Assembly (NCBI RefSeq): GCF_019679455.1
Contig: NZ_JAIEZQ010000001.1
Span: 682,001-746,000 of the forward strand
DNA length: 64,000 nt
From: Nocardioides jiangsuensis
Lineage (GTDB): Bacteria; Actinomycetota; Actinomycetes; Propionibacteriales; Nocardioidaceae
Direction: 5' to 3'
Below, piece after piece: positions 1-64,000 of this stretch; positions within the stretch are counted from its first letter, which is position 1; every line of letters begins with the position of its first letter. Both the position numbers and the translations under genes were made by a program. Below the pieces are notes generated by a model. That model had not been told where the DNA came from and searched no databases. It saw only the letters and a list, made by a program, of their open reading frames with translations.

Positions 1-866
1 TCGACACCGCCGACGTCTACGCCAACACGGCCGCCGAGACCGTCCTCGGCAAGGCCCTCAAGGACGAGCGCCGCGAGGGGCTGGAGATCTTCACCAAGGT
101 CTACTGGCCCACCGGCCCCGGCAGGCACAACGACCACGGGCTCTCCCGCAAGCACATCATGGAGTCGATCAACGGCTCCCTGAAGCGGCTCGGCACCGAC
201 TACGTGGACCTCTACCAGGCGCACCGGTTCGACTACGAGACCCCGCTCGAGGAGACGATGGAGGCCTTCGCCGACGTCGTGCACTCGGGCAAGGCGCACT
301 ACATCGGCGTCTCGGAGTGGACCGCCGAGGAGATCCGGCGCGGCCACGCCCTGGCCCGCGAGCTGCGGATCCCGTTCGTGTCGAACCAGCCGCAGTACAA
401 CATGATCTGGCGGGTCATCGAGCCCGAGGTGGTGCCCACCTCGGAGGAGCTCGGCATCGGCCAGATCGTCTGGTCCCCGATCGCGCAGGGCGTGCTCACC
501 GGCAAGTACAAGCCGGGCCAGGACGCGCCCGCCGGCTCGCGCGCCACCGACGCCAAGGGCGGGTCGGACATGATCTCGCGCTGGATGAAGGACGACGTGC
601 TCAGCCGCGTCCAGCAGCTGCAGCCGATCGCCGACGAGGCCGGCCTCTCGATGGCCCAGCTCGCCGTCGCCTGGGTGCTGCAGAACCCCAACGTGTCCGC
701 GGCGATCATCGGCGCCTCGCGTCCCGAGCAGGTCACCGAGAACGTCAAGGCCGCCGGGGTGAAGATCGAGGACTCCGCGATGAAGCAGATCGACGAGATC
801 CTCGACGGCGTCATCGAGCGCGACGCGTCGAAGACCGTCTCCCCGCAGCGCCGCGAGTTCGGCTGA
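1..866 (+). CDS. Aldo/keto reductase, Kv-beta-like (5' end outside window)
   Basis: NADPH-dependent aldo/keto reductase, probably cytosolic; the substrate cannot be predicted. The reading frame is open from base 3, so the N-terminus lies off the left edge. The visible part has the family's catalytic tetrad in order: Asp and Tyr in TADVYANTAAE, Lys in FTKVYWP, and His in VDLYQAHRFD. The conserved later blocks GVSEW, NQPQYNM, SPIAQGVLTGKY and IIGASRPEQV are also present, which is typical of the voltage-gated potassium channel beta-subunit-like AKR group. It converges on the formaldehyde dehydrogenase gene, with a strong shared hairpin between them. Related proteins often reduce aldehydes and methylglyoxal, but no such assignment is made here. 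Confidence 0.9.
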   Translation, partial: DTADVYANTAAETVLGKALKDERREGLEIFTKVYWPTGPGRHNDHGLSRKHIMESINGSLKRLGTDYVDLYQAHRFDYETPLEETMEAFADVVHSGKAHYIGVSEWTAEEIRRGHALARELRIPFVSNQPQYNMIWRVIEPEVVPTSEELGIGQIVWSPIAQGVLTGKYKPGQDAPAGSRATDAKGGSDMISRWMKDDVLSRVQQLQPIADEAGLSMAQLAVAWVLQNPNVSAAIIGASRPEQVTENVKAAGVKIEDSAMKQIDEILDGVIERDASKTVSPQRREFG

Positions 867-890
867 GCCGGGCTCGGCCCGTACGACGGA

Positions 891-924
891 CGCCGGCGCC
901 GGCCCTCATGGGCCGGCGCCGGCG
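891..924. terminator. Bidirectional terminator hairpin between convergent genes
   Basis: A perfect 15-bp G+C stem (891-905 with 910-924) closes a four-base TCAT loop. On the plus strand it is followed by CCTCGTTTCT, a weak T tract. It lies between the stop of the aldo/keto reductase and the stop of the formaldehyde dehydrogenase gene on the other strand, so it can serve both. Confidence 0.75.
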
Positions 925-954
925 CCTCGTTTCTCCCCGGGTGCGTCCGCTCGC

Positions 955-2166
955 TCAGGCGACCATGTTGTGCGGGTCGATCACGTACTTCTTCGCAGCT
1001 CCCTTGTCGAACTCCCGGTAGGCGGCCGGAGCGTCGTCCAGGCCGATCCTGGCGGCGTTGACCGCCTTCGCGATGTGCGCCTTGTCGGCCAGGATCAAGT
1101 TCATCAGCTGCCGGTTGTAGCGCTTGACCGGGCACTGTCCGGTCGTGAACGAGTGCGACTTGGCCCAGCCGAGACCCAGACGCACGCCGATCTGGCCGAC
1201 CTTGGCGTTCTCGTCGATGCCGCCCGGGTCCCCGGTGACGTACAGGCCGGGGATGCCCAGCGAGGCACCCGCCCGCGAGATGGACATGATGTCATTGAGC
1301 ACCGTCGCGGGCGCCTCGGCGGCGTCGGCCCCGTGACCACGCGCCTCGAAGCCGACCGCGTCGACGGCGGCGTCCACCTCCGGCTCCCCCAGGATCTGCT
1401 CGATCATGTCCACCAGCTCGTTGCCCGAGCTCAGGTCGACGGTCTCGCAGCCGAAGCTCTTCGCCTGTGCGAGGCGCTCGGCGTTCATGTCACCGACGAT
1501 CACGACCGAGGCGCCGAGCACCTGCGCGGAGTACGCGGCCGCCAGGCCCACGGGACCCGCCCCGGCGACGTACACGGTGGAACCGGTGGTGGTCCCGGCC
1601 GTGTAGGCGCCGTGGTAGCCCGTCGGGAAGATGTCGGAGAGCATCGTCAGGTCGAGGATCTTCTCCAGCGCCTGGTCACGGTCGGGGAACTTCAGCAGGT
1701 TGAAGTCCGCGAAGGGCACCATGACGTACTCCGCCTGCCCCCCGATCCACCCACCCATGTCGACGTACCCGTAGGCGGCCCCGGCGCGGGCCGGGTTCAC
1801 GTTGAGACAGACGCCGGTCTTGCCCTCGTTGCACATCCGGCAGCGCCCGCAGGCGATGTTGAACGGCACCGAGCAGATGTCGCCCTCCTTCACGAAGAGC
1901 ACGTCCTCCCCGACCTCGACCACCTCGCCGGTGATCTCGTGGCCCAGGCTCTGACCGACGGGTGCGGTGGTGCGGCCACGGACCATGTGCTGGTCGCTGC
2001 CGCAGATGTTCGTGGTGACCAGCTTGAGGATCGCGGCGTGCGGGGCCTTCTTCTTCAGGCCCAGGCCGTTGACCACGTCCTCGGGCAGCTCGAGCTTCGG
2101 GTAGTCGACGGCCTCGACCGCGACCTCCCCAGGACCCTTGTAGACGACTACGCGGTTCCCCGTCAT
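955..2166 (-). CDS. fdhA: Glutathione-independent formaldehyde dehydrogenase
   Basis: Zinc- and NAD-dependent medium-chain dehydrogenase that oxidises formaldehyde to formate without a thiol cofactor (Pseudomonas putida FdhA type). The 403 residues match the family length. Visible features are the catalytic-zinc block NICGSDQHMVRGR, GHEITGEVVEVGEDV, the four-Cys structural zinc lobe CGRCRMCNEGKTGVC, and the Rossmann motif VAGAGPVGLAA. The ATG has AAAGGAA about 6 nt upstream on the minus strand. The aquaporin gene lies 82 bp upstream on the same strand and may share its transcript, which would place a small-solute channel next to aldehyde detoxification. A related aldehyde or alcohol substrate cannot be excluded. 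Confidence 0.88.
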   Translation of the reverse strand: MTGNRVVVYKGPGEVAVEAVDYPKLELPEDVVNGLGLKKKAPHAAILKLVTTNICGSDQHMVRGRTTAPVGQSLGHEITGEVVEVGEDVLFVKEGDICSVPFNIACGRCRMCNEGKTGVCLNVNPARAGAAYGYVDMGGWIGGQAEYVMVPFADFNLLKFPDRDQALEKILDLTMLSDIFPTGYHGAYTAGTTTGSTVYVAGAGPVGLAAAYSAQVLGASVVIVGDMNAERLAQAKSFGCETVDLSSGNELVDMIEQILGEPEVDAAVDAVGFEARGHGADAAEAPATVLNDIMSISRAGASLGIPGLYVTGDPGGIDENAKVGQIGVRLGLGWAKSHSFTTGQCPVKRYNRQLMNLILADKAHIAKAVNAARIGLDDAPAAYREFDKGAAKKYVIDPHNMVA

Positions 2167-2248
2167 GGAGATTCCTTTCGTTGCCAGTGCGTCGGGGCAC
2201 TGCGGTGGTTGTGTGCTGTCGTGCGGTGCGTGCTCGGCGGTGCGGGGT

Positions 2249-3010
2249 TCAGCTCTCCTCTCCCGGGCTCGGTGTGTAGGACTCCTCGGCCGCCGGGATC
2301 TCCGCGGCGCGGGTCTGGGCGACGAAGTCGAAGACGAGGACGGCGGCGACCGCCCCGAACAACGGGCCGATGAAGTAGACGAGGAGCTGAGCCCAGTCGG
2401 GCCCGTCCCCGAAGATCGCGAGGGTGACGTAGGGGCCGAAGGTGCGCGCCGGGTTCAGCGAGCCGCCGGTGAGCGGGGCGATCAGCAGGATCGCGGCGGT
2501 CACGGCCAGCCCGATGATCAGCCCGGCCCAGCCCAGGGGCGCCTGCGAGTTGACCGCGAGCGCCATCACGGCGAAGAGCAGCAGGAACGTGCCGGCGGCC
2601 TCGGCCGCCATGCCCTGGGCGAAGGACACCCCCTCGCCGAGCGAGGTCGCGCCGAGCCCGAGATCAGCCGCGCCGGTGCCGAACACCGCCACCACGGCGA
2701 ACGAGCCGACCACCGCGCCCACGACCTGCGCGAGCACGTAGGGCACGACCTCGGCCCACGGGAAGCGCCGGGTCACGGCGAGGGCGAGGGTGACCACGGG
2801 GTTGATGTGCGCCCCGGAGACCGGTCCGAACCCGTAGATGACGACGGCGACCACGACGCCGAAGGCCAGCGAGATGAACCCGAGCCCCGCGTAGTCCAGC
2901 TCGCCTCCGCCGAGCGTGAGGGCCGCGACCACCGAGCCTGTGCCCACGAGGACGAGCAGGGCGGTGCCGACCGCCTCGGCCACGATGCGCCTGGTCAAGG
3001 TCGCCTGCAT
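2249..3010 (-). CDS. MIP-family channel (aquaporin/glycerol facilitator)
   Basis: Six-helix membrane channel of the aquaporin superfamily, 253 aa. The two half-helix motifs are present, but the first is SGAHINPVVTLA (NPV instead of NPA) while the second is canonical, GGSLNPARTFGP. Hydrophobic segments in between match the usual inverted-repeat topology. I start at MQATLTRR because the minus strand has GGGGGAG about 8 nt before this ATG; a further upstream in-frame ATG would add 29 residues unlike the family. The gene lies just upstream of formaldehyde dehydrogenase on the same strand, so water, glycerol or a C1 compound are all possible cargoes. Aquaporin identity is firm; solute is unknown. 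Confidence 0.87.
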   Translation of the reverse strand: MQATLTRRIVAEAVGTALLVLVGTGSVVAALTLGGGELDYAGLGFISLAFGVVVAVVIYGFGPVSGAHINPVVTLALAVTRRFPWAEVVPYVLAQVVGAVVGSFAVVAVFGTGAADLGLGATSLGEGVSFAQGMAAEAAGTFLLLFAVMALAVNSQAPLGWAGLIIGLAVTAAILLIAPLTGGSLNPARTFGPYVTLAIFGDGPDWAQLLVYFIGPLFGAVAAVLVFDFVAQTRAAEIPAAEESYTPSPGEES

Positions 3011-3173
3011 CTGGACCACTCCCCCGTGGAGCCGTGTCAGGGCGGGTCGTCGGGACGACCCCGGCGGGCTGTGACGTGCGTCACTCCCGCTTGGCACGCT
3101 AACCGCTGGTCCGCAGCCCTACAAGGGGGCGGTCGCCCGAGGGGGCCCGGCGCGGGCTCGGGCCGGGGGACGC

Positions 3174-4343
3174 TCAGTAGGTGCGGCCGCGCTGGCGCAC
3201 CCACAGTGCGAGCAGCGGGTCGACGAACCGCCACAGGGCCATGTCGCCGTCGCGCGTCACGTGCTGGCCCTCCTTGGCGAGCTCGCGCAGCGCGCTCTGC
3301 AGCGTCGCGCGCGAGGTCTCCAGACGCCGCGCGGTCGTCGTGCCGGTGGGCGAGTCGCCGTCGGCCAGCGCCACGAGCACCGCCTTCTTCCCGCCCGACA
3401 GCCCGTCCCAGACCGCCTGGTGCGCCTCGTTGGTCATGGACAGCGCCCGTCGTACGACGGCGTCGGCGAGCGCGATCTCCTCGACCTCGGCCCCCTCGGG
3501 CAGCGTGGTCGTCCCCTGGGCGCGCGCGGAGAGCTCGCGGTGCAGCAGGTGCGCGAGCAGCATCGTGCGCTGCGGGTGGCCGGCGGCGGTGGACATCAGC
3601 GGCGCGAGCGCGCCGACCGGATCCTCGCCGAGCTCCTCGAACCGCTCGCTGAGCTCGACCAGCACGTCGTCGAGGGGCAGCGGCCCGAGCTCGAGCGGCT
3701 CGGCCTGGCCGTAGAGCGGCCGCTCCCGGTCGCTGAACAGCTTGCGCATCAGCGACGGCTGCGAGCCGGCGTAGATGTAGACGGCCGCGTCCCCGTGGTA
3801 CTGCACGTGCGAGCGCAGCAGCCCGTCGAGCGACGTGCCGGCGGTGAGCAGGTCCTGGAACTCGTCGAAGACCACGAGCGTGGGGATGCGGTCGCGCTCG
3901 AACAGGGTCAGCGGCAGGTCGAGCAGCTCCGCCGCGGCGGTCTGGGTCGCCTCCGGGCTGGGCACCCGCTGCCGCGGGCCGAGGGTCAGCCCCGGACCGG
4001 CCGGGGTCAGCGAGAGGCCGAGGCGGCTGCCGAGCGAGTCGAGGTGCGCGCGCAGCCTGCCGTCGCGGAGCCGGGAGTACGACGAGGCGATCCGCACGCA
4101 GATCTCGGCGAGCGACGTGACGCCGTACATGTCGACGTGCACGGTGCGCCAGCCCGCGCCCTGGAGCCCCTGGGCGTGCGCGAGCAGCAGGGAGGTCTTG
4201 CCGAAGCGCCGGGGGCCGGCCAGGCGGACGTGCACGCGCTCCTCGGCGGCCTGGCTCAGGCGGCGGAGCTCCTCGCGACGGTCGATCAGGGCGTCCGGGG
4301 CGATCGGGGTCTCGAAGGGGAAGGGGCGCAGGGTGGCCGGCAT
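3174..4343 (-). CDS. P-loop ATPase with C-terminal winged helix
   Basis: ATP-binding protein of the archaeal-ATPase/AAA-like group (COG1672-like), 389 aa. Walker A is GPRRFGKTS at about residues 43-51 and a Walker B-like strand reads TLVVFDEFQDLL near residue 155. The C-terminal 70 residues look like a winged helix (KKAVLVALADGD to ALRELAKEGQHV). Such proteins often act as switch ATPases or regulators with unknown partners; no partner gene is adjacent. The start is fixed by a near-ideal promoter whose -10 lies 6 nt before the ATG, implying a leaderless mRNA. The upstream DNA is unusually AT-rich and carries a palindrome and phased repeats. Biological role unknown. Confidence 0.75.
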   Translation of the reverse strand: MPATLRPFPFETPIAPDALIDRREELRRLSQAAEERVHVRLAGPRRFGKTSLLLAHAQGLQGAGWRTVHVDMYGVTSLAEICVRIASSYSRLRDGRLRAHLDSLGSRLGLSLTPAGPGLTLGPRQRVPSPEATQTAAAELLDLPLTLFERDRIPTLVVFDEFQDLLTAGTSLDGLLRSHVQYHGDAAVYIYAGSQPSLMRKLFSDRERPLYGQAEPLELGPLPLDDVLVELSERFEELGEDPVGALAPLMSTAAGHPQRTMLLAHLLHRELSARAQGTTTLPEGAEVEEIALADAVVRRALSMTNEAHQAVWDGLSGGKKAVLVALADGDSPTGTTTARRLETSRATLQSALRELAKEGQHVTRDGDMALWRFVDPLLALWVRQRGRTY

Positions 4344-4349
4344 TCTTTT

Positions 4350-4378
4350 ACTCTACGGGATTCGTATATACGAAGCAA
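4350..4378 (-). promoter_or_regulatory. Leaderless promoter with a palindromic operator in the spacer
   Basis: Read on the minus strand: TTGCTT (4373-4378), a 17-nt spacer, TAGAGT (4350-4355), 6 nt, then the ATG of the ATPase gene. The spacer is largely filled by the perfect 14-bp palindrome TTCGTATATACGAA (4361-4374). A dimeric repressor bound here would block RNA polymerase. Confidence 0.65.
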
Positions 4379-4429
4379 TACGCTTTCGCATGGCTGCGTC
4401 AATACGACTCCACGGACCTGCGGAACGGG

Positions 4430-4486
4430 TGACGTCTCGACGGCTCACGACTGACGCCTCGACGCCGAACGAGTGACGCCTCGACG
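4430..4486. repeat. Three 13-bp direct repeats phased at 22 bp
   Basis: TGACGTCTCGACG (4430-4442), TGACGCCTCGACG (4452-4464) and the same sequence again (4474-4486) recur with an exact 22-bp period, about two helical turns. They lie between the ATPase promoter and the end of the small gene at 4493. They look like an array of regulator-binding half sites on one DNA face. Confidence 0.6.
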
Positions 4487-4492
4487 AGGGGG

Positions 4493-4756
4493 TCAGGTGT
4501 TGGCGTGGAGGCTCATCGGGCCGTAGACCTCGCGGTCGCCCTCGAACAGGGTCACCGCGTCCACGCCGTCGTCGAGGAGCTCGCGCCAGGCCTCCCCCAC
4601 CCACGACTCCGCGTCGCTCTGCGAGGGGAACTCCTGCGCCGCGTCGGACGCGCGGACCTCGTTCCCGGAGGCGTCCTCGAGGCGCCACCACCAGCGCGAG
4701 GACGACCCGGAGGCGGACTCACCAGGGAAACCGGAAGGCTCGAGAGAGTTCGTCAT
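4493..4756 (-). CDS. Small hypothetical protein, 87 aa
   Basis: Hydrophilic 87-residue protein with no motif I can name; it contains a WWWRLED block and an acidic C-terminal half (ELLDDGVDAVTLFEGDREVYGP). It looks like a small soluble actinobacterial protein of unknown function. Its start is supported by a leaderless promoter: on the minus strand TAGGCT lies exactly 6 nt before the ATG (TAGGCT at 4763-4768). It is divergent from the cobalamin riboswitch operon. Confidence 0.65.
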   Translation of the reverse strand: MTNSLEPSGFPGESASGSSSRWWWRLEDASGNEVRASDAAQEFPSQSDAESWVGEAWRELLDDGVDAVTLFEGDREVYGPMSLHANT

Positions 4757-4831
4757 GTGGCGAGCCTAACGCCGGAAATCCGCGAGACCCCTTTGACGCC
4801 CCGCAGGCGGCATGCGACTGTCTACCCATCA

Positions 4832-4927
4832 CTGCCCTCGTGTGGGAAAGCCGGTCAGAAGCCGGCGCTGACCCGCAACCGTGGTCCGAGCGTGAGCTCG
4901 GAGAGCCGGAAGACCAGACGAGTGCAG
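4832..4927 (+). ncRNA. Cobalamin riboswitch aptamer
   Basis: The B12-box signature GCCGGCGCTGACCCGCAACC occurs at 4861-4880, preceded by GTGGGAAAGCCGGTC and followed by GAGAGCCGGAAGACCAG, all in the usual order of a cobalamin riboswitch. Closing arms CTGCCCTCGT (4832-4841) and ACGAGTGCAG (4918-4927) pair at 9 of 10 positions. About 120 nt separate it from the first gene of the ECF/cob operon. I see no clear intrinsic terminator there, so the expression platform may work on translation. Boundaries are estimated by eye. Confidence 0.88.
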
Positions 4928-5046
4928 CGGCTCCCACCATCCGTCGAGGTCTACGGGACGGAGCCGGATCAGGGCAGGTGCGGACGTCGTCCGGCAGGCC
5001 CGGCGGTCCGGTCTCGTCATGTGCACCGCCGCAAGAAAGGGCCATC

Positions 5047-5757
5047 GTGGCCAGCTCTCCCCTCCGCCGCATCGTCGGCGCCCTCGCCTCCGCGCTCCTC
5101 GCCTGCCTCGCCGTCACCGGCTTCGCGGGCGCGGCCCACGCCGAGGACGGCTACCAGTACTGGAACTACTTTCACCTCGAGAACGACGCCTGGGAGTTCT
5201 CCATGGACGGCCCGGCCGAGTACCAGCCGAAGGACGGCGCCGTCGAGGCGTTCCGCTACGGCACCTCCACCGAAACCCAGGGCATCGAGCCCCGGGTCGA
5301 CCTGGCCGAGGTCAGCTTCGACACCGTCTGCGCCGACCAGGAGGCCGCCGCGGGTGAGAAGCGGGTCGCCGTCGTGCTCGACTACGGCACCGACGAGGGC
5401 AACGGCAACCCGCCGCAACCGCGTGCCGAGTGCGCGGTCGTCGACCAGTTGGCCAGCACCCAGGACATCCTCGGCGAGATCACGGAGGTCCGGGTCGAGT
5501 CCGGGCTCACCTGCGCCATCGACGGCTACCCCGCCACCGGCTGCGGCGAGCCGGTGAAGAACGCCCAGGTCCCCGCCGACGAGCAGGCCGTCGCCTTCAC
5601 CCTGCCCTCCGACGACTCCGCGGCGGCCGACGAGGGCTCCGCCGCCACCGCCGAGGACGACGGCGGCACCGTGTGGCCGCTGGTCGGCGTCGGCGCGGCC
5701 GTGGTCGTGCTCGGCGGCGGCGCCTACGCGCTGAGCCGCCGCAACCGGGCCGTCTGA
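5047..5757 (+). CDS. Secreted, membrane-anchored protein of the B12-regulated operon (SCO2322-like)
   Basis: 236-aa exported protein and the first gene under the cobalamin riboswitch. The N-terminus is a signal peptide (RRIVGALASALLACLAV, cleavage probably after AAHA). The ectodomain has four scattered Cys. The C-terminus has an acidic Ala-rich linker, one transmembrane helix (VWPLVGVGAAVVVLGGGAY) and a short basic tail; there is no LPXTG. The GTG start is 4-5 nt after GAAAGG. It resembles a protein found at the head of Streptomyces ECF operons (SCO2322 family, from memory). By context it may be a surface partner that captures or presents a corrinoid or cobalt to the ECF transporter, which is inference only. 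Confidence 0.72.
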   Translation: MASSPLRRIVGALASALLACLAVTGFAGAAHAEDGYQYWNYFHLENDAWEFSMDGPAEYQPKDGAVEAFRYGTSTETQGIEPRVDLAEVSFDTVCADQEAAAGEKRVAVVLDYGTDEGNGNPPQPRAECAVVDQLASTQDILGEITEVRVESGLTCAIDGYPATGCGEPVKNAQVPADEQAVAFTLPSDDSAAADEGSAATAEDDGGTVWPLVGVGAAVVVLGGGAYALSRRNRAV

Positions 5758-5776
5758 GCCGACGCCTGCCACGCCG

Positions 5777-6907
5777 ATGCGCCCCCAGAACCTGGTCACC
5801 TTCCCCCGGATCCTGCATCCGGGGGCCTGGTGGCTGTGGGCGCTCGGCCTGGCCGCGGCGGCCAGCCGCACGCTGAACCCGGTGCCGCTGCTGCTGATCC
5901 TCGCGGTCACCGGGTTCGTGGTCGCCGCCCGCCGCAGCGACGCCGCGTGGGCGCACTCCTACGGCGCCTTCCTCAAGCTCGCGCTGCTGATCATCGCGGT
6001 GCGCATCGTCTTCCAGTCCCTGCTCTCCTCGGGGTCCCAGGGGCCGACCGTCCTGTTCACGCTCCCGGAGGTCCCGGTCGCGGGCAGCACCGGCCTCAAG
6101 CTCGGCGGCGTGGTCAGCCTGGAGGCCGTGCTCCGCGCGTTCTACGAGGGTCTCCAGCTGGCCACGATCCTGTGCTGCGTCGGCGCCGCGAACTCCCTGG
6201 GCAGCGCGCGCCGGCTGCTCCGCTCGGTCCCCGGGGCGCTCTACGAGATAGGAGTCGCGGTGGTCATCGCGCTCACGTTCGCGCCCCAGCTCGTCACCGA
6301 CGCCGCCCGGGTCCGCGCCGCCCACCGGCTCCGCGGACAGAGCGGCGGCGGGCTGCGCGCCCTCAAGCGCCTGGCGATGCCGGTGCTCGAGGGTGCCCTG
6401 GACCGCTCCGTCGAGCTGGCCGCGGCCATGGACTCCCGGGGTTACGGGCGTACGACGGACGCCGGCCGCGTCTCGCGCCGGCTGACCGGCCTCCTGGTCT
6501 TCGGCGGACTGCTGGGCGTGTGCGTGGGGGTCTACGGCCTGCTCTCCGGCACGAGCGCGGGCTGGCTCGGCATGCCGGCCCTGCTGACCGGGTCCGTGCT
6601 CGCGGCCGGGGGGATCTACTTCGGCGGCCGCCGTACCGGCCGGTCCCAGTACCGCCCGGACCCGTGGGCGCTGCCCGAGTGGCTGGTGGCCGGCAGCGGC
6701 CTGGTCGCCGCGGTCACCATGTTCGTCACCCTCGCGGTCGACCCCGCTGCCCTGGTGCTGGCCAGCGTCACCGCGGTCCCGCCGGTCCCCCTGCTCGCCT
6801 GCCTGGGCATCGGTGTGGCGGCACTGCCGGCGTTCCTCGCCCCTCCCCTGCCGCGTCCCGCGCCCGCGGCGCCGGCGCGCACCGAGACCGTGGAGGTGGC
6901 CGCGTGA
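5777..6907 (+). CDS. ECF transporter transmembrane component (EcfT)
   Basis: Integral membrane coupling subunit of an energy-coupling-factor importer, 376 aa. It has several hydrophobic helices plus the two EcfT coupling-helix motifs that contact the ATPases, seen as RAAHRLRGQ and AAMDSRGYGR. It is somewhat longer than average because of extra C-terminal helices and a Pro/Ala tail. It lies 19 bp after the secreted-protein gene, and its TGA overlaps the GTG of the ATPase gene, so translation is coupled. Position behind a cobalamin riboswitch points to uptake of B12, a corrinoid precursor or cobalt. Confidence 0.88.
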   Translation: MRPQNLVTFPRILHPGAWWLWALGLAAAASRTLNPVPLLLILAVTGFVVAARRSDAAWAHSYGAFLKLALLIIAVRIVFQSLLSSGSQGPTVLFTLPEVPVAGSTGLKLGGVVSLEAVLRAFYEGLQLATILCCVGAANSLGSARRLLRSVPGALYEIGVAVVIALTFAPQLVTDAARVRAAHRLRGQSGGGLRALKRLAMPVLEGALDRSVELAAAMDSRGYGRTTDAGRVSRRLTGLLVFGGLLGVCVGVYGLLSGTSAGWLGMPALLTGSVLAAGGIYFGGRRTGRSQYRPDPWALPEWLVAGSGLVAAVTMFVTLAVDPAALVLASVTAVPPVPLLACLGIGVAALPAFLAPPLPRPAPAAPARTETVEVAA

Positions 6908-8535
6908 TCGAGTTCGACGGCGTCACCATCACCTTCTCCGGCGAGAGCACCCCGGTGCTCCGCGACGTCACCCTGGCCATCCCCGAGGGCGAGCTGTGCC
7001 TGGTCGTCGGGCGCACCGGGTCCGGCAAGACCACGCTGCTGCGCGCGATCAACGGCCTGGTCCCGCACTTCTCGGGCGGCACCCTCGCCGGCCGGGTCGT
7101 CGTGGACGGCCGCGACACCCGCGACCACCGGCCCCGTGACCTGGCCGAGGTGGTCGGCTTCGTCGGGCAGGATCCGCTTGCCGGCTTCGTGACCGACACC
7201 GTCGAGGACGAGCTCGCCTACGGCATGGAGTCGCTCGGGCTGCCCGCCGACGTGATGCGCAAGCGGGTGGAGGAGACCCTCGACCTGCTCGGGCTCGCGG
7301 AGCTCCGCGACCGGCAGCTGACGGACCTCTCCGGCGGCCAGCAGCAGCGCGTCGCGATCGGCGCCGTGCTCACCACGCACCCCCGGGTGCTGGTGCTCGA
7401 CGAGCCCACCTCCGCCCTCGACCCGCTCGCCGCGGAGGAGGTGCTCGCCACCCTCCAGCGCCTCGTGCACGACCTCGGGCTCACCGTCGTCCTCGCGGAG
7501 CACCGCCTCGAGCGCGTCGTCCAGTACGCCGACCGGGTGGTCCTGGTCCCCGGCGGCGGGAGGCCGGTGTCCGACGGGACGCCCGACGAGATGCTCCAGC
7601 ACTCTCCCGTCGCACCGCCGGTCGTGGAGCTCGGCCGGGTCGCCGGATGGCAGCCGCTGCCGCTCTCGGTGCGCGACGCCCGGCGCAGGGCCGCCCCGCT
7701 CCGCGCCCTGCTCGACGGGCTGGTCCCCCCGGGCCACGAGGCGGCCGACGGCGCCGGTGAGGTCGTCGCCGGGCTGTCGGACGTGGTCGCCGGCTACCGG
7801 CAGGTTCCCGTGCTCAAGGGCGTCTCCGTGACGCTGCGCGGCGGCGAGGTGGTCGCCCTGATGGGCCGCAACGGCGCCGGGAAGTCCACGCTGCTCAAGA
7901 CCCTGGTCGGCATGCGGAAGCCGTCGAGCGGGCGGGTCCGGGTCGGGGGCGAGGATCCCGCCGCGCTCAAGCCGGCACGGCTGCTGCGACACGTCGGCCT
8001 GGTGCCGCAGGTCCCCGGCGACCTGCTCTACGAGTCCACCGTCGCCCGCGAGTGCACGCAGGCCGACAAGGACGCCGGGGTCCCGTCGGGCACCACCGTC
8101 GCCCTGTTCGAGCGACTCTCGCCCGGCGTCCCGCCCGGGCAGCACCCGCGCGACCTGTCGGAGGGACAGCGGCTGACCCTGGCGCTGGCCATCGTGCTCG
8201 CCGCGCGCCCACCGCTGGTGCTCCTCGACGAGCCGACCCGCGGCCTCGACTACACGGCCAAGCACCGCCTCGTGGAGATCCTGCGGGACCTGGCATCGCG
8301 CGGGCACGCGGTCATGCTCGCCACGCACGACGTGGAGCTGGTCGCGGAGGTCGCCACCCGGGTCGCCGTACTCGCCGATGGCGAGGTCGTCGCCGACGGG
8401 CCGGTGCGCGACGTGGTGGTCTCCTCCCCCGCGTTCGCGCCGCAGGTCGCGAAGATCCTCGCGCCGCAGACCTGGCTCACCCCGACCGACGTGGCGGTGG
8501 CGCTCGCCGGCGTCACCACGGTGTCGCGGCCGTGA
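6904..8535 (+). CDS. Fused ECF transporter ATPases (EcfA-EcfA')
   Basis: Two ABC ATPase domains in one 543-aa chain, replacing the usual separate EcfA1 and EcfA2. Domain 1: Walker A GRTGSGKTT, signature LSGGQQQRVAIG, Walker B VLVLDEPTSALD, followed by an AEH switch. Domain 2: Walker A GRNGAGKST, a variant signature LSEGQRLTLAL, Walker B VLLDEPTRGLD, and an ATHD switch. The GTG start overlaps the ecfT stop codon (GTGA), and its own stop overlaps the next GTG. It powers import together with EcfT and the S component encoded next. Confidence 0.9.
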   Translation: MIEFDGVTITFSGESTPVLRDVTLAIPEGELCLVVGRTGSGKTTLLRAINGLVPHFSGGTLAGRVVVDGRDTRDHRPRDLAEVVGFVGQDPLAGFVTDTVEDELAYGMESLGLPADVMRKRVEETLDLLGLAELRDRQLTDLSGGQQQRVAIGAVLTTHPRVLVLDEPTSALDPLAAEEVLATLQRLVHDLGLTVVLAEHRLERVVQYADRVVLVPGGGRPVSDGTPDEMLQHSPVAPPVVELGRVAGWQPLPLSVRDARRRAAPLRALLDGLVPPGHEAADGAGEVVAGLSDVVAGYRQVPVLKGVSVTLRGGEVVALMGRNGAGKSTLLKTLVGMRKPSSGRVRVGGEDPAALKPARLLRHVGLVPQVPGDLLYESTVARECTQADKDAGVPSGTTVALFERLSPGVPPGQHPRDLSEGQRLTLALAIVLAARPPLVLLDEPTRGLDYTAKHRLVEILRDLASRGHAVMLATHDVELVAEVATRVAVLADGEVVADGPVRDVVVSSPAFAPQVAKILAPQTWLTPTDVAVALAGVTTVSRP

Positions 8536-9329
8536 GGGCCACCGACCTCGTCCCGCTGCGCGGCCGGTCCGCGCTGGCGCTGGCGGTGGTCTCCGCGGTC
8601 GGCCTGGTCGGGTTCTGCTGGCCGTTCTTCGTCGCCCCGGGCAGCGCGCTGGACAGCTCCCACTCCGGTGACGCACCGTTCCTGTTCGTGGCGATCCTGC
8701 CGCTGCTCGCCGCGATCGTGCTCTCCGAGCTGACCTCGGGCGGGATGGACGCCAAGGCGGTGGCGATGCTCGGCATGCTGTCGGCCGTCGGCGGCGCGCT
8801 GCGGGCCCTCGGGCCGGGCACCGCCGGGCTGGAGCCGAGCTTCGCGGTGATCATCCTCGGCGGCCGGGTCTTCGGGCGCGGCTTCGGGTTCGTGCTCGGG
8901 GCCACCACCCTGTTCACCGGGTCGCTGATCACCGGCGGCGTGGGGCCGTGGCTGCCGTTCCAGATGATGGCCGCGGGCTGGGTCGGCTTCTTCGCCGGCT
9001 GCCTGCCGCGCGCCGAGGGCCGCACCGAGGTGGGCCTGCTCGCCGGCTACGGGTTCGTCTCCGGGCTGGTGTTCGGCATGGTGATGAACATCTGGTTCTG
9101 GCCGTTCGCCTCCTACGGCCCCGAGGTCAGCTACGTCGCCGGCGACCCGCTCGCGGCCAACCTGCAGCGGTACGGCGTGTTCTACCTGACCACCTCCCTG
9201 CTGTGGGACCTCGGCCGCGCCACGATGTCGCTGCTCGTGCTCGCCCTCGCCGGGAGCGCGCTGCTCCGAGCCCTGCGGCGGGCCGCGCGACGCGCCGCGT
9301 TCGACGTACCGGTGGTGTTCCAGCGATGA
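8532..9329 (+). CDS. ECF transporter substrate-binding (S) component
   Basis: Very hydrophobic 265-aa membrane protein with about six helices. Its sequence context identifies it as the substrate-specific S subunit: same operon, overlapping starts, directly after the fused ATPases. Features include LSELTSGGMDAKAVAMLGMLSA, a Gly-rich helix pair, and FGMVMNIWFWPF. A riboswitch and cobU/cobS in the same operon favour a corrinoid (cobalamin or cobinamide, CbrT-like) over cobalt, whose importer would normally include CbiM/CbiN homologues, which are absent. Substrate is inference. Confidence 0.8.
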   Translation: MRATDLVPLRGRSALALAVVSAVGLVGFCWPFFVAPGSALDSSHSGDAPFLFVAILPLLAAIVLSELTSGGMDAKAVAMLGMLSAVGGALRALGPGTAGLEPSFAVIILGGRVFGRGFGFVLGATTLFTGSLITGGVGPWLPFQMMAAGWVGFFAGCLPRAEGRTEVGLLAGYGFVSGLVFGMVMNIWFWPFASYGPEVSYVAGDPLAANLQRYGVFYLTTSLLWDLGRATMSLLVLALAGSALLRALRRAARRAAFDVPVVFQR

Positions 9330-10720
9330 CCCGCACCGACGGCTCCCGGCTGGACGTGGTGGCGCTCGGCACCGGGTCGGCCGACGGCTGGCCCAACCCG
9401 TTCTGCGGCTGCGCGTCGTGCACCGCGCAGCGGGCGTCCGGGCGGGTGCGCGGGCAGACCTCCGCGCTGGTCGACGGCCGGCTGCTGCTCGACTGCGGCC
9501 CGGAGACCCCGCGCGCCGTCGAGCGCCTCGGCCTCGACCTCACCGGGCTGCGGCACGTGCTGATCACCCACCGGCACCCCGACCACTGCGCGCCGGCGTT
9601 CCTGCTGTTCCGGTCCTGGGTCGGCGACCCGCCGCTCGACGTGCTCGGCCCGCCGGAGGTCGTCGAGGCCTGCCGGATGTGGGTCGCCCCGGACTCCCCC
9701 GTGAACTTCGTGACGGTGCGGCCGGGCGACCGGCACCGGGTCGGCGGGTACGACGTCCGCGTCCTCGACGCGCGGCACGGCAGCCCGGGCTCGGCGGTGC
9801 TGTACGACGTCACCGCCCCGGGCGGCCGGCTCCTCTACGCCACCGACACCGGGCCGCTGCCCGACGCGACGGTGGCCGCCGTCCGCGGCGCCGCCTTCGA
9901 CCTGGTGCTGATGGAGGAGACCTTCGGGGACTTCACCGAGCACGGCACCGACCACCTCGACCTGCCCGCCTTCGCCGACCAGGTGCGCCGGCTGCGCGAG
10001 GCCGGTGCGGTCACCGAGCGCACCGACGTGGTCGCGGTCCACCTCTCGCACCACAACCCGCCCGGCCCGGAGCTGGCGCGGCGGCTGGCCGCGTGGGGCG
10101 CCCGCACCGTCGACGACGGCGCGCACCTGCCGGCGCGGCCCGAGGCGGTCGGCGCGCCGCCCGTCGGTCCGCGCGCCGGCCTGCCGCGGCGGACGCTCGT
10201 GCTGGGTGGCGCCCGGTCGGGCAAGTCCCGGGAGGCGGAGCGGCTGCTCGCCGCCGAGGCCGACGTCACCTACGTCGCCACCTCCTACCCCTCCGGCAGC
10301 GGCGACGCCGAGTGGGACGAGCGGTTGCGCGCGCACCGTGACCGGCGTCCCGCGCACTGGGCGACGCTCGAGACCCTCGACCTGGTCGCGCTGCTGGACG
10401 CGCCCGGCGGCCCGCTGCTCGTGGACTGCCTGACCCTGTGGCTCACCCGGGTGATGGACCGGCACGACGCCTGGGACGACGACACCTGGGCGGCCTCCGG
10501 GGAGAAGGCGGTGCTGGCCGAGGTCGACGAGCTCGTCGCCGCCTGGCGCCGTACCTCCCGCCGGGTGGTCGCGGTGTCGAACGAGGTGGGCCAGGGCGTC
10601 GTGCCCGAGACCACGGCGGGTCGCCGCTTCCGCGACCTGATGGGCCGGGTCAACACCCGGGTCGCCGCCGAGACCGAGGACGTGCGCTGGTGCGCGGCGG
10701 GTCGCGTCGTCGGCCTGTGA
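9326..10720 (+). CDS. Metallo-beta-lactamase-fold hydrolase fused to CobU
   Basis: 464-aa two-domain protein. Residues 1-265 are a PhnP-like metallo-beta-lactamase fold: GTGSADG, a Cys cluster CGCASC, metal site HRHPDH, then DTGPL and HLSHHN. Residues from about 288 are adenosylcobinamide kinase/adenosylcobinamide-phosphate guanylyltransferase (CobU): P-loop LGGARSGKS, VATSYPSG, VDCLTLWL, and VSNEVGQGVVPE. CobU phosphorylates adenosylcobinamide and makes AdoCbi-GDP, the substrate that CobS (next gene) joins to alpha-ribazole. The N-terminal domain could supply a phosphatase or phosphodiesterase step of lower-ligand or corrinoid salvage; this is inference. ATGA overlap with the S-component gene. 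Confidence 0.9.
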   Translation: MTRTDGSRLDVVALGTGSADGWPNPFCGCASCTAQRASGRVRGQTSALVDGRLLLDCGPETPRAVERLGLDLTGLRHVLITHRHPDHCAPAFLLFRSWVGDPPLDVLGPPEVVEACRMWVAPDSPVNFVTVRPGDRHRVGGYDVRVLDARHGSPGSAVLYDVTAPGGRLLYATDTGPLPDATVAAVRGAAFDLVLMEETFGDFTEHGTDHLDLPAFADQVRRLREAGAVTERTDVVAVHLSHHNPPGPELARRLAAWGARTVDDGAHLPARPEAVGAPPVGPRAGLPRRTLVLGGARSGKSREAERLLAAEADVTYVATSYPSGSGDAEWDERLRAHRDRRPAHWATLETLDLVALLDAPGGPLLVDCLTLWLTRVMDRHDAWDDDTWAASGEKAVLAEVDELVAAWRRTSRRVVAVSNEVGQGVVPETTAGRRFRDLMGRVNTRVAAETEDVRWCAAGRVVGL

Positions 10721-11541
10721 CTGCGGTGCGCTACCCACCTGGCATGGACGCCCTCCGGCTCGCGTTCGGCACGCTGACCGTGCTGCCCACACCGCCGCCC
10801 CGCGTGGTGGACCGGCGGGTCGGGTCCTGGGCCATGACCCTGGCCCCCCTCGTCGGACTGGTGCTCGCGGTGCCCGCCGGGCTGCTCCTCTGGCTGGCCG
10901 CCGGCGACCGCACCGCGACGCCCGCCCTACAGCCGGCGCCGGCGGCTGCGCTCACGGTCGCCCTGCTCGCCGTGCTCACCCGGGCGATGCACCTGGACGG
11001 GCTCGCGGACACCGCCGACGGCCTGGGGTCCGGCAAGCCCGCACCGCAGGCGCTGGAGGTGATGCGGAAGGGCGACGTCGGGCCGTTCGGCGTGGTGACG
11101 CTGGTGCTCGTGCTGCTGGTGCAGGTGCTCGCGCTCGCGGAGCTCGTCGCCGAGGGGCACGGGGTCGCAGCGCTCGTGCCGGCCCTGGTGGCGAGCCGGC
11201 TCGTCCTACCCGTGGTCTGCCTGCGCGGGGTGCCGGCGGCGCGCCGCGACGGGCTCGGTCAGGCCGTCGCGGGGACGGTGTCGTGGGGGCAGCTGCTGCT
11301 GGCGGTGGGGCTGGCCGCGGCGGTGACCACCCTCGCGGCGCTGGTCACCCCGGGGCCGCAGTCGCTCGAGCCCGGGGTCCTTCTGCGGACCGGCGCCGCG
11401 GTGGCGGTCGCGCTCGCCGCCGGGCTGCTCCTGCTCCGCCGCTGCGTGGTCCGCCTCGGCGGCGTGACCGGCGACGTGCTGGGCGCGTGCGTCGAGGTGA
11501 CGTTCACCGTGGCGCTGGTCGCGCTGACGGTCCTGCTCTGA
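10717..11541 (+). CDS. cobS: Adenosylcobinamide-GDP ribazoletransferase (cobalamin synthase)
   Basis: Membrane enzyme that joins AdoCbi-GDP with alpha-ribazole (or its 5'-phosphate) to complete the nucleotide loop of cobalamin. It is 274 aa with about six hydrophobic segments. Diagnostic motifs: MHLDGLADTADGLG near residue 90, VMRKGDVGPFGV, and VTGDVLGACVE close to the C-terminus. The GTG start overlaps the preceding stop (GTGA); an internal ATG nine codons later is an alternative. Last gene of the riboswitch operon. No cobT is seen nearby. Confidence 0.93.
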   Translation: MTAVRYPPGMDALRLAFGTLTVLPTPPPRVVDRRVGSWAMTLAPLVGLVLAVPAGLLLWLAAGDRTATPALQPAPAAALTVALLAVLTRAMHLDGLADTADGLGSGKPAPQALEVMRKGDVGPFGVVTLVLVLLVQVLALAELVAEGHGVAALVPALVASRLVLPVVCLRGVPAARRDGLGQAVAGTVSWGQLLLAVGLAAAVTTLAALVTPGPQSLEPGVLLRTGAAVAVALAAGLLLLRRCVVRLGGVTGDVLGACVEVTFTVALVALTVLL

Positions 11542-11556
11542 CGCCGGACGGCGCGG

Positions 11557-12681
11557 TCAGCTCTCGCGGACGCCGGGGGTCACGAACGGGGGCCGGGTGA
11601 CCGTGAAGACCTCGCGGCGCCCGCGTACGTCGACCGACACCTCCTGCCCCTCGCCGACCTGCGTAGCGATGAGCGCCAGGCCGATGCCCTTGCGCAGGGT
11701 CGGGGAGAACGTCCCCGAGGTGACCTCGCCGAGCGGCACATCGGACACCAGCAGCACCCGCATGCCCGGTCGCGGGATGCCCCGGCCGGTGGCGACGAGC
11801 CCGCGCAGCACGCGCCGCGGCCCGGCCTCCTTCTCCTCCAGCAGCACCGACCGGCCCCAGAACCGGTCCTTCTTCCAGCCGACCGCCCAGCCGAGGCGCG
11901 CCTCGTTGGGCGTGACGTCGCGGGTGATGTCCTGCCCGTGCAGCGGGTAGCCCATCTCGGTGCGCAGCGTGTCGCGGGCGCCGAGGCCGCAGGCGGTGAC
12001 GCCGTACTTCTCCCCCGCGGCGAACAGGGTGTCCCACAGGAGCCCGACCACCTCGTCGGGCACGACCAGCTCGTAACCGCGCTCGCCGGTGTAGCCGGTG
12101 CGGCAGACCACCACGGGGGTGCCGTCGAACTCGGCCTCGACGAACGACATGTACTCGTGGCCGACGGGGAGGCCCGCGGCCTGGAGCAGCTCGTCGGACC
12201 GCGGCCCCTGGACCGCGAGGATCGAGTGCGTGTCGTGGTTGTCGTCGATCTCGATCCCGTCCGGCGCCTCGGCGGCGAGGCGTCGTACGACCTCGGCGGT
12301 GTTGGCGGCGTTGGGGACCAGGAAGACCCGCTCGTCGCTGTGCAGGTAGACGATCAGGTCGTCGACGATGCCGCCGGTCTCGGGGTCGCAGCACAGGGTG
12401 TACTGCGCCTTGCCGGGGGCGATCTTGGCGAGGTCGTTGGTGAGCGTCGAGTTGATCAGCGCGGCGGCGCCCGGGCCGCGGACGACCACCTTGCCCAGGT
12501 GGCTGACGTCGAACACGCCGACCGCCTCGCGGACCGCCGTGTGCTCCTTGACCACGCCGGTGTACTCCAGCGGCATCTCCCACCCGCCGAACTCGGCGAG
12601 CTTGGCCCCGAGCGCCACATGGCGGTCGTGCAGGGCGGACTGACGGAGCGCGGAACCGCGGCGAGACTCGACAGGACGCAT
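11557..12681 (-). CDS. gcvT: Aminomethyltransferase, glycine cleavage T protein
   Basis: T protein of the glycine cleavage system, 374 aa. It transfers the methylene group from aminomethyl-lipoyl H protein to tetrahydrofolate, releasing ammonia. Typical features are [24 protein letters not shown] at the N-terminus (given here only as a position guide, residues 13-36), [34 protein letters not shown] and the C-terminal GCV_T_C domain. No gcvH or gcvP is adjacent. On the minus strand TAGGTT lies 6 nt before the ATG, so the mRNA is probably leaderless. The 3' end lies 15 bp from the cobS stop, convergent. Confidence 0.93.
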
Positions 12682-12774
12682 GCGGGGAACCTACCTCAGT
12701 GGGATCGGGGGCCGACGGCGGCTAGCATGCCGGGAACGCAACTGCGATTTACAGGACATGGGGGTCAACCCGAC
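12682..12774. promoter_or_regulatory. Divergent promoter region gcvT / pepA
   Basis: A minus-strand -10 TAGGTT (12688-12693) sits 6 nt before the gcvT ATG. A plus-strand -10 TAGCAT (12723-12728) would start the pepA transcript about 40 nt before its GTG, leaving room for the purine-rich GGGGGT at 12760-12765 as ribosome binding site. No operator is evident. Confidence 0.5.
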
Positions 12775-14277
12775 GTGACGAGCTACAGCCTGCACAAGGG
12801 CGCAGCCGACAAGACCAAGTGCGACGTGGTGGTCGCCGGCGTGGTCCGGACCAAGAAGGGTCTGGAGGCTGCTCCCGGAGGCGAGGGGATCGCGTCGGCG
12901 TACGGCCGGAAGTTCCGCCCGCTGCTGTCGACGGTGGGCTTCGAGGGCAAGCCGGGCGAGGTCGCGAAGATTCCCACCGGCGGCACCCTGCGCTCGCCGC
13001 TGATGATCCTCGTGGGCCTCGGTGAGGCCGAGAATCTGACGCCGGAGAAGGTCCGCCGCGCGGCCGGTGCCGCGGCGCGCTCCGTCTCCAACGCCGCGAA
13101 CGTCGCGCTGGCGCTGCCGACCCCGGACGCCGACCACGTGCGCGCGGTCGCCGAGGGCTTCCTGCTCGGCACCTACGCGTTCACGGAGTTCAAGACCAGC
13201 AAGAGCGACGAAGCGCCGGGTGAGGTCGTCGTGCTCACCGACCTGGCCCGGAACAAGGAGGCCGTGACCGCGCTGGAGACCGCGCAGGTCGTCGCCGCCG
13301 CCACGGCCCTCACCCGCGACTGGGTGAACACTCCCCCGGGCGACTTCACCCCGGAGAAGTTCGCCGCCGCGGTGACGCAGACCAAGAAGGAGAAGAAGGC
13401 CTCCAAGGTGACCGTGAAGGTGACCGACGCGGCCACGCTCGAGGCCGAGGGCTGCGGCGGCATCATCGGGGTCGGCCGCGGGTCGGCGAACCCGCCGCGA
13501 CTGGTGCAGCTCACCTACAAGCCGCGCGGCGCGAAGACGCACCTGGCCTTGGTCGGCAAGGGCATCACCTACGACTCGGGCGGCCTCTCGATCAAGCCCG
13601 GTCCGTCGATGATGACGATGAAGTGCGACATGGCCGGCGCCGCCGCCGTGGTCGCGGCGACCTTCGCGATCGCCGAGCTCGGCCTGCCCATCGCGGTCAC
13701 CACGTTCGCGCCGATGGCCGAGAACATGGTGTCGGGCAGCGCGACCCGGCCCGGCGACGTGCTCACGATGTACGGCGGCAAGACCGTCGAGGTGCTCAAC
13801 ACCGACGCCGAGGGCCGGCTCATCCTCGCGGACGCCCTGGTGAAGGCGACCGAGAACGAGCCCGACGTGATCGTCGACGTGGCGACGCTGACCGGGCACT
13901 GCGTGGTGGCGCTCGGCGACCGCGTGGCGGGCCTGCTCGGCAACGACGACGAGCTCATCCACACGGTGCAGGCCGCCGCCGCCCGGGTCGGCGAGGCGCT
14001 GTGGCCGCTGCCGATCCCCGAGGAGATGCGCGAGAAGGTCCGCACCAACACCAAGGTGGCCGACCTGGCGCAGCACAACACCGAGCGGTGGGGCGGCGCG
14101 CTCTACGCGGCGGCGTTCCTGCGCGAGTTCGTGGGCGACACCCGGTGGGCGCACCTCGACATCGCGGGGCCGGCGTTCAACGGCCACGGCCCGCACGGGT
14201 ACACCCCGGCCGGTGGCACGGGCATGTCCGTGGCGACGCTGGTGGAGCTGGCGCGGGAGCTGTCCGAGAAGAAGTGA
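12775..14277 (+). CDS. pepA: Leucyl aminopeptidase (M17)
   Basis: Cytosolic two-metal aminopeptidase of family M17 that removes N-terminal residues from peptides, 500 aa from the GTG. The C-terminal catalytic domain has GKGITYDSGGLSIKP, KCDMAGAAAV, and the signature NTDAEGRLILADAL, with metal ligands Lys, Asp and Glu in place. The N-terminal domain begins SYSLHKGAADK. I choose GTG 12775 because it follows a G-rich stretch by about 9 nt and gives the usual length; the in-frame ATG at 12727 would place the start inside the predicted promoter. Function is housekeeping peptide turnover. Confidence 0.93.
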   Translation: MTSYSLHKGAADKTKCDVVVAGVVRTKKGLEAAPGGEGIASAYGRKFRPLLSTVGFEGKPGEVAKIPTGGTLRSPLMILVGLGEAENLTPEKVRRAAGAAARSVSNAANVALALPTPDADHVRAVAEGFLLGTYAFTEFKTSKSDEAPGEVVVLTDLARNKEAVTALETAQVVAAATALTRDWVNTPPGDFTPEKFAAAVTQTKKEKKASKVTVKVTDAATLEAEGCGGIIGVGRGSANPPRLVQLTYKPRGAKTHLALVGKGITYDSGGLSIKPGPSMMTMKCDMAGAAAVVAATFAIAELGLPIAVTTFAPMAENMVSGSATRPGDVLTMYGGKTVEVLNTDAEGRLILADALVKATENEPDVIVDVATLTGHCVVALGDRVAGLLGNDDELIHTVQAAAARVGEALWPLPIPEEMREKVRTNTKVADLAQHNTERWGGALYAAAFLREFVGDTRWAHLDIAGPAFNGHGPHGYTPAGGTGMSVATLVELARELSEKK

Positions 14278-14318
14278 CGTGCGGCTGAGCCCGCCGGAGC
14301 CGGCGGCTGGCCCGTGCG

Positions 14319-14345
14319 GCGTCGCGCCCTCTGAGGGTGCGGCGC
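14319..14345. terminator. Possible bidirectional hairpin between convergent genes
   Basis: An imperfect stem (11 of 13 positions plus a G-T wobble; arms 14319-14331 and 14333-14345, with the innermost pairs opening into a loop around TCTGA) lies between the pepA stop and the stop of the opposing small gene. There is no T tract, so the call is tentative. Confidence 0.35.
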
Positions 14346-14353
14346 GGTGCGGC

Positions 14354-14707
14354 TCAGCTGCCGGCGTCCTTCTGCCGGCGGTTGTACTCCCGCATCCGGG
14401 CTGGGTAGCCGACCACCGCCGCGTCGTACGACGGGACGCCGTGCTTGTTCGCGAAGGAGTGGGCCCACTCGACCGAGGGGACGCGACGCCGCGTCCACTC
14501 CCCGTCGTGTGCGACGAGCATCAGCGTGACGTCGGTGACCGCGGTCCGCGGCTCGACGAAGCCCTCGACACCGCGGCGGGTGCTCGCGAAGTCGGCGAGG
14601 TGCTTCTCGTCGGCGCTGTCGGACGCGCGGACCGTCGTCGGACCACGCCCACGAGGACGGCTCATCCGCCTGCGACGACCACGCCTCAGCCGGTCCATCA
14701 AACCCAT
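14354..14707 (-). CDS. Small conserved-looking hypothetical protein
   Basis: 117-aa protein with a very basic N-terminus (MDRLRRGRRRRMSRPRGRG) followed by a compact region containing EKHLADFASTRRGVEGFVEP, VTLMLVAHDGEWTRRRVPS and VPSYDAAVVGYPARMREY. No family name can be given. The gene is convergent with pepA and divergent from lpd. I start at the ATG at 14707; an in-frame ATG three codons later is equally likely. The open frame extends upstream to 14890, but that would overlap the lpd start and adds an unlikely basic extension. Confidence 0.6.
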   Translation of the reverse strand: MGLMDRLRRGRRRRMSRPRGRGPTTVRASDSADEKHLADFASTRRGVEGFVEPRTAVTDVTLMLVAHDGEWTRRRVPSVEWAHSFANKHGVPSYDAAVVGYPARMREYNRRQKDAGS

Positions 14708-14867
14708 TTCCACAGTGTGGCCCACCTTCCCAAGGATTCGCTGAACGTCGCCCCGTTTGCGCGGTCGGCGCCACGTCTTGAGGGCCGGTGTAGACATGGA
14801 CGGGATTGGTGGAAAGATGACCCCGGACAGGCGAACCCCTGACAGCTGAACATGACCGGAGGAACGG

Positions 14868-16256
14868 GTGGCGGACAACGCCGGCAACAACTTCGATGTG
14901 GTGATCCTCGGCGCCGGTAGCGGCGGCTACGCGTGCGCGCTCCGCGCGTCGCAGCTCGGCCTCACCGTCGCCCTCGTCGAGAAGAACAAGCTCGGCGGCA
15001 CCTGCCTCCACGTCGGCTGCATCCCCACCAAGGCACTGCTGCACGCGGCCGAGGTCGCCGACTCCGCCCGCGAGTCGGAGCAGTTCGGCGTCAACGCCAC
15101 CTTCGAGAGCATCGACATGGCCGGGGTGAACAAGTACAAGGACGGTGTCGTCTCCCGCCTGTACAAGGGCCTGACCGGCCTCATCAACCACCGCGGCATC
15201 AACGTCGTCGAGGGCGAGGGCAAGCTCGTCGCGCCGAACACCGTCGAGGTCAACGGCCGGCGGCTCGTCGGCCGGCACGTCGTCCTCGCCTCGGGCTCCT
15301 ACTCCAAATCGTTGCCCGGCCTCGAGGTCGACGGCCGTCGCGTGATGACGTCGGAGCACGCGCTGACCCTGGACCGCGTGCCCGACTCCGCGATCGTGCT
15401 CGGCGGCGGTGTCATCGGCTGCGAGTTCGCCTCGGTCTGGAAGTCCTTCGGCGCGAACGTCACGATCGTCGAGGCGCTCCCCCGGCTCGTGGCGGCCGAG
15501 GACGAGGCGATCTCGAAGCAGCTCGAGCGGGCGTTCCGCAAGCGCAAGATCGACTTCAAGGTGGGCACCCCCTTCAAGAGCGTCGAGCACACCGACACCG
15601 GTGTCCGCGTGACCGTCGAGGGCGGCGAGACCATCGAGGCCGAACTGCTGCTCGTCGCCGTGGGCCGCGGGCCCACGACCCAGGGGCTCGGCTACGAGGA
15701 ACAGGGCGTGTCCATGGACCGCGGCTTCGTCCTCACCGACGAGCGGTGCCGCACCAACGTCGAGAACGTGTACGCCGTCGGCGACATCGTCCCCGGCCTG
15801 CAGCTGGCGCACCGCGGTTTCCAGCAGGGCATCTTCGTGGCCGAGGACATCGCCGGCCTCGACCCCACCCCCATCGACGAGGCGGGCATCCCGCGCGTCA
15901 CCTACTCCGAGCCGGAGGTCGCCTCGGTCGGCCTCAACGAGGCTGCGGCCAAGGAGAAGTTCGGCGAGGACCAGGTCGAGTCGCTGACCTACGACCTCGG
16001 GGGCAACGGCAAGAGCCAGATCCTCAAGACCCAGGGCTTCGTCAAGCTCGTCCGCCAGAAGGACGGTCCGGTCGTGGGCGTCCACATGGTCGGCGCCCGC
16101 GTCGGTGAGCTCGTCGGAGAGGCGCAGCTCATCTACAACTGGGAGGGTTACGCCGAGGACGTCGCACCACTCGTCCACGCCCACCCCACCCAGAACGAGG
16201 CGCTCGGCGAGGCGCACCTGGCCCTGGCCGGCAAGCCTCTCCACGCACACTCCTGA
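14868..16256 (+). CDS. lpdA: Dihydrolipoyl dehydrogenase (E3)
   Basis: FAD flavoprotein that reoxidises dihydrolipoyl groups of 2-oxoacid dehydrogenase complexes with NAD, 462 aa. It shows the FAD Rossmann motif ILGAGSGGYACA, the redox-active disulfide GGTCLHVGCIPTK, the NAD motif VLGGGVIGCEFA, VYAVGDIVPG, and the C-terminal dimer-interface active site HAHPTQNE. The GTG start is 4-5 nt after GGAGGAA. It lies 51 bp upstream of sucB on the same strand, so E3 and E2 are probably co-transcribed. Confidence 0.95.
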   Translation: MADNAGNNFDVVILGAGSGGYACALRASQLGLTVALVEKNKLGGTCLHVGCIPTKALLHAAEVADSARESEQFGVNATFESIDMAGVNKYKDGVVSRLYKGLTGLINHRGINVVEGEGKLVAPNTVEVNGRRLVGRHVVLASGSYSKSLPGLEVDGRRVMTSEHALTLDRVPDSAIVLGGGVIGCEFASVWKSFGANVTIVEALPRLVAAEDEAISKQLERAFRKRKIDFKVGTPFKSVEHTDTGVRVTVEGGETIEAELLLVAVGRGPTTQGLGYEEQGVSMDRGFVLTDERCRTNVENVYAVGDIVPGLQLAHRGFQQGIFVAEDIAGLDPTPIDEAGIPRVTYSEPEVASVGLNEAAAKEKFGEDQVESLTYDLGGNGKSQILKTQGFVKLVRQKDGPVVGVHMVGARVGELVGEAQLIYNWEGYAEDVAPLVHAHPTQNEALGEAHLALAGKPLHAHS

Positions 16257-16307
16257 TCAAGACCACGACCAGCGAGCACCACAGCCGACAAGAAGCGAAG
16301 GAACGCA

Positions 16308-18212
16308 ATGGCGACCTCAGTCACCCTTCCCGCCCTCGGTGAGTCCGTCACCGAAGGCACCGTCACCCGCTGGCTGAAGCAGCCAGGCGACCAAGTGGCG
16401 GTCGACGAGCCGCTGCTGGAGGTCTCGACCGACAAGGTCGACACCGAGATCCCCTCACCGGTCGCGGGCACCCTTCTCGAGATCAAGGTCCAGGAGGACG
16501 AAACCGTCGAGGTCGGCGCCGAGCTGGCCACGATCGGCGACGAGGGCGAGAGCGCCGGCTCCGGTGGCGGCGGCGAGCAGGAGGCAGCGGAGGAGTCCGC
16601 TCCGGCCGAGTCCGCTCCGGCCGAGTCCGTCTCGGCCGGGTCCGAGGAGGAGCAGGGCGCTCCCGCGCAGACCGAGCCGCAGGGCGACGTACCCGTTGCC
16701 AAGACCGAGCCCACGCCTCCCGCGCAGGAGACCGCTCCCGGCTCCGCCGACACCAAGCCCGAGGTCGAGTCGTCGCAGGCCGGCACCAGCGCCGCCGCCG
16801 GTACGCCGGTCACGCTCCCCGCGCTCGGCGAGTCCGTCACCGAGGGCACCGTGACCCGCTGGCTCAAGCAGGTCGGTGACGACGTCGCCGTCGACGAGCC
16901 GCTGCTCGAGGTCTCCACCGACAAGGTCGACACCGAGATCCCCTCCCCCGTCGCGGGCAAGCTGCTCGAGATCAAGGTCCAGGAGGACGAGACGGTCGAG
17001 GTCGGCGCCGAGCTGGCCATGATCGGCTCCGGCGTCGCCGCTCCGCAGGAGGAGGCTGCCGCCCCGGCCCCGCAGGAGGCGCCCGCCGAGGAGGAGAAGC
17101 CCGCCGACGAGAGCGACCAGTCCGACGGCGCAGCCCAGGGCGCGACGCAGACCCAGGAGGCCCCGAAGGTCGAGGAGCCGAAGGCAGAGGCCCCGGCCGC
17201 CGCGCCGCAGCAGGCGCCGGCTGCGCAGGAGGCTCCCGCCGAGCAGGCGGCTCCCGCGGCATCGTCCGGTGACGGCGCGTACGTCACGCCGCTCGTGCGC
17301 AAGATGGCGGCCGACCAGGGTGTCGACCTCGCGCAGATCCAGGGCACCGGTGTCGGTGGCCGGATCCGCAAGCAGGACGTGCTCGACGCCGCCAAGGCGC
17401 AGAAGGAGGCCGCCGCTGCCCCCGAGGCTCCCGCGGCCCCGGCTGCTCCGGCTGCCGCCTCCGGTGCGGGTGCCGAGGCTCCGTCCGGTGCGCCCAGCCC
17501 GCTGCGCGGCAAGACCGAGAAGCTCAGCCGGCTGCGCAAGGTCATCGCGACCCGCATGGTCGAGTCGCTGCAGACCTCGGCGCAGCTCACCACCGTGGTC
17601 GAGGTCGACGTCACCTCGATCTCGCGGCTGCGTGACAAGGTCAAGGACGACTTCGCCAAGCGCGAGGGCGTGAAGCTCTCGTTCATGCCGTTCTTCGCCA
17701 AGGCCTCGATCGACGCGCTCAAGCAGCACCCCTCGCTCAACGCCGCGATCGACACGGAGAAGGGCGAGGTCACCTACTTCGACCACGAGAACCTCGCGAT
17801 CGCGGTCGACACCGAGAAGGGTCTGCTGACCCCGGTGATCAAGGACGCCGGCGACCTGTCGATCGCCGGGCTCGCCCGCAAGATCGCCGACATCGCCGAG
17901 CGGACCCGCACCAACAAGATCGGTCCGGACGACCTGTCCGGCGGCACGTTCACGCTGACCAACACCGGTAGCCGTGGCGCGCTGTTCGACACCCCGATCA
18001 TCAACCAGCCGCAGGTAGCCATCCTCGGCACCGGCTCGGTCGTGAAGCGGGCCGTCGTGATCGACGACCCGAACCTCGGCGAGACGATCGCGGTACGTCG
18101 CATGGTGTACCTCGCGCTCACCTACGACCACCGCCTCGTGGACGGTGCCGACGCGGCTCGCTTCCTCAGCGACGTGAAGGCGCGTCTCGAGTCCGGGAAG
18201 TTCGACGTCTGA
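16308..18212 (+). CDS. sucB: Dihydrolipoamide acyltransferase (E2, succinyl type) with two lipoyl domains
   Basis: E2 core of a 2-oxoacid dehydrogenase complex, 634 aa. Two lipoyl domains (about residues 1-78 and 165-245), each with the lipoylation site [10 protein letters not shown], are separated by Ala/Pro/Glu-rich flexible linkers. A peripheral subunit-binding domain ([17 protein letters not shown], about 323-360) follows. The catalytic domain ends with the active-site block [11 protein letters not shown]. In actinobacteria this two-lipoyl protein usually serves pyruvate and 2-oxoglutarate dehydrogenase, so the substrate label is approximate. It depends on LipB/LipA, encoded 7-10 kb downstream, for its cofactor. 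Confidence 0.92.
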
Positions 18213-18230
18213 CCGGAAGTCCAGTCGTGG

Positions 18231-18265
18231 ACGACGCCCGCTGCCGACTCGGCAGCGGGCGTCGT
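18231..18265 (+). terminator. Terminator hairpin after sucB
   Basis: A perfect 15-bp stem (18231-18245 with 18251-18265) with loop GACTC begins 18 nt after the sucB stop. Only two T residues follow, so it resembles the T-poor hairpin terminators common in high-GC actinobacteria. Confidence 0.75.
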
Positions 18266-18300
18266 TGCGTCTCCGGACCTGCATGACGTCGACCCCGGGG

Positions 18301-18467
18301 CGGTCATGGGTCGACGGCGGAACTCGAGCGAGCCCTGGCTCGGGCCGAAGTCCGCGCGGCAGACCCAGGCGGAAGCTCCGGGACGGTCATGGGTCGACGG
18401 CGGAACTCGAGCGAGCCCTGGCTCGGGCCGAAGTCCGCGCGGCAGACGCAAGTGGAAGCTCCGGGAC
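18301..18467. repeat. 83-bp tandem duplication
   Basis: Two head-to-tail copies (18301-18383 and 18384-18466) differ at about three positions, and a few bases of a third copy follow. The period of 83 is not a multiple of three, and no convincing reading frame runs through it. It fills most of the 320-bp gap between sucB and the DUF222-HNH gene; the remainder (18468-18532) shows no feature. Confidence 0.8.
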
Positions 18468-18532
18468 GGTGGCGGTCGAGCAGATTTCTGGTCGAGGGAT
18501 GAAGCGTTCTGCGGCGAGCGATAGCTCGGAGG

Positions 18533-20428
18533 TCAGGCTGCGCCTTCGCTGATGATCAGGGCGAAGTGGGTCTCGAGCGGGGTGAGCGTCGCGAGGCCGT
18601 CTTCTGTGTCGTCTCTCGCGCCGTCAGTGTGGTCGTTCTGACTGGTCGCCGACTTGGTCCAGGGGTCGGTGACCTTGCGGGTTCCGGTGTGGTCGACGAG
18701 GTAGATGCTGCCGTGTGGTGCGCGCCAGAGGTAGATGCCCGGGAAGGGCTGTTCGACGGCCCAGTTGCCGTGGGTGCGGACCCGGTGATGGAACCGGCCG
18801 AGCGGGCCGAGGTTGTCCATCCGGGTCTGCCCTGCCGACGCCGTGTGCCGGTAGGGCCGGGTGTGGTCGAGGTCCATCCGGCGGCTGGTGTTCGACGCGT
18901 ACGGGAACACGTCCGCCGGGGTACGCAGGTGCACCGCCTCGCGGAGCCGGTCCGGGACCTCGTAGGCGTCCACGGCCGCCTGGCCGGCGAGGTCGATCAC
19001 CGGCTTGATGGTGAACCGACTGGTCGGGCCGAGGAAGTCCCGGACGTACCGCGCCGAGACCGGCCCCTCGCCCTCCCAGCGGGCGACCCCGTGGCCGGTG
19101 GCCAGGGTGTGGTCGGTCAGGTGCACGTACAGGGTCACCGTGGGCAACAGCCGGGCCCAATCCACCCCGACCACGTGCCCACGCCCGGCGGCGGGTGCGG
19201 GCAGGTCGGCGGACCGGAACCATGCCGGCCGGGTGAACGGTGACGGGTCCCCTGTCGGTGACGACTGTGCGCCGCTGGCCGGTGGTGACGTCGAGCCGCC
19301 CCACGCTGGACCTGCGCCGCAGGTGGGGCAGGGCAGAGCTGTCCCCTGGCCGGGGTCGGGTGGGTCGTCGGCGTCGTTCTCGCCCGGGTGCAGGTCGTGC
19401 TCGCCGAGCCTCGGCGGCCCGGCATCCGGCCCAGACATCGAGTCCGACCCTGAATCCGGGGTGGTGCTGGATGCCGGACCAGACGCCGGGCCGTCGAACG
19501 GCAGCGGCATGTCCTCGTCCTCGTCCGAACCACCGAACGTCGAGCCGCTTGCTCCGGTGCGTTGTCCGGGAGCCGGACCACCCGCAGCGGAAGCCGCGCC
19601 TGAGCCAGGCGTGTCTGCGGCGGGGGCGGTCGTACCTCTGCTGTGGGCGTGCTTGTAGGCGGTGAGCAGCTCGACGGCCTGGAGCGGGTTGGCGAGCAGC
19701 AACATCGCCTTCACCCGCAGCTCGTCCGCGTTCTCGGTCTCCCCGAGCGCCCGCAGCGCCTGGCACAGGTAGTCCAAGGTGGCGTCGATCCGGGTGATCA
19801 CCGCCGCGGTGGACCTCACGTACAGCGTCTTCTGGCCGTGCTCGTTGGACCGGCCGACCTTCGCGAACTGCTCCGCCGCGGCCGCCGCCTCCCGCGCCGC
19901 CGCCGCCTCCGGGTCCGCCTCCACGACCCGGGCCTCCAGCACCGTCTCGAACCTCGACCACGACAGCCGCCCGTCGGCGTACTCCGCCACCCCGGCATCG
20001 ACGAACAACGCCTGCTCGGGTGTCAGGTCCCGGGTCGCGACCGCGACCTTCCGCGCCACCCACGTCGCCACCTCACACGCGGTCACCCGGGCCCACAGCC
20101 GCGGCAGCCGGTGCCGCACGTCGAGGACGTCGGCCAGCAGCGCCCGCGCGGCGTAGCTGGAGATCTCCAGCTCCCCGGCCACCTCCGAGGCGGCGAACTC
20201 CCGCACCAGCGGCGTCCCCACCCCACCCAGGCACACCGCCCGCTCCATCCCGGTGAACACCCGGCCCGCCCTCGCCGCGGACCGCTGCACCGAGTCGGCG
20301 TGGCACAGGTCCGCGAAGTGCGCCACCAGCAAGAACACGTCCCGCTCCGCCTCCACCCGGACCCGACGAAGACGCGCCAGCGACGCCAGCGTCCCCGCCG
20401 CGTCCTGGTCCTCGATCACCGCCTCCAT
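18533..20428 (-). CDS. DUF222 / HNH endonuclease-domain protein (13E12-repeat type)
   Basis: 631-aa protein. The N-terminal DUF222 region (about 1-260) contains VFTGMERAVCLGGVGTPLVREF and SYAARALLADVLDVRHRLP. A low-complexity Pro/Ser/Asp linker runs about 265-420. The C-terminal HNH domain reads DLDHTRPYRHT, MDNLGPLGRFHHRVRTH. These proteins occur in many copies in actinobacterial genomes and resemble mycobacterial REP13E12 family members; whether they are mobile nucleases, and on what DNA, is unsettled. The start at 20428 is fixed by TAGGTT 7 nt upstream on the minus strand, implying a leaderless mRNA. A 16-bp palindrome overlaps the -35 region. Confidence 0.85.
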   Translation of the reverse strand: MEAVIEDQDAAGTLASLARLRRVRVEAERDVFLLVAHFADLCHADSVQRSAARAGRVFTGMERAVCLGGVGTPLVREFAASEVAGELEISSYAARALLADVLDVRHRLPRLWARVTACEVATWVARKVAVATRDLTPEQALFVDAGVAEYADGRLSWSRFETVLEARVVEADPEAAAAREAAAAAEQFAKVGRSNEHGQKTLYVRSTAAVITRIDATLDYLCQALRALGETENADELRVKAMLLLANPLQAVELLTAYKHAHSRGTTAPAADTPGSGAASAAGGPAPGQRTGASGSTFGGSDEDEDMPLPFDGPASGPASSTTPDSGSDSMSGPDAGPPRLGEHDLHPGENDADDPPDPGQGTALPCPTCGAGPAWGGSTSPPASGAQSSPTGDPSPFTRPAWFRSADLPAPAAGRGHVVGVDWARLLPTVTLYVHLTDHTLATGHGVARWEGEGPVSARYVRDFLGPTSRFTIKPVIDLAGQAAVDAYEVPDRLREAVHLRTPADVFPYASNTSRRMDLDHTRPYRHTASAGQTRMDNLGPLGRFHHRVRTHGNWAVEQPFPGIYLWRAPHGSIYLVDHTGTRKVTDPWTKSATSQNDHTDGARDDTEDGLATLTPLETHFALIISEGAA

Positions 20429-20755
20429 GATCACCAACCTACGACCGACCACCGACACTTTCCGGGCGCCCGGAACCAGGCAGATCCCCAGCTGTGCAAA
20501 GAGATTCCAGACTCCACGCGAGGCCCCAGGATCGACCGACCTTCCACCCACAAGAGGTGCCCTCAGCGGTGACGCCCGACCCGACCGCTCGACCAGGAAG
20601 AAGCTGCGGTACGCGTGAAGGAGACCCAGGAGTCGACGCCCGCGCCGAGCGGACGCGGCCCAAGTCAAGAGCGTGGCTGAGTGGAGGCGTCGATTGGATG
20701 CGCGCGGACTGGCGCCGTCCCGACCGAGCACAGACCGAGTGCTCGGCCGACGGCG
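20429..20755. other. 327-bp intergenic region without a gene
   Basis: Contains only the HNH-gene promoter and palindrome described separately. From about 20480 to 20755 no reading frame, hairpin or repeat stands out. Confidence 0.5.
20436..20475 (-). promoter_or_regulatory. Leaderless promoter and palindromic operator of the HNH gene
   Basis: Minus-strand -10 TAGGTT at 20436-20441 is 7 nt from the ATG. The perfect 16-bp palindrome TTCCGGGCGCCCGGAA (20460-20475) covers the expected -35 position, a layout suited to repression. Confidence 0.5.
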
Positions 20756-21235
20756 TCAGAGGGTGCTGAGGAACTCATCCTGGTGCCCGGACAGCTCGAC
20801 CCCGTCGAGCGGCAGCGGCGTGAACCAGCACCGGAAGAGCAGGCCCTCGTCCTCGCCGTTCCCGCCGACGCGCCACGTCCAGCCGGGTCGCGCGTCGGTG
20901 GTCGTGGCGAGCACGTAGGTGGTGTGCTGCGCCCGACCGGTCTCCGCGTGCGGCCGGTCCGACGTACCGAGCTCCCGGACCACCGCCACGGTCGACAGAC
21001 CGCACTCCTCGGACACCTCCCGCGTCGCCGCCTCGGAGACCGACTCCCCGGGGTCCATGCCGCCGGCGGGTACCTGCGTCCCCGCGTCGGGGAAGTCGAC
21101 GTGGTCGAACACGAGCAGCTCGAGCCCGTCACCGAGGTCGCGTACGACGTAGCAGGCGACCCGCTCCCGCACGGCGCCGTCGACCACGCCGTCGACCGCC
21201 GCGTCGTCCGGCGGGGGCGGCGTCGAAGGGGGCAC
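20756..21235 (-). CDS. Nudix hydrolase
   Basis: 159-aa Nudix-family pyrophosphohydrolase. The Nudix box is complete: GGMDPGESVSEAATREVSEECG (residues 58-79; the G, E, REVSEE and G positions all match GX5EX7REUXEEXGU). The N-terminal region is Pro/Asp-rich and the substrate is unknown. Start: GTG at 21235, with TAGAGT 8 nt upstream on the minus strand (21244-21249), which suggests a leaderless mRNA. It is divergent from the epimerase gene, sharing about 65 bp. Confidence 0.88.
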   Translation of the reverse strand: MPPSTPPPPDDAAVDGVVDGAVRERVACYVVRDLGDGLELLVFDHVDFPDAGTQVPAGGMDPGESVSEAATREVSEECGLSTVAVVRELGTSDRPHAETGRAQHTTYVLATTTDARPGWTWRVGGNGEDEGLLFRCWFTPLPLDGVELSGHQDEFLSTL

Positions 21236-21302
21236 GGACGCGCACTCTACTCACTGCCAGACAACGCCGACCCTCCTTGGCGCCCCGTGTCAGAGTGTGC
21301 GC

Positions 21303-22196
21303 ATGCGCATCGTTGTCGCCGGCGCGTCCGGCTTCCTCGGTCAGGCATGGCGCGAGCACCTCGCGCGTCAGGGCCACGACGTCGTCCGCCTGGTCCGCGA
21401 GGAGGCCGTCTCGGCCAACGAGTCGCAGTGGGACCCCTACGCCGGACACGTCGACCAGCAGGTCATCGACAGCGCCGACGTCGTCGCCAACCTCGCGGGC
21501 GCACCGATCGGTCACTGGCCCTGGACCGCGTCGTACAAGAGGACGCTGCGCGACAGCCGGACCGCCACGACCCGCACCCTGGCCGACGCCATCGCCCGCT
21601 CCTCCGGGAAGCCGACGTTCCTCGTGCAGAACGGCGTCGCCGGGTACGGCGACCGCGGCGACGAGGTCCTCACCGAGGACTCCTCCACCCCCGGCGACAC
21701 GACGCTCGGCCGGATCACCCTCGACTGGCAGGACGCCGCACAGCCCGCTGCCGACGCCGGGGCGCGGGTCTGCATCATGCGCACCGCTGTCGTGCTGCAC
21801 AAGAGCGGCGGCGCGCTCAAGCCGATGATCCTGCAGTTCCGCGCCGGCCTCGGCGGGCCGATCGGCGACGGCCGGCAGTACTTCCCCACCATCTCGCTCA
21901 ACGACTGGGTCCGCGCGGCCACCTTCCTCGCGACCACCGACACCTGCAAGGGCGTCTACAACCTCACGGGACCGAACCCGACCACGAACGCGGAGTTCAC
22001 CAAGGAGCTCGGTCGCATGCTCAACCGGCCGACGCTGATCCGGGCGCCGAAGTGGCCGATGCGCAAGTTCCTGGGCGAGCTCTCCAACGAGCTGCTCAGC
22101 TCGGTCCGGCTCGAGCCGGCCCGTCTCGAGGCCGACGGCTTCGTCTTCGAGCAGCCCACGCTCAACGATCGCCTCGCATCGGCGATGACGACCTGA
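21303..22196 (+). CDS. TIGR01777-family NAD(P)-dependent epimerase
   Basis: Short-chain-type nucleotide-sugar epimerase-like protein (YfcH/TIGR01777 family), 297 aa. The Rossmann motif is VVAGASGFLGQAW at the N-terminus, followed by DVVANLAGAPIG, RTATTRTLADAI, VQNGVAGYGDRG, the late conserved SLNDWVRAA, and a C-terminal DUF1731-like tail ending ERLASAM-type sequence (here NDRLASAM). The catalytic role of the family is poorly known. The ATG at 21303 is preferred; an in-frame GTG two codons upstream (21297) is possible. Its 3' end overlaps the convergent exported-protein gene by 35 bp. Confidence 0.88.
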   Translation: MRIVVAGASGFLGQAWREHLARQGHDVVRLVREEAVSANESQWDPYAGHVDQQVIDSADVVANLAGAPIGHWPWTASYKRTLRDSRTATTRTLADAIARSSGKPTFLVQNGVAGYGDRGDEVLTEDSSTPGDTTLGRITLDWQDAAQPAADAGARVCIMRTAVVLHKSGGALKPMILQFRAGLGGPIGDGRQYFPTISLNDWVRAATFLATTDTCKGVYNLTGPNPTTNAEFTKELGRMLNRPTLIRAPKWPMRKFLGELSNELLSSVRLEPARLEADGFVFEQPTLNDRLASAMTT

Positions 22197-22803
22197 CCGA
22201 CGCCACCCGCCACAGCCCCGGTGCTCCGTCCGGCCGGGCCGTGGCAGCGAGCCGGCGGAGTACGACGACGCGGGTGCTCGCCTCGTCCCGGGGCAGCGCG
22301 ACCCGCCCGCTCTCCCCCACCGCGACGGCGCCGACGAGCCGGTCGGTCACCCGCAGCCGCAGCGACCCGGGCCGCCGGGCGAGCACGTCGAGCGCGAGCA
22401 CCTGCACCCGCATCCCCTCGACGCGCAGCCCGCGGTCCAGGTACCCCCGCAACAGCGCGCGGTCCGCCGTACCGGCCCGGGACCCCGGCACGTAGAGCCG
22501 CCCGAGCGCGGCGAGGTCCCCGGCCGCGAACGCCTCCGCCCGCCGGCCGTCCCAGGCACGCAGGACGTCGGCGGCAGGCAACGCCGCGGCCACCGGGCGT
22601 ACGGCGCCCGCCCGACCGTGCGACGGACCGGACGACAGCCACGACCGCGCCGAGGAAGCCGCAGGACCCGCCGACCCCTCCGCCTCCTCCGGGCCGCGCG
22701 TCGCCGAGCGCCCGCCGACCCACCACGCCCCGCCGGCGAGCAGCAGCGCGACGACGGCGAGCCCGGCGAGCCAGCGGGCGGGATGAGACCTCACCCCGCC
22801 CAC
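22162..22803 (-). CDS. Exported or membrane-anchored hypothetical protein
   Basis: 213 aa. The N-terminus holds one hydrophobic helix (WLAGLAVVALLLAGGAWWVGG) after a short basic stretch, so it is a signal anchor. The extracellular part contains a region resembling small NTF2-like/SnoaL-type folds (VLRAWDGRRAEAFAAGDLAALGRLYVPGS), a common theme for secreted actinobacterial proteins of unknown role. Start is uncertain: GTG 22803 or GTG 22794. The gene ends inside the epimerase gene on the other strand. Confidence 0.62.
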   Translation of the reverse strand: MGGVRSHPARWLAGLAVVALLLAGGAWWVGGRSATRGPEEAEGSAGPAASSARSWLSSGPSHGRAGAVRPVAAALPAADVLRAWDGRRAEAFAAGDLAALGRLYVPGSRAGTADRALLRGYLDRGLRVEGMRVQVLALDVLARRPGSLRLRVTDRLVGAVAVGESGRVALPRDEASTRVVVLRRLAATARPDGAPGLWRVASVRSSSPMRGDR

Positions 22804-22896
22804 TGTGGATCACCGCACGGACGAGTGCGCGCCGTCATCCACAGGCGGCCGGACCTGCCGGGCCACAGCGAGCCGCCCGACTGTCCGACCGGCGCG

Positions 22897-25056
22897 TCAG
22901 GGGGTGCGGCCCTCCTGGTCCATGTGCAGCATCTCCGCGGTCTCCCGGTCGGCGTGGTCCGGGCTGTGCCAGAGCTTGCTCGGCCACCAGATCGCCGGGC
23001 CGATGTCGTGCGCCAGCGCGGGCACCAGCAGCGACCGCACGATGATCGTGTCGAGAAGCACGCCGAACGCGACGATGAACGCGATCTGCGCCAGGAACAG
23101 GATCGGCAGGATGCCCAGCGCCGCGAACGTGGCGGCCAGCACCACACCCGCCGACGTGATCACACCGCCGGTGACCGACAGGCCCTTGAGGATACCGGGG
23201 TGGGTGCCCTGCTTCATCGACTCCTCGCGGACCCGGGTCATCAGGAAGATCGAGTAGTCGATGCCCAGCGCCACCAGGAACACGAACGAGATCAGCAGCG
23301 TCGACGGGTCCGAGGCCGGGAAGCCGAAGACGTGGTTGAACAGCACCGCGCTGATGCCCATCGTCGCGCCGAAGGAGAGCACGTTCGCGACGATCAGGAT
23401 GAACGGGGCGAGCAGCGACCGCAGCAGCAGCGACAGCACCAGGAAGATCACGACCAGGATCGCCGGGATCACCTTCTGGCGGTCGGCGTCGACGGTGTCG
23501 CGCGTGTCCAGCAGGATCGCGGTCTGCCCGCCGACCGTGATGTCCGGGCTGACCGCGTCGATCTCGCTGCGCAGGGCGCGGACCGTCTCCGTGGCGCCCT
23601 CCGAGTCGGCGTTCTGGTCGAGCGTGACGAGGACGACCGCCTCGCCGTCCACGATCTTCGGCTCGGGTGCCTGCCCCGGCGCCGGCGGGCCGGCCGGCAG
23701 CACGCTCACGCCGTCCTCGGCGACCCCGGGCTGCTGCTGGGCGAGCTCGACGGTCTGCTGGACCTGGTCCTGCGGCACGATCACGATCGCCGGGCTGCTC
23801 TGGTCGGACTCGAAGTGCTCGTCGATGACGTCCTGCGCCTTGACCGAGTCCACCTCGGTGAGGAACAGCTCCGTCTGCGGCACCGGGTCCTCGTTCAGCG
23901 TCGGCACGAACGCCGCGCAGGCCGCGAGCGCCACGAAGGTGACCATCCACACCGTGCGCGCGCGGCGCCCGATCAGCCGGGCCACCGCGCCCCAGATCCC
24001 CTTGGTGTCGGTGTGCGGCGAGCCGTACCTCGGGATCACCGGCCAGAACGCCGCCCGCCCGAGCAGCACGAGCGCCGCCGGCAGCAGGGTCAGCGCCGCG
24101 AACATCGCACCGGCCACGCCCAGGGCGCCGACCGGGCCGAGCCCCTGGAGGCTCGACAGGTCCGAGAGCAGCAGGCAGAGCAGGCCGAGGATGACCGTCG
24201 CACCCGAGGCCAGGATCGGCTCGAGGGCGGCACGGTAGGCGGCCCGCATCGCGTCGTACTTGGACTCGTTGTCGCGCAGTTCCTCGCGGAACCGCGCCAC
24301 GATCAGCAGCGAGTAGTCCGTCGCGGCGCCGACGGCGAGGATGAACAGGATCCCCTGGCTCTGGCCGTTCACCTTGAGCAGGTCGTTCGAGGCGAGCGCG
24401 TAGATGACCGCCGACGCGACGCCGAGCGCGAGCACCGCCGAGAGCAGTACGACGAGCGGCAGCACCGGCGTGCGGTAGACGACGAGCAGGATCACCAGGA
24501 CCACGAGCAGCGCGACGCCGAGCAGGATCCCGTCGATGGCCCCGAACGCCTCGATGAAGTCGCCGAGGATGCCGCCGGGGCCGCCGACCAACGCGGTCAG
24601 CCCGTCCGGTGCGTCCGCGAGCACGTCCCGGATGTCGACCACGGCCGCCTCGAGCTCGTCGCCGTCCGACGTCGCGATGGGCACGACCACCTGGGCGGCG
24701 CTGCCGTCCTCGGCGGGGATCGGTCCGACCACGCCCTCGGCGTCGACGTTCTCCACCTGCCTGAGGTCCTCGACGTACTGCCCGATCGTCGCCTGGTCCT
24801 GCTGGGTGAGGCCGCCGTCGCGCTCGAACACCACGATCGTGGGCAGCGACTCGTTGCCGATGAACTTGGTGTACTCGTCCTGCGCGAGCGTCGACTCCGC
24901 GCTCTCCGGAAGGAAGGCCGCGTTGTCGTTCTCCTGGACGCTGGCGAGCTTCCCGGCGTACGACCCGAGCGGGCCGCCGACGAACAGCCAGAGGAGCACG
25001 ACGACCAGCGGGAGGATCCAGCGCCTCGAGCGCGGGGACCGGTGGGATCTCGCCAT
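22897..25056 (-). CDS. MMPL/RND-family membrane transporter
   Basis: 719-aa RND-superfamily exporter of the MMPL type. Each half has one N-terminal helix, a periplasmic-side loop and a block of about five helices (for example [17 protein letters not shown] and [23 protein letters not shown]). The family exports lipids, siderophores or small hydrophobic compounds. The start [13 protein letters not shown] is chosen because GAAAGG precedes it by about 11 nt on the minus strand; the open frame extends 22 residues further but without support. It is divergent from lipB. No lipid-biosynthesis partner is adjacent, so the cargo is unknown. Confidence 0.88.
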
Positions 25057-25219
25057 CAGCGGGTGGCCTTTCGGGGTCAGGTGCCGTGGTGCGGGGTATG
25101 CGGTCGGAGGCTCGGTTCCCATGCTCCCCGAGCGCTCGCCCGGGCGACCCGAAACCCTCCGGTTCCATAATCGGGTATCGCCCTCCCTCGGCCCAACACC
25201 GACCCCGTGCGACGCGCGT

Positions 25220-25225
25220 TAGGCT
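25220..25225 (+). promoter_or_regulatory. Leaderless -10 element of lipB
   Basis: TAGGCT ends 7 nt before the lipB GTG. No good -35 is visible. The hexamer fixes the start codon and leaves no room for a ribosome binding site. Confidence 0.5.
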
Positions 25226-25232
25226 CGTCACC

Positions 25233-25976
25233 GTGAGCGACCTGATCTTCAAGACCGTCGGGCTCGGGGACGCGGCCGTGGAGTACCTCGCCGCCTGGGA
25301 CCTGCAGCGCGAGGTGCACGCCGGGGTGGCCGACGGCGGCACCGACACCGTCCTGCTGCTCGAGCATCCGCCGGTCTACACCGCGGGCAAGCGCACCGAG
25401 CCGCACGAGCGCCCCAGCGACGGCACCCCCGTCGTCGACGTGGACCGCGGCGGCAAGATCACCTTCCACGGGCCGGGCCAGCTCGTCGGCTACCCGATCG
25501 TCCGGCTCCCCGAGCACGTGAAGGTCGTGGACTACGTACGGCGCCTCGAGGAGGCGCTCATCCACACCTGCACCGACCTCGGCGTGACCACCGCCCGCGT
25601 CCCCGGCCGCAGCGGCGTGTGGCTGCAGGCCGACGATCGCGGACCGGAGCGGAAGATCGCCGCGATCGGGATCCGGGTGAGCCGCGGCGTCACGATGCAC
25701 GGCTTCGCGCTGAACTGCGACGTGGACCTCACCTGGTACGACCGGTTCGTGCCCTGCGGCATCGCCGACGCCGGGGTCACCTCGCTGTCCCGCGAGCTCG
25801 CCCGCGACGTCACCGTGGCCGAGGTGCTTCCCCACGTCGAGCGGCACCTCGCCGACCTCCTCGCCTGGGACGACTACGTGCCCACCCCCGACTACGAGCC
25901 CCGCCCGGACCCGTCGAAGAAGGACCCCGCGCGCCAAGACACGTTGAGCGTTCCGGTTCTCAATCCGCTCGGCTGA
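25233..25976 (+). CDS. lipB: Octanoyl-ACP:protein N-octanoyltransferase
   Basis: First step of lipoate assembly: moves octanoate from acyl carrier protein to lipoyl domains such as those of SucB and GcvH. 247 aa from the GTG. Family motifs are present: [34 protein letters not shown], the catalytic Lys in [24 protein letters not shown], and the catalytic Cys in FVPCGIAD. The start is set by TAGGCT 7 nt upstream. Unusually, an ABC exporter pair lies between lipB and lipA. Confidence 0.94.
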
Positions 25977-26020
25977 GCCGCCGCTCCGCCACAGTGGTCC
26001 CCGACACATCAGGGGGACCC

Positions 26021-26989
26021 ATGAGTGACCTGGTCATCGAGACCACCGGCCTGCGGAAAGAGTTCCGCACCCGACGCGGACGGCACGTCGTCGCCGTCCA
26101 CGATCTCGACCTCGCCGTGCCGCGGGGCGGGGTACACGGCTTCCTGGGCCCCAACGGCTCTGGGAAGACCACGACCATCCGGATGCTGCTCGGGCTGGCC
26201 CGCGCCAGCAAGGGCGAGATGCGGCTGTTCGGCCAGCCGGTCCCGCACCTGCTGCCCAGCGTGATCGACCGCATCGGCGCCGTCGTCGAGCAGCCCAAGT
26301 TCGTGCCGACCTTCAGCGGCCGCAAGAACCTCACCCTGCTCGCCCGCACGATCGGCGTGCCGAGCCACACGGTCGACGCGGCCCTCGAGCAGGTCGGCCT
26401 GAACGGTCGCGACCAGGAGCGCTACAAGGGCTACTCGCTCGGCATGAAGCAGCGGCTCGCGATCGCGGCGACCCTGCTCAAGAGCCCTGACCTGCTGATC
26501 CTCGACGAGCCGACCAACGGACTCGACCCGGCCGGCATCCGCGACATCCGCGACATGATCCGCGGACTCGGCGACAGCGGCGTCACGGTGCTGCTGAGCT
26601 CGCACATCCTGGCCGAGGTGCAGCAGGTCTGCCACTCCGCCTCCATCATCGGCAAGGGCCGCCTGCTCGCCTCCGGCGACGTCGACGACCTGGTCGGGGG
26701 CGGGTCCACGAGCACGACGCGCGTGGGCGTCGCCGACCCCGCGACGGCGGCCCGGCTGCTGCGCGAGGCCGGCCACCACGTCATTCCGGACGGCGAGGCG
26801 CTCGTCGTCGAGGGCGTCGAGCCGCGCGAGATCAACCGGCTGCTCGCCGGGCACGAGATCTTCGTGCACGAGCTGACCCCGGTCCGCGCCGACCTGGAGT
26901 CGGTCTTCCTGCAGCTCACCCGCGACGCGTCGGTCGGTCGTCCCGCCGGACCGGCCGCGCCCGTCACCACCGAGGCAGGTGTCGCATGA
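26021..26989 (+). CDS. ABC transporter ATP-binding protein
   Basis: 322-aa ATPase of an ABC-2-type exporter (BcrA/DrrA-like). Walker A GPNGSGKTT, signature YSLGMKQRLAIAATLL, Walker B LLILDEPTNGLDP, and switch SSHILAEVQQ are all intact. A C-terminal extension of about 90 residues is typical of this subfamily. The ATG follows AGGGGGACC. The stop overlaps the ATG of the permease (ATGA), so they form a two-gene unit. Export of a drug, lipid or peptide is likely; the substrate is unknown. Confidence 0.92.
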   Translation: MSDLVIETTGLRKEFRTRRGRHVVAVHDLDLAVPRGGVHGFLGPNGSGKTTTIRMLLGLARASKGEMRLFGQPVPHLLPSVIDRIGAVVEQPKFVPTFSGRKNLTLLARTIGVPSHTVDAALEQVGLNGRDQERYKGYSLGMKQRLAIAATLLKSPDLLILDEPTNGLDPAGIRDIRDMIRGLGDSGVTVLLSSHILAEVQQVCHSASIIGKGRLLASGDVDDLVGGGSTSTTRVGVADPATAARLLREAGHHVIPDGEALVVEGVEPREINRLLAGHEIFVHELTPVRADLESVFLQLTRDASVGRPAGPAAPVTTEAGVA

Positions 26990-27957
26990 GGCTCTTCCGT
27001 GTCGAGCTCACCCGCTTCCGCTCCCGCCGCGCGATCGTCCTGCTGCTGGTCGCCGCCGCCCTGCTCACCGGCCTCCTGGCCGCCAGCACCGTGTGGGAGA
27101 CCCGTCCGGTCAGCGCCGCGGACCAGGCCCGGGCCCAGGCGCAGGCCGACGCCGAGGCCCAGCAGCCCTACATCCAGCGGGAGATCGCGCGCTGCGAGAA
27201 GAACCCGGCGCGCTACTTCGGCGTCGGGTCCGGCGCGCCGGACTGCGCCGAGAACATCACCCCCAAGGCCGAGTGGTACCTCTACCGCTCGGTGGTGTCC
27301 CTCGCCCAGGAGCGGAACGACTCCGGCATCGCTGCGCTGCTGATCGTGTCGGCGCTGATGATCATCGTCGGGACGACCTTCGCCGGCGCGGACTGGAGCT
27401 CCGGGTCGATGAGCAACCAGCTGCTCTTCGAGCCGCGGCGGCCGAAGGTGTGGCTGGCCAAGGGAGCCGCCGTGCTCGTGGGCACGCTCGTCGCGTCCGC
27501 GGTGATCCTGACGGCGTTCTGGCTCACCCTCTACCTCGTCGCCGAGTCGCGCGGGATCCAGACCGGCGCGCAGGTGCAGGAGCAGATCCGGTGGCTGGTC
27601 GGTCGCGGCGTGGTGCTGGCCGGCCTCGGCGGGCTCGGCGGCTACGCGCTGACCATGCTGGTGCGGCACACCGTGGGCACGCTCGCGGCGCTGTTCGCCT
27701 ACGTGGTCGGCGGGGAGGCGCTCATCGCCGCGCTCCCCATGGAGGGCGCCGCCCGCTGGAGCCTCTCCAACAACGTGTTCGCCTGGGTGCGCGACGGCCA
27801 CCGGTACTTCGACGAGAGCATCCGCTGCCTCCCGGGTCGGCAGTGCAACCAGGAGGCGCTGCTCACGCTGGGCGGTGGGGCGACCTACCTCGGCGTGCTG
27901 CTCGCCGTGGTCGCGTTGGTGTCGGTGCTGCTGTTCCGTCGTCGCGACATCCCCTGA
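26986..27957 (+). CDS. ABC-2-type transporter permease
   Basis: 323-aa integral membrane partner of the preceding ATPase. It has an N-terminal helix (IVLLLVAAALLTGLLAAST), an external loop rich in Ala/Gln with a Cys pair, and then five further hydrophobic segments (SALMIIVGTTFAGADW, AAVLVGTLVASAVILTAF, GVVLAGLGGLGGYALTML and others). The GADWSSGSMSNQLLFEPRR stretch matches the ABC-2 coupling region. A 12-bp palindrome, CGCCGTACGGCG, follows the stop codon at 27961. Confidence 0.85.
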   Translation: MRLFRVELTRFRSRRAIVLLLVAAALLTGLLAASTVWETRPVSAADQARAQAQADAEAQQPYIQREIARCEKNPARYFGVGSGAPDCAENITPKAEWYLYRSVVSLAQERNDSGIAALLIVSALMIIVGTTFAGADWSSGSMSNQLLFEPRRPKVWLAKGAAVLVGTLVASAVILTAFWLTLYLVAESRGIQTGAQVQEQIRWLVGRGVVLAGLGGLGGYALTMLVRHTVGTLAALFAYVVGGEALIAALPMEGAARWSLSNNVFAWVRDGHRYFDESIRCLPGRQCNQEALLTLGGGATYLGVLLAVVALVSVLLFRRRDIP

Positions 27958-28007
27958 CACCGCCGTACGGCGCCCCGCCCACCGGCCTACCGCCGGGCAC
28001 GGTTCGG

Positions 28008-28037
28008 TTGGGGCGCCTCACGGGCGCGGCGTACAGT
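28008..28037 (+). promoter_or_regulatory. Leaderless promoter of lipA
   Basis: TTGGGG (28008-28013), an 18-nt spacer, then TACAGT (28032-28037), which ends 7 nt before GTG 28045. This selects GTG 28045 over the in-frame GTG at 28036, which would lie inside the -10. Confidence 0.55.
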
Positions 28038-28044
28038 GGCGGGC

Positions 28045-29040
28045 GTGACTCACGCGCCCACACAGCCCGACACCACGTCCGGCGGCGCGGCCTCGACGGG
28101 TTCGATCAGCCCCGAGGGCCGCAAGCTGCTCCGTCTCGAGGTCCGCAACGCCCAGACCCCCATCGAGAAGAAGCCCGAGTGGATCAAGACCCGGGCCCGG
28201 ATGGGACCGCAGTACACCGAGCTGCAGAACCTGGTGAAGTCCGAGGGTCTGCACACGGTGTGCCAGGAGGCGGGCTGCCCCAACATCTTCGAGTGCTGGG
28301 AGGACCGCGAGGCGACCTTCCTCATCGGCGGCGACCAGTGCACCCGCCGCTGCGACTTCTGCCAGATCGACACCGGCAAGCCGCAGCCGCTCGACCGTGA
28401 CGAGCCGCGCCGGGTGGCCGAGAGCGTGCAGACCATGGGCCTGCGCTACGCCACGATCACCGGCGTCGCCCGCGACGACCTCCCCGACGGCGGCGCCTGG
28501 CTGTACGCCGAGACGGTCCGCGCGATCCACGAGCTCAACCCCGACACCGGGGTGGAGAACCTGATCCCCGACTTCAACGGCAAGCCCGACCTCCTCCAGG
28601 AGGTCTTCGAGTCCCGGCCCGAGGTCCTCGCACACAACGTGGAGACGGTGCCCCGCATCTTCAAGCGGATCCGCCCCGCGTTCCGCTACGACCGGTCGCT
28701 CGACGTGCTCACCCAGGCCCGCGAGTTCGGGCTGGTCACCAAGTCCAACCTGATCCTGGGCATGGGCGAGACCCGCGAGGAGGTCTCGCAGGCGCTGCGC
28801 GACCTGCACGAGGCCGGCTGCGACCTGATCACGATCACCCAGTACCTCCGCCCCTCCCCCCGGCACCACCCCGTCGAGCGGTGGGTCAAGCCCGAGGAGT
28901 TCGTGGAGCTGCACGACGAGGCCCTCGAGATCGGCTTCGCCGGCGTCATGTCCGGGCCGCTGGTGCGCTCGTCGTACCGTGCGGGCCGTCTCTACAAGCA
29001 GGCGCTCGAGTCGCGCGAGCGTGCAGGCCAGCCGGTCTGA
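28045..29040 (+). CDS. lipA: Lipoyl synthase
   Basis: Radical-SAM enzyme that inserts two sulfurs into the octanoyl chain placed by LipB, 331 aa. The N-terminal auxiliary cluster ligands are in [12 protein letters not shown]; the radical-SAM cluster is [44 protein letters not shown] and the late [14 protein letters not shown] motif (with the Ser that ligands the auxiliary cluster) are intact. The start is set by the leaderless promoter. A DUF4191 membrane protein follows, as in many actinobacteria. Confidence 0.96.
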
Positions 29041-29111
29041 CAGACTTCAGCCGCCGCGCGACCATGGCGGCGACACCGCAGACCCTGAGAGCAGAACGAG
29101 GCAGCGAGGCA

Positions 29112-29807
29112 ATGGCCAGGAAAGACAAGACCGCGAAGCAGGGCCGGCTGAGCCAGATCGCGGCCAGCTACAAGATGACCAAGCAGTCCGACCCGAAGAT
29201 CGGGCTGGTCCTGCTCGGCACGTTCCTCCTCACCGCCGGCGTGATCTTCGGCGTGCTCCTGCTCGTGCCGGGGGTCTGGGTCTTCGACCTGATCGGCGCC
29301 GTCCTGCTCGGCGTCCTCGCCCTGCTCATCGTGTTCGGCCGGCGCGCGCAGCGGGCCGGCTACGCCCAGATCGAGGGCCAGCCCGGGGCCGCCGCGGCCG
29401 CCCTCGGCATGCTCCGCAAGGGCTGGAAGCTCGACCCCGCGGTCGGCTTCAACCGCAACCAGGACGTCGTGCACCGCGTCGTCGGCCCGCCCGGGATCGT
29501 CCTGGTCGGCGAGGGCAACCCGAACCGGCTCAAGACCCTGCTGGCCACCGAGCGCCGCAAGCACGAGCGGGTCGCCTCCGAGGTGACGATCCACGAGGTG
29601 ATCGTCGGCAACGGCCCCGGCGAGGTCCCGCTGACCAAGCTCGTCCGCCACGTCACCAAGCTGGGCCGCAGCCTCAAGCCGGCGCAGATGACCGACGTGC
29701 TCGCCCGGCTCCGCGCGCTCGACGCGAACCGCTCGAACATCCCGCTCCCCAAGGGCCCGATGCCGACCAGCATGAAGGGCGCCCGCCAGAACATGCGCGG
29801 TCGCTGA
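29112..29807 (+). CDS. DUF4191 membrane protein
   Basis: 231-aa protein with a short basic N-terminus (MARKDKTAKQGRLSQI), two adjacent transmembrane helices (GLVLLGTFLLTAGVIFGVLLL and FDLIGAVLLGVLALLIVFG), and a cytoplasmic C-terminal domain with RNQDVVHRVVGPPGIVLVGEG and KHERVASEVTIHEVIVG. This matches the actinobacterial DUF4191 family, which commonly follows lipA. No function is known. The ATG follows AGGCAGCGAGG. Confidence 0.82.
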   Translation: MARKDKTAKQGRLSQIAASYKMTKQSDPKIGLVLLGTFLLTAGVIFGVLLLVPGVWVFDLIGAVLLGVLALLIVFGRRAQRAGYAQIEGQPGAAAAALGMLRKGWKLDPAVGFNRNQDVVHRVVGPPGIVLVGEGNPNRLKTLLATERRKHERVASEVTIHEVIVGNGPGEVPLTKLVRHVTKLGRSLKPAQMTDVLARLRALDANRSNIPLPKGPMPTSMKGARQNMRGR

Positions 29808-29875
29808 CCGCTCCCCCTCCCTCGCCCGCCGGGTACGTTGTTCCTGCTGAGGCGTACGAGGGAGGGAGACCCGTC

Positions 29876-30664
29876 ATGGCAGTGCCCGGCCGTGCCGTGC
29901 CCGAGGGTGCACCGGACGATCTCGCCCGGACCGAGCTGTTCGCGGTCGACGCCTACCAGCGGTCCTTCGACGCCGCGGTCGCCGACGTCGACCGGGAGCA
30001 GAACCGGGTGCTCCTCGGGCGGACGGCGTTCTACCCCGGGGGCGGTGGCCAGCCGCACGACGTCGGCACCCTGACCTGGGACGGCGGCGCCGCCCTGGTC
30101 GCGAAGGTGGCCCGGGACCGCGCCACCGGCCGGATCTGGCACTGGCTCGACCTCGAGGGCGACCTGCCCTCCCCGGGCACCGCGGTCGCCGGCGAGCTGG
30201 ACTGGGAACGCCGCCACCTCACCATGCGCACGCACACCGCGCTGCACATCCTGTGCGGGGTGATCTGGGCCGACCATCGGGTCGCGGTCACCGGGGGCAA
30301 CATGGACCCGGGCAAGGGCCGCCTCGACTTCCCGCTGGAGTCGATGTCCGCGGAGTTCGGCCGCCAGGTCGAGGCCCGGATCAACGAGGAGATCGCCGCC
30401 GCGCGGGAGATTCTCGTGGAGTTCGTGGGCCGCGAGGTCGCCGACGAGGACCACGCGCTGATCCGGACGGTGGCCAACCTCATCCCCCGCGAGATCGACC
30501 CGCTGCGGGTGATCGACATCGTCGGCCTCGACAAGCAGGCTGACGGCGGCACCCACGTGCTGAGCACCGCCGAGGTGGGCCGGGTGGCCGTCACCGGCAC
30601 CGAGTCCAAGGGGCGCGGCAACAAGCGGGTGCGGCTCGAGGTCCTCGACCCGGAGCGGCCCTAG
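29876..30664 (+). CDS. AlaX-like alanyl-tRNA editing protein
   Basis: 262-aa stand-alone editing-domain protein that hydrolyses mischarged tRNA(Ala) (Ser/Gly) in trans. It has the N-terminal segment LGRTAFYPGGGGQPHDVG, the zinc-site motif HTALHILCG, and the C-terminal block DGGTHVLSTAEVG. In alanyl-tRNA synthetase and archaeal AlaX the latter is usually CGGTH; here Asp replaces the zinc-ligand Cys, a variant I believe also exists in other bacterial members. A TACGTT -10 lies about 43 nt upstream, and GAGGGAGGGAG serves as ribosome binding site. Confidence 0.85.
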   Translation: MAVPGRAVPEGAPDDLARTELFAVDAYQRSFDAAVADVDREQNRVLLGRTAFYPGGGGQPHDVGTLTWDGGAALVAKVARDRATGRIWHWLDLEGDLPSPGTAVAGELDWERRHLTMRTHTALHILCGVIWADHRVAVTGGNMDPGKGRLDFPLESMSAEFGRQVEARINEEIAAAREILVEFVGREVADEDHALIRTVANLIPREIDPLRVIDIVGLDKQADGGTHVLSTAEVGRVAVTGTESKGRGNKRVRLEVLDPERP

Positions 30665-30754
30665 CTGCCCATGTCCGATTTCCGTCGCACCCGCCACCCA
30701 TCCACCCACCCCTCCGGTCCGAACACCTGGCATGACGACCTCCAGGAACAGCCG

Positions 30755-32032
30755 GTGACCGCGGCGTACGACGGGCGGCCTACCGTCGCCGTCGTCGGCG
30801 GCGGCGTGTCCGGCCTCACGGCGGCCTACCTGCTCCAGCGCACCCACCACGTCACGCTCTTCGAGGCGGACGAGCGCCTGGGCGGCCACGCGCACACGCA
30901 CGACGTGCCGCTCGGCGACGGGTCGACGGTGCCGGTGGACTCCGGGTTCATCGTGCTCAACGACCGGACCTACCCGCTGCTGCGCCGGCTGTTCGGCGAG
31001 CTCGGCGTGCAGACCCGGCCCACCGAGATGAGCATGAGCATCTGCTGCGACCAGTGCGGGCTGAGCTACACCGGCGGGCGCAAGGCCGACGGGATCTTCT
31101 CCCAGCGCCGGCGCGCCCTGGACCCGAGGTTCTGGCGGTTGCTGCTGCAGATCAGGACGTTCCAGAAGCAGGCGCTCGCCTTCCTGGAGGAGGAACCGTC
31201 CTCCGAGCTCACCTACCGCGAGTTCCTCACCGAGCACGGCTTCGACCGGCACTTCGTCACCCACTACGCGCTGCCGGTGGTGTCCTGCGTGTGGTCCATG
31301 GGCCACCACGAGGCGCTCGCCTACCCGGCGGCGTACCTCTTCGCGTTCCTGCGGCACCACGGGTTCCTCACCCTCGGCGACTCCCCCACGTGGCACACCG
31401 TGGTCGGCGGCTCCCGTTCCTACGTGCGCGCGGTCACCGACCGGCTCGACGTGGTCCGCTCCTCCACGCGGGTCACCGCGGTGAGCCGCAAGCCCGAGGG
31501 CGTCGAGCTCGACACCGCGCACGGCGAGCACCACCGGTTCGACAAGGTCGTGATCGCCACCCACGCCGACGAGGCCCTCGCGCTGCTCACCGACGCCGGC
31601 GACGAGGAGACCGAGCTGCTCGGCGCCTTCGGCTACTCGACGAACACCGCCTGGCTGCACCGCGACGAGTCCGCGCTGCCCGCGCACACCCGGTCGCGCG
31701 CGAGCTGGAACTACCGCCTCGCCGACTGTGACACGCTGACCGACCGCACCCGGGTGTCGTACTGGATGAACCGGCTCCAGGGCCACCCCGAGAGCTCCCC
31801 GCTGATCGTCACGCTCAACCCCGACGAGGGCCCCGCCCCCGAGCACGTGGTCGCGACGATGACCTACCAGCACCCGACCTACACCGGCCGCTCTGTCGCC
31901 GCGCAGCAGCGGCTCGCAGCGCTCAACACCGACCGGCTCGCGTTCGCCGGCGCCTACCACGGGTGGGGGTTCCACGAGGACGGCTGCCGGTCGGGGGTCG
32001 CCGCGGCCACGGCACTCGGAGCCGCCTGGTGA
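30755..32032 (+). CDS. FAD-dependent oxidoreductase (COG2907-like amine-oxidase fold)
   Basis: 425-aa NAD/FAD-binding protein, first gene of a three-gene lipid-modification operon. The dinucleotide motif is VAVVGGGVSGLTAAYLL, then FEADERLGGHAHTH, with a conserved SICCDQCGLSYTG block and a C-terminal AFAGAYHGWGFHEDG. Homologous genes lie next to DUF1365 and cyclopropane synthase genes in many bacteria, including sigmaE/ChrR-controlled stress regulons of alpha-proteobacteria. GTG 30755 is chosen for the upstream AGGAA; an ATG at 30671 would add 28 low-complexity residues. Its stop overlaps the next GTG. Confidence 0.82.
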   Translation: MTAAYDGRPTVAVVGGGVSGLTAAYLLQRTHHVTLFEADERLGGHAHTHDVPLGDGSTVPVDSGFIVLNDRTYPLLRRLFGELGVQTRPTEMSMSICCDQCGLSYTGGRKADGIFSQRRRALDPRFWRLLLQIRTFQKQALAFLEEEPSSELTYREFLTEHGFDRHFVTHYALPVVSCVWSMGHHEALAYPAAYLFAFLRHHGFLTLGDSPTWHTVVGGSRSYVRAVTDRLDVVRSSTRVTAVSRKPEGVELDTAHGEHHRFDKVVIATHADEALALLTDAGDEETELLGAFGYSTNTAWLHRDESALPAHTRSRASWNYRLADCDTLTDRTRVSYWMNRLQGHPESSPLIVTLNPDEGPAPEHVVATMTYQHPTYTGRSVAAQQRLAALNTDRLAFAGAYHGWGFHEDGCRSGVAAATALGAAW

Positions 32033-32781
32033 GCGCGACCGCGCCACGGCCGGCGTCCACCCGGGCGCTCGTGCACCATCGGCGCAACCGGCCGTTCCGC
32101 TACGAGTTCACGCACCGCACCACCATGTGGCTGGTGGACGCAGCGGACCCGAATGCCGCGTTCCCCCGGTGGTTGCGGCCGCTGGTGTCGATCCGGGCGC
32201 GGGACCACTTCTCCCCCACCGACGACGGCTCGCTGCTCGACAAGGCGCGCCGCTTCGTCACCGCGCAGGGGCTGCCGTGGACCGCGCACCGCGTGCTGGT
32301 GCTCGCCAACGCGCGGAGCCTCGGCTACGTGTTCGACCCGCTGACGACGTACTTCTGCCTCGACGCCGCCGGGGAGTTCGAGGGTGTCCTCGCCGAGGTG
32401 CACAACACCTACGGTGAGCGGCACTGCTACCCGTTGTCGGTCGAGGACCGCAAGGCGACCGTCGACAAGGAGTTCTACGTCTCCCCGTTCTTCGCCGTCG
32501 AGGGCCGCTACGACATCCGCACCCGGCTCACCGCCGACGACGTGGCGATCGCGATCTCGCTGACCACCCCTGACGGCCGTACGGCGTTCTCGGCCTCGGT
32601 CCACGGCGCCCTCGAGCCCGCCACCCCCTGGCGCACGCTGCGCCGCGTCGCTGCGAACCCGTTCCCGTCCCAACGCGTCGCGGCGCTGATCCGCTGGCAC
32701 GGCGTCCGGCTCTGGCTGCGCCGTCTGCCCGTCGTACCCCGTCCGCACCACGAGGCACCGAAAGGCATGGACCCCGCATGA
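32029..32781 (+). CDS. DUF1365 family protein
   Basis: 250-aa DUF1365 protein of unknown biochemical role. Family hallmarks are VHHRRNRPFRYEFTHRT at the N-terminus, GYVFDPLTTYFC, VHNTYGERHCY, and KEFYVSPFFAVEGRYDI. It is invariably linked with a COG2907 oxidoreductase and a cyclopropane-fatty-acid synthase homologue, as here. The three probably act together on unsaturated membrane acyl chains; this is inference from conserved linkage. Start and stop overlap the neighbours (GTGA and ATGA). Confidence 0.88.
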   Translation: MSATAPRPASTRALVHHRRNRPFRYEFTHRTTMWLVDAADPNAAFPRWLRPLVSIRARDHFSPTDDGSLLDKARRFVTAQGLPWTAHRVLVLANARSLGYVFDPLTTYFCLDAAGEFEGVLAEVHNTYGERHCYPLSVEDRKATVDKEFYVSPFFAVEGRYDIRTRLTADDVAIAISLTTPDGRTAFSASVHGALEPATPWRTLRRVAANPFPSQRVAALIRWHGVRLWLRRLPVVPRPHHEAPKGMDPA

Positions 32782-34079
32782 GCACCACGATCGACGGCCC
32801 CGGCCAGGAGTCGCTGGCCGCCGCCCAGGAGTCCCTGGCCACCGGCGAGAACACCGCGGCGCGGAGCCTGCCGCCCGCACCGGCGTACGGCCTGCGCGCC
32901 AGGGTCGCCAAGCAGGTGCTGGCGCGGATCCTGCGCAACGTCCCGGTGACCGCCCGGCTGTCCACCGGCGAGGTGTACGGCGGCGGCGAGGTGACCCTCG
33001 AGGTGACCGACCCGACCGCGTTCTTCGCGCGCCTGGGGCAGAGCCCGATGATCGGCATCGGCGAGTCCTACATGGCCGGCGAGTGGCGCCCGTCGGCCGA
33101 CACCGACCTAGCGGACGCGCTGGCGCCCTTCGCGGAGCGGCTCAACGAGCTGATCAGGCCGGTGTTCTACCGGATGCGTCACGTGGTGCTCCCCCGCGGC
33201 CTGAACCCGGAGAACAGCAGGCACGGCGCCCGCAAGAACATCGAGGCGCACTACGACCTGTCGAACGAGATGTTCGCGCAGTTCCTCGACCCGACGATGT
33301 CCTACTCCTCGGCGCTCTTCGCCTCCCTCGTCCCGGCGCCCACGCAGGACGAGCTGGAGCAGGCCCAGCTCCGCAAGGTGGACGCGATCCTCGACGCCGC
33401 CGGCGTCACCGCGGGCAGCCGGGTGCTCGAGATCGGCACCGGCTGGGGGACGCTGGCGATCCGGGCCGCGCAGCGCGGTGCCCGGGTCACCACGATCACC
33501 ATCTCCACCGAGCAGGCCGCCCTCGCGCAGCAGCGGGTCGACGCGGCCGGCGTGTCCGACCGGGTCGAGATCGCGCTGCGCGACTACCGCGACCAGACCG
33601 GGCAGTTCGACGCGGTGGTCAGCGTGGAGATGATCGAGGCGGTCGGCGAGAAATACTGGCCGACGTACTTCCGGTCCATCGACGGGCTCCTCGCCCCGGG
33701 CGGCAAGGTGGCGATCCAGGCGATCCTGCTCGAGCACCACCGGATGGTCGCTACCCGGGACACCTACACCTGGATCCACAAGTACATCTTTCCGGGCGGG
33801 CTGCTGCCGTCGCAGACCGCGATCGAGCAGGTCCTCGCCGAGCACACCACGCTCGGCGTCAGCGACGTCGCGCCACTGGGCCAGCACTACGCGCACACGC
33901 TGCGGCTGTGGCGGGAGCGGTTCCTCGCGAACTGGCCGACCGTGCGGGACCTCGGCTTCGACGGCACCTTCCGGCGCATGTGGGAGTTCTACCTCGCCTA
34001 CTGCGAGGCGGGGTTCCGCACCGGCTACCTCGAGGTCGCCCAGATCACGATGGAGCGTCCGGCACCAGGTGCTCGCTGA
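32778..34079 (+). CDS. Cyclopropane-fatty-acyl-phospholipid synthase family methyltransferase
   Basis: 433-aa SAM-dependent methyltransferase acting on phospholipid double bonds. It has the N-terminal acyl-binding domain (GQSPMIGIGESYMAGEW), NIEAHYDLSNEMFAQFLD, the SAM motif VLEIGTGWGTLAIRA, VSVEMIEAVGEKYW, and the late IFPGGLLPS and GFRTGYLEVAQITM motifs. Products in this family include cyclopropane, 10-methyl and furan-fatty-acid precursors; which one cannot be told from sequence by eye. The 3' end overlaps the convergent phosphoribosyltransferase fusion gene by 35 bp. Confidence 0.9.
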   Translation: MSTTIDGPGQESLAAAQESLATGENTAARSLPPAPAYGLRARVAKQVLARILRNVPVTARLSTGEVYGGGEVTLEVTDPTAFFARLGQSPMIGIGESYMAGEWRPSADTDLADALAPFAERLNELIRPVFYRMRHVVLPRGLNPENSRHGARKNIEAHYDLSNEMFAQFLDPTMSYSSALFASLVPAPTQDELEQAQLRKVDAILDAAGVTAGSRVLEIGTGWGTLAIRAAQRGARVTTITISTEQAALAQQRVDAAGVSDRVEIALRDYRDQTGQFDAVVSVEMIEAVGEKYWPTYFRSIDGLLAPGGKVAIQAILLEHHRMVATRDTYTWIHKYIFPGGLLPSQTAIEQVLAEHTTLGVSDVAPLGQHYAHTLRLWRERFLANWPTVRDLGFDGTFRRMWEFYLAYCEAGFRTGYLEVAQITMERPAPGAR

Positions 34080-35388
34080 ACCAGTCCCGCGCCAGCCCGG
34101 CGGCCTCGGCCAACGTGCCCGGCTCCTCGAACAGGTGCGTGGCCCCGGGTACGACGGACAGCCGGTTCTCGCACTCGAGGTACTGCTGGGCCCGCCGGTT
34201 CAGGTCGAGCACGACCCCGTCGTACCCGCCCACCACCAGGAGGGTCGGCGCCCGCACCTCGTGCAGGCGCGGAAGGGCCAGGTCGGGCCGCCCTCCGCGT
34301 GACACGACCGCGGCCACCGTCTCCGGCAGGTCCGCGGCGGTCCACAGCGCGGCGGCCGCGCCCGTGCTCGCCCCGAAGATCCCTATCGGGAGGCCCGCGG
34401 CGGCGGGCTGCTTGCGCACCCACTCGGTCGCGTCCCCCAGCCGGCCGGACAGCAGGTCGATGTCGAAGACCAGGCCCCGGTCGCCCTCCTCACGGGCGGT
34501 GAGCAGGTCGAACAGCAGCGTGCCCAGCCCGGCCCGGTGCAGCACGTCCGCGACGTACCGGTTGCGCGGGCTGTGCCGGCTGCTGCCGCTGCCGTGCGCG
34601 AACAGCACCACGCCCCGGGCCCCGTCCGGGATCGTCAGGCGCCCCGGCAGCTCGACGCCCCCGGCCGGGATCCGCACCTCCTCGTCGCTCGGCCCCACAT
34701 GCACCGGGGCGGTCCCCGAAGCAGCGGAGCCGGCCGCCGGCGTCTGTCCGGTCTCGGCCGCCGCGGCTCTCGCCAGCAGGTCCACGACCTCCTGGTCGGA
34801 GACCTGCCGGAAGTCACGGTAGAACTGGCCGATCGCGGCGAAGCCCTGCGGCTGCCACGGGCACACCACCTCGTCGACCCGGTCGTGGAACCGGCGCTCG
34901 CACTCCGGTGGCCCGACCGGCACCGCGAGCACCACGCGGGTCGCGCCGTGCGCGCGGGCCACCTCGCACGCCGCCATCGCGGTCGCGCCGGTGGCCAGCC
35001 CGTCGTCGACCACCACCGCGGTGGAGCCGGCGAGCGGCCGCGGGGGGCGCCCGGCCCGGAACAGCCGGGCCCGGTGCTCGAGGGAGGCGCGCTCGCGCCG
35101 CTCCACCGAGGCCATCTCCGGCTCGCTGACGTGGGCCATCTGCAGCACGTCGGGGTTGATCACCCGCACCCCGCCCTCGCCGATCGCCCCCCAGGCCAGC
35201 TCGGGCTGGAACGGGACACCGAGCTTGCGGACCAGGATCACGTCGAGCGGCGCCCCGAGGGCGGTGGCGACCTCGGCGGCGACGGGCACCCCGCCGCGTG
35301 GCAGCCCGAGGACCACGGTCCCGGCACCCTTCAGGTGTGCGAGGTGGGACGCCAGCTGACGTCCCGCGTCACGACGGTCGCTGTACAT
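34045..35388 (-). CDS. Phosphoribosyltransferase fused to a dienelactone-hydrolase-like domain
   Basis: 447-aa bifunctional protein. Residues 1-215 are a type I phosphoribosyltransferase: N-terminal VLGLPRGGVPVAAEVA and PRPP loop VVVDDGLATGATA. Residues from about 235 are an alpha/beta hydrolase of the dienelactone hydrolase type with nucleophile elbow GASTG, Asp in VVGGYDGVV and a C-terminal His in GATHLF. The family is often found in erythromycin-esterase or dormancy-type clusters in actinobacteria, but no such partner is present. GGGAGGTC precedes the ATG. Substrates unknown. Confidence 0.85.
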   Translation of the reverse strand: MYSDRRDAGRQLASHLAHLKGAGTVVLGLPRGGVPVAAEVATALGAPLDVILVRKLGVPFQPELAWGAIGEGGVRVINPDVLQMAHVSEPEMASVERRERASLEHRARLFRAGRPPRPLAGSTAVVVDDGLATGATAMAACEVARAHGATRVVLAVPVGPPECERRFHDRVDEVVCPWQPQGFAAIGQFYRDFRQVSDQEVVDLLARAAAAETGQTPAAGSAASGTAPVHVGPSDEEVRIPAGGVELPGRLTIPDGARGVVLFAHGSGSSRHSPRNRYVADVLHRAGLGTLLFDLLTAREEGDRGLVFDIDLLSGRLGDATEWVRKQPAAAGLPIGIFGASTGAAAALWTAADLPETVAAVVSRGGRPDLALPRLHEVRAPTLLVVGGYDGVVLDLNRRAQQYLECENRLSVVPGATHLFEEPGTLAEAAGLARDWFSEHLVPDAPS

Positions 35389-35527
35389 GGCCGACCTCCC
35401 GTCGAGGGATGAGCTCCTCGTCCCACGCTAGGTCGCCGGCCGGGCGGCGCTGTAGGGCCAGTGGTCACCTCTCGCACGACCCGTCCGCGGGGCGCCGTAC
35501 CGGAGGCCGGCCGCCGTACCCGACCGG

Positions 35528-35968
35528 TCAGCGGACGACGGTCACCGTCTTGACGGCGAGGTCGTGCAGGCCGCGCTGGTCCCGGTTGAAGACCAGCGGC
35601 GGGACCACCAGACAGATCAGCGCGGTGCGGAGCAGCGCGTGCAGGACGTTGACCGGCTTCCCGTCGACCCGCACCACCGCCACGCGGCACACCAGCTGCC
35701 CGAACGACCCGCCCATCAGCGGGGTGAGCAGGGTCGCCTCGAGCAGGAACACCGTCATCGGCGCCCACTGCGCCAGGCCGCGGCCGGTCCAGACATCCGT
35801 GCCGATGAACGCCGCGACCACGAGCATGGAGGCGAACCAGTCCAGGACCAGTGCGAGGATCCGGCGCCCCCAGCCGGCCACGGACCCGGGGCCCTCCGCG
35901 GGCAGCCCGAGCCGCTGGCCGGGGTACGACGGACCGAGGGAGGAGGCGGGAGGCCGGGGGTCACTCAC
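35528..35968 (-). CDS. RDD family membrane protein
   Basis: 146-aa protein with a Pro-rich N-terminus, then an RDD domain: GWGRRILALVLDWFASMLVV (the Arg-Asp positions of the first helix), a middle helix, GGSFGQLVCRVAVVRVDGKP and a last helix followed by RDQRGLHDLAVKTVTV. Transport or ion-related roles have been suggested for the family without proof. Start GTG 35968 is supported by TAGCGT 7 nt upstream on the minus strand (35976-35981). It is divergent from glnA. Confidence 0.82.
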   Translation of the reverse strand: MSDPRPPASSLGPSYPGQRLGLPAEGPGSVAGWGRRILALVLDWFASMLVVAAFIGTDVWTGRGLAQWAPMTVFLLEATLLTPLMGGSFGQLVCRVAVVRVDGKPVNVLHALLRTALICLVVPPLVFNRDQRGLHDLAVKTVTVVR

Positions 35969-36043
35969 CCGGACAACGCTACCTGTCGCACGGACGCCCG
36001 AGCGCGGGCCGTCCGTCCCGGGCGTTCCCTGGACACCCGGACT

Positions 36044-36081
36044 GTTACACGCATGAAACAAAGTGGATACGGTCACTTAAT
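36044..36081 (+). promoter_or_regulatory. GlnR-type binding site upstream of glnA
   Basis: GTTAC (36044-36048), six bases, GAAAC (36055-36059), six bases, GATAC (36066-36070), six bases, TTAAT (36077-36081). The first two boxes match the actinobacterial GlnR consensus gTnAC-n6-GaAAC exactly; the second pair is degenerate. A -10 TAGGTT follows at 36092-36097, so GlnR would bind as an activator just upstream of the core promoter. Confidence 0.7.
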
Positions 36082-36175
36082 CGCCCGTACATAGGTTGCG
36101 GGGAATGGTGCAGCGACGCATCTGACGATCCCTTGCAAGAAAAGTGGACCGCCTCGGCGCGGCCAAGGAGGACGA

Positions 36176-37594
36176 ATGTTCCAGAACAGCGAAGAGCTGC
36201 TGAAGTACATCAAGGACGAGGGCGTCGAGATGGTCGACGTCCGTTTCTGCGACCTGCCCGGCGTCATGCAGCACTTCACGGTTCCCGTGTCGTCCTTCGA
36301 CCAGTCGGTCTTCGACGACGGCCTCAACTTCGACGGGTCCTCGATCCGCGGGTTCCAGGCGATCCACGAGTCGGACATGTCCCTGTTCCCGGACCCGACC
36401 ACCGCGTACCTCGACCCGTTCCGCGAGCGCAAGACGCTCATCGTGAACTTCTTCATCCACGACCCGCTGACCGGTGAGGCCTACAGCCGCGACCCGCGCA
36501 ACATCGCGCGCAAGGCGCAGGCGTACCTCAAGAGCACCGGCATCGGCGACACCGCGTTCTTCGCCCCCGAGGCCGAGTTCTACGTGTTCGACTCGGTGCG
36601 CTTCGAGACCACCCAGAACGCCGGCTACTACCACATCGACTCCGAGGCGGGCGCCTGGAACACCGGCGCCGAGGGCGACAACCGCGGCTACAAGGTGAAG
36701 TACAAGGGCGGTTACTTCCCGGTGGCGCCGTACGACCACTTCGGTGACCTGCGCGACGAGATCACCGTCGAGCTCGAGAAGGCCGGGCTTGTCGTCGAGC
36801 GCGCGCACCACGAGGTCGGCACCGCCGGCCAGGCCGAGATCAACTGGCGCTTCGACGAGCTGCTGAACTCCGCCGACGCGGTGATGAAGTTCAAGTACAT
36901 CGTCAAGAACGTCGCCTGGCGCAACGGCAAGACCGCGACCTTCATGCCGAAGCCGATCTTCGGTGACAACGGCTCCGGCATGCACTGCCACCAGTCGATC
37001 TGGAACAACGGCGAGCCGCTGTTCTACGACGAGTCCGGGTACGCCGGCCTCTCCGACATGGCGCGCTACTACATCGGCGGCCTGCTCAAGCACGCCCCGT
37101 CGCTGCTCGCGTTCACGAACCCGACGGTGAACTCCTACCACCGTCTGGTGCCCGGCTTCGAGGCCCCGGTCAACCTGGTCTACAGCCAGCGCAACCGCTC
37201 GGCGTGCATCCGGATCCCGATCACCGGGTCGAACCCGAAGGCCAAGCGCGTCGAGTTCCGCTGCCCCGACCCGTCGTCGAACCCGTACCTCGCGTTCGCG
37301 GCGATGCTGCTCGCCGGCATCGACGGCATCAAGAACAAGATCGAGCCGGCCGCTCCGGTCGACAAGGACCTCTACGAGCTGCCGCCGGACGAGCACGCCG
37401 ACATCGAGACCGTGCCCGCGTCGCTCGACGCGGTGATGGACTCGCTCGAGGCCGACCACGACTTCCTGCTCGAGGGTGGCGTGTTCACCCCCGACCTGAT
37501 CGAGACGTGGATCGACTACAAGCGGACCAACGAGATCGCCCCGATCCAGCTGCGCCCGCACCCGCACGAGTTCGAGATGTACTACGACATTTAG
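36176..37594 (+). CDS. glnA: Glutamine synthetase type I
   Basis: Dodecameric GSI that makes glutamine from glutamate, ammonia and ATP; 472 aa. The N-terminus shows [14 protein letters not shown] and [10 protein letters not shown]; further motifs are [17 protein letters not shown] (residues about 258-274) and [13 protein letters not shown], together with the adenylylation loop DLYELPPDE near residue 399, which marks the GSI-beta class regulated by GlnE. AAGGAGGA precedes the ATG by 5 nt. Nitrogen control by GlnR is indicated by the upstream box, and a strong terminator hairpin follows. Confidence 0.97.
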
Positions 37595-37631
37595 TGAGAT
37601 CTCACGTAGAGCTCGAACTCAGAGCTCCAAC

Positions 37632-37663
37632 ACGAGGGCCCCGGCTTGCGTTGGGGCCCTCGT
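37632..37663 (+). terminator. glnA terminator hairpin
   Basis: A perfect 11-bp stem (ACGAGGGCCCC with GGGGCCCTCGT) with a 10-nt loop lies 37 nt after the glnA stop. It is followed by CGTTCTC, which has no real T run. Confidence 0.75.
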
Positions 37664-37862
37664 CGTTCTCACGCGTGGCGGCCGTTGCTGGCTCGGCTTC
37701 AGCCTGACGGCACATTTATGTCGCGTTTGACCCTGCGACCCCTTGTCCCGATGCTCCATGGACTCCATGGTGTGAAGAGACGGCCGGAGGTCCCTTGTAT
37801 CACCTCTAGCCGGTGAGCGGACCTCGAGTAATGGGCTCACGCGTCTACGCGAACGCTGTGGG

Positions 37863-37868
37863 TACATT
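37863..37868 (+). promoter_or_regulatory. Leaderless -10 of the first paralogous membrane-protein gene
   Basis: TACATT ends 6 nt before the ATG at 37875; no ribosome binding site is possible in the remaining space. Confidence 0.45.
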
Positions 37869-37874
37869 CGGACC

Positions 37875-38876
37875 ATGAAGCCGATCCACGTCGGTCTAGT
37901 GGCTGACCCGGCCTCGCCCACCCAGATGGCGCATCGGATCAAGGACCTCGACCCGCCGACGGGCGAGCATCACGGCGCCTGGGACATCGAGGTCGTCAGC
38001 GAGCCGTTCACCACCGGTTCCGAGGACGTCGACACCGCGTTAGCGCGTCTGGGGGACCAGGCTCACCAGCATGAGTGGGACCTCGTCGTCGGCCTGACCG
38101 AGCTTCCCCTTCGCGACGACGACGGCCGCTATCTCCTCATCGAAGCCGACCCGCAACAACGGACAGCCGTGCTGTCGCTGCCTGCGCTCGGCGGACTCCG
38201 TACGCAGGCACGCACTCGCCACGCCGTGCGCACGCTCGTCCGCGGCATGGCCGCCTCCTCCTCGCAGGACGAGCAGCACCGCGTCCCGCTCCCCCGCCTC
38301 GGTGGCCGCTGGCGATTGCTCGCGGGGATGGTGCTCGCCAACCGACCATGGCGCCTCGTGCCCGGACTCAAGTCCGCGCTCGTCGCGGCACTGGCAACCG
38401 GCGCCGTCGCCACGATCAATTCCACGGTGTGGCTACTAGCTGGCTCCTTGTCCTGGTGGCGCCTCATGGTCGCGACGATCGCCTCCGTCGCGCTCGTCGT
38501 CGCCTGGCTCGTGATTGACGGCGAACTGTGGGACCGCCCCGACGACAACTCCCCCGAGGCTCGGGAGAGGTCGCGCCTCTACAACACCTCGACGTTGCTG
38601 ACCCTGACCGCCGGGGTGCTCATCTGCTACCTCGCGCTCTACGTCGTGAACCTGGTCTGGGCGATGTTCGTCCTCGATCCCGCCGTGATGGGCGGCTACC
38701 TCCACGCCTCCCTCGGCTACGGCGATCTCTTCGTGCTGGCCTGGTTCGTGGCGTCGGCGGCGACTGTTGGCGGGGGCCTCGGCAGTGGCTTGGAGTCGGA
38801 CGAGGCGATCCGCGCGGCCGCGTACTCAAAGCGCGAGGAGGAGCGTCGCAACCGTCTCGCGCGGCAACGAACCTAG
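37875..38876 (+). CDS. Two-domain membrane protein of unknown function, paralogue A
   Basis: 333 aa. The N-terminal 150 residues form a soluble alpha/beta-looking domain with VGLVADPASPTQMAHRI, WDLVVGLTELPLRDDDGRY and AVLSLPALGGL. The C-terminal half has about four transmembrane segments (LKSALVAALATGAVATINST, LMVATIASVALVVAWLVI, STLLTLTAGVLICYLALYVV, LFVLAWFVASAATVGGGLG) and ends GSGLESDEAIRAAAYSKREE. It is clearly homologous to the gene at 40713. Similar actinobacterial proteins are, I believe, sometimes labelled methylene-tetrahydrofolate dehydrogenase, but I see no catalytic motif for that. Leaderless start. Confidence 0.7.
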   Translation: MKPIHVGLVADPASPTQMAHRIKDLDPPTGEHHGAWDIEVVSEPFTTGSEDVDTALARLGDQAHQHEWDLVVGLTELPLRDDDGRYLLIEADPQQRTAVLSLPALGGLRTQARTRHAVRTLVRGMAASSSQDEQHRVPLPRLGGRWRLLAGMVLANRPWRLVPGLKSALVAALATGAVATINSTVWLLAGSLSWWRLMVATIASVALVVAWLVIDGELWDRPDDNSPEARERSRLYNTSTLLTLTAGVLICYLALYVVNLVWAMFVLDPAVMGGYLHASLGYGDLFVLAWFVASAATVGGGLGSGLESDEAIRAAAYSKREEERRNRLARQRT

Positions 38877-39117
38877 ATCGGGGTTCGTCAGATCGTCGGT
38901 GTAACTCGAAGGCGGCGCTGAACACGTTCGCCATCACCTTCAAAGACGGATCAACCCCTCGACCAACTAGAACGCCAGTGGCCAGTCACACCGGATCCCG
39001 AGCACCCAGGCGTAGCGGTCACGACGGAGTCCGGCTGGACGCTCAGCGCCTTTCCGAGCGGGCTGGTGGTCTTCGAGAATGTCGAGGGCGATGCCTGCGC
39101 CCGTCACCGGACAGGCA

Positions 39118-39393
39118 TTAGTCGGGATGAGGCACGGAGGCGTGGGCATCCGACTCGGTTCCTCCGTCCGGGTACTTGATCAGCGGGGCATGCTGGGGCC
39201 TCATCCGCGCCACGTTGTCCGCATAGTCAGACCACAAGCCTGCGGCAGGTGCCGCATAGGTGGCTTCGTCGGTGTTGATGACGACCACGCCTCTCGTGAG
39301 GTCGAAACCCACCGTTCGCACCTTGCCCTCGGGCGCGATGCCGATCTCGCGGACGAACCGCATGACTCTGGCCTCGAGCTCTCGCTCCTTCAT
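39118..39393 (-). CDS. Small hypothetical protein, 91 aa
   Basis: Soluble protein beginning MKERELEARVMRFVREIG and including GKVRTVGFDLTRGVVVINTD. No family recognised. The frame is open upstream to 39441, but ATG 39393 is preferred because TAGTGT lies 8 nt before it on the minus strand (39402-39407), the same leaderless layout as other genes here. It sits between the two paralogous membrane proteins. That promoter is the main argument that it is real. Confidence 0.5.
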   Translation of the reverse strand: MKERELEARVMRFVREIGIAPEGKVRTVGFDLTRGVVVINTDEATYAAPAAGLWSDYADNVARMRPQHAPLIKYPDGGTESDAHASVPHPD

Positions 39394-39535
39394 GTGGCGG
39401 CACACTACGCGGGCCTCGCGTGCAACCTCCGGAGACAGCATGAGAACGCCTGGACAGCGGCACGAGGCTGGGCTCGCGTGATCTGAGTCGGGACAAGAGA
39501 CCGACCGGCGCGGTTACCTGCGACCCGTGGTCGGC

Positions 39536-39799
39536 CTAGGACGCGACGGGGGCAGGATGAGGGCCGCTCTGATGCCACTCGCAGAGGGTCTTGATGGGCA
39601 CGTCGAGGTACTCCGAGAGCTCTGCGACCCGATCAGCGGTTGCAGGCCGCTCAAGGTGCGTGCGTCCGCGGCGGGGCGTCCCCGGACTAGGGAAGGCAGG
39701 CTGAGGGACAGTAGAAAGAAGAAGAAGAGGACTCCTGCTCCCCGGTTCCCCGGGATCCACAAGGGATTGGGGCGCAACGCGCTCCAGGAAATCGCGCAA
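39536..39799 (-). pseudogene. Probable excisionase (HTH) remnant
   Basis: The last part of this frame reads RVAELSEYLDVPIKTLCEW, closely like the helix-turn-helix of small excisionase/DNA-binding proteins (typical LSEYLGVPxxTLYxW). It then stops after HQSGPHPAPVAS, where a functional member would continue with the wing (xGRHxRY). The N-terminal part is unlike the family. It looks like a decayed xis gene, so an integrative element probably once occupied this place. No integrase, attachment site or tRNA is visible. Confidence 0.4.
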
Positions 39800-40712
39800 G
39801 CCCTATCCCGAGCGGCGGTAGGTGTCCGACGCCCGGTCGATGTCCAGAAACCGCCCCCAAGGCCGTCTCGCGACGTACTGCGCAATTCGGCTACGAGGCG
39901 GCGCTGCGCGGCTCATCAAGGACCGTGCGGCTTGGGCAGACGACGACCGCGACGAGGCCGAGGAAGAGGTCATCACCGAGCTCTACCTCAACGCGGAGGC
40001 TCTCGGCGTCAGCCGCAACCCGGGACGCCCCAGGGGTTCCGTCGGGACCTCGCCACGCGTTGATGACGTATGTGCGGCGCCAGATCCGGCTACGCCGGGC
40101 GCACGAGGCGCCCAAGGCTGCCGACCACGAGACCATCGGTGAGAACCCCTTCGTACACGCTCAACACGGTCCCTGGCACCGACCCATCACGTTCGGCCAG
40201 CCCTCAGGCGGTACTCGTGCACGTGGCGCACAGAGATCGCGCCCTCACCCACCGCGGACGCCGGCCGGATCACCGAGTCACAACGCACCTGCCCGAAACG
40301 CGAAAACGTCCGTGCTCGCTCCGAACGTCCCGTGCCTCCATGGGCCCTGCCGGTCAGGACGAACCTCTGTCGCGCACGAGTCGCGCCGAAACCACCGGGT
40401 GTCCCCGGGCCCGATCAGTGCGAAGAGAGCCGTCTCAGGGCGCGGCCGCCGCTCGTCCGTCGTCAGGCCGTGGACCATGGCCTCCTCGAGGCTGAGGGCG
40501 CCGGTCGACAGGATGACGGCGCGCGTGCCGAGAACACTTCTATAGCGGCGAGCTGCACGGCGTGGTAGCCGTCGACGCGCCGCGGCATGCCCGTGACCCT
40601 CCGAAGCGTCTCAGATGGGACCGTGTCTCTTGCTTCACGCAGCGCGGTGATCCGACACTCGCACCATGACGCACGAAGGTCGAAACCATCGGCGCAGCCC
40701 GGCCGCTTCCCC
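39800..40712. other. Poorly coding accessory DNA
   Basis: No convincing gene. One plus-strand frame (39822-40142) contains an acidic helical stretch, DDRDEAEEEVITELYLNAEA, and the next frame continues with ALMTYVRRQIRLRRAHEAPK near 40062. This could be a frameshifted small gene, but neither part is recognised. The DNA just upstream (39700-39730) is purine-rich and less GC-rich than the surroundings. Confidence 0.35.
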
Positions 40713-41786
40713 ATGAGCACGGACGAGGTGGGGATCGGACTCATCTCGGCGCCGGGTTCGGCCACTGAGATTGCATCGATCCTCGCCGACGACCTGCACG
40801 CCGAGCTCAGTTTGCACTTGCCCGCCGTCCAGTGGCGGGTGTCCAACGTGGTCGACGCCCTCGTGTATCCACCTTCCGACGACGCCGCCCTCGTCGCCGC
40901 GGCAAGGAACCGGCTCTTGAAGGAAGGATGGGATTTGGTCGTCTGTCTCACCGATTTGCCCCTGAAGGCACACCGGCGACCGGTGGTGGCTCACGCGAGT
41001 CCTCTGCACGGCGTGGCTGTCGTGTGCCTCCCGGCGCTCGGCGCCATCGGACTGCGTAGACGCACCCGTGACGCGGTCGTCGGGCTCGTGCGCACCTTGC
41101 TCGGGGACACGGCGGACCACGCCCTCTCGGGCCGTGTTGCTGGTCTCGGACGCCGCGCCAGCGAGCTCGGAAGGAGCCAGCAGCCGGAGAGAGACGGCAG
41201 CGTGATGTTCACCGCGAGAGTCCTCAGCGGGAACCTGCGACTACTGATCGGAATGATCCGGGCCAACCAGCCGTGGAGACTTGCGATCGGACTCTCGAGA
41301 GCGCTGACCGCCGCTCTGGCAACGGGGGTGTTCGCCCTCGTCACCCCCGACATCTGGCAGCTGAGCGCCGCGCTCGGCTGGATCCGACTCTCGGCGATCG
41401 CGATGGGGTCTGTCGCAGGGATCACGGTCGCGCTGATCGCGGGGGCTGGTCTGTGGGAACACACGTCACACCCGGCCGGTCGTAAGCAGGTAACCCTCTT
41501 CAACCTGGCTACCACGGCAACGGTCGTTCTGGGTGTGCTCTTCCTCTACGCCGCACTGCTCCTGCTCGCACTCGTGACCTCACCGGTTCTGGTGCCTGCA
41601 CAACTGCTCGAGGAGGGCATCGGGCATGCCGTGCGAGTTGGCGACTACATGAAGCTGGCGTGGCTCACAAGCTCTCTCGCAACACTGGGCGGCGCTCTCG
41701 GGGCGGGTCTGGAGAGCGACGACGTGGTCCGGGCCGCCGCTTACACGTACCGGCAGGAATCGCGCCAGAGCGTGCGGAAGGGGTGA
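40713..41786 (+). CDS. Two-domain membrane protein of unknown function, paralogue B
   Basis: 357 aa and homologous to the gene at 37875 along its whole length. Shared blocks: WDLVVCLTDLPLKAHRRP, AVVCLPALGAIGL, ANQPWRLAIGLSRALTAALATG, DYMKLAWLTSSLATLGGALG, and GAGLESDDVVRAAAYTYRQE. The N-terminal half is soluble and the C-terminal half has about four transmembrane helices. The start is uncertain: ATG 40713 aligns with the paralogue, but no ribosome binding site or leaderless hexamer precedes it, and the frame is open back to 40587. Function unknown. Confidence 0.68.
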   Translation: MSTDEVGIGLISAPGSATEIASILADDLHAELSLHLPAVQWRVSNVVDALVYPPSDDAALVAAARNRLLKEGWDLVVCLTDLPLKAHRRPVVAHASPLHGVAVVCLPALGAIGLRRRTRDAVVGLVRTLLGDTADHALSGRVAGLGRRASELGRSQQPERDGSVMFTARVLSGNLRLLIGMIRANQPWRLAIGLSRALTAALATGVFALVTPDIWQLSAALGWIRLSAIAMGSVAGITVALIAGAGLWEHTSHPAGRKQVTLFNLATTATVVLGVLFLYAALLLLALVTSPVLVPAQLLEEGIGHAVRVGDYMKLAWLTSSLATLGGALGAGLESDDVVRAAAYTYRQESRQSVRKG

Positions 41787-42134
41787 CCAGCGCTCGTCAA
41801 CGTCGTCCGACACGGTCGTCGCGCGCGAGCCATGCACGAACGCCGACCTCGTCACCCGCGGCTGGGCCGCATGCACCCCTGGGCCGGGACCCGCCTCTCC
41901 CCCGGCTTCGTGATGGTCTACGGACCACGGGACGACGAAGAGCTCGACATCGTCCAGAGCATCGTGGCCGCCAGCCATGCCTACCCACCGGCCCTGGGGC
42001 GTAGCTCGTCCGCCCCTCGATGGCGATCGCAAGCCCGAACCCCCATTCTGTCCGAGCGGGGACCTACTGGTTCCCGGGAGTGAGCTCGATCCGCCGGTCG
42101 TCGTTCCTACCTGTCGTCATCTTTGCCAGAAGGC
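41787..42134. other. 348-bp region without a recognisable gene
   Basis: Short open frames on both strands lack codon-usage support or family resemblance. No repeat or hairpin stands out. It separates paralogue B from the 3' end of the minus-strand stress operon. Confidence 0.4.
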
Positions 42135-42731
42135 TCACCTTGTCGCGTCGTCGCTCGGCTCTTGTGGGCGTGGCAGGACTGTCAGGACCATGCCGATGTA
42201 GGTGCGGAACTCGGCCATGTAGGCGCGGAGGAACTCTTTGGTGGAGTCGTTGGTGACCTCGCCGTCTTCCTGGAAGACATCGGGGGAGTACTGGATGTAG
42301 GCCTCGGGAGAGGTCATCTGCCGGGCGTTGCAGAAGCTGAGCACACCGCGCAGGCTTTGTTGACCCATGGCGGTGCCGATCTGGCCGACGGAGGCGCCGA
42401 TCACCGCCGCTGGGATGTGGTCGAAGGAGTTCTCTCCCCATGGTCGGGACGCCCAGTCGATCGCGTTCTTCAACGCCCCGGGGATTGAACGGTTGTACTC
42501 CGGAGTGACGAAGAGCACCGCGTCGACGGCAGCGATCGACGCCTTGAGCGCTCTGGCTTCAGGCGGGTAGTCGTTGTCGAAGTCCGGGCTGTACAGCGGG
42601 AGGTTGCCGATGGGAATCTCGCTGAACTCCAGGTCGTCTGGGGCCACCCGGATGAGGGCCTTGGACAGGATGCGGTTGATCGACGTCGACGAAAGGCTGC
42701 CAACGAAGTAGCCGACCTTGTCGGTGGTCAT
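42135..42731 (-). CDS. NADPH-dependent FMN reductase
   Basis: 198-aa flavodoxin-like NAD(P)H:FMN/quinone reductase. Motifs are GYFVGSLSSTSINRILSKAL (phosphate-binding loop), LPLYSPDFD, VTPEYNRSIPGALKNAIDW, and ASRPWGENSF with AAVIGASVGQIG. The start at 42731 is set by a perfect AGGAGGAA 5 nt upstream on the minus strand; the frame extends further without support. It is the last gene of the dnaK-clpB-thioredoxin operon, 40 bp after the flavoprotein gene, and could draw on the same NADPH pool for oxidative-stress defence. Confidence 0.88.
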   Translation of the reverse strand: MTTDKVGYFVGSLSSTSINRILSKALIRVAPDDLEFSEIPIGNLPLYSPDFDNDYPPEARALKASIAAVDAVLFVTPEYNRSIPGALKNAIDWASRPWGENSFDHIPAAVIGASVGQIGTAMGQQSLRGVLSFCNARQMTSPEAYIQYSPDVFQEDGEVTNDSTKEFLRAYMAEFRTYIGMVLTVLPRPQEPSDDATR

Positions 42732-42771
42732 GTGTTCCTCCTGGTTTCGTGCCTTCTTGGCGGGCGGCCTC

Positions 42772-44439
42772 TCACCGACGTCCCTCGGCTTCCAGGAACT
42801 CGTGGACCTGGCGGATCGCGACCGAGCCCTCGCCGACGGCTGAGGCGACGCGCTTGACCGAGCCACTGCGGACGTCGCCCACGGCGAACACGCCCTGGCG
42901 ACGGGTCTCGAACATGCCGTCGTGGCAGTCGGCGGCGGGTCCGGTGAGCACGAAGCCCTTCTCGTCCAGCGGGATCTCCCCCTGGAGCCAGCTGGTGTGG
43001 GGGGCCGAACCGATCAGCACGAACAGAGCTGTCGTCGCGACGCGCTGCTTCGCATCGGTGTGGAGGTCGTGCAGCAGCACCTCATGGAGCGCTTCGTCCC
43101 CGATGAGCTCGCACACCTCGCTGTTGCGCCAGACCTTGATGCGTGGTGACTGCTTGACGCGGTCGGCCAGGTAGCGGGACATGTCCCTCCCCAGGTCGTC
43201 GTGTCGGATGACCAGGTTGACCACTGGCGACTGTCGGGCCAGGAAGCAGGCCGCCTGACCTGCGGAGTTGCCGCCGCCCACGACGGTGACGGGGTCCTGT
43301 CGGCACAGCCGGGCCTCGAATTCTGTGGCGGCGTAGTAGACGCTGCTGCCCTCGAGGCGGTCCGTCCCCGGGATGTCGAGGCGTCGGTAGCGCACGCCGG
43401 TGGCGACGAGCACGGCGTGTGCGATCAGGTCGTCCCCCTCTGCTAGCCCCACCACGTGGTAGCCGTCGGCCTGTGTGAGGGAGGTAGCCTCGCCGGGGAT
43501 GGTGAAGACGGCGCCGAACTTGCGGGCCTGGACCACGGCGCGGTCGGCCAGCTCGCCGCCGGTGATGCCGGCGGGGAACCCCAGGTAGTTCTCTATCTGG
43601 GACGACGTGGCCGCCTGGCCGCCGGTGGCGAGCGCGTCCAGGACGACTGTGGAGAGCCCCTCGGATGCGGCGTAGACCGCTGCGGCCAGTCCGCCCGGGC
43701 CCGCGCCGACCACCACGAGGTCGTACGCCGAGCGCTTCGGCGCCGCTCGTAGCCCGATGAGGTCGGCCAGCTCAGTGGTGCTGGGGTTTCGCAGGACCGT
43801 CTGCCCTTTCAAGATCACGACGGGTGTCTGGTCGGGTGGGATGTCGAACGCTCGCAGGGTGACCTCTGCCTCGGGATCCTCCTCCACGTCATCCCAGCGG
43901 CACGGGATGCGGTTGCGGCTCACGAAGTCCCTCAGCCGGCGGGTGTTGGCTGAGTAGCGGGAGCCGATGATCCGGAGGCCGGCGCCGAGGTCGGCGTGAA
44001 TGTTGCGTCGGAGGATGAAGGCCCGCAGGATCAGGTCTCCGAGCGCCTGATCCTGGGTGACCGCCTCCTTGAGCCGGTCGTAGAGCACTTCGAGGACCTC
44101 GACGTCGGTCTGGGCGACGGCGGTGACGTAGACCGCTTGGCCGGTCAGGATCGACAGATCGCCCACGAAGCGACCTCGCCCGTGGACGGCGAGCACTCGC
44201 GACTCTCCCTCGGGGCCGTCCTCCTGGACGACCCGGACCCTGCCGTCCAGGACGATGAACAGGCCGCAGTCGCGGTCCCCCGCGCAGAACAGCGTGGTGC
44301 CCTTGGTCAGCGCCTTCCGCTCTCCGTACTGCGAGAGCTGCATGATCTGCTCGTCGGTGAGGCGGGGGTAGGCGCCGGTGGTGTCGGGGGTCTCGGGTAG
44401 GTCCGCGAGCTCGAGTTCAGACGAATTGCTCGTCGACAT
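42772..44439 (-). CDS. Cyclic-nucleotide-domain / thioredoxin-reductase-like flavoprotein
   Basis: 555-aa three-part protein. Residues 25-145 are a cNMP-binding fold (LTKGTTLFCAGDRDCGLFIV), but the phosphate cassette reads FVGDLSILTGQAVYVTA, without the Glu and Arg that hold cAMP. About 155-235 resembles a thioredoxin/glutaredoxin fold with a single Cys (RIPCRWDD). The rest is a thioredoxin-reductase-like FAD/NADPH module: VVVGAGPGGLAAAVYA, NYLGFPAGITGGEL, VVGGGNSAGQAACFL, VFAVGDVRSGSVKR. The CxxC disulfide is absent (YYAATEF at its position), so it cannot reduce thioredoxin in the classical way. It overlaps the zinc-finger gene end by 23 bp. Confidence 0.88.
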   Translation of the reverse strand: MSTSNSSELELADLPETPDTTGAYPRLTDEQIMQLSQYGERKALTKGTTLFCAGDRDCGLFIVLDGRVRVVQEDGPEGESRVLAVHGRGRFVGDLSILTGQAVYVTAVAQTDVEVLEVLYDRLKEAVTQDQALGDLILRAFILRRNIHADLGAGLRIIGSRYSANTRRLRDFVSRNRIPCRWDDVEEDPEAEVTLRAFDIPPDQTPVVILKGQTVLRNPSTTELADLIGLRAAPKRSAYDLVVVGAGPGGLAAAVYAASEGLSTVVLDALATGGQAATSSQIENYLGFPAGITGGELADRAVVQARKFGAVFTIPGEATSLTQADGYHVVGLAEGDDLIAHAVLVATGVRYRRLDIPGTDRLEGSSVYYAATEFEARLCRQDPVTVVGGGNSAGQAACFLARQSPVVNLVIRHDDLGRDMSRYLADRVKQSPRIKVWRNSEVCELIGDEALHEVLLHDLHTDAKQRVATTALFVLIGSAPHTSWLQGEIPLDEKGFVLTGPAADCHDGMFETRRQGVFAVGDVRSGSVKRVASAVGEGSVAIRQVHEFLEAEGRR

Positions 44440-44695
44440 AGCACCATCTCCAGTTCTCCCCAGGTTCGATCGAACGCACGATGACGTGGCCAGTCGTGGC
44501 GGCGTGAGCGCGCGCGTGTCGCATCGGTGAGGAGTCGCAGCAGCTGATCTGGCCACAGGTCAGGCACTGGCGCAGGTGGACCCATGGGGTGCCGAGCTGC
44601 ACGCACTCGGCGCAGGCGCGCCGGGCGGGTGGCGGCACAGGTCGGATGATTTCGAGGTGTGGGTCGGCGCCGACGCGCGTCGGGTTGGCGGTCAT
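44417..44695 (-). CDS. UBP-type zinc finger protein
   Basis: 92-aa stand-alone ZnF-UBP domain. The Cys/His pattern is ACAECVQLG, LRQCLTCGQISCCD, MRHARAHAATTGHVIV, followed by WRWCYVDEQ, matching the ubiquitin-C-terminus-binding zinc finger known from deubiquitinases. In bacteria such domains occur beside CNB/thioredoxin-reductase-like flavoproteins; their ligand is unknown. The ATG overlaps the thioredoxin stop codon (ATGA), and the 3' end runs into the flavoprotein start, so the three genes are translationally linked. Confidence 0.85.
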   Translation of the reverse strand: MTANPTRVGADPHLEIIRPVPPPARRACAECVQLGTPWVHLRQCLTCGQISCCDSSPMRHARAHAATTGHVIVRSIEPGENWRWCYVDEQFV

Positions 44696-45144
44696 CGCGC
44701 CCTCGTCGGGAGCTTGGACTCGAGCCATGAGCGCAGCTGGTGCTCGGGAAGGGCGCCGATCTGTTTGTCGACCACCTTGCCGTGGTCGAGGAGGACCAGG
44801 GTCGGGATCGCCTGGACCTCGAACCGTCGGCTCACAGTTGGGTTCTCGTCGGCGTTGACCTTGACCAGCTTGAGGTTGCCGGCCAGCTCCCCGGCCAGCT
44901 TCTCCAGGGCCGGGCTCACCATCCGGCAGGGGCCGCACCACGGAGCCCACACGTCGACCAGCACGGGCAGGCTCGACTCGTCGACGACGGCGTGGAACTC
45001 GTCGTCGGTCGCGTCCACCACCCAGCGCAGCGGAGTGCTGCACTTCCCGCAGCGTGGCGTGCCCTCGGCAACCGCCGGAACGCGGTTCTTTGTTCCGCAG
45101 TTGCCGCACTCGACCTTCGTCGACTTCTGGGCGGTCGCGGTCAT
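44692..45144 (-). CDS. Thioredoxin with N-terminal zinc ribbon (Trx2/TrxC type)
   Basis: 150 aa. An N-terminal zinc ribbon ([13 protein letters not shown] and [10 protein letters not shown]) precedes a thioredoxin fold with active site WAPWCGPCR and the cis-Pro segment AIPTLVLL. This is the architecture of TrxC, whose redox properties respond to oxidative stress. The ATG overlaps the clpB stop (ATGA). Within this operon it could reduce client proteins handled by DnaK/ClpB; that link is inference. Confidence 0.92.
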
Positions 45145-47777
45145 GCCACGGCCCGCCCGTCTGACGGCTTGCCGGCCGCAGTCACCGTGATCTTCCCGTC
45201 GGCGAAGTCGACCGAGATCGCGCCTCCGTCGGCCGCGTCGCCGCGCAGCAGCGCCCGGCCGACCTGGGTTTCCACCTCGCGGGAGATGAGCCGTCGCAGC
45301 GGGCGGGCGCCGTACGCCGGGTCGAAGCCCTGGTCGGCGATGAAGCGACGCGCCGCAGGCGTGACTTCGAGGGTGATCCGCATGTCGGCCAGCCGCTCGC
45401 GCAGCTCCTCGAGCTGGAGGTCGACGATCCGCTCGATCTCGGAGAGCGTCAGTGGCTTGAACATCACGATCTCGTCGACGCGGTTGAGGAACTCCGGGCG
45501 GAAGTGCGACTGCAAGGTGCGCATCACCATCGAGCGCGCATCGTCCTTGACCTCGCCGCCCGCGGTGACCCCCTCGAGCAGGTATTCCGAGCCGATGTTG
45601 GAGGTCATGATCAGCACGGTGTTGCGGAAGTCGACGGTGCGGCCGTGGGAGTCGGTCAGGCGGCCGTCGTCGAGCACCTGGAGCAGCGTGTTGAAGACGT
45701 CGACGTGGGCTTTCTCGATCTCGTCGAGCAGGACCACCGCGTAGGGCTTGCGGCGCACGGCCTCGGTGAGCTGACCGCCCTCCTCGTAGCCAACGTAGCC
45801 GGGAGGTGCCCCGACCAGCCGGCTGACGGTGTGCCGCTCCTGATACTCGCTCATGTCGATCCGGATCATGTTCTCCGCGGTGTCGAACAGGGCGGCGGCC
45901 AGCGTCTTGGCAAGTTCGGTCTTTCCGACGCCGGTGGGGCCGAGGAAGATGAACGACCCGATGGGTCGCTGGGGGTTCTTGATGCCTGAGCGGGCGCGGA
46001 CGACGGCGTCGGCCACCAGTTGGACTGCTTCGTCCTGGCCGATGACGCGTTCGTGGAGCACCTCGTCGAGGCGGAGCAGCTTGTCGCGCTCCCCTTCCTG
46101 GAGTCGCGTGACCGGGATGCCGGTCCAGCGCGAGACGATGTCGGCGATCTCGTCGGCGGTCACGACCTCGCGCAGCAGCCGGCGCCCGCCCTGCTTGCCG
46201 GCGAGCCGGGATTCGGCCGCCTCCAGTCGCCGGTGGATCTCCGGCAGCTTGCCGTGTCGCAGGGACGCCGCTCGGTTGAGGTCGTATTCGCGCTCGGCCC
46301 GCTCGCTCTCCAGCCGGACCTGTTCCAGCTCCTGGCGTAGAGACTGCACCTCGCGCAGCGCGGACCGTTCGGCCTCCCACTGTGCGCGCAGGGCATCGGC
46401 CCCGGCTCGCGAGTCGGCCAGCTCCTTGCGCAGCTCCTCGAGGCGGGCCGTGCTCGCGGCGTCCTCCTCCTGCGAGAGTGCCGCCTCCTCGATCTCCATC
46501 CGGGTCACGCGCCGGGTGAGCTCGTCGAGCTCGGCCGGCATCGAGTCGATCTCGGTGCGCAGCATCGCGCAGGCCTCGTCGACGAGGTCGATGGCCTTGT
46601 CGGGCAGGAAGCGGTCGGAGATGTAGCGGTGACTCAGGGTCACCGCTGCCACCAGGGCGCCGTCGTGGATCTTCACGCCGTGGAAGACTTCGAGCCGCTC
46701 GCGGAGCCCACGCAGGATCGAGAGGGCGTCCTCTTCGTTGGGCTCGTCGACGAGGACCGGCTGGAAGCGGCGCTCGAGGGCTGCGTCCTTTTCGATGTGT
46801 GTGCGGTACTCGTCCAGGGTGGTTGCGCCGATCATGTGCAGTTCGCCGCGGGCGAGCATGGGCTTGAGCATGTTGCCGGCGTCCATCGCACCCTCGCCGG
46901 CGCCGGCACCCACGACGGTGTGCAGTTCGTCGACGAACAGCAGGATGTGGCCCTCGGCGCTCTGGACCTCGTTGAGCACGGCCTTCAGGCGCTCCTCGAA
47001 CTCGCCGCGGTACTTCGCTCCGGCGATGAGGGCCCCCATGTCCAAGGCGAAGATGGTCTTGTCCCGCAGGCCCTCGGGCACGTCGCCGTCGGTGATGCGT
47101 TGGGCCAGGCCCTCGACGATCGCGGTCTTCCCGACCCCGGGCTCGCCGATCAGCACCGGGTTGTTCTTGCTCTTGCGCGACAGGATTTGGATGGTGCGGC
47201 GGATCTCCGAGTCCCGGCCGATCACCGGCTCGAGCTTGCCGGCTGCCGCGGCCGCGACGAGGTCGCGGCCGTACTTGTCCAGCGCCTCGTAGGTCCCCTC
47301 CGGTGTCGCCGATGTCACCCGCTGGTGACCGCGCACTTCGGTCAGTGCCGCCAGGAAACTGTCGCGGGTCAGCCCCTGAGCGTGGAGGAGCCGCCCGGCC
47401 GCCGAGCCCGACCCCTCCTCCACCAGGGCGATCACGAGGTGCTCGACCGAGACGTACTCGTCCTTGAGCCGGCGGGACTCGCGGTCGGCCGTGTCGAGCA
47501 GTCGCGAGAGCCGTTGGGTGATGTGGACCTGCCCGGGCGTCACACCGGGCCCGCTGACCCGCGGGCGGCGGCCGAGCTCGGCCTCCAGGTCCTCGCGGAG
47601 CCGGTCCGGATCGGCTCCCGCCCGGGTGAGCAGTGGCGCGACCAAGCCTTCCGCCTGGTCGAGCAGTGCCAGCAGCAGGTGTTCCCCGTCCACCTCGACG
47701 TGACCGAAGCGCAGCGCCTTGGTCTGGGCGTCGTGCAGAGCCTCCTGCGACTTCTGGGTCAGTCTGTTCATGTCCAT
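45141..47777 (-). CDS. clpB: Disaggregase ClpB
   Basis: 878-aa Hsp104/ClpB hexameric disaggregase. Clp_N repeats span 1-145 ([17 protein letters not shown]). NBD1 has Walker [10 protein letters not shown] and [12 protein letters not shown]. The coiled-coil middle domain (about 400-520) is present, which separates ClpB from ClpA/ClpC. NBD2 has GPTGVGKTE and pore loop GYVGYEEGG. The ATG has GGAG about 7 nt upstream; an internal ATG two codons later is an alternative. It overlaps the CbpM-like gene by 10 bp. Works with the DnaK/DnaJ/GrpE set encoded upstream. Confidence 0.96.
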
Positions 47778-48088
47778 GGAGCGTCTCCTCGTCGTGACAT
47801 TCGTCGTTGGGTCTTCTCCAGCTCTGCGATCCGGTCAAGCAGCTCGACGACCAGCCCGATGGCCGAGTAGCCGAGGTTCAGGCTCATCCGCAGCCGCTGG
47901 ATTCTGGCCATCTCCCTCACCTGGGAGGGGTCGAACCACAAGCGCCCCTGTGTGTCGCGGGTGACCTCCAGGAGCCCGAGGGCGACCAGGCGGCGTACAA
48001 GCTCGGGATGTACGCCGGCGACCTGGGCATAGCTGTCGAGGCTGAGCCGGTAGGGCCGAGCGAGGGCGAAGTGCGTGACCGCGGTCAT
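47768..48088 (-). CDS. CbpM-like chaperone modulator (MerR fold)
   Basis: 106-aa protein with a single MerR-like winged helix and C-terminal helix: [59 protein letters not shown]. The LVxLGLLE and LLDRIAELE blocks fit CbpM, which binds and inhibits CbpA, better than HspR, which normally shows an RTYDRLGL block. Its position directly after the cbpA-type dnaJ gene (ATGA overlap) agrees. HspR-type repression of this operon remains a weaker alternative. Confidence 0.72.
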
Positions 48089-49068
48089 CGTCTGCTCCTC
48101 GCGTCGAAGCTGGACACCTTCGCGAGCTCCTCGAAGAGCCGCTGCTCGTCGTCGTCGAGGGTCCCGGGCACGCGGATCTGCAGTTCGGCGTAGAAGTTTC
48201 CCGGCTTGCCGCGTCGGTTGGGAAGCCCGCGGCCCTGGAGCCGCAACCGGCGGTGGCTGGACGAGCCGGTCGGGACCTTCAGGGTGGCGGCGCCTCCGGG
48301 CGTGTCGACGGAGACCGAAGCGCCCAGGGCTGCCTCCCACGGAGCGATCGGCAGGAGTGCGTGCAGGTCGCGGCCCTCGACCCGGTAACGCGGGTGGTCG
48401 GCGATCCGGACCACTAGGTAGAGGTCTCCGTCTGCCGCCGAACCGCTGCCCGGGCCGCCCTGGCCGCGCAGCCGGATGCGCTGACCGTCGACCACGCCCG
48501 CCGGGACGGTGACGTCGAGCGTGCGAGGGCCGTCGGGGCCGCTGATCGTGAAGCTGCGCTCGGTGCCGTGGTAGGCCTCTTCGACCGACACCTCCACCTC
48601 GGCCTCGTGGTCGGAGCCCGGGACCGGGCCTGGTCCCCAGCCGGCCCGGCCCCGACCACCGCGCCCCCGGCCGCCGAAGATTCCCCCGAGCAGGTCCTCG
48701 ATGTCGACGTCGTCGCCGAAGTCGCCGGCTCCGAAACCTCCCGACGGGCCTGCCCCCGACGCCCAGCGGCCGCGCGCCCCCGCCCCTGCACCGGCGTCGG
48801 CGTACGTCCGGGCTTGGCGCCAGGCGGCCGGATCCGTGTCGGGAGGAACGCGGCGGAAGTCCTCGCCGAAGGCGTCGTAGCGGCGACGCAGCTCGGGATC
48901 CGAGAGCACGTCGTAGGCCTCGGCGATGTCCTTGAACCGCTCCTCGGCCTCGGAGTGCTTGTTGACGTCGGGGTGGTGCTGGCGCGCCAGCCTGCGGTAG
49001 GCCCGCTGGATGTCGGCCGGGTCGGCATCGCGGGAGACTCCGAGGATCTCGTAGAAGTCTTGGGCCAT
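48085..49068 (-). CDS. CbpA-type DnaJ co-chaperone
   Basis: 327-aa J protein. The J domain occupies residues 1-70 with the HPD motif in ARQHHPDVNKHS. A Gly/Ala/Phe-rich linker runs about 85-145, and two C-terminal substrate-binding subdomains follow (VPAGVVDGQRIRLRGQGG, VPTGSSSHRRLRLQGRGLP). There is no CxxCxGxG zinc region, so it is class B (CbpA/DnaJ2) rather than canonical DnaJ. It shares one base with grpE. It stimulates the ATPase of the DnaK encoded two genes upstream. Confidence 0.92.
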   Translation of the reverse strand: MAQDFYEILGVSRDADPADIQRAYRRLARQHHPDVNKHSEAEERFKDIAEAYDVLSDPELRRRYDAFGEDFRRVPPDTDPAAWRQARTYADAGAGAGARGRWASGAGPSGGFGAGDFGDDVDIEDLLGGIFGGRGRGGRGRAGWGPGPVPGSDHEAEVEVSVEEAYHGTERSFTISGPDGPRTLDVTVPAGVVDGQRIRLRGQGGPGSGSAADGDLYLVVRIADHPRYRVEGRDLHALLPIAPWEAALGASVSVDTPGGAATLKVPTGSSSHRRLRLQGRGLPNRRGKPGNFYAELQIRVPGTLDDDEQRLFEELAKVSSFDARSRR

Positions 49069-49616
49069 CAGGTTGCCCTGGTGGCCACCACGACCGCGGC
49101 CGGCCGCAGGATCTTGTCATCGGGCCCGTAGCCGGGACGCACGACCTGGGCCACGGTGCCGGGCACCAGCCCCTCATCGGACATAGTGCTGACCGCCTCG
49201 TGCACGGCCGGGTCAAAGGCCCGGCCGTTGTCGTCGCGACGCGGGTAGCCGAGGTCGGCCAGGACGCCGATCGCCTGCGCCAGCACGGCACGGACGCCCT
49301 CGACCACAGACTCGGGGTCGGACGACGCGTGCTCGAGCGCCCGCTCCAGGTTGTCCAGGACGGGTAGCCAGCTGGTTGCGACGGCCGCCCGTTCCTGCTC
49401 GCGGCCGCGGACCACGTCGCGCGCGCAACGCTTGCGGAAGTTGTCCAGCTCGGCAGCCGTACGCCGCCACGCGTCCTCCAGCTCGGCGATCTGGCGCGCC
49501 TGGTCGACGCGCTCGGCTGCGTCGTCGACGTGCTCCGGGGTTTCGTTCGCCGGAGCCTCGTCGCTTCCTGTCCCGTTGGTCGGGGCCTCGGTCGTCGGTG
49601 CCTCGTGGTCGGACAT
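49068..49616 (-). CDS. grpE: Nucleotide exchange factor GrpE
   Basis: 182 aa with an acidic, disordered N-terminus, a coiled coil (QARQIAELEDAWRRTAAELDN), the family block FRKRCARDVVRGREQE, WLPVLDNLERALEH, and the C-terminal beta domain FDPAVHEAVSTM with TVAQVVRPGY and LRPAAVVVA. It lies 5 bp after dnaK. Releases ADP from DnaK. Confidence 0.93.
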   Translation of the reverse strand: MSDHEAPTTEAPTNGTGSDEAPANETPEHVDDAAERVDQARQIAELEDAWRRTAAELDNFRKRCARDVVRGREQERAAVATSWLPVLDNLERALEHASSDPESVVEGVRAVLAQAIGVLADLGYPRRDDNGRAFDPAVHEAVSTMSDEGLVPGTVAQVVRPGYGPDDKILRPAAVVVATRAT

Positions 49617-49621
49617 GGCCG

Positions 49622-51514
49622 TCAGTGAGCGGTGAAATCGGCGTCGATGACGTCCTCGTCATCACTGTCAGTCGTCTCATCGGAGGCGCTGGCCGGCCCG
49701 GCCGAAGATCCGCCGCCGGGCCGGGTGGCGGTGCTCAGCGCCTGGCTCATCTGGTGGAGCTCCCCGGTCAGAGCGCGGAGGCGGTCGACGGGTTCGTCGC
49801 CCTCGACGGCCTGCCGGGCCTCCTCGACCAGCATCTCGGCGCGGGCGCGGTCGTGCTGGGGCACCGATGCACCGGCTTCTTCGAGGCCCTTGCGAACCTG
49901 GTAGGCCACGGAGTCGAGCTCGTTGCGAGCATCGACCCGTTCGCGCAGGGCGGCGTCCTCGCCGCGGTGAGTCTCGGCGTCCTTGATCATCCGGTCGACT
50001 TCCTCCTGGCTGAGCGTGGAGGTCTCGCTGATGGTCACCTGCTGCTCGGCACCGGTGTCCTTGTCGCGCGCCGAGACGTGCAGGATGCCGTTGGCGTCGA
50101 TGTCGAAGGTGACCTCGATCTGGGGCACCCCGCGGGGCGCGGGACGGATCTTCTCCAGCCGGAACCGGGCCAGCACGCGGTTGTCGGCCGCTCTCTCCCG
50201 CTCGCCCTGGAGGACGACGACGTCGACGGCGGACTGGTTGTCCTCGGCGGTGCTGAAGATCTCGGTTCGCCGGGCCGGGATGGTGGTGTTGCGGTCGATG
50301 ACCTTGGTCATCACCCCGCCCATGGTCTCGAGCCCCAGCGACAGGGGCGTGACGTCGAGGAGCAGCACGTCCTTGACGTCGCCCTTGATGATCGCCGCCT
50401 GGACGGCCGCGCCAATGGCGACGACCTCGTCCGGGTTGACGGTCATGTTGGGGTCCTTGCCCCCGGTCAGGCGGCGTACCAAGGCTTGCACGGCCGGGAT
50501 CCGCGTCGAGCCGCCCACGAGGATGACCTCGTCGATGTCGTCGGCGGTGACCTTGGCGTCCTCCATGGCCTGCTTGACCGGGCCGAGGCAGCGCTCGACG
50601 AGGTCGGCGGTGAGCTGCTCGAACGTCGACCTCATCAGGTTGACGTTGAGGTGCTTGGGCCCGGAGGCGTCAGCGGTGACGAAGGGGAGGTTGACGGCGG
50701 TCTGGGTGACCGCCGAGAGCTCCACCTTGGCCTTCTCGGCAGCCTCGAACAGACGCTGCAGGGCCTGGGAGTCGTCACGGAGGTCGATGCCGTTGGCCTT
50801 CTTGAAGTCGTCGGCCAGGTAGTCGACGATGCGGCGGTCGAAGTCGTCGCCGCCCAGATGTGTGTCCCCGGCCGTCGACCGGACCTCGACCACGCCCTCT
50901 CCGACGGTCAGGATGCTCACGTCGAACGTGCCGCCGCCGAGGTCGAAGACCAGCACGGTCTCGTTCTCGAGCTTGTCCATCCCGTAGGCGAGGGCTGCTG
51001 CCGTCGGCTCGTTGATGATCCGGAGAACTTCGAGCCCAGCGATCTTGCCTGCGTCCTTGGTGGCCTGTCGCTGCGCGTCGCTGAAGTGCGCCGGGACGGT
51101 GATGACCGCCTCGGTGACCCGCTCGCCGAGGAACTTCCCGGCGTCGTCGACCAGCTTCCGAAGCACCTGCGCCGAGATCTCCTCGGGCGCGTAAGGCTTG
51201 CCGTTGACCTGGAAGCGCGCCGCGCCGTCGGGACCGGAGACCACGTCGAACGAGACGGTTGTCAGCTCGCTGCTGATCTCGTCGTACATGCGGCCGATGA
51301 AGCGCTTCGCGGAATAGATCGTCCCCTTCGGGTTCAGGATCGCCTGGCGTCGGGCCATCTGGCCGACCAGTCGCTCGCCATTCTCCAGGAAGGCGACCAC
51401 CGACGGCGTCGTCCGGTTGCCCTCCGCGTTGGGGATCACCTGCGGCTGGCCACCTTCCATGGCCGCGATCACCGAGTTCGTCGTTCCCAGGTCGATGCCG
51501 ACTGCCCTGCCCAT
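49622..51514 (-). CDS. dnaK: Chaperone Hsp70 (DnaK)
   Basis: 630-aa Hsp70. ATPase domain motifs: [39 protein letters not shown], and [12 protein letters not shown]. The substrate-binding domain starts at [14 protein letters not shown] and the C-terminal lid is complete. The start MGRAVGID is chosen for GGAG about 7 nt upstream; eight upstream residues are open but unlikely. It heads the chaperone/redox operon, with a 104-bp repeat-rich gap to the LuxR-type gene. The operon, with class B DnaJ and CbpM rather than canonical dnaJ/hspR, suggests a second, specialised dnaK locus, to be checked against the genome. Confidence 0.95.
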
Positions 51515-51562
51515 GACCGCTCCATTCGCCGGAAGCACTTGTCACGCCATGCTCTCGGGCGC

Positions 51563-51599
51563 GCAGGTCACCTGCATCCCGTGAACGGGTGCACCTGAC
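51563..51599. promoter_or_regulatory. Palindrome and repeat cluster upstream of dnaK
   Basis: GCAGGT-C-ACCTGC (51563-51575) is a 13-bp palindrome. The hexamer CACCTG recurs in direct orientation at 51569 and 51592, and the whole 51567-51599 stretch can fold into an imperfect hairpin with loop TGAA. It could be an operator of the stress operon or a terminator/attenuator after the LuxR gene. No HspR-type HAIR sequence (CTTGAGT-N7-ACTCAAG) is present. Confidence 0.45.
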
Positions 51600-51617
51600 G
51601 GGCCGGAGCGCCTCGGG

Positions 51618-52493
51618 CTAGCCCACGTGGACGCGGTGCTGCATAGCCAGCACGGTCAGCTCGACTCGGGAGTGGATGTCGAGCTTGAGGTAGACGTGCT
51701 TGAGATGGGCGTCCACCGTGTGGCGGGAGAGGTGGAGCTCCTCCGCGATACTGCGGTTGGTCATCCCCCCAGCTACCCGGGAAACGACGCGCCGCTCGGC
51801 GTCGGTGAGCGACGCCCACCCGCGGTCCGTTCCCTCCTCGCCGTCCGCACCTACCTTGACCATGGGATACCGGGTTCCGGCGGTGGCACTGGCGGCGGGC
51901 GGGTACTCCGTCGGGTGCAAGTAGTGGGGGTTGTCGATCACCGTGCGGTCCAGCAGAACCGTGGGGTGGGTGCGGAGCACCTCGACGAGCATCTCGGCCC
52001 CGAACTTCTGCAGGTCGTAGAGGCACATGAGGATGGCGGGCATCTGTTCGACGGCGTGGTTGAGGGCCGTCTCATAGAGGAACAGGTCCTCCCAGCCCGG
52101 GGGCCCAGGCAGCACCCACGACATCTCACCGGCGGCCCGGAGAAGGTCGAAGTCGTCTGCGATCGCAGCGTCCGCGCTCTCGAAGAGGAAGCTCATCATT
52201 TCTGCGATGCTGAACTCCCCCGAGCGGAGGTAGGTATCCGACGCCCGTTCGACGTCAAGCTGTGCCGATCGTTGGGAGTACTCCCGGCCGGGCTGTCCCA
52301 CGGCGAGATCCCGGACCAGCGCCGGCTCCACATCGTCGATCAGGCATAGGCACTTGTCGCCGTGCCTCAGCCCCTCCTCGAGGAATGGGAACAAGAGCCG
52401 GTCGCGCTCGGCCGGGCCCGAGTAGAGCGCGCAGAAGTGCGTTCCTGGGCTGACAACTCCGACCCCGGGGATCCCGAGGCTCAGACCGTTCAT
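51618..52493 (-). CDS. MEDS-domain LuxR-type transcription regulator
   Basis: 291 aa. The N-terminal MEDS domain (DcmR-like sensory domain) reads GTHFCALYSGPAERDRLLFPFL and DKCLCLIDDVEP, with AILMCLYDLQKFGAEMLVEVL and HPTVLLDRTVIDNPHYL. The C-terminal LuxR helix-turn-helix begins LTDAERRVVSRVAGGMTNRSI and includes ELHLSRHTVDAHLKHVYLKL. MEDS proteins are thought to sense small molecules, such as C1 compounds, or to act with sigma-factor antagonists. It lies directly upstream of the dnaK operon on the same strand and may control it or itself. Confidence 0.88.
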   Translation of the reverse strand: MNGLSLGIPGVGVVSPGTHFCALYSGPAERDRLLFPFLEEGLRHGDKCLCLIDDVEPALVRDLAVGQPGREYSQRSAQLDVERASDTYLRSGEFSIAEMMSFLFESADAAIADDFDLLRAAGEMSWVLPGPPGWEDLFLYETALNHAVEQMPAILMCLYDLQKFGAEMLVEVLRTHPTVLLDRTVIDNPHYLHPTEYPPAASATAGTRYPMVKVGADGEEGTDRGWASLTDAERRVVSRVAGGMTNRSIAEELHLSRHTVDAHLKHVYLKLDIHSRVELTVLAMQHRVHVG

Positions 52494-52509
52494 AGTGGAC
52501 CCCGTTCAC

Positions 52510-52531
52510 CGAATCCGAGATTCCAGATTCG
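52510..52531. promoter_or_regulatory. Inverted repeat upstream of the LuxR-type gene
   Basis: CGAATC-N10-GATTCG, 16 bp before the start codon on the minus strand. A third GAATC-like unit lies inside. This is a likely operator, possibly for autoregulation. Confidence 0.45.
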
Positions 52532-53237
52532 ACACTACGCGCATGCGGCACAGGTAGCCTCCATGCGCCCAGTTGGCTTCCGCCAGGTGGACAGGACCGA
52601 ACGGAGGGTGCTCGCAAGCGGGCGCTCGAACGCCCCCACGTGCATAGGGGCCTGATCGTGGGGGTCGCACTCTTTGCCCATCTCACCGGAGTGCGGCGGC
52701 TGATCTTCTCAACGGCTGTCGCGTTCGGTGCGGCGACCGACGATTTGGGTTCGTCCGTGTGATCCGCTCAAGTTGGGGCCAGCTACTGCCTCTCGCCACG
52801 GGGCTATCGTGGAGTCTAAGATTCGGCGATCCAGGTGCCTGGCCGCCATTGCCTCACGCCTTCCCTGCACCTCGCCGTCCGTCTGGTCGCAGGCGCGCAC
52901 CTGGCTTCCGAGCGAGGCACCACCAGGAGGCCCCGGCGAGACGGGAGTCAGCATGTCCATTCCCAGCCAGATGAGCCTGGCCGCGTTCATCGCTTCTGAG
53001 CCGGTCTTCACTTCACCTCAGCGGCGCGCCCATAGTGCGCCCGGCGTTGACCGAGCTATCAAACTCGCTGCCCTGTGGCTCTGAGGCTCTGAGGCTCTGA
53101 CCTTGGGAGTAAACCGCGTGTGGCCCCAGCGGCCCAGCACCTCTAGATTCGAGTGTTTGCGCAGGTCAGCCGGGTGTGACATCAGAACTACGACATCTGA
53201 TCGGCGGGACCTGATGGTCCCCTGATGGTCGACGGAG
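52532..53237. other. Long intergenic region without a recognisable gene
   Basis: Open frames here (for example 52728-53084 plus and 52709-53011 minus) have no family resemblance, poor codon bias and no credible start signals. The stretch contains the GGCTCTGA triple repeat and a small inverted repeat, ATCAG-N11-CTGAT, near 53181. A strong terminator-like hairpin follows it, so an untranslated RNA read on the plus strand is possible. Confidence 0.4.
53077..53100. repeat. Triple tandem octamer
   Basis: GGCTCTGA occurs three times without interruption. It lies in non-coding DNA. Confidence 0.8.
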
Positions 53238-53284
53238 ACGGCGGCTGACCTGCACAGCACTGTGCAGTGTCAGCCGCCGTTTTC
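53238..53284 (+). terminator. Strong intrinsic terminator with T run, no gene upstream
   Basis: Arms 53238-53256 and 53261-53280 pair along 19 bp (one bulged T) around a GCAC loop, followed by TTTTCGTT. It points along the plus strand, but the nearest plus-strand gene upstream is about 11 kb away. It may end a non-coding transcript, block read-through, or act as an attenuator before the VOC gene. Confidence 0.65.
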
Positions 53285-53344
53285 GTTGCCGCAGGCCGGA
53301 CCGTGCCGCACACCGAGGCGACCACGCGCGTGCGTCCGTCGCGG

Positions 53345-53350
53345 TAGCGT
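53345..53350 (+). promoter_or_regulatory. Leaderless -10 of the VOC-family gene
   Basis: TAGCGT ends 7 nt before GTG 53358 and so fixes the start downstream of the terminator hairpin. Confidence 0.45.
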
Positions 53351-53357
53351 CGCCTTC

Positions 53358-53762
53358 GTGGAAGAGAACCCGCAGACGGAGGATCGCGGCGATCGCTGGT
53401 CTCGCTCGGACTGGTGGGGCGTGGTGCTGGACGCGCCGGACGTCGGCGTGCTCGCGCACTTCTACTCCGAGCTACGCGGATGGCCCATCTGGAAGCAGGA
53501 TTCGGAGGGCGCGGCGCTGGACCTCGGCGAGGGCGTGGCGTACCTCAGCATCCAGCGCAACCCCGACTACGTGCGCCCGGTGTGGCCGGGCGTCCCGGAC
53601 CGCCAGCAGATGATGGTCCACCTCGACTTCGAGGTCACCGACCTCGAAGAGGCCGTGGCCCACGCGGTGGGACTGGGCGCAGAGTTGCCCGAGCACCAAC
53701 CGCAGGACGACGTGCGGGTCCTCCTCGACCCCGCGGGGCACCCGTTCTGCCTGTACACCTAG
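53358..53762 (+). CDS. VOC (glyoxalase/bleomycin-resistance) family protein
   Basis: 134-aa protein with one vicinal-oxygen-chelate module pair: WWGVVLDAPDVGVLAHFYSELRGWPI, then MVHLDFEVTDLEEAVAHAVGLGAEL and VLLDPAGHPFCLYT at the C-terminus. This form is common in actinobacteria and usually of unknown substrate. The GTG start is supported by TAGCGT 7 nt upstream. Possible roles include dioxygenase, glyoxalase or drug binding. Confidence 0.85.
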   Translation: MEENPQTEDRGDRWSRSDWWGVVLDAPDVGVLAHFYSELRGWPIWKQDSEGAALDLGEGVAYLSIQRNPDYVRPVWPGVPDRQQMMVHLDFEVTDLEEAVAHAVGLGAELPEHQPQDDVRVLLDPAGHPFCLYT

Positions 53763-53846
53763 CCGCGGCCCAGGGCGGCGATCGCTCGCCGATCGGCATC
53801 CAGCGCGCGGACAGCGGCCGTCGCGGAGGCTCAGCGGACCACCTCC

Positions 53847-53852
53847 TACCAT
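53847..53852 (+). promoter_or_regulatory. -10 element for a leaderless mini-ORF
   Basis: TACCAT ends 7 nt before ATG 53860. The same spacing is seen at about a dozen other starts in this window. Confidence 0.4.
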
Positions 53853-53859
53853 GGGGCAC

Positions 53860-53910
53860 ATGACGTCGTCGGGAATGCCTCGGGGCCACTCGGGCCGGTG
53901 CCTGCCATGA
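53860..53910 (+). CDS. Predicted leaderless 16-aa upstream ORF
   Basis: Begins 7 nt after TACCAT and encodes MTSSGMPRGHSGRCLP. Its TGA overlaps the ATG of the DUF309 gene (ATGA), so ribosomes that finish it could reinitiate there. No ribosome binding site precedes the DUF309 start, which makes coupling through this mini-ORF plausible. Short length means it could be chance. Confidence 0.4.
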   Translation: MTSSGMPRGHSGRCLP

Positions 53911-54338
53911 CCGGTGACCGGGACCGCGACTCCGCCGGTCGCCCACGCCAGGAGCGCCCTCGTGATGCTCTCGGTCGACCATTGCCCTATGGGGCCGCCG
54001 GCGTCGAGCCGGTCTCGGAGGAGCCACTGCCGCCGTTGGAGACCCTGGAATTCGCCCGGAGCCTGGTGCGGGAGGGGAGGCCCTTCTCCGCGCACGAGGT
54101 CCTGGAGGCCCGCTGGAAGGCCGGCCCGGACGAGGAACGCGACCTGTGGCAGGGTCTCGCGCAGATCTGCGTCGGACTCACGCACGCCGCCCGCGGCAAC
54201 AGCACCGGAGCCCTCCGGCTCCTCGAGCGGGGTGCGGCCCGACTCGAGGAGTACGACGCCGGCGACGGCTCGGCGTACGGGCTCGACCTGAGGGCGGTCA
54301 TCAGCTGCGCGCGCGAGCACGCGGACACGGAACGCTGA
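53907..54338 (+). CDS. DUF309 family protein
   Basis: 143-aa protein with a charged N-terminus, then the DUF309 helical core: FARSLVREGRPFSAHEVLEARWK, ERDLWQGLAQICVGLTHAARGN, and ALRLLERGAARLEEY. These HEVLE/LWQGLAQ motifs define the family, whose role is unknown. No ribosome binding site precedes the ATG; translation is probably coupled to the 16-codon upstream ORF. An in-frame GTG three codons upstream is an alternative start. Confidence 0.85.
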   Translation: MTGDRDRDSAGRPRQERPRDALGRPLPYGAAGVEPVSEEPLPPLETLEFARSLVREGRPFSAHEVLEARWKAGPDEERDLWQGLAQICVGLTHAARGNSTGALRLLERGAARLEEYDAGDGSAYGLDLRAVISCAREHADTER

Positions 54339-54379
54339 GACGCTCGTGTGGCCGGGTACCACCGGACCGCCATCCGCGG

Positions 54380-55876
54380 CTAGGCGGGCGGCCCGAACCA
54401 GCGAGTAAGCGCGTCCTCGAGCCCGACGTGGGTCCCGTCTCCCACCCACGCGACGTATCCGTCGGGCCGGATCAACACCGCAGCGGGAGCAGCGACGTTG
54501 CCGAGCGCCGGGAGCTCCCAGGTGCCGCCGAAGTCGGCATCGACCAGCTGGACCCGTTCCGCCCACGGCGTGATGTCGAGTCCACCGGGTTCGCCGAGGT
54601 TGAGCAGGACCGGCCGGGCCTGGTGAAGCAGGGTGAAGACCCGACGCGGCCCCTCCGCGGTGACCAGGTCGAGATCGGGCATGCGACGACCGAGCAGCGG
54701 GTGTCCCTCGCCGAGCTCGTAGTGGATGTCCAGGCCGGACATCATCGCGGCGTACCGCTTGCGCGGCTCGTCCATGCTCAACAGGTCGGACACGGTGTCG
54801 CGCAAGGCATCGAGGCGCGCGTCGCCCGGGCGGATGAGAGCGACTTGCGCCATCGTGTTGCGCAGCACGCGGGCAGCGACCGGGTGGCGTTCGTCGTGAT
54901 AGGTGTCCAGAAGACTGTCCGGCGACACGCCCTTGACCACCTGGGCCAGCTTCCACCCCAGGTTCACCGCATCCTGCACGCCGGTGTTGAGTCCCTGCCC
55001 GCCCACTGGGGAGTGCACGTGTGCGGCGTCGCCGGCCAGCAGCACTCGGGCTTTCCGGTAGGCCGCGGCCTGACGGGTCAGGTCGGTGAACCGGGAGATC
55101 CAGATGGGACTGTGGATCCCGTAGTCGGTCCCATACACGCCGATGAGCGCCTCGCTCACATCGTGCAGGGTGGGCTCGCTCTTCGACCCGACGTGCTGCT
55201 CGGTCACCATGACCCTGACCGGCCCGTGGTCGGCGAAGATCACGTCGCCGTCGCGGATCTCGTACTCGACCCTGCCGAGGCCGTGGAGGCCGGCGGCGTC
55301 CTGGCGGGTGCCCAGCTCCGGCTCCTCGGCCATCTCGGCCTCGGCGATCAGGGCGCTGGTCGTCGGATCCCACCCGGGGAACTCGATGCCGGCCTCTTTG
55401 CGGACGAGGCTTCGCCCTCCGTCGCACCCGACGAGGTAGTCCGCCCGCAGCGACCGGCCGTCGGACAGCTCGACGTCGACGCCGGTGTCGTCCTGCGCGA
55501 TCCCCATCGCCTCACGTTCGCGGTAGATGGTCACGGCCAGCTCGTCGACCCAGCCGGCCAGGATGCGCTCGATGTGGTTCTGCCACAGCCCGAGCCCGTA
55601 GGGATGCCGCGTAGGGAAGTCGCTGATGTCGAACGCGACCCGAGCGAAACCCGCGACCTGGGCCACCTTTCCCTCCGCGAGAAACCGATCGGCGATGCCA
55701 CGCTGATCGAGGACCTCGATGGTTCGTGCGTGAAGACCGCCGGCGCGCGAGCCGGGGAGGTCCTGGCTGGCGCGCCGCTCGACGATGGCAGCGTCGACCC
55801 CCGCCAGCGCCAGCTCGCCGGCCAGCATCAGCCCCGTGGGCCCTCCGCCCACGATCAGTACGGCATGCTCGGTCAC
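54380..55876 (-). CDS. FAD-dependent aromatic monooxygenase, Rox-like
   Basis: 498-aa class A flavoprotein monooxygenase. Motifs: VLIVGGGPTGLMLAGELALAG, DYLVGCDGGRSLVRKEAG, and GDAAHVHSPVGGQGLNTGVQDAVNLGWK, with a C-terminal thioredoxin-like domain (PAAVLIRPDGYVAWVG). The order and several stretches resemble rifampicin monooxygenase (Rox) and related PheA/TfdB-type hydroxylases. It could oxidise a phenolic or drug substrate. The GTG start is chosen because the Rossmann motif begins six residues later; upstream sequence is not family-like. It converges on the DUF309 gene. Confidence 0.87.
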   Translation of the reverse strand: MTEHAVLIVGGGPTGLMLAGELALAGVDAAIVERRASQDLPGSRAGGLHARTIEVLDQRGIADRFLAEGKVAQVAGFARVAFDISDFPTRHPYGLGLWQNHIERILAGWVDELAVTIYREREAMGIAQDDTGVDVELSDGRSLRADYLVGCDGGRSLVRKEAGIEFPGWDPTTSALIAEAEMAEEPELGTRQDAAGLHGLGRVEYEIRDGDVIFADHGPVRVMVTEQHVGSKSEPTLHDVSEALIGVYGTDYGIHSPIWISRFTDLTRQAAAYRKARVLLAGDAAHVHSPVGGQGLNTGVQDAVNLGWKLAQVVKGVSPDSLLDTYHDERHPVAARVLRNTMAQVALIRPGDARLDALRDTVSDLLSMDEPRKRYAAMMSGLDIHYELGEGHPLLGRRMPDLDLVTAEGPRRVFTLLHQARPVLLNLGEPGGLDITPWAERVQLVDADFGGTWELPALGNVAAPAAVLIRPDGYVAWVGDGTHVGLEDALTRWFGPPA

Positions 55877-56076
55877 AGTCCAGCCCCTCCGACGTTCTGC
55901 CTTCGAGTCGGCGATTCTGCGGCATGAGGGGGGCCTTGCAGCAAGCCCCCCTCCGCGGGTTACCTTGGAAATGCGAGGAGCGGGCGGTGCCGCTCCTTTC
56001 TTGCAGGAAATGGGACACACCCAGTTGAGTACCTGCACGGATGTCGTCCGTCGCCGACACAGGCACAGTCGTCTCC

Positions 56077-56367
56077 ATGAGCACACCAGGCACCTCCAAG
56101 ACCACCACCGCCTTCTTCGCCCAGGCGGGCCTCTCCTTCGGCATCGCCCTCCTCTCGGTCGTCCTCGGCATCTGCTACCTGCCGGTCGACCCGTGGATGC
56201 GGGCGTTCCTCGCGGTCGGCACGCTGTTCCTCGTGACGTCGTCGTTCACGCTCGCCAAGTGCGTCCGCGACGCGCAGGAGACGTCCCTGCTGGCGACCCG
56301 GCTGGACCAGGCGCGGGTCGAGAAGATCCTCTCCGACCACGACCCGTACCACCCGCTGGCGAGCTGA
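56077..56367 (+). CDS. YiaA/YiaB two-helix membrane protein
   Basis: 96-aa inner-membrane protein with two close helices (FFAQAGLSFGIALLSVVLGICYL and MRAFLAVGTLFLVTSSFTLAKCV), then RDAQETSLLATRLDQARVEK. The layout and the KxxRD segment match the YiaAB domain, whose role is unknown. ATG 56077 is preferred; an in-frame ATG at 56041 would add 12 residues. A weak -10 (CACAGT) lies 7 nt upstream. Confidence 0.82.
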   Translation: MSTPGTSKTTTAFFAQAGLSFGIALLSVVLGICYLPVDPWMRAFLAVGTLFLVTSSFTLAKCVRDAQETSLLATRLDQARVEKILSDHDPYHPLAS

Positions 56368-56396
56368 CCAGCCCGCCGTAGGCGCGCCCTCCCCCG

Positions 56397-56558
56397 TCAA
56401 CGGGCGGCCGGTCCGGCCCGCTCGAGCCGCGCGTGGAGGCGGGCACGGATCTCCTCGGGGGGCAGCTGCGTCCGCTGCCGCTGCTCCCGGGCGATGATGG
56501 CACCCGTGGCGGCGACACCGGCCAGGCCGGCGAGACCGAGAACCTTCCAGAGCTTCAT
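56397..56558 (-). CDS. Small membrane protein, 53 aa
   Basis: Short protein: MKLWKVLGLAGLAGVAATGA forms a single transmembrane helix, followed by a basic/acidic amphipathic tail (LPPEEIRARLHARLERAG). It resembles small actinobacterial membrane peptides of unknown function. It starts 18 bp from the divergent gene at 56577, so both share one control region. Confidence 0.55.
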   Translation of the reverse strand: MKLWKVLGLAGLAGVAATGAIIAREQRQRTQLPPEEIRARLHARLERAGPAAR

Positions 56559-56576
56559 GAGGCAGGAGACCTTTCC

Positions 56577-57224
56577 GTGGCAGATGCGACATTGAGCCTC
56601 GCGGCGGCCGTCGACCTCACCCGGACCGGAGACCTGTGGCTGTTCCGGGGCCGCTCGGCTGCGGACCACGCTATCCGTGCCGTCACCAACGCGCCGGTCA
56701 ACCACGTCGGCATGGCGGTGGTCCTCGACGACCTGCCGCCGCTGATGTGGCACGCCGAGCTCGGCAAGGGCCTGTTGGACGTGTGGACCGGCACCCACCA
56801 CCGCGGGGTGCAGCTCCACGACCTCGCGTCCGCGGTGGAGCAGTGGTGCCACCGGTACGAGCAGCGGGCGTGGCTGCGGCAGCTGGAGACCCCGGTGACC
56901 GCGGAGATGGAGGACGCCCTGCTGCGGACCATCGCCCGGATGGACGGGACCCCGTTCCCGGCGACGGCCACGCTGGCCGGCCGCTGGTTGCGCGGCCGGC
57001 TACGACGTCCGGCCCCGGTGGAGTCGACCTACTGCGCCGAGGTCGTCGCCGGCACGTACCAGGCCATGGGACTGCTGGCGGGAGACCGGCCGACGAACTA
57101 CTACGACCCCGGCAACTTCTGGTCCGGCGACGACCTCGAGCTGACCGCCGGCGCCCGGCTGGGGGCGGAGATCCGGGTCCGGGTGCCTGCCCCGGAGCGG
57201 CAGCTTCTCGCCTCGGCACAGTAG
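56577..57224 (+). CDS. Permuted NlpC/P60-like protein (YiiX/YebB type)
   Basis: 215 aa. The permuted papain-like fold places a His first, in VTNAPVNHVGMAVVL, and the Cys late, in ESTYCAEVVAGTYQAMGLL, as in the YiiX/YaeF group. TGDLWLFRGRSAADHAIR is the conserved opening strand. Family members include cysteine peptidases/amidases and lipid-acting enzymes; the substrate is unknown. No signal peptide is seen. GTG 56577 follows GGAGACC. It faces the 53-aa membrane protein divergently. Confidence 0.75.
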   Translation: MADATLSLAAAVDLTRTGDLWLFRGRSAADHAIRAVTNAPVNHVGMAVVLDDLPPLMWHAELGKGLLDVWTGTHHRGVQLHDLASAVEQWCHRYEQRAWLRQLETPVTAEMEDALLRTIARMDGTPFPATATLAGRWLRGRLRRPAPVESTYCAEVVAGTYQAMGLLAGDRPTNYYDPGNFWSGDDLELTAGARLGAEIRVRVPAPERQLLASAQ

Positions 57225-57235
57225 GCGCCGCCCGG

Positions 57236-58654
57236 TCAGCCGCGTCCCTGTCCCTCCGCTCCCACGAGTGCGTGCTCCTCCGCGCCGTGCCGGCGAGAGG
57301 CGGCGATACGGCGCAGGGCGTGCGGCGTGAACAGGGCACGGGTCGGCTCGTCGAAACCGGTGACCTTCAAGAAGCTCCACGCCATCTCCGCGTCGTGCTC
57401 GGCAGCCTCCAGATAGTGGTCGAGGTAGGCGTTCACCGCCCGGACCGGGAGCGGACGGGGGCCCGGGACCACCTCGGGTGGCATCGAGAGGTCGCCGCCC
57501 ACCGCGGACTGCCAGGCGAGCCGGACCGGCTTGGCCGCCCGCTTGAAGAACCGGGTCGCCAGATCCCGGGTCCCGCCGCGGAGCGAGTCCCGTAGGGCAA
57601 GCGCCTCCAGGGCGGCGACTGTCATGCCCTGCCCGTAGACCGGGTTGAAGCTGCACACGGCGTCACCGGTCACGAGCAGCCCCTCGGGGAACCGGTCGAG
57701 CTTGTCGAAGCGCCGCCACAGGTTGGCCGGGAAGCGGTGGGCGCTGAGGTCGGTGACCATCACCGCCCCGCGGATCGCCGGGGCGAGGTCAGGTGGGGCG
57801 AGCCGGACAGCCATCTCCAGCCACGCGTCCGGATCGGTCGGGGGATGGTGCCCGGCGAACCCCTCCACGCTGACCACCCAGAGGTCGTCCTCCTGGCGGA
57901 GCGCCGCGACCCCGGTGGGGCGCTCCGGGTTCGCGCTGACCACGACCGCGTCCCGGCCACGCGTCAGGGCGCGGTCCATGCGGACCAGCCGGCTGACGTA
58001 CACGAGGTCGATCGCCAGCTCCTCCTCCTTGGGCTCGTCGTACCCGTGCTGCCTGAGCCAGGCTCCCACCCGGCCGCTGCGACCCGTGGCCACCACGACG
58101 AGGTCTGCGCTCAGCCGCCGGGGCTCCCCGGGCGAGGAGCGCGGTACGACGGTCGCACCCACCACCCGGCCGCCCTCCCTGTCCCAGAGGAGGTCCACGA
58201 CGTCGTGGCCGTCGAGCGTCGTCGTCCTCGACAGCCCCCTCACCCGCCTCAGCACGTGGCCCTCCAGGAAGGGCCGGGTCTGCAGGTGGGTGGGGTCCGA
58301 CTCCGCGTCGTCCTGGCAGAGGAGATGGCCGCCGAACTCCAGGCTCATCCGGTTCAGGTTCGCCACGGTCACCCCGCCGGCGCGGGTCAGCTCCGCGAGG
58401 AGGCCGGGGAGGAGCTCGTCGATCGCCTTCGCCCCGCGGGACAGCAGCACGTGCACGTGTCTGCCCTGCGGGACGCCCCGCCGCGGTGCGGCGTCCGGCG
58501 GCAGCCGGTCGCGCTCGACCACGGTGACGTGGTCGAACACCTCGGCCAGCACGGCGGCGGCGAGGAGGCCTGCCATGCCGGCCCCCAGGACGACGGTCTC
58601 CCGGCCGGCGCGGGGAAGACCATCGGGACTGCGGCGTGTGTGCGGACCGAGCAT
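57236..58654 (-). CDS. FAD-dependent oxidoreductase, hydroxylase-like
   Basis: 472-aa flavoprotein of the aromatic-hydroxylase superfamily: VVLGAGMAGLLAAAVLAEVF, VVERDRLPPD, GVPQGRHVHVLLSRG, and GDAVCSFNPVYGQGMTVAALEA near residue 345. It lacks the usual DG segment and belongs to a group common in mycobacteria and nocardioforms with unknown substrates. GGAGCT lies 9 nt before the ATG. It is followed by the NlpC-like gene in convergent orientation and preceded by pobA on the same strand, 154 bp away. Confidence 0.82.
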   Translation of the reverse strand: MLGPHTRRSPDGLPRAGRETVVLGAGMAGLLAAAVLAEVFDHVTVVERDRLPPDAAPRRGVPQGRHVHVLLSRGAKAIDELLPGLLAELTRAGGVTVANLNRMSLEFGGHLLCQDDAESDPTHLQTRPFLEGHVLRRVRGLSRTTTLDGHDVVDLLWDREGGRVVGATVVPRSSPGEPRRLSADLVVVATGRSGRVGAWLRQHGYDEPKEEELAIDLVYVSRLVRMDRALTRGRDAVVVSANPERPTGVAALRQEDDLWVVSVEGFAGHHPPTDPDAWLEMAVRLAPPDLAPAIRGAVMVTDLSAHRFPANLWRRFDKLDRFPEGLLVTGDAVCSFNPVYGQGMTVAALEALALRDSLRGGTRDLATRFFKRAAKPVRLAWQSAVGGDLSMPPEVVPGPRPLPVRAVNAYLDHYLEAAEHDAEMAWSFLKVTGFDEPTRALFTPHALRRIAASRRHGAEEHALVGAEGQGRG

Positions 58655-58808
58655 GACGACAGCTCCGCGCGGGGGCGGTCGTCGCCGGCGCGAGGGCGCT
58701 GAGCACGCCCGGCGTCCCCCTGCCCGTCAGTCAACCACCGGACCCGACGCGGTCGCCTGACACCTCGAGGCTAGTCAGATCCGGGGAGAGCCGGGGCCGG
58801 CAGCGGGC

Positions 58809-59981
58809 TCAGCCGATCGGCAGCCCGGCGTAGTTCTCCGCGAGACCGGTCGCGCCCGCGCGGCTGCCCGCGACCCAGCGCAGCTGCGAGAGCTGGAGCT
58901 GTGTGTCGAACGGGTCGGGTCCGGCGTGCAGCATGGTGGTCATCCACCAGGAGAAGTGGGTGCAGCGCCAGACCCGGCGGAGGGCTCGGTCGGAGTAGGA
59001 GTCGGCGAGGGCAGGGTCCTTCTTGCGCAGGAGCGCGGCGAGGGCCGGCGCGAGCAGCGCGACGTCGGCCATGGCGAGGTTGAGTCCCTTCGCGCCGGTG
59101 GGCGGCACGATGTGCGCGGCGTCCCCGGCCAGGAAGAGCCGCCCGTACCGCATCGGCTCCATGACGAAGCTGCGCATCGGGAGCACGCTCCTGTCCGTGA
59201 TGGGTCCCGGGTCGAGCTGCCACCCGTCCTGGCCGTGACCGAGACGCGTGGCGAGCGCCTCCCAGATCCGGTCGTCGGACCAGTCGGCGAGGTCGGTGCC
59301 CGGGGCGACCTGGAGGTAGAAACGGCTCACGTGCGCCGTGCGCATCGAGTGCAGCGCGAAGCCGTCCGGGTGCCACGCGTAGATCAGCTCGTCCGTGGAG
59401 GGCGCCACGTCGGCGAGGATGCCGAGCCAGGAGTGGGGGTAGCTCCGCTCCCAGGTGCGCCTGGCGGAGTCCGGTACCGCCGCCCGGCTGGGACCGAACG
59501 AGCCGTCGCAGCCCACGATCACGTCGGCGTCCACGCGCGAGTCGTTTCCCTCGGCGTCCCGGTAGGTCACGTACGGACGGTCGCTGCCCGGGTCGTGGAC
59601 CTCGGTGTCGCTGACCTCGTAGTGGATCTCCTGCCCCGCGGCCTCGCGGGCCCGGCCGAGGTCCTTCTGCACCTCGCTCTGTCCGTAGAGCCAGACGCTG
59701 CGCCCGGCGAGATCGAGGAAGTCGAGGTGGTGCCGCTCGTGCGGCCACTGCAGGTAGATCCCGCGGTGCTCGCTTCCCTCACGGTGGAGCCGTTCCCCCA
59801 GACCCACCGCGTCGAACAGCTCGACGGTCGAGCTCTCGAGGATGCCGGCGCGGATCCGCGACTCGACGTACTCACGGGAGCGGGTCTCCAGCACGACGGA
59901 CTCGACGCCGTCGTGGGCCAGCAGATGAGAGAGCAGGAGCCCCGACGGGCCGGCTCCGATGATGGCGACCTCGGTGCGCAT
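58809..59981 (-). CDS. pobA: 4-Hydroxybenzoate 3-monooxygenase
   Basis: 390-aa flavoprotein that hydroxylates 4-hydroxybenzoate to protocatechuate. It closely follows PobA: VAIIGAGPSGLLLSHLLA, ESRIRAGILESSTVELF, VDADVIVGCDGSFGPSR, ERSYPHSWLGILADV, and GDAAHIVPPTGAKGLNLAMADV. Whether it prefers NADH or NADPH is not decided here. No ribosome binding site is visible; it lies 36 nt after the IclR gene on the same strand and may be co-transcribed with it. Feeds substrate to PcaHG. Confidence 0.93.
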   Translation of the reverse strand: MRTEVAIIGAGPSGLLLSHLLAHDGVESVVLETRSREYVESRIRAGILESSTVELFDAVGLGERLHREGSEHRGIYLQWPHERHHLDFLDLAGRSVWLYGQSEVQKDLGRAREAAGQEIHYEVSDTEVHDPGSDRPYVTYRDAEGNDSRVDADVIVGCDGSFGPSRAAVPDSARRTWERSYPHSWLGILADVAPSTDELIYAWHPDGFALHSMRTAHVSRFYLQVAPGTDLADWSDDRIWEALATRLGHGQDGWQLDPGPITDRSVLPMRSFVMEPMRYGRLFLAGDAAHIVPPTGAKGLNLAMADVALLAPALAALLRKKDPALADSYSDRALRRVWRCTHFSWWMTTMLHAGPDPFDTQLQLSQLRWVAGSRAGATGLAENYAGLPIG

Positions 59982-60017
59982 GGGGGTCAGTCAAGGTGGG
60001 AGCGGCGGTGAACGCCA

Positions 60018-60794
60018 TCACTCGCTTTCGTCCAGCGGAAGCGCCGACGCAAGGCTGCGGGTGATCCCCTGCGACGCGACCTGCAGGGCGGCGACCAACC
60101 GGCCGCGGTCCCGCTTGAGGCTCGGCACGACGATGCCGAGCGCGGCGACGACCGCGCGGTCCGGGGACCGCACCGGCACGGCGACCGAGCAGGCGCCGAG
60201 GCTCATCTCCTCACTCGTCTGCGCATAGCCCTCGGTGCGGACGCGCCGGAGCTCGGCCAGCAGCCGTCCCGGCTGCGTGAACGTGTACGGCGTCACCCGG
60301 GACAGGTCCGTCAGAACCGCCTCCCGGACCTCGTCCGGCGCGTAGGCCAGCAGCACCTTCCCGACTCCGGTGGCGTGCATCGGCAGCCGCGAGCCCACCT
60401 GGCTCACGACGGGGACGGAGGCGTGCCCGGCCAGGCGGTCGATGTAGAGCACCTCGGTCCCGTCCCGGACCGCCAGGTGGACCGTGGCCAGCGTGGCCGC
60501 GTAGATGTCGTGGAGGAACGGCGACGCGACCTGGCGCAGGTCGGTCTGCAGCGGCGCCAGCAGGCCGATGTCCCACAGCCGCCGACCCACGACGTACCTC
60601 CCCGACGGCCGCCGCGTGAGGGCGCCCCAGGCGACCAGCTCGCTCACCAGCCGGTGCGCCGTGGGGAGCGACAACCCGGCCCGGCGCGCGAGCTGGCTCA
60701 GGGTCAGACCGCGATGGTCGTCGTCGAAGGAGCCGAGCAGGGCCAGCACGCGGGACGTGACACTGGTGCCCGGACTGCTCGAGTTCCCGGCCAT
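60018..60794 (-). CDS. IclR-family regulator of the pob/pca genes
   Basis: 258-aa IclR regulator. The N-terminal winged helix is LTLSQLARRAGLSLPTAHRLVSELV, and the C-terminal effector domain contains VHLAVRDGTEVLYIDRL, MHATGVGKVLLAY, and YAQTSEEMSLGACSVAVPV. It is divergent from pcaH and upstream of pobA, so it probably responds to 4-hydroxybenzoate, protocatechuate or beta-ketoadipate (PobR/PcaR/PcaU-type). The ATG at 60794 follows GGAAGGAG. An imperfect palindrome overlaps that ribosome binding site. Confidence 0.9.
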   Translation of the reverse strand: MAGNSSSPGTSVTSRVLALLGSFDDDHRGLTLSQLARRAGLSLPTAHRLVSELVAWGALTRRPSGRYVVGRRLWDIGLLAPLQTDLRQVASPFLHDIYAATLATVHLAVRDGTEVLYIDRLAGHASVPVVSQVGSRLPMHATGVGKVLLAYAPDEVREAVLTDLSRVTPYTFTQPGRLLAELRRVRTEGYAQTSEEMSLGACSVAVPVRSPDRAVVAALGIVVPSLKRDRGRLVAALQVASQGITRSLASALPLDESE

Positions 60795-60803
60795 GCAGGC
60801 TCC

Positions 60804-60818
60804 TTCCACTCAGTGAAA
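60804..60818. promoter_or_regulatory. Imperfect palindrome, candidate IclR operator
   Basis: TTCCACTCAGTGAAA: arms match at 6 of 7 positions around a central C. It lies in the 69-bp region between the divergent starts and overlaps the ribosome binding site of the IclR gene, a position fit for autoregulation and control of pcaH. Confidence 0.4.
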
Positions 60819-60850
60819 GACCAGTGTCGCACCCTCCGGAGTTCCCGGCC

Positions 60851-60856
60851 TAGTGT
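60851..60856 (+). promoter_or_regulatory. Leaderless -10 of pcaH
   Basis: TAGTGT ends 7 nt before GTG 60864. There is no good -35, as expected for an activator-dependent promoter. Confidence 0.45.
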
Positions 60857-60863
60857 CCGTCGG

Positions 60864-61685
60864 GTGACCACGACACCAACCCGCGACGCGCAGCCACCCG
60901 CCGACACCACGTCGTCGGATGCCGCGGCGTCGAGTCAGGCGGACGTCAGCGCGGAGATCGAGGCGATCGCCGAGAAGTACCAGCGAGACGCCACCGACCG
61001 GCCCGAGACCCAGCCGCGGCTCGACTACCCGCCTTACCGCAGCAGCATCCTGCGTCACCCGACCAAGGACCTGCACCACACCGACCCGGAGGCGATCGAG
61101 ACCGTCGCACCGTGCTTCGGCCACCAGGACGTGGACGTCCTCGAGTCCGACCTGACGATCCAGCACGGCGGTGAGCCGATCGGCGAGCGGATGGTCGTGA
61201 CCGGCCGGGTGCTCGACGGGGACGGCCGGCCGGTGGCGAACCAGCTCGTCGAGATCTGGCAGGCCAACGCCGCCGGCCGGTACATCCACAAGCGGGACCA
61301 GCACCACGCGCCGGTCGACCCCAACTTCACCGGCGTGGGTCGCGCTCTGACCGGACCGGACGGCAGCTACCGGTTCACCACGATCAAGCCGGGCCCGTAC
61401 CCCTGGCGCAACCACGGCAACGCCTGGCGTCCGGCACACATCCACTTCTCGCTGTTCGGCACGGCGTTCACCCAGCGGATGATCACCCAGATGTACTTCC
61501 CGGGAGACCCGCTGTTCGCGCTGGACCCGATCTACCAGGCGATCGTCGACCAGCAGGCCCGGGACCGCCTCGTGGCGACCTACGATCACGAGGTGACCCA
61601 GCACGAGTGGAACACCGGCTACCGGTGGGACATCGTGCTCACGGGCTCGCACAGCACGCCGATGGAACGGGAGGACGACCAGTGA
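60864..61685 (+). CDS. pcaH: Protocatechuate 3,4-dioxygenase, beta subunit
   Basis: Catalytic subunit of the non-haem iron(III) ring-cleavage enzyme that makes 3-carboxy-cis,cis-muconate; 273 aa. Iron ligands are visible: Tyr in AAGRYIHKRD, Tyr in KPGPYPWRNHG, and His-x-His in WRPAHIHFSLFG. The N-terminal 30 residues are Thr/Ser-rich and disordered. The GTG start is set by the leaderless promoter. The stop overlaps the pcaG start (GTGA). Confidence 0.95.
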   Translation: MTTTPTRDAQPPADTTSSDAAASSQADVSAEIEAIAEKYQRDATDRPETQPRLDYPPYRSSILRHPTKDLHHTDPEAIETVAPCFGHQDVDVLESDLTIQHGGEPIGERMVVTGRVLDGDGRPVANQLVEIWQANAAGRYIHKRDQHHAPVDPNFTGVGRALTGPDGSYRFTTIKPGPYPWRNHGNAWRPAHIHFSLFGTAFTQRMITQMYFPGDPLFALDPIYQAIVDQQARDRLVATYDHEVTQHEWNTGYRWDIVLTGSHSTPMEREDDQ

Positions 61686-62251
61686 CCACGTCCCCGCTGC
61701 CGCCCACCCCGGGCCAGACCATCGGCCCCTTCTACGGCTATGCGCTTCCGTACGACGACGGCCAGCACCTGGTCCCGCCGGGCCGGGCGGACGCCGTCCG
61801 GCTGATCGGCCGCGTGCTCGACGGCCGGGGCGCACCCGTCCCGGACGCGATGCTCGAGATCTGGCAGGCGGACGCCGCCGGCCGCATCGTCAGGGAGGCC
61901 GGCTCGCTGCACCGCGACGGCCACACCTTCACCGGATGGGGCCGTGCCGCGACCGACAACACCGGCCGGTACTCCTTCACCACGGTGCGCCCCGGCGCGA
62001 GCCGACACGGCCGCCTGCCGTTCATCGCGATGACGGTCTTCGCCCGCGGCCTGCTCAACCGGCTGTTCACCCGCGTCTACCTGCCCGCCCCCGAGTCCGC
62101 CCTGGCCGGGGAGCCGCTGCTGGCCTCCCTGCCGCCGGAGCGACGGGGGACGCTGGTCGCGGAGGACGACGGGTCGGCCCTGCACTTCGACGTCCACCTC
62201 CAGGGTGACCGGGAGACGGTGTTCCTCACGTACCCGGGGCACGCCCCGTGA
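61682..62251 (+). CDS. pcaG: Protocatechuate 3,4-dioxygenase, alpha subunit
   Basis: 189-aa structural subunit of the PcaHG enzyme. It opens with PTPGQTIGPFYGYALPY and contains MLEIWQADAAGRIV and FTGWGRAATDNTGRYSF; as expected it lacks the iron-ligand His pair of the beta subunit. GTG overlaps the pcaH stop, and its own TGA overlaps the pcaB GTG, so subunit ratios are translationally coupled. Confidence 0.94.
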   Translation: MTTSPLPPTPGQTIGPFYGYALPYDDGQHLVPPGRADAVRLIGRVLDGRGAPVPDAMLEIWQADAAGRIVREAGSLHRDGHTFTGWGRAATDNTGRYSFTTVRPGASRHGRLPFIAMTVFARGLLNRLFTRVYLPAPESALAGEPLLASLPPERRGTLVAEDDGSALHFDVHLQGDRETVFLTYPGHAP

Positions 62252-63498
62252 CGGACCTGTTCAGTCCCGGGGACGAGCGCGCCGGCGCCCTGATGAGCGA
62301 CGAGGCGCTGCTCGACGCGCTGGTGGCCGTCGAGGAGGCATGGCTGCGCGTGCTCGCCAAGGCCGGTGTCGCGCCGGTCCGAGCAGATGCGCCGCTGGCC
62401 GGCCTCGTCTCCCCCGACGACGTCCCGGCGCTGGCCCGGGCGTCCGAGAGCGGCGGTAACCCCGTGATCCCGCTCGTCACCCTGCTCCGCGACCGGACCT
62501 CCGCCGACCCCGAGGTGGCCCGCTGGCTGCACCGCGGGCTGACCAGCCAGGACGTGCTCGACACGGCCCTCGTGCTCTGTCTGCGCGAGGTGGCCGGCAC
62601 GGTGCTGCGGGACGTGCACGGCCAGGTCGGGACCCTGCGTGACCTGGCGCGGGCCCACCGCGGCACGGTGCAGGCCGGGCGCACCCTCACCCAGCACGCC
62701 GTGCCGACGGCGTTCGGCCTCACCGTGGCCTGCTGGCTGCACGCCGTCCTCGACGCCGCGACGGACCTGCGCGCGGCGGCCCGGGCCCTGCCGGTGCAGG
62801 CCGGGGGTGCCGCCGGCACGCTCGCAGCCTCCCTCGAGCTGGCCGCCCTCGCCGGACTCGAGCAGCCGGCCGCGGCCGCCCGAGCCCTGACCGCGGACCT
62901 CGCCGCCGAGCTCGGCCTGGCCGACTCGGCGCCCTGGCACACCCGCCGGCGCCCGCTGACCCGGGTCGGCGACGCGCTGGTGGCGTGCACCGACGCCTTC
63001 GGGAAGATCGCCGGCGACGTGCTCGTGCGGACCCGCCCGGAGATCGGCGAGCTGGCCGAGTCGGCCGCCGAGGGCCGCGGTGGCTCGTCGACCATGCCGC
63101 ACAAGCAGAACCCGGTGCTGTCGGTGCTCGTCACCCGCGCCGCGCTGAGCGCTCCGCTCACCGCCGCGCAGCTGCACGTGGCGGCCGCGTCCGCCGTCGA
63201 CGACCGGCCGGCCGGCGCCTGGCACGCCGAGTGGCCGGCCCTGCGTACGCTCGGCCGGCTCGCCGCGGTCGCCGCCTCGCAGACCACCGACCTGCTCGCC
63301 GGGCTGACCGTGGACACCGGCCGCATGCGTGCCCACGCCGAGGCAGCCGGCGCCGGCCTGCTGGCCGAGCAGGCGTCCCTGCGTGCCCTGCACGGCCGGG
63401 ACGCGGGCACCGTGGTGGAGGACTACCTCGGTGCCGCCGACCTGTTGGTCGACGAGGCCGTAGCCCGTGCCGACGCCTTCCTGGAGGACCGACCGTGA
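62248..63498 (+). CDS. pcaB: 3-Carboxy-cis,cis-muconate cycloisomerase
   Basis: 416-aa member of the fumarase/aspartase superfamily that lactonises the ring-cleavage product. The signature loop is RGGSSTMPHKQNPVLS, with RGLTSQDVLDTALVL and AGRTLTQHAVPTAFG upstream. The chain is a little shorter than the approximately 450 residues common in proteobacteria. GTGA overlaps at both ends place it in one operon with pcaG and the next gene. Confidence 0.93.
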   Translation: MTDLFSPGDERAGALMSDEALLDALVAVEEAWLRVLAKAGVAPVRADAPLAGLVSPDDVPALARASESGGNPVIPLVTLLRDRTSADPEVARWLHRGLTSQDVLDTALVLCLREVAGTVLRDVHGQVGTLRDLARAHRGTVQAGRTLTQHAVPTAFGLTVACWLHAVLDAATDLRAAARALPVQAGGAAGTLAASLELAALAGLEQPAAAARALTADLAAELGLADSAPWHTRRRPLTRVGDALVACTDAFGKIAGDVLVRTRPEIGELAESAAEGRGGSSTMPHKQNPVLSVLVTRAALSAPLTAAQLHVAAASAVDDRPAGAWHAEWPALRTLGRLAAVAASQTTDLLAGLTVDTGRMRAHAEAAGAGLLAEQASLRALHGRDAGTVVEDYLGAADLLVDEAVARADAFLEDRP

Positions 63499-64000
63499 CC
63501 CACCCTGACCTCGCGCTGCACGACCTCGGCGGCACCGGGCCCCTGCTGGTGCTCGGCCCGTCGCTGGGCACCTCGGCCCGCACTCTCTGGGGCGCCTGCG
63601 CCGAGCGGCTGACCGACCGGTTCCACGTCGTCGCCTGGGACCTCCCCGGACACGGGGACAGCCCGACCGCCACCGGCTTCGACGTCGCCGACCTCGCCCG
63701 TGGCGTCCTGGCCGCGCTCGGCGGTGACGAGCGGTTCCACTACGCGGGCGACTCGGTCGGCGGCGCCGTGGGGCTGCAGCTGCTCCTCGACGCTCCGGAG
63801 CGCGTCGCCTCGGCGGTGCTGCTGTGCACGGGGCCGAGGATCGGCGACCCGGCCGGCTGGCACGACCGGGCGGCCGCCGTACGGTCCGGGGGCACCGCCG
63901 TCCTGCTCGACGCCACCCCTGGCCGCTGGTTCGGCCCCGGCTTCGCCGAGCGCGACGAGGCCCTGGCGAAGAGCCTGCTCGAGGACCTGGCCGCCACCGA
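63495..64000 (+). CDS. pcaD: 3-Oxoadipate enol-lactonase, alpha/beta hydrolase (3' end outside window)
   Basis: Open from GTG 63495 to the right edge (168 codons). The alpha/beta-hydrolase features are LLVLGPSLGTSARTLWGAC, VAWDLPGHGDSP, and the nucleophile elbow YAGDSVGGAVG. It is next in the operon after pcaB, where actinobacteria usually carry pcaD or the pcaD-pcaC fusion pcaL. Only the lactonase part is visible, so a C-terminal carboxymuconolactone decarboxylase domain cannot be judged. Confidence 0.85.
   Translation, partial: MTHPDLALHDLGGTGPLLVLGPSLGTSARTLWGACAERLTDRFHVVAWDLPGHGDSPTATGFDVADLARGVLAALGGDERFHYAGDSVGGAVGLQLLLDAPERVASAVLLCTGPRIGDPAGWHDRAAAVRSGGTAVLLDATPGRWFGPGFAERDEALAKSLLEDLAAT

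What the first reader, a model, noticed from the sequence alone, without database searches (positions are those of the whole stretch)
4344..4378. Consensus leaderless promoter with a perfect palindrome in its spacer
TTGCTT-N17-TAGAGT-N6-ATG is the best promoter in the window, and TTCGTATATACGAA sits within its spacer. Strong core plus blocking operator is a classic tightly repressed switch. The ATPase has its own winged helix and could be its own repressor.
Basis: seen in the sequence. Interest (0 to 1): 0.5.

Follow-up and report, generated by a model that had tools for sequence, protein, structure and literature searches.

The report
ATPase family with private tandem operators
The palindrome in this promoter is the visible edge of a double DNA-binding site that travels with a widespread family of ATPases of unknown role, which suggests that each of these proteins switches its own gene.

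Summary
What is conserved is larger: two tandem 20-bp dyads (YGTATKG-N6-CMATACR), 24 nt apart, over the -35 and spacer of a leaderless promoter. With spacing free, 11 of 13 related loci (window included) have their two best dyads exactly 24 nt apart; the other two have a weaker second copy over the start codon. 12 of 13 keep TANNNT-N6-8-start (controls 21 of 410). A search given no consensus finds the window's array (0 of 100 shuffles). Such arrays are enriched before this ATPase family (61 of 94 versus 48 of 397 control regions); the period is mostly 23-24 nt in Actinomycetota, 14-15 elsewhere. Letters tend to follow the protein, not the genome: Patulibacter's three copies carry three letterings, and only the window-like copy has the window's. 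The ATPase has a confident C-terminal winged helix and an SSO1545-like fold. Best reading: autoregulation by its own protein. Three half-sites in register also lie inside fdhD, upstream of sbcD, in 3 of 4 genomes of the genus. Binding and repression are inferred.

The parts
4363..4382 (-). Proximal dyad CGTATTGCTTCGTATATACG (12 of 14 positions of YGTATKG-N6-CMATACR); contains the -35 and part of the spacer
4387..4406 (-). Distal dyad CGTATTGACGCAGCCATGCG (13 of 14), 24 nt from the proximal one
4361..4374 (.).
4373..4378 (-). -35 TTGCTT; its first three bases are the end of the left arm of the proximal dyad
4350..4355 (-). -10 TAGAGT, 6 nt before ATG (leaderless arrangement)
3174..4343 (-). ATPase, 389 aa, AAA+/STAND fold of the 2QEN/SSO1545 type
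3225..3395 (-). C-terminal winged helix, residues 317-373
3270..3311 (-). Recognition helix, residues 345-358
4493..4756 (-). Neighbouring 87-aa gene; relatives of it lie in L020, L021, L022, L025 and L040; no Pfam or NCBIfam match

Best explanation
The ATPase regulates its own gene. Dimers bind through the C-terminal winged helix to two tandem 20-bp dyads that cover the -35 and the spacer of its leaderless promoter. Side-by-side binding, helped by the fixed 24-nt spacing, keeps RNA polymerase off and holds the ATPase at a low level; the nucleotide state or an unknown signal would release it. Shown: the array, its position over the promoter, its conservation and its travelling with the gene. 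Inferred: that the ATPase itself is the binder, that it represses rather than activates, that it binds as dimers, and the role of ATP.
For: Search for two tandem dyads with no consensus given finds the window array, 0 of 100 shuffles. Two best dyads, spacing not imposed, are 24 nt apart in 11 of 13 clade loci; in L021 and L034 the second copy overlaps the start codon and scores 11 and 10 of 14 when sought at 24 nt. TANNNT-N6-8-start in 12 of 13 versus 21 of 410 control ORFs under the same rule. In 13 genomes, 14 of 18 places with YGTATKG-N6-CMATACR at up to 1 mismatch are ATPase promoters. Family-wide: score 24 or more in 61 of 94 ATPase upstream regions versus 48 of 397 controls (Fisher 1.8e-24). 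Of those, 23 of 29 actinobacterial loci have period 23-24 and 29 of 32 distant loci period 15 (controls 5 and 8 of 48). Letters: Patulibacter L026/L160 (72% identical to the window) has GTATKG, its two paralogues (46-49% identical to L026) do not. wHTH model, pLDDT 92.7. No other pair of dyads in the own genome at up to 3 mismatches per dyad.
Against: No binding or expression data. 18 of 45 actinobacterial and 22 of 49 distant loci do not reach p 0.05 in the shuffle test. In the 13-locus clade the consensus-free search puts the 24-nt array first in 10 and reaches p 0.05 with it in 8; in L020, L021 and L034 it prefers something else. Some paralogues (L172, L182) score only 21. Lettering is not always private: L188 and L179, 30% identical and in one genome, both have GACGAA-type arms. 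Covariation of half-site with recognition helix beyond the rest of the protein is weak (partial r 0.19; r 0.10 among pairs under 35% identity). The studied relative by fold claim, IniR, is an activator (PMC5760070, passages).
Confidence: 0.7

Rival explanations
1. A separate transcription factor binds the array and the ATPase is merely its target.
For: Many regulators use dyads of this size over a -35 (recalled); no screen for such a factor was made. L188 and L179 share lettering within one genome.
Against: Lettering changes with the ATPase subtype and mostly differs between paralogues of one genome, while architecture is kept. In the own genome, hits at up to 3 mismatches (29 and 31) are fewer than with the reversed pattern (39 and 44), so no wide regulon. 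No recurrent neighbouring regulator among the clusters listed.
Confidence: 0.12
2. The array is an iteron-like replication site or mobile-element end, bound by an Orc1/Cdc6-like ATPase.
For: Orc1/Cdc6 are among the next fold matches; repeats beside an AAA+ gene; patchy distribution (13 of 341 genomes of the family) and different neighbours between genera.
Against: Array lies over the core promoter in the clade; only two dyads there; no match in 72,556 plasmid or 50,697 phage records, none confirmed in viral contigs. No test for a downstream partner repeat was made.
Confidence: 0.07
3. The protein binds the array but activates its own promoter, or uses the array to nucleate an oligomer, rather than repressing.
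For: Array period is nearly fixed per lineage; STAND relatives oligomerise (recalled); IniR is an activator (PMC5760070, passages).
Against: The -35 overlaps the proximal dyad, which usually means exclusion of polymerase (recalled).
Confidence: 0.16
4. The palindrome is a chance feature.
For: The window has 16 perfect 14-bp palindromes and the 14-mer is not in the three congeners.
Against: It overlaps a conserved tandem-dyad array; true of the 14-mer as a unit, not of the operator.
Confidence: 0.06

Closest known systems
Archaeal STAND/AAA+ ATPases SSO1545 (2FNA) and PABY2304 (2QEN)
   Same: Near whole-length fold: VIA Z 24.9 (328 residues, 3.6 A) and 27.4 (320 residues, 2.7 A)
   Different: 16% and 22% identity over the aligned residues; no operator for them was examined here; 'STAND' is recalled
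IniR of mycobacteria (PMC5760070; passages read)
   Same: AAA+ domain likened to SSO1545 plus a C-terminal DNA-binding domain; a section headed that it can bind the iniBAC promoter; acts on a single operon
   Different: 818 aa with a MalT-like domain; activates iniBAC; drug treatment did not raise transcription of iniR itself
Autorepressing plasmid RepA proteins (PMC4492784; title and start of abstract in a search listing only)
   Same: Title: RepA proteins specifically autorepress individual repABC operons
   Different: ParA family in an operon with repB and repC; no sequence comparison made here
Archaeal Orc1/Cdc6 initiators
   Same: AAA+ plus winged helix; fold match
   Different: Origin recognition (recalled); no origin feature was tested here

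Membership tests
SSO1545/2QEN-type ATPase fold | Near full-length structural match reaching into the winged helix | tested here: met
   2qen Z 27.4, 320 residues, 2.7 A, model 6..384; 2fna Z 24.9, model 5..383
SSO1545/2QEN-type ATPase fold | Conserved P-loop and Walker B residues within the aligned family | tested here: met
   R45, G48, K49, D160, E161 invariant in the 63 sequences of A1
Pfam PF01637 ATPase_2 | Score at or above gathering cut-off | tested here: not met
   28.2 bits against 33.2; 54 of 63 members of A1 match at E 0.001, their cut-offs not tallied
Autoregulated DNA-binding regulator | DNA-binding domain in the protein | tested here: met
   winged helix residues 317-373 in a model with mean pLDDT 92.7; Pfam HTH matches only weak
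Autoregulated DNA-binding regulator | Conserved operator over its own promoter | tested here: met
Autoregulated DNA-binding regulator | Direct binding and change of expression | not testable with these tools
   needs gel shift and reporter
Toxin-antitoxin operon | Conserved partner gene | tested here: not met
   No partner common to most of the 80 loci L020-L099; the listed clusters are synteny among close relatives or small mixed groups, one of them another ATPase in four loci
Iteron replicon or plasmid initiator | Presence on plasmids or phages | tested here: not met
   no tblastn match of the window protein at 1e-5; viral contigs none confirmed
Known defence system protein (PADLOC) | Match to a whole-protein model | tested here: inconclusive
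   best E 0.00095, to a CARF model over residues 295-358 only

The most novel reading that the evidence does not exclude
A bacterial family of solitary STAND-type ATPases forms a class of self-addressed switches: each member carries its own tandem-dyad array of lineage-specific pitch (14-15 or 23-24 nt), with letters that diverge along with the protein and usually differ among paralogues of one cell; the array serves both for autorepression and as the platform on which the ATPase assembles; some lineages gain remote sites, such as the one inside fdhD ahead of sbcD.
Probability: 0.3. Interest if true: 0.78.

Novelty: new variant of a known kind. Interest (0 to 1): 0.58.

Why it matters
The SSO1545-like ATPases have solved structures, but in the listings I saw (open-access library only; one search showed 20 of 400 papers; the SSO1545 structure paper is not held) no paper describes such operators or a DNA target of this group; IniR is the one relative by fold claim with a function. 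A predicted DNA site for many members gives a direct assay: bind, footprint, and vary ATP. It also offers a natural series of diverged winged-helix/half-site pairs for working out recognition rules, and candidate orthogonal switches for laboratory use.

Tried and rejected
Rejected: the 14-bp palindrome as the operator (not conserved; chance-level alone). E. coli-type consensus promoter (none in 1-20000; 7 of 12). Own-genome regulon by dyad pattern: no enrichment over the reversed pattern. Rfam in 4301-5300: nothing at gathering scores. Partner gene: none common to most loci. Plasmid, phage and viral homologues: none. fdhD/sbcD literature: the 8 of 33 papers listed gave nothing on such a site (listing only).

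Weak or against: the helix/half-site Mantel test is significant by permutation (p 0.0005) but small, and nearly vanishes among distant pairs; the 7-base half-sites used are those of the best-scoring register, not curated. In one search the spacing was set to 24. The YGTATKG consensus was read from the same 13 loci; only the search is independent of it. The first leaderless control (13 of 414) used a stricter rule than the clade; under the same rule it is 21 of 410. Control ORFs come from a crude ORF caller, so some control starts are wrong. On the second set I expected period 15 outside Actinomycetota; 14 also occurred, and I count 14-15 together there. After the filing check I lowered autoregulation from 0.72 to 0.70 for the shared lettering of L188 and L179, and raised the activation/oligomer rival from 0.15 to 0.16.

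Rows dropped: of 80 loci I used 69 (20 actinobacterial, 49 distant); dropped L029, L030, L041 (no N-terminus), L061 (like L060), L070, L079, L092, L099 (match starts inside), L074, L076, L093 (too near the edge). Of the phylum search I used 24 loci; dropped L104 (same contig as L036), L124, L128, L131 (no N-terminus). Loci on contigs already held by name (L003-L011, L017-L019, L100-L103) and the weak matches L012-L016 were not scored. L082 and L083 have the same upstream sequence and both count. In one search, L160-L171 were left out as already scored under other names, as was the fragment L184. L204, L208, L209, L210, L212, L172, L177, L182 were not given. In one search, 36 of 39 genomes had fdhD; the 30 loci fetched were scored, the matches of six more genomes were not. 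The last search gave almost no new loci and was not scored.

Full report
What was reported and what is there. The window is part of a 3.97-Mb genome whose nearest named relatives are Nocardioidaceae MAGs. On the minus strand the sequence reads TTGCTT-N17-TAGAGT-N6-ATG before a 389-aa ATPase, and TTCGTATATACGAA lies at 4361-4374. The 14-mer is unique in the genome up to 2 mismatches, yet as an object it is weak evidence: the window has 16 perfect 14-bp palindromes, and none of the three other genomes of the genus has this one.

The real unit. Upstream regions of relatives show repeated inverted repeats. I scored the last 110 nt before the ATPase for any two tandem dyads (7-base arms, gap 0-12, period 14-30) without giving any sequence. 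In the window the best solution is CGTATTGACGCAGCCATGCG-AAAG-CGTATTGCTTCGTATATACG, period 24, reached by 0 of 100 dinucleotide shuffles. Across the window, with the consensus of the next paragraph and spacings 20-29, this pair scores 25 of 28 and no pair elsewhere exceeds 20.

The near clade. I took 13 loci: window, L020-L028, L033, L034, L040. The consensus-free search puts a 24-nt array first in 10 of them and reaches p 0.05 with it in 8. With YGTATKG-N6-CMATACR, a consensus read from these loci, and spacing free, the two best matches are exactly 24 nt apart in 11. In L021 and L034 the second copy runs into the start codon and scores 11 and 10 of 14 at that spacing. A TANNNT box 6-8 nt before a start is found in 12 of 13 (not L028) against 21 of 410 control ORFs under the same rule. 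In the window the -35 overlaps the left arm of the proximal dyad and the right arm lies in the spacer, so a bound protein and polymerase would compete (inference). Patulibacter (L026), of another class by recall, shares lettering, spacing and leaderless arrangement. In 13 genomes, the pattern with up to 1 mismatch has 18 places, and 14 are ATPase promoters.

The whole family. The tandem-dyad score is 24 or more in 61 of 94 ATPase upstream regions and 48 of 397 upstream regions of other ORFs in loci L020-L099 (Fisher p 1.8e-24). Shuffle p of 0.05 or less: 27 of 45 actinobacterial and 27 of 49 distant loci. Among high scorers the period is 23 or 24 in 23 of 29 actinobacterial loci and 15 in 29 of 32 distant ones (Bacteroidales, Desulfobacterales, Lentisphaerae and others by their record titles); controls 5 and 8 of 48. 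In a second set of 40 loci (23 from the phylum of the Prevotella genome of L048, 17 paralogues from genomes of known loci), 25 score 24 or more, and 19 of these have period 14-15; the three high scorers from the Patulibacter and Solirubrobacter genomes have 22-23, the other three 17, 20 and 24. Loci are related, so these p-values overstate independence.

Letters and protein. Patulibacter has three copies: L160 (same gene as L026, 72% identical to the window) with GTATKG; L174 with GTACGGAT; L180 with GTACGC; the latter two are 49% and 46% identical to L026. L183 and L179, from two different genomes and 70% identical, both have ACGAA-type arms (by eye). Against strict privacy, L188, in the same genome as L179 and only 30% identical to it, also has GACGAA arms. 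Similarity of half-sites correlates with recognition-helix identity (r 0.42, 38 loci) and slightly beyond the rest of the protein (partial r 0.19, permutation p 0.0005), but only r 0.10 among pairs under 35% identity. The table (60 loci) suggests rules, such as SSVQ/SSVH helices with TACG arms, which I did not test.

The protein. AlphaFold2 with 63 rows gives pLDDT 92.7 with a winged helix at 317-373. Best solved relatives are 2QEN (Z 27.4) and 2FNA/SSO1545 (Z 24.9), then plant NLRs, Orc2/Orc1 and CED-4. Pfam ATPase_2 is below cut-off. The gene has no partner common to most loci: the clusters are mostly synteny among close relatives or small mixed groups, one of which is a second, different ATPase in four loci of unrelated lineages. 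The window gene sits beside the same 87-aa gene as in L020, L021, L022, L025 and L040; that gene was not found in the loci of the other genera tested. Distribution is patchy: 13 of 341 genomes in the family, 28 of 396 in a phylum sample at E 1e-10. No plasmid, phage or viral relative was found.

A second site. Outside ATPase promoters, the pattern hits one place each in G000, G002, G003 and G765: four hits, against 12 for the reversed pattern over the 13 genomes, so no enrichment as such. The first three are the same place inside fdhD, with a third half-site in register: CCATACG-N4-CGTATTG-N6-CCGTACG in the window's genome. Scored over 21 arm positions, G000, G002 and G003 give 20, 21 and 21; the other 27 of 30 fdhD genes fetched give 8-16, including the fourth congener G001 (16), G013 without the ATPase (16), and ATPase-bearing G005, G015, G004 (11, 10, 9). 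Of 280 aligned columns only 6 have all three genes ending in the same A or T; 5 of the 6 lie in columns 75-88 around the site, three of them in the arms. No fourth half-site is seen. fdhD is followed on the same strand by sbcD, and in G003 and G002 by an sbcC-like gene (for G003). I read this as a probable second target in three related species; shared descent and the FdhD motif keep it from being proof. The Patulibacter hit lies between vanR-like and vanH-like divergent genes (names by recall from the translations) and may be chance.

Mechanism and level of proof. Array, position, conservation and co-inheritance with the gene are shown. That the ATPase binds it is inferred from the letters tending to follow the protein and from its winged helix. 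Repression is inferred from overlap with the -35. Control by ATP or a signal is conjecture. That TANNNT close to the start marks leaderless actinobacterial genes is recalled.

Literature. The listings gave no report of such operators; coverage is partial. IniR (passages read) is the nearest studied relative by fold claim and is a dedicated activator, which warns against assuming repression.

Noticed in passing
L134:1501-1520 (G000:C1:92578-92597), L220, L221: Three operator half-sites in register inside fdhD, ahead of sbcD, in three of four congeners, written with rare T-ending codons.
   Followed up: yes
L258:2539-2558 (Patulibacter, G765:C97:12138): One-mismatch operator-like dyad between divergent vanR-like and vanH-like genes; may be chance.
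   Followed up: partly
window 955-3097: Glutathione-independent formaldehyde dehydrogenase (TIGR02819) and an aquaporin lie downstream of the ATPase here but gave no hit in the loci L020-L022.
   Followed up: partly
window 4820-5040: Looks by eye like a cobalamin riboswitch before an SCO2322-family gene and a CbiQ-like gene, but Rfam gives no match at gathering score.
   Followed up: partly
G759 (genome of L090): Nine copies of this ATPase in one genome; eight were fetched; their upstream arrays mostly differ, but L188 and L179 share GACGAA-type arms.
   Followed up: partly
L056, L061:7345-8595, L076, L093:3007-4263: A second, different ATPase family (GVRRCGKSS-type P-loop) near the studied ATPase in four loci of unrelated lineages.
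   Followed up: no
L033 (G004:C47): The ATPase gene appears frameshifted or split in this relative while its upstream array is present.
   Followed up: no
window 28008 (+): The only other TTGNNN-N16-18-TANNNT-N6-8-start arrangement in the window.
   Followed up: no
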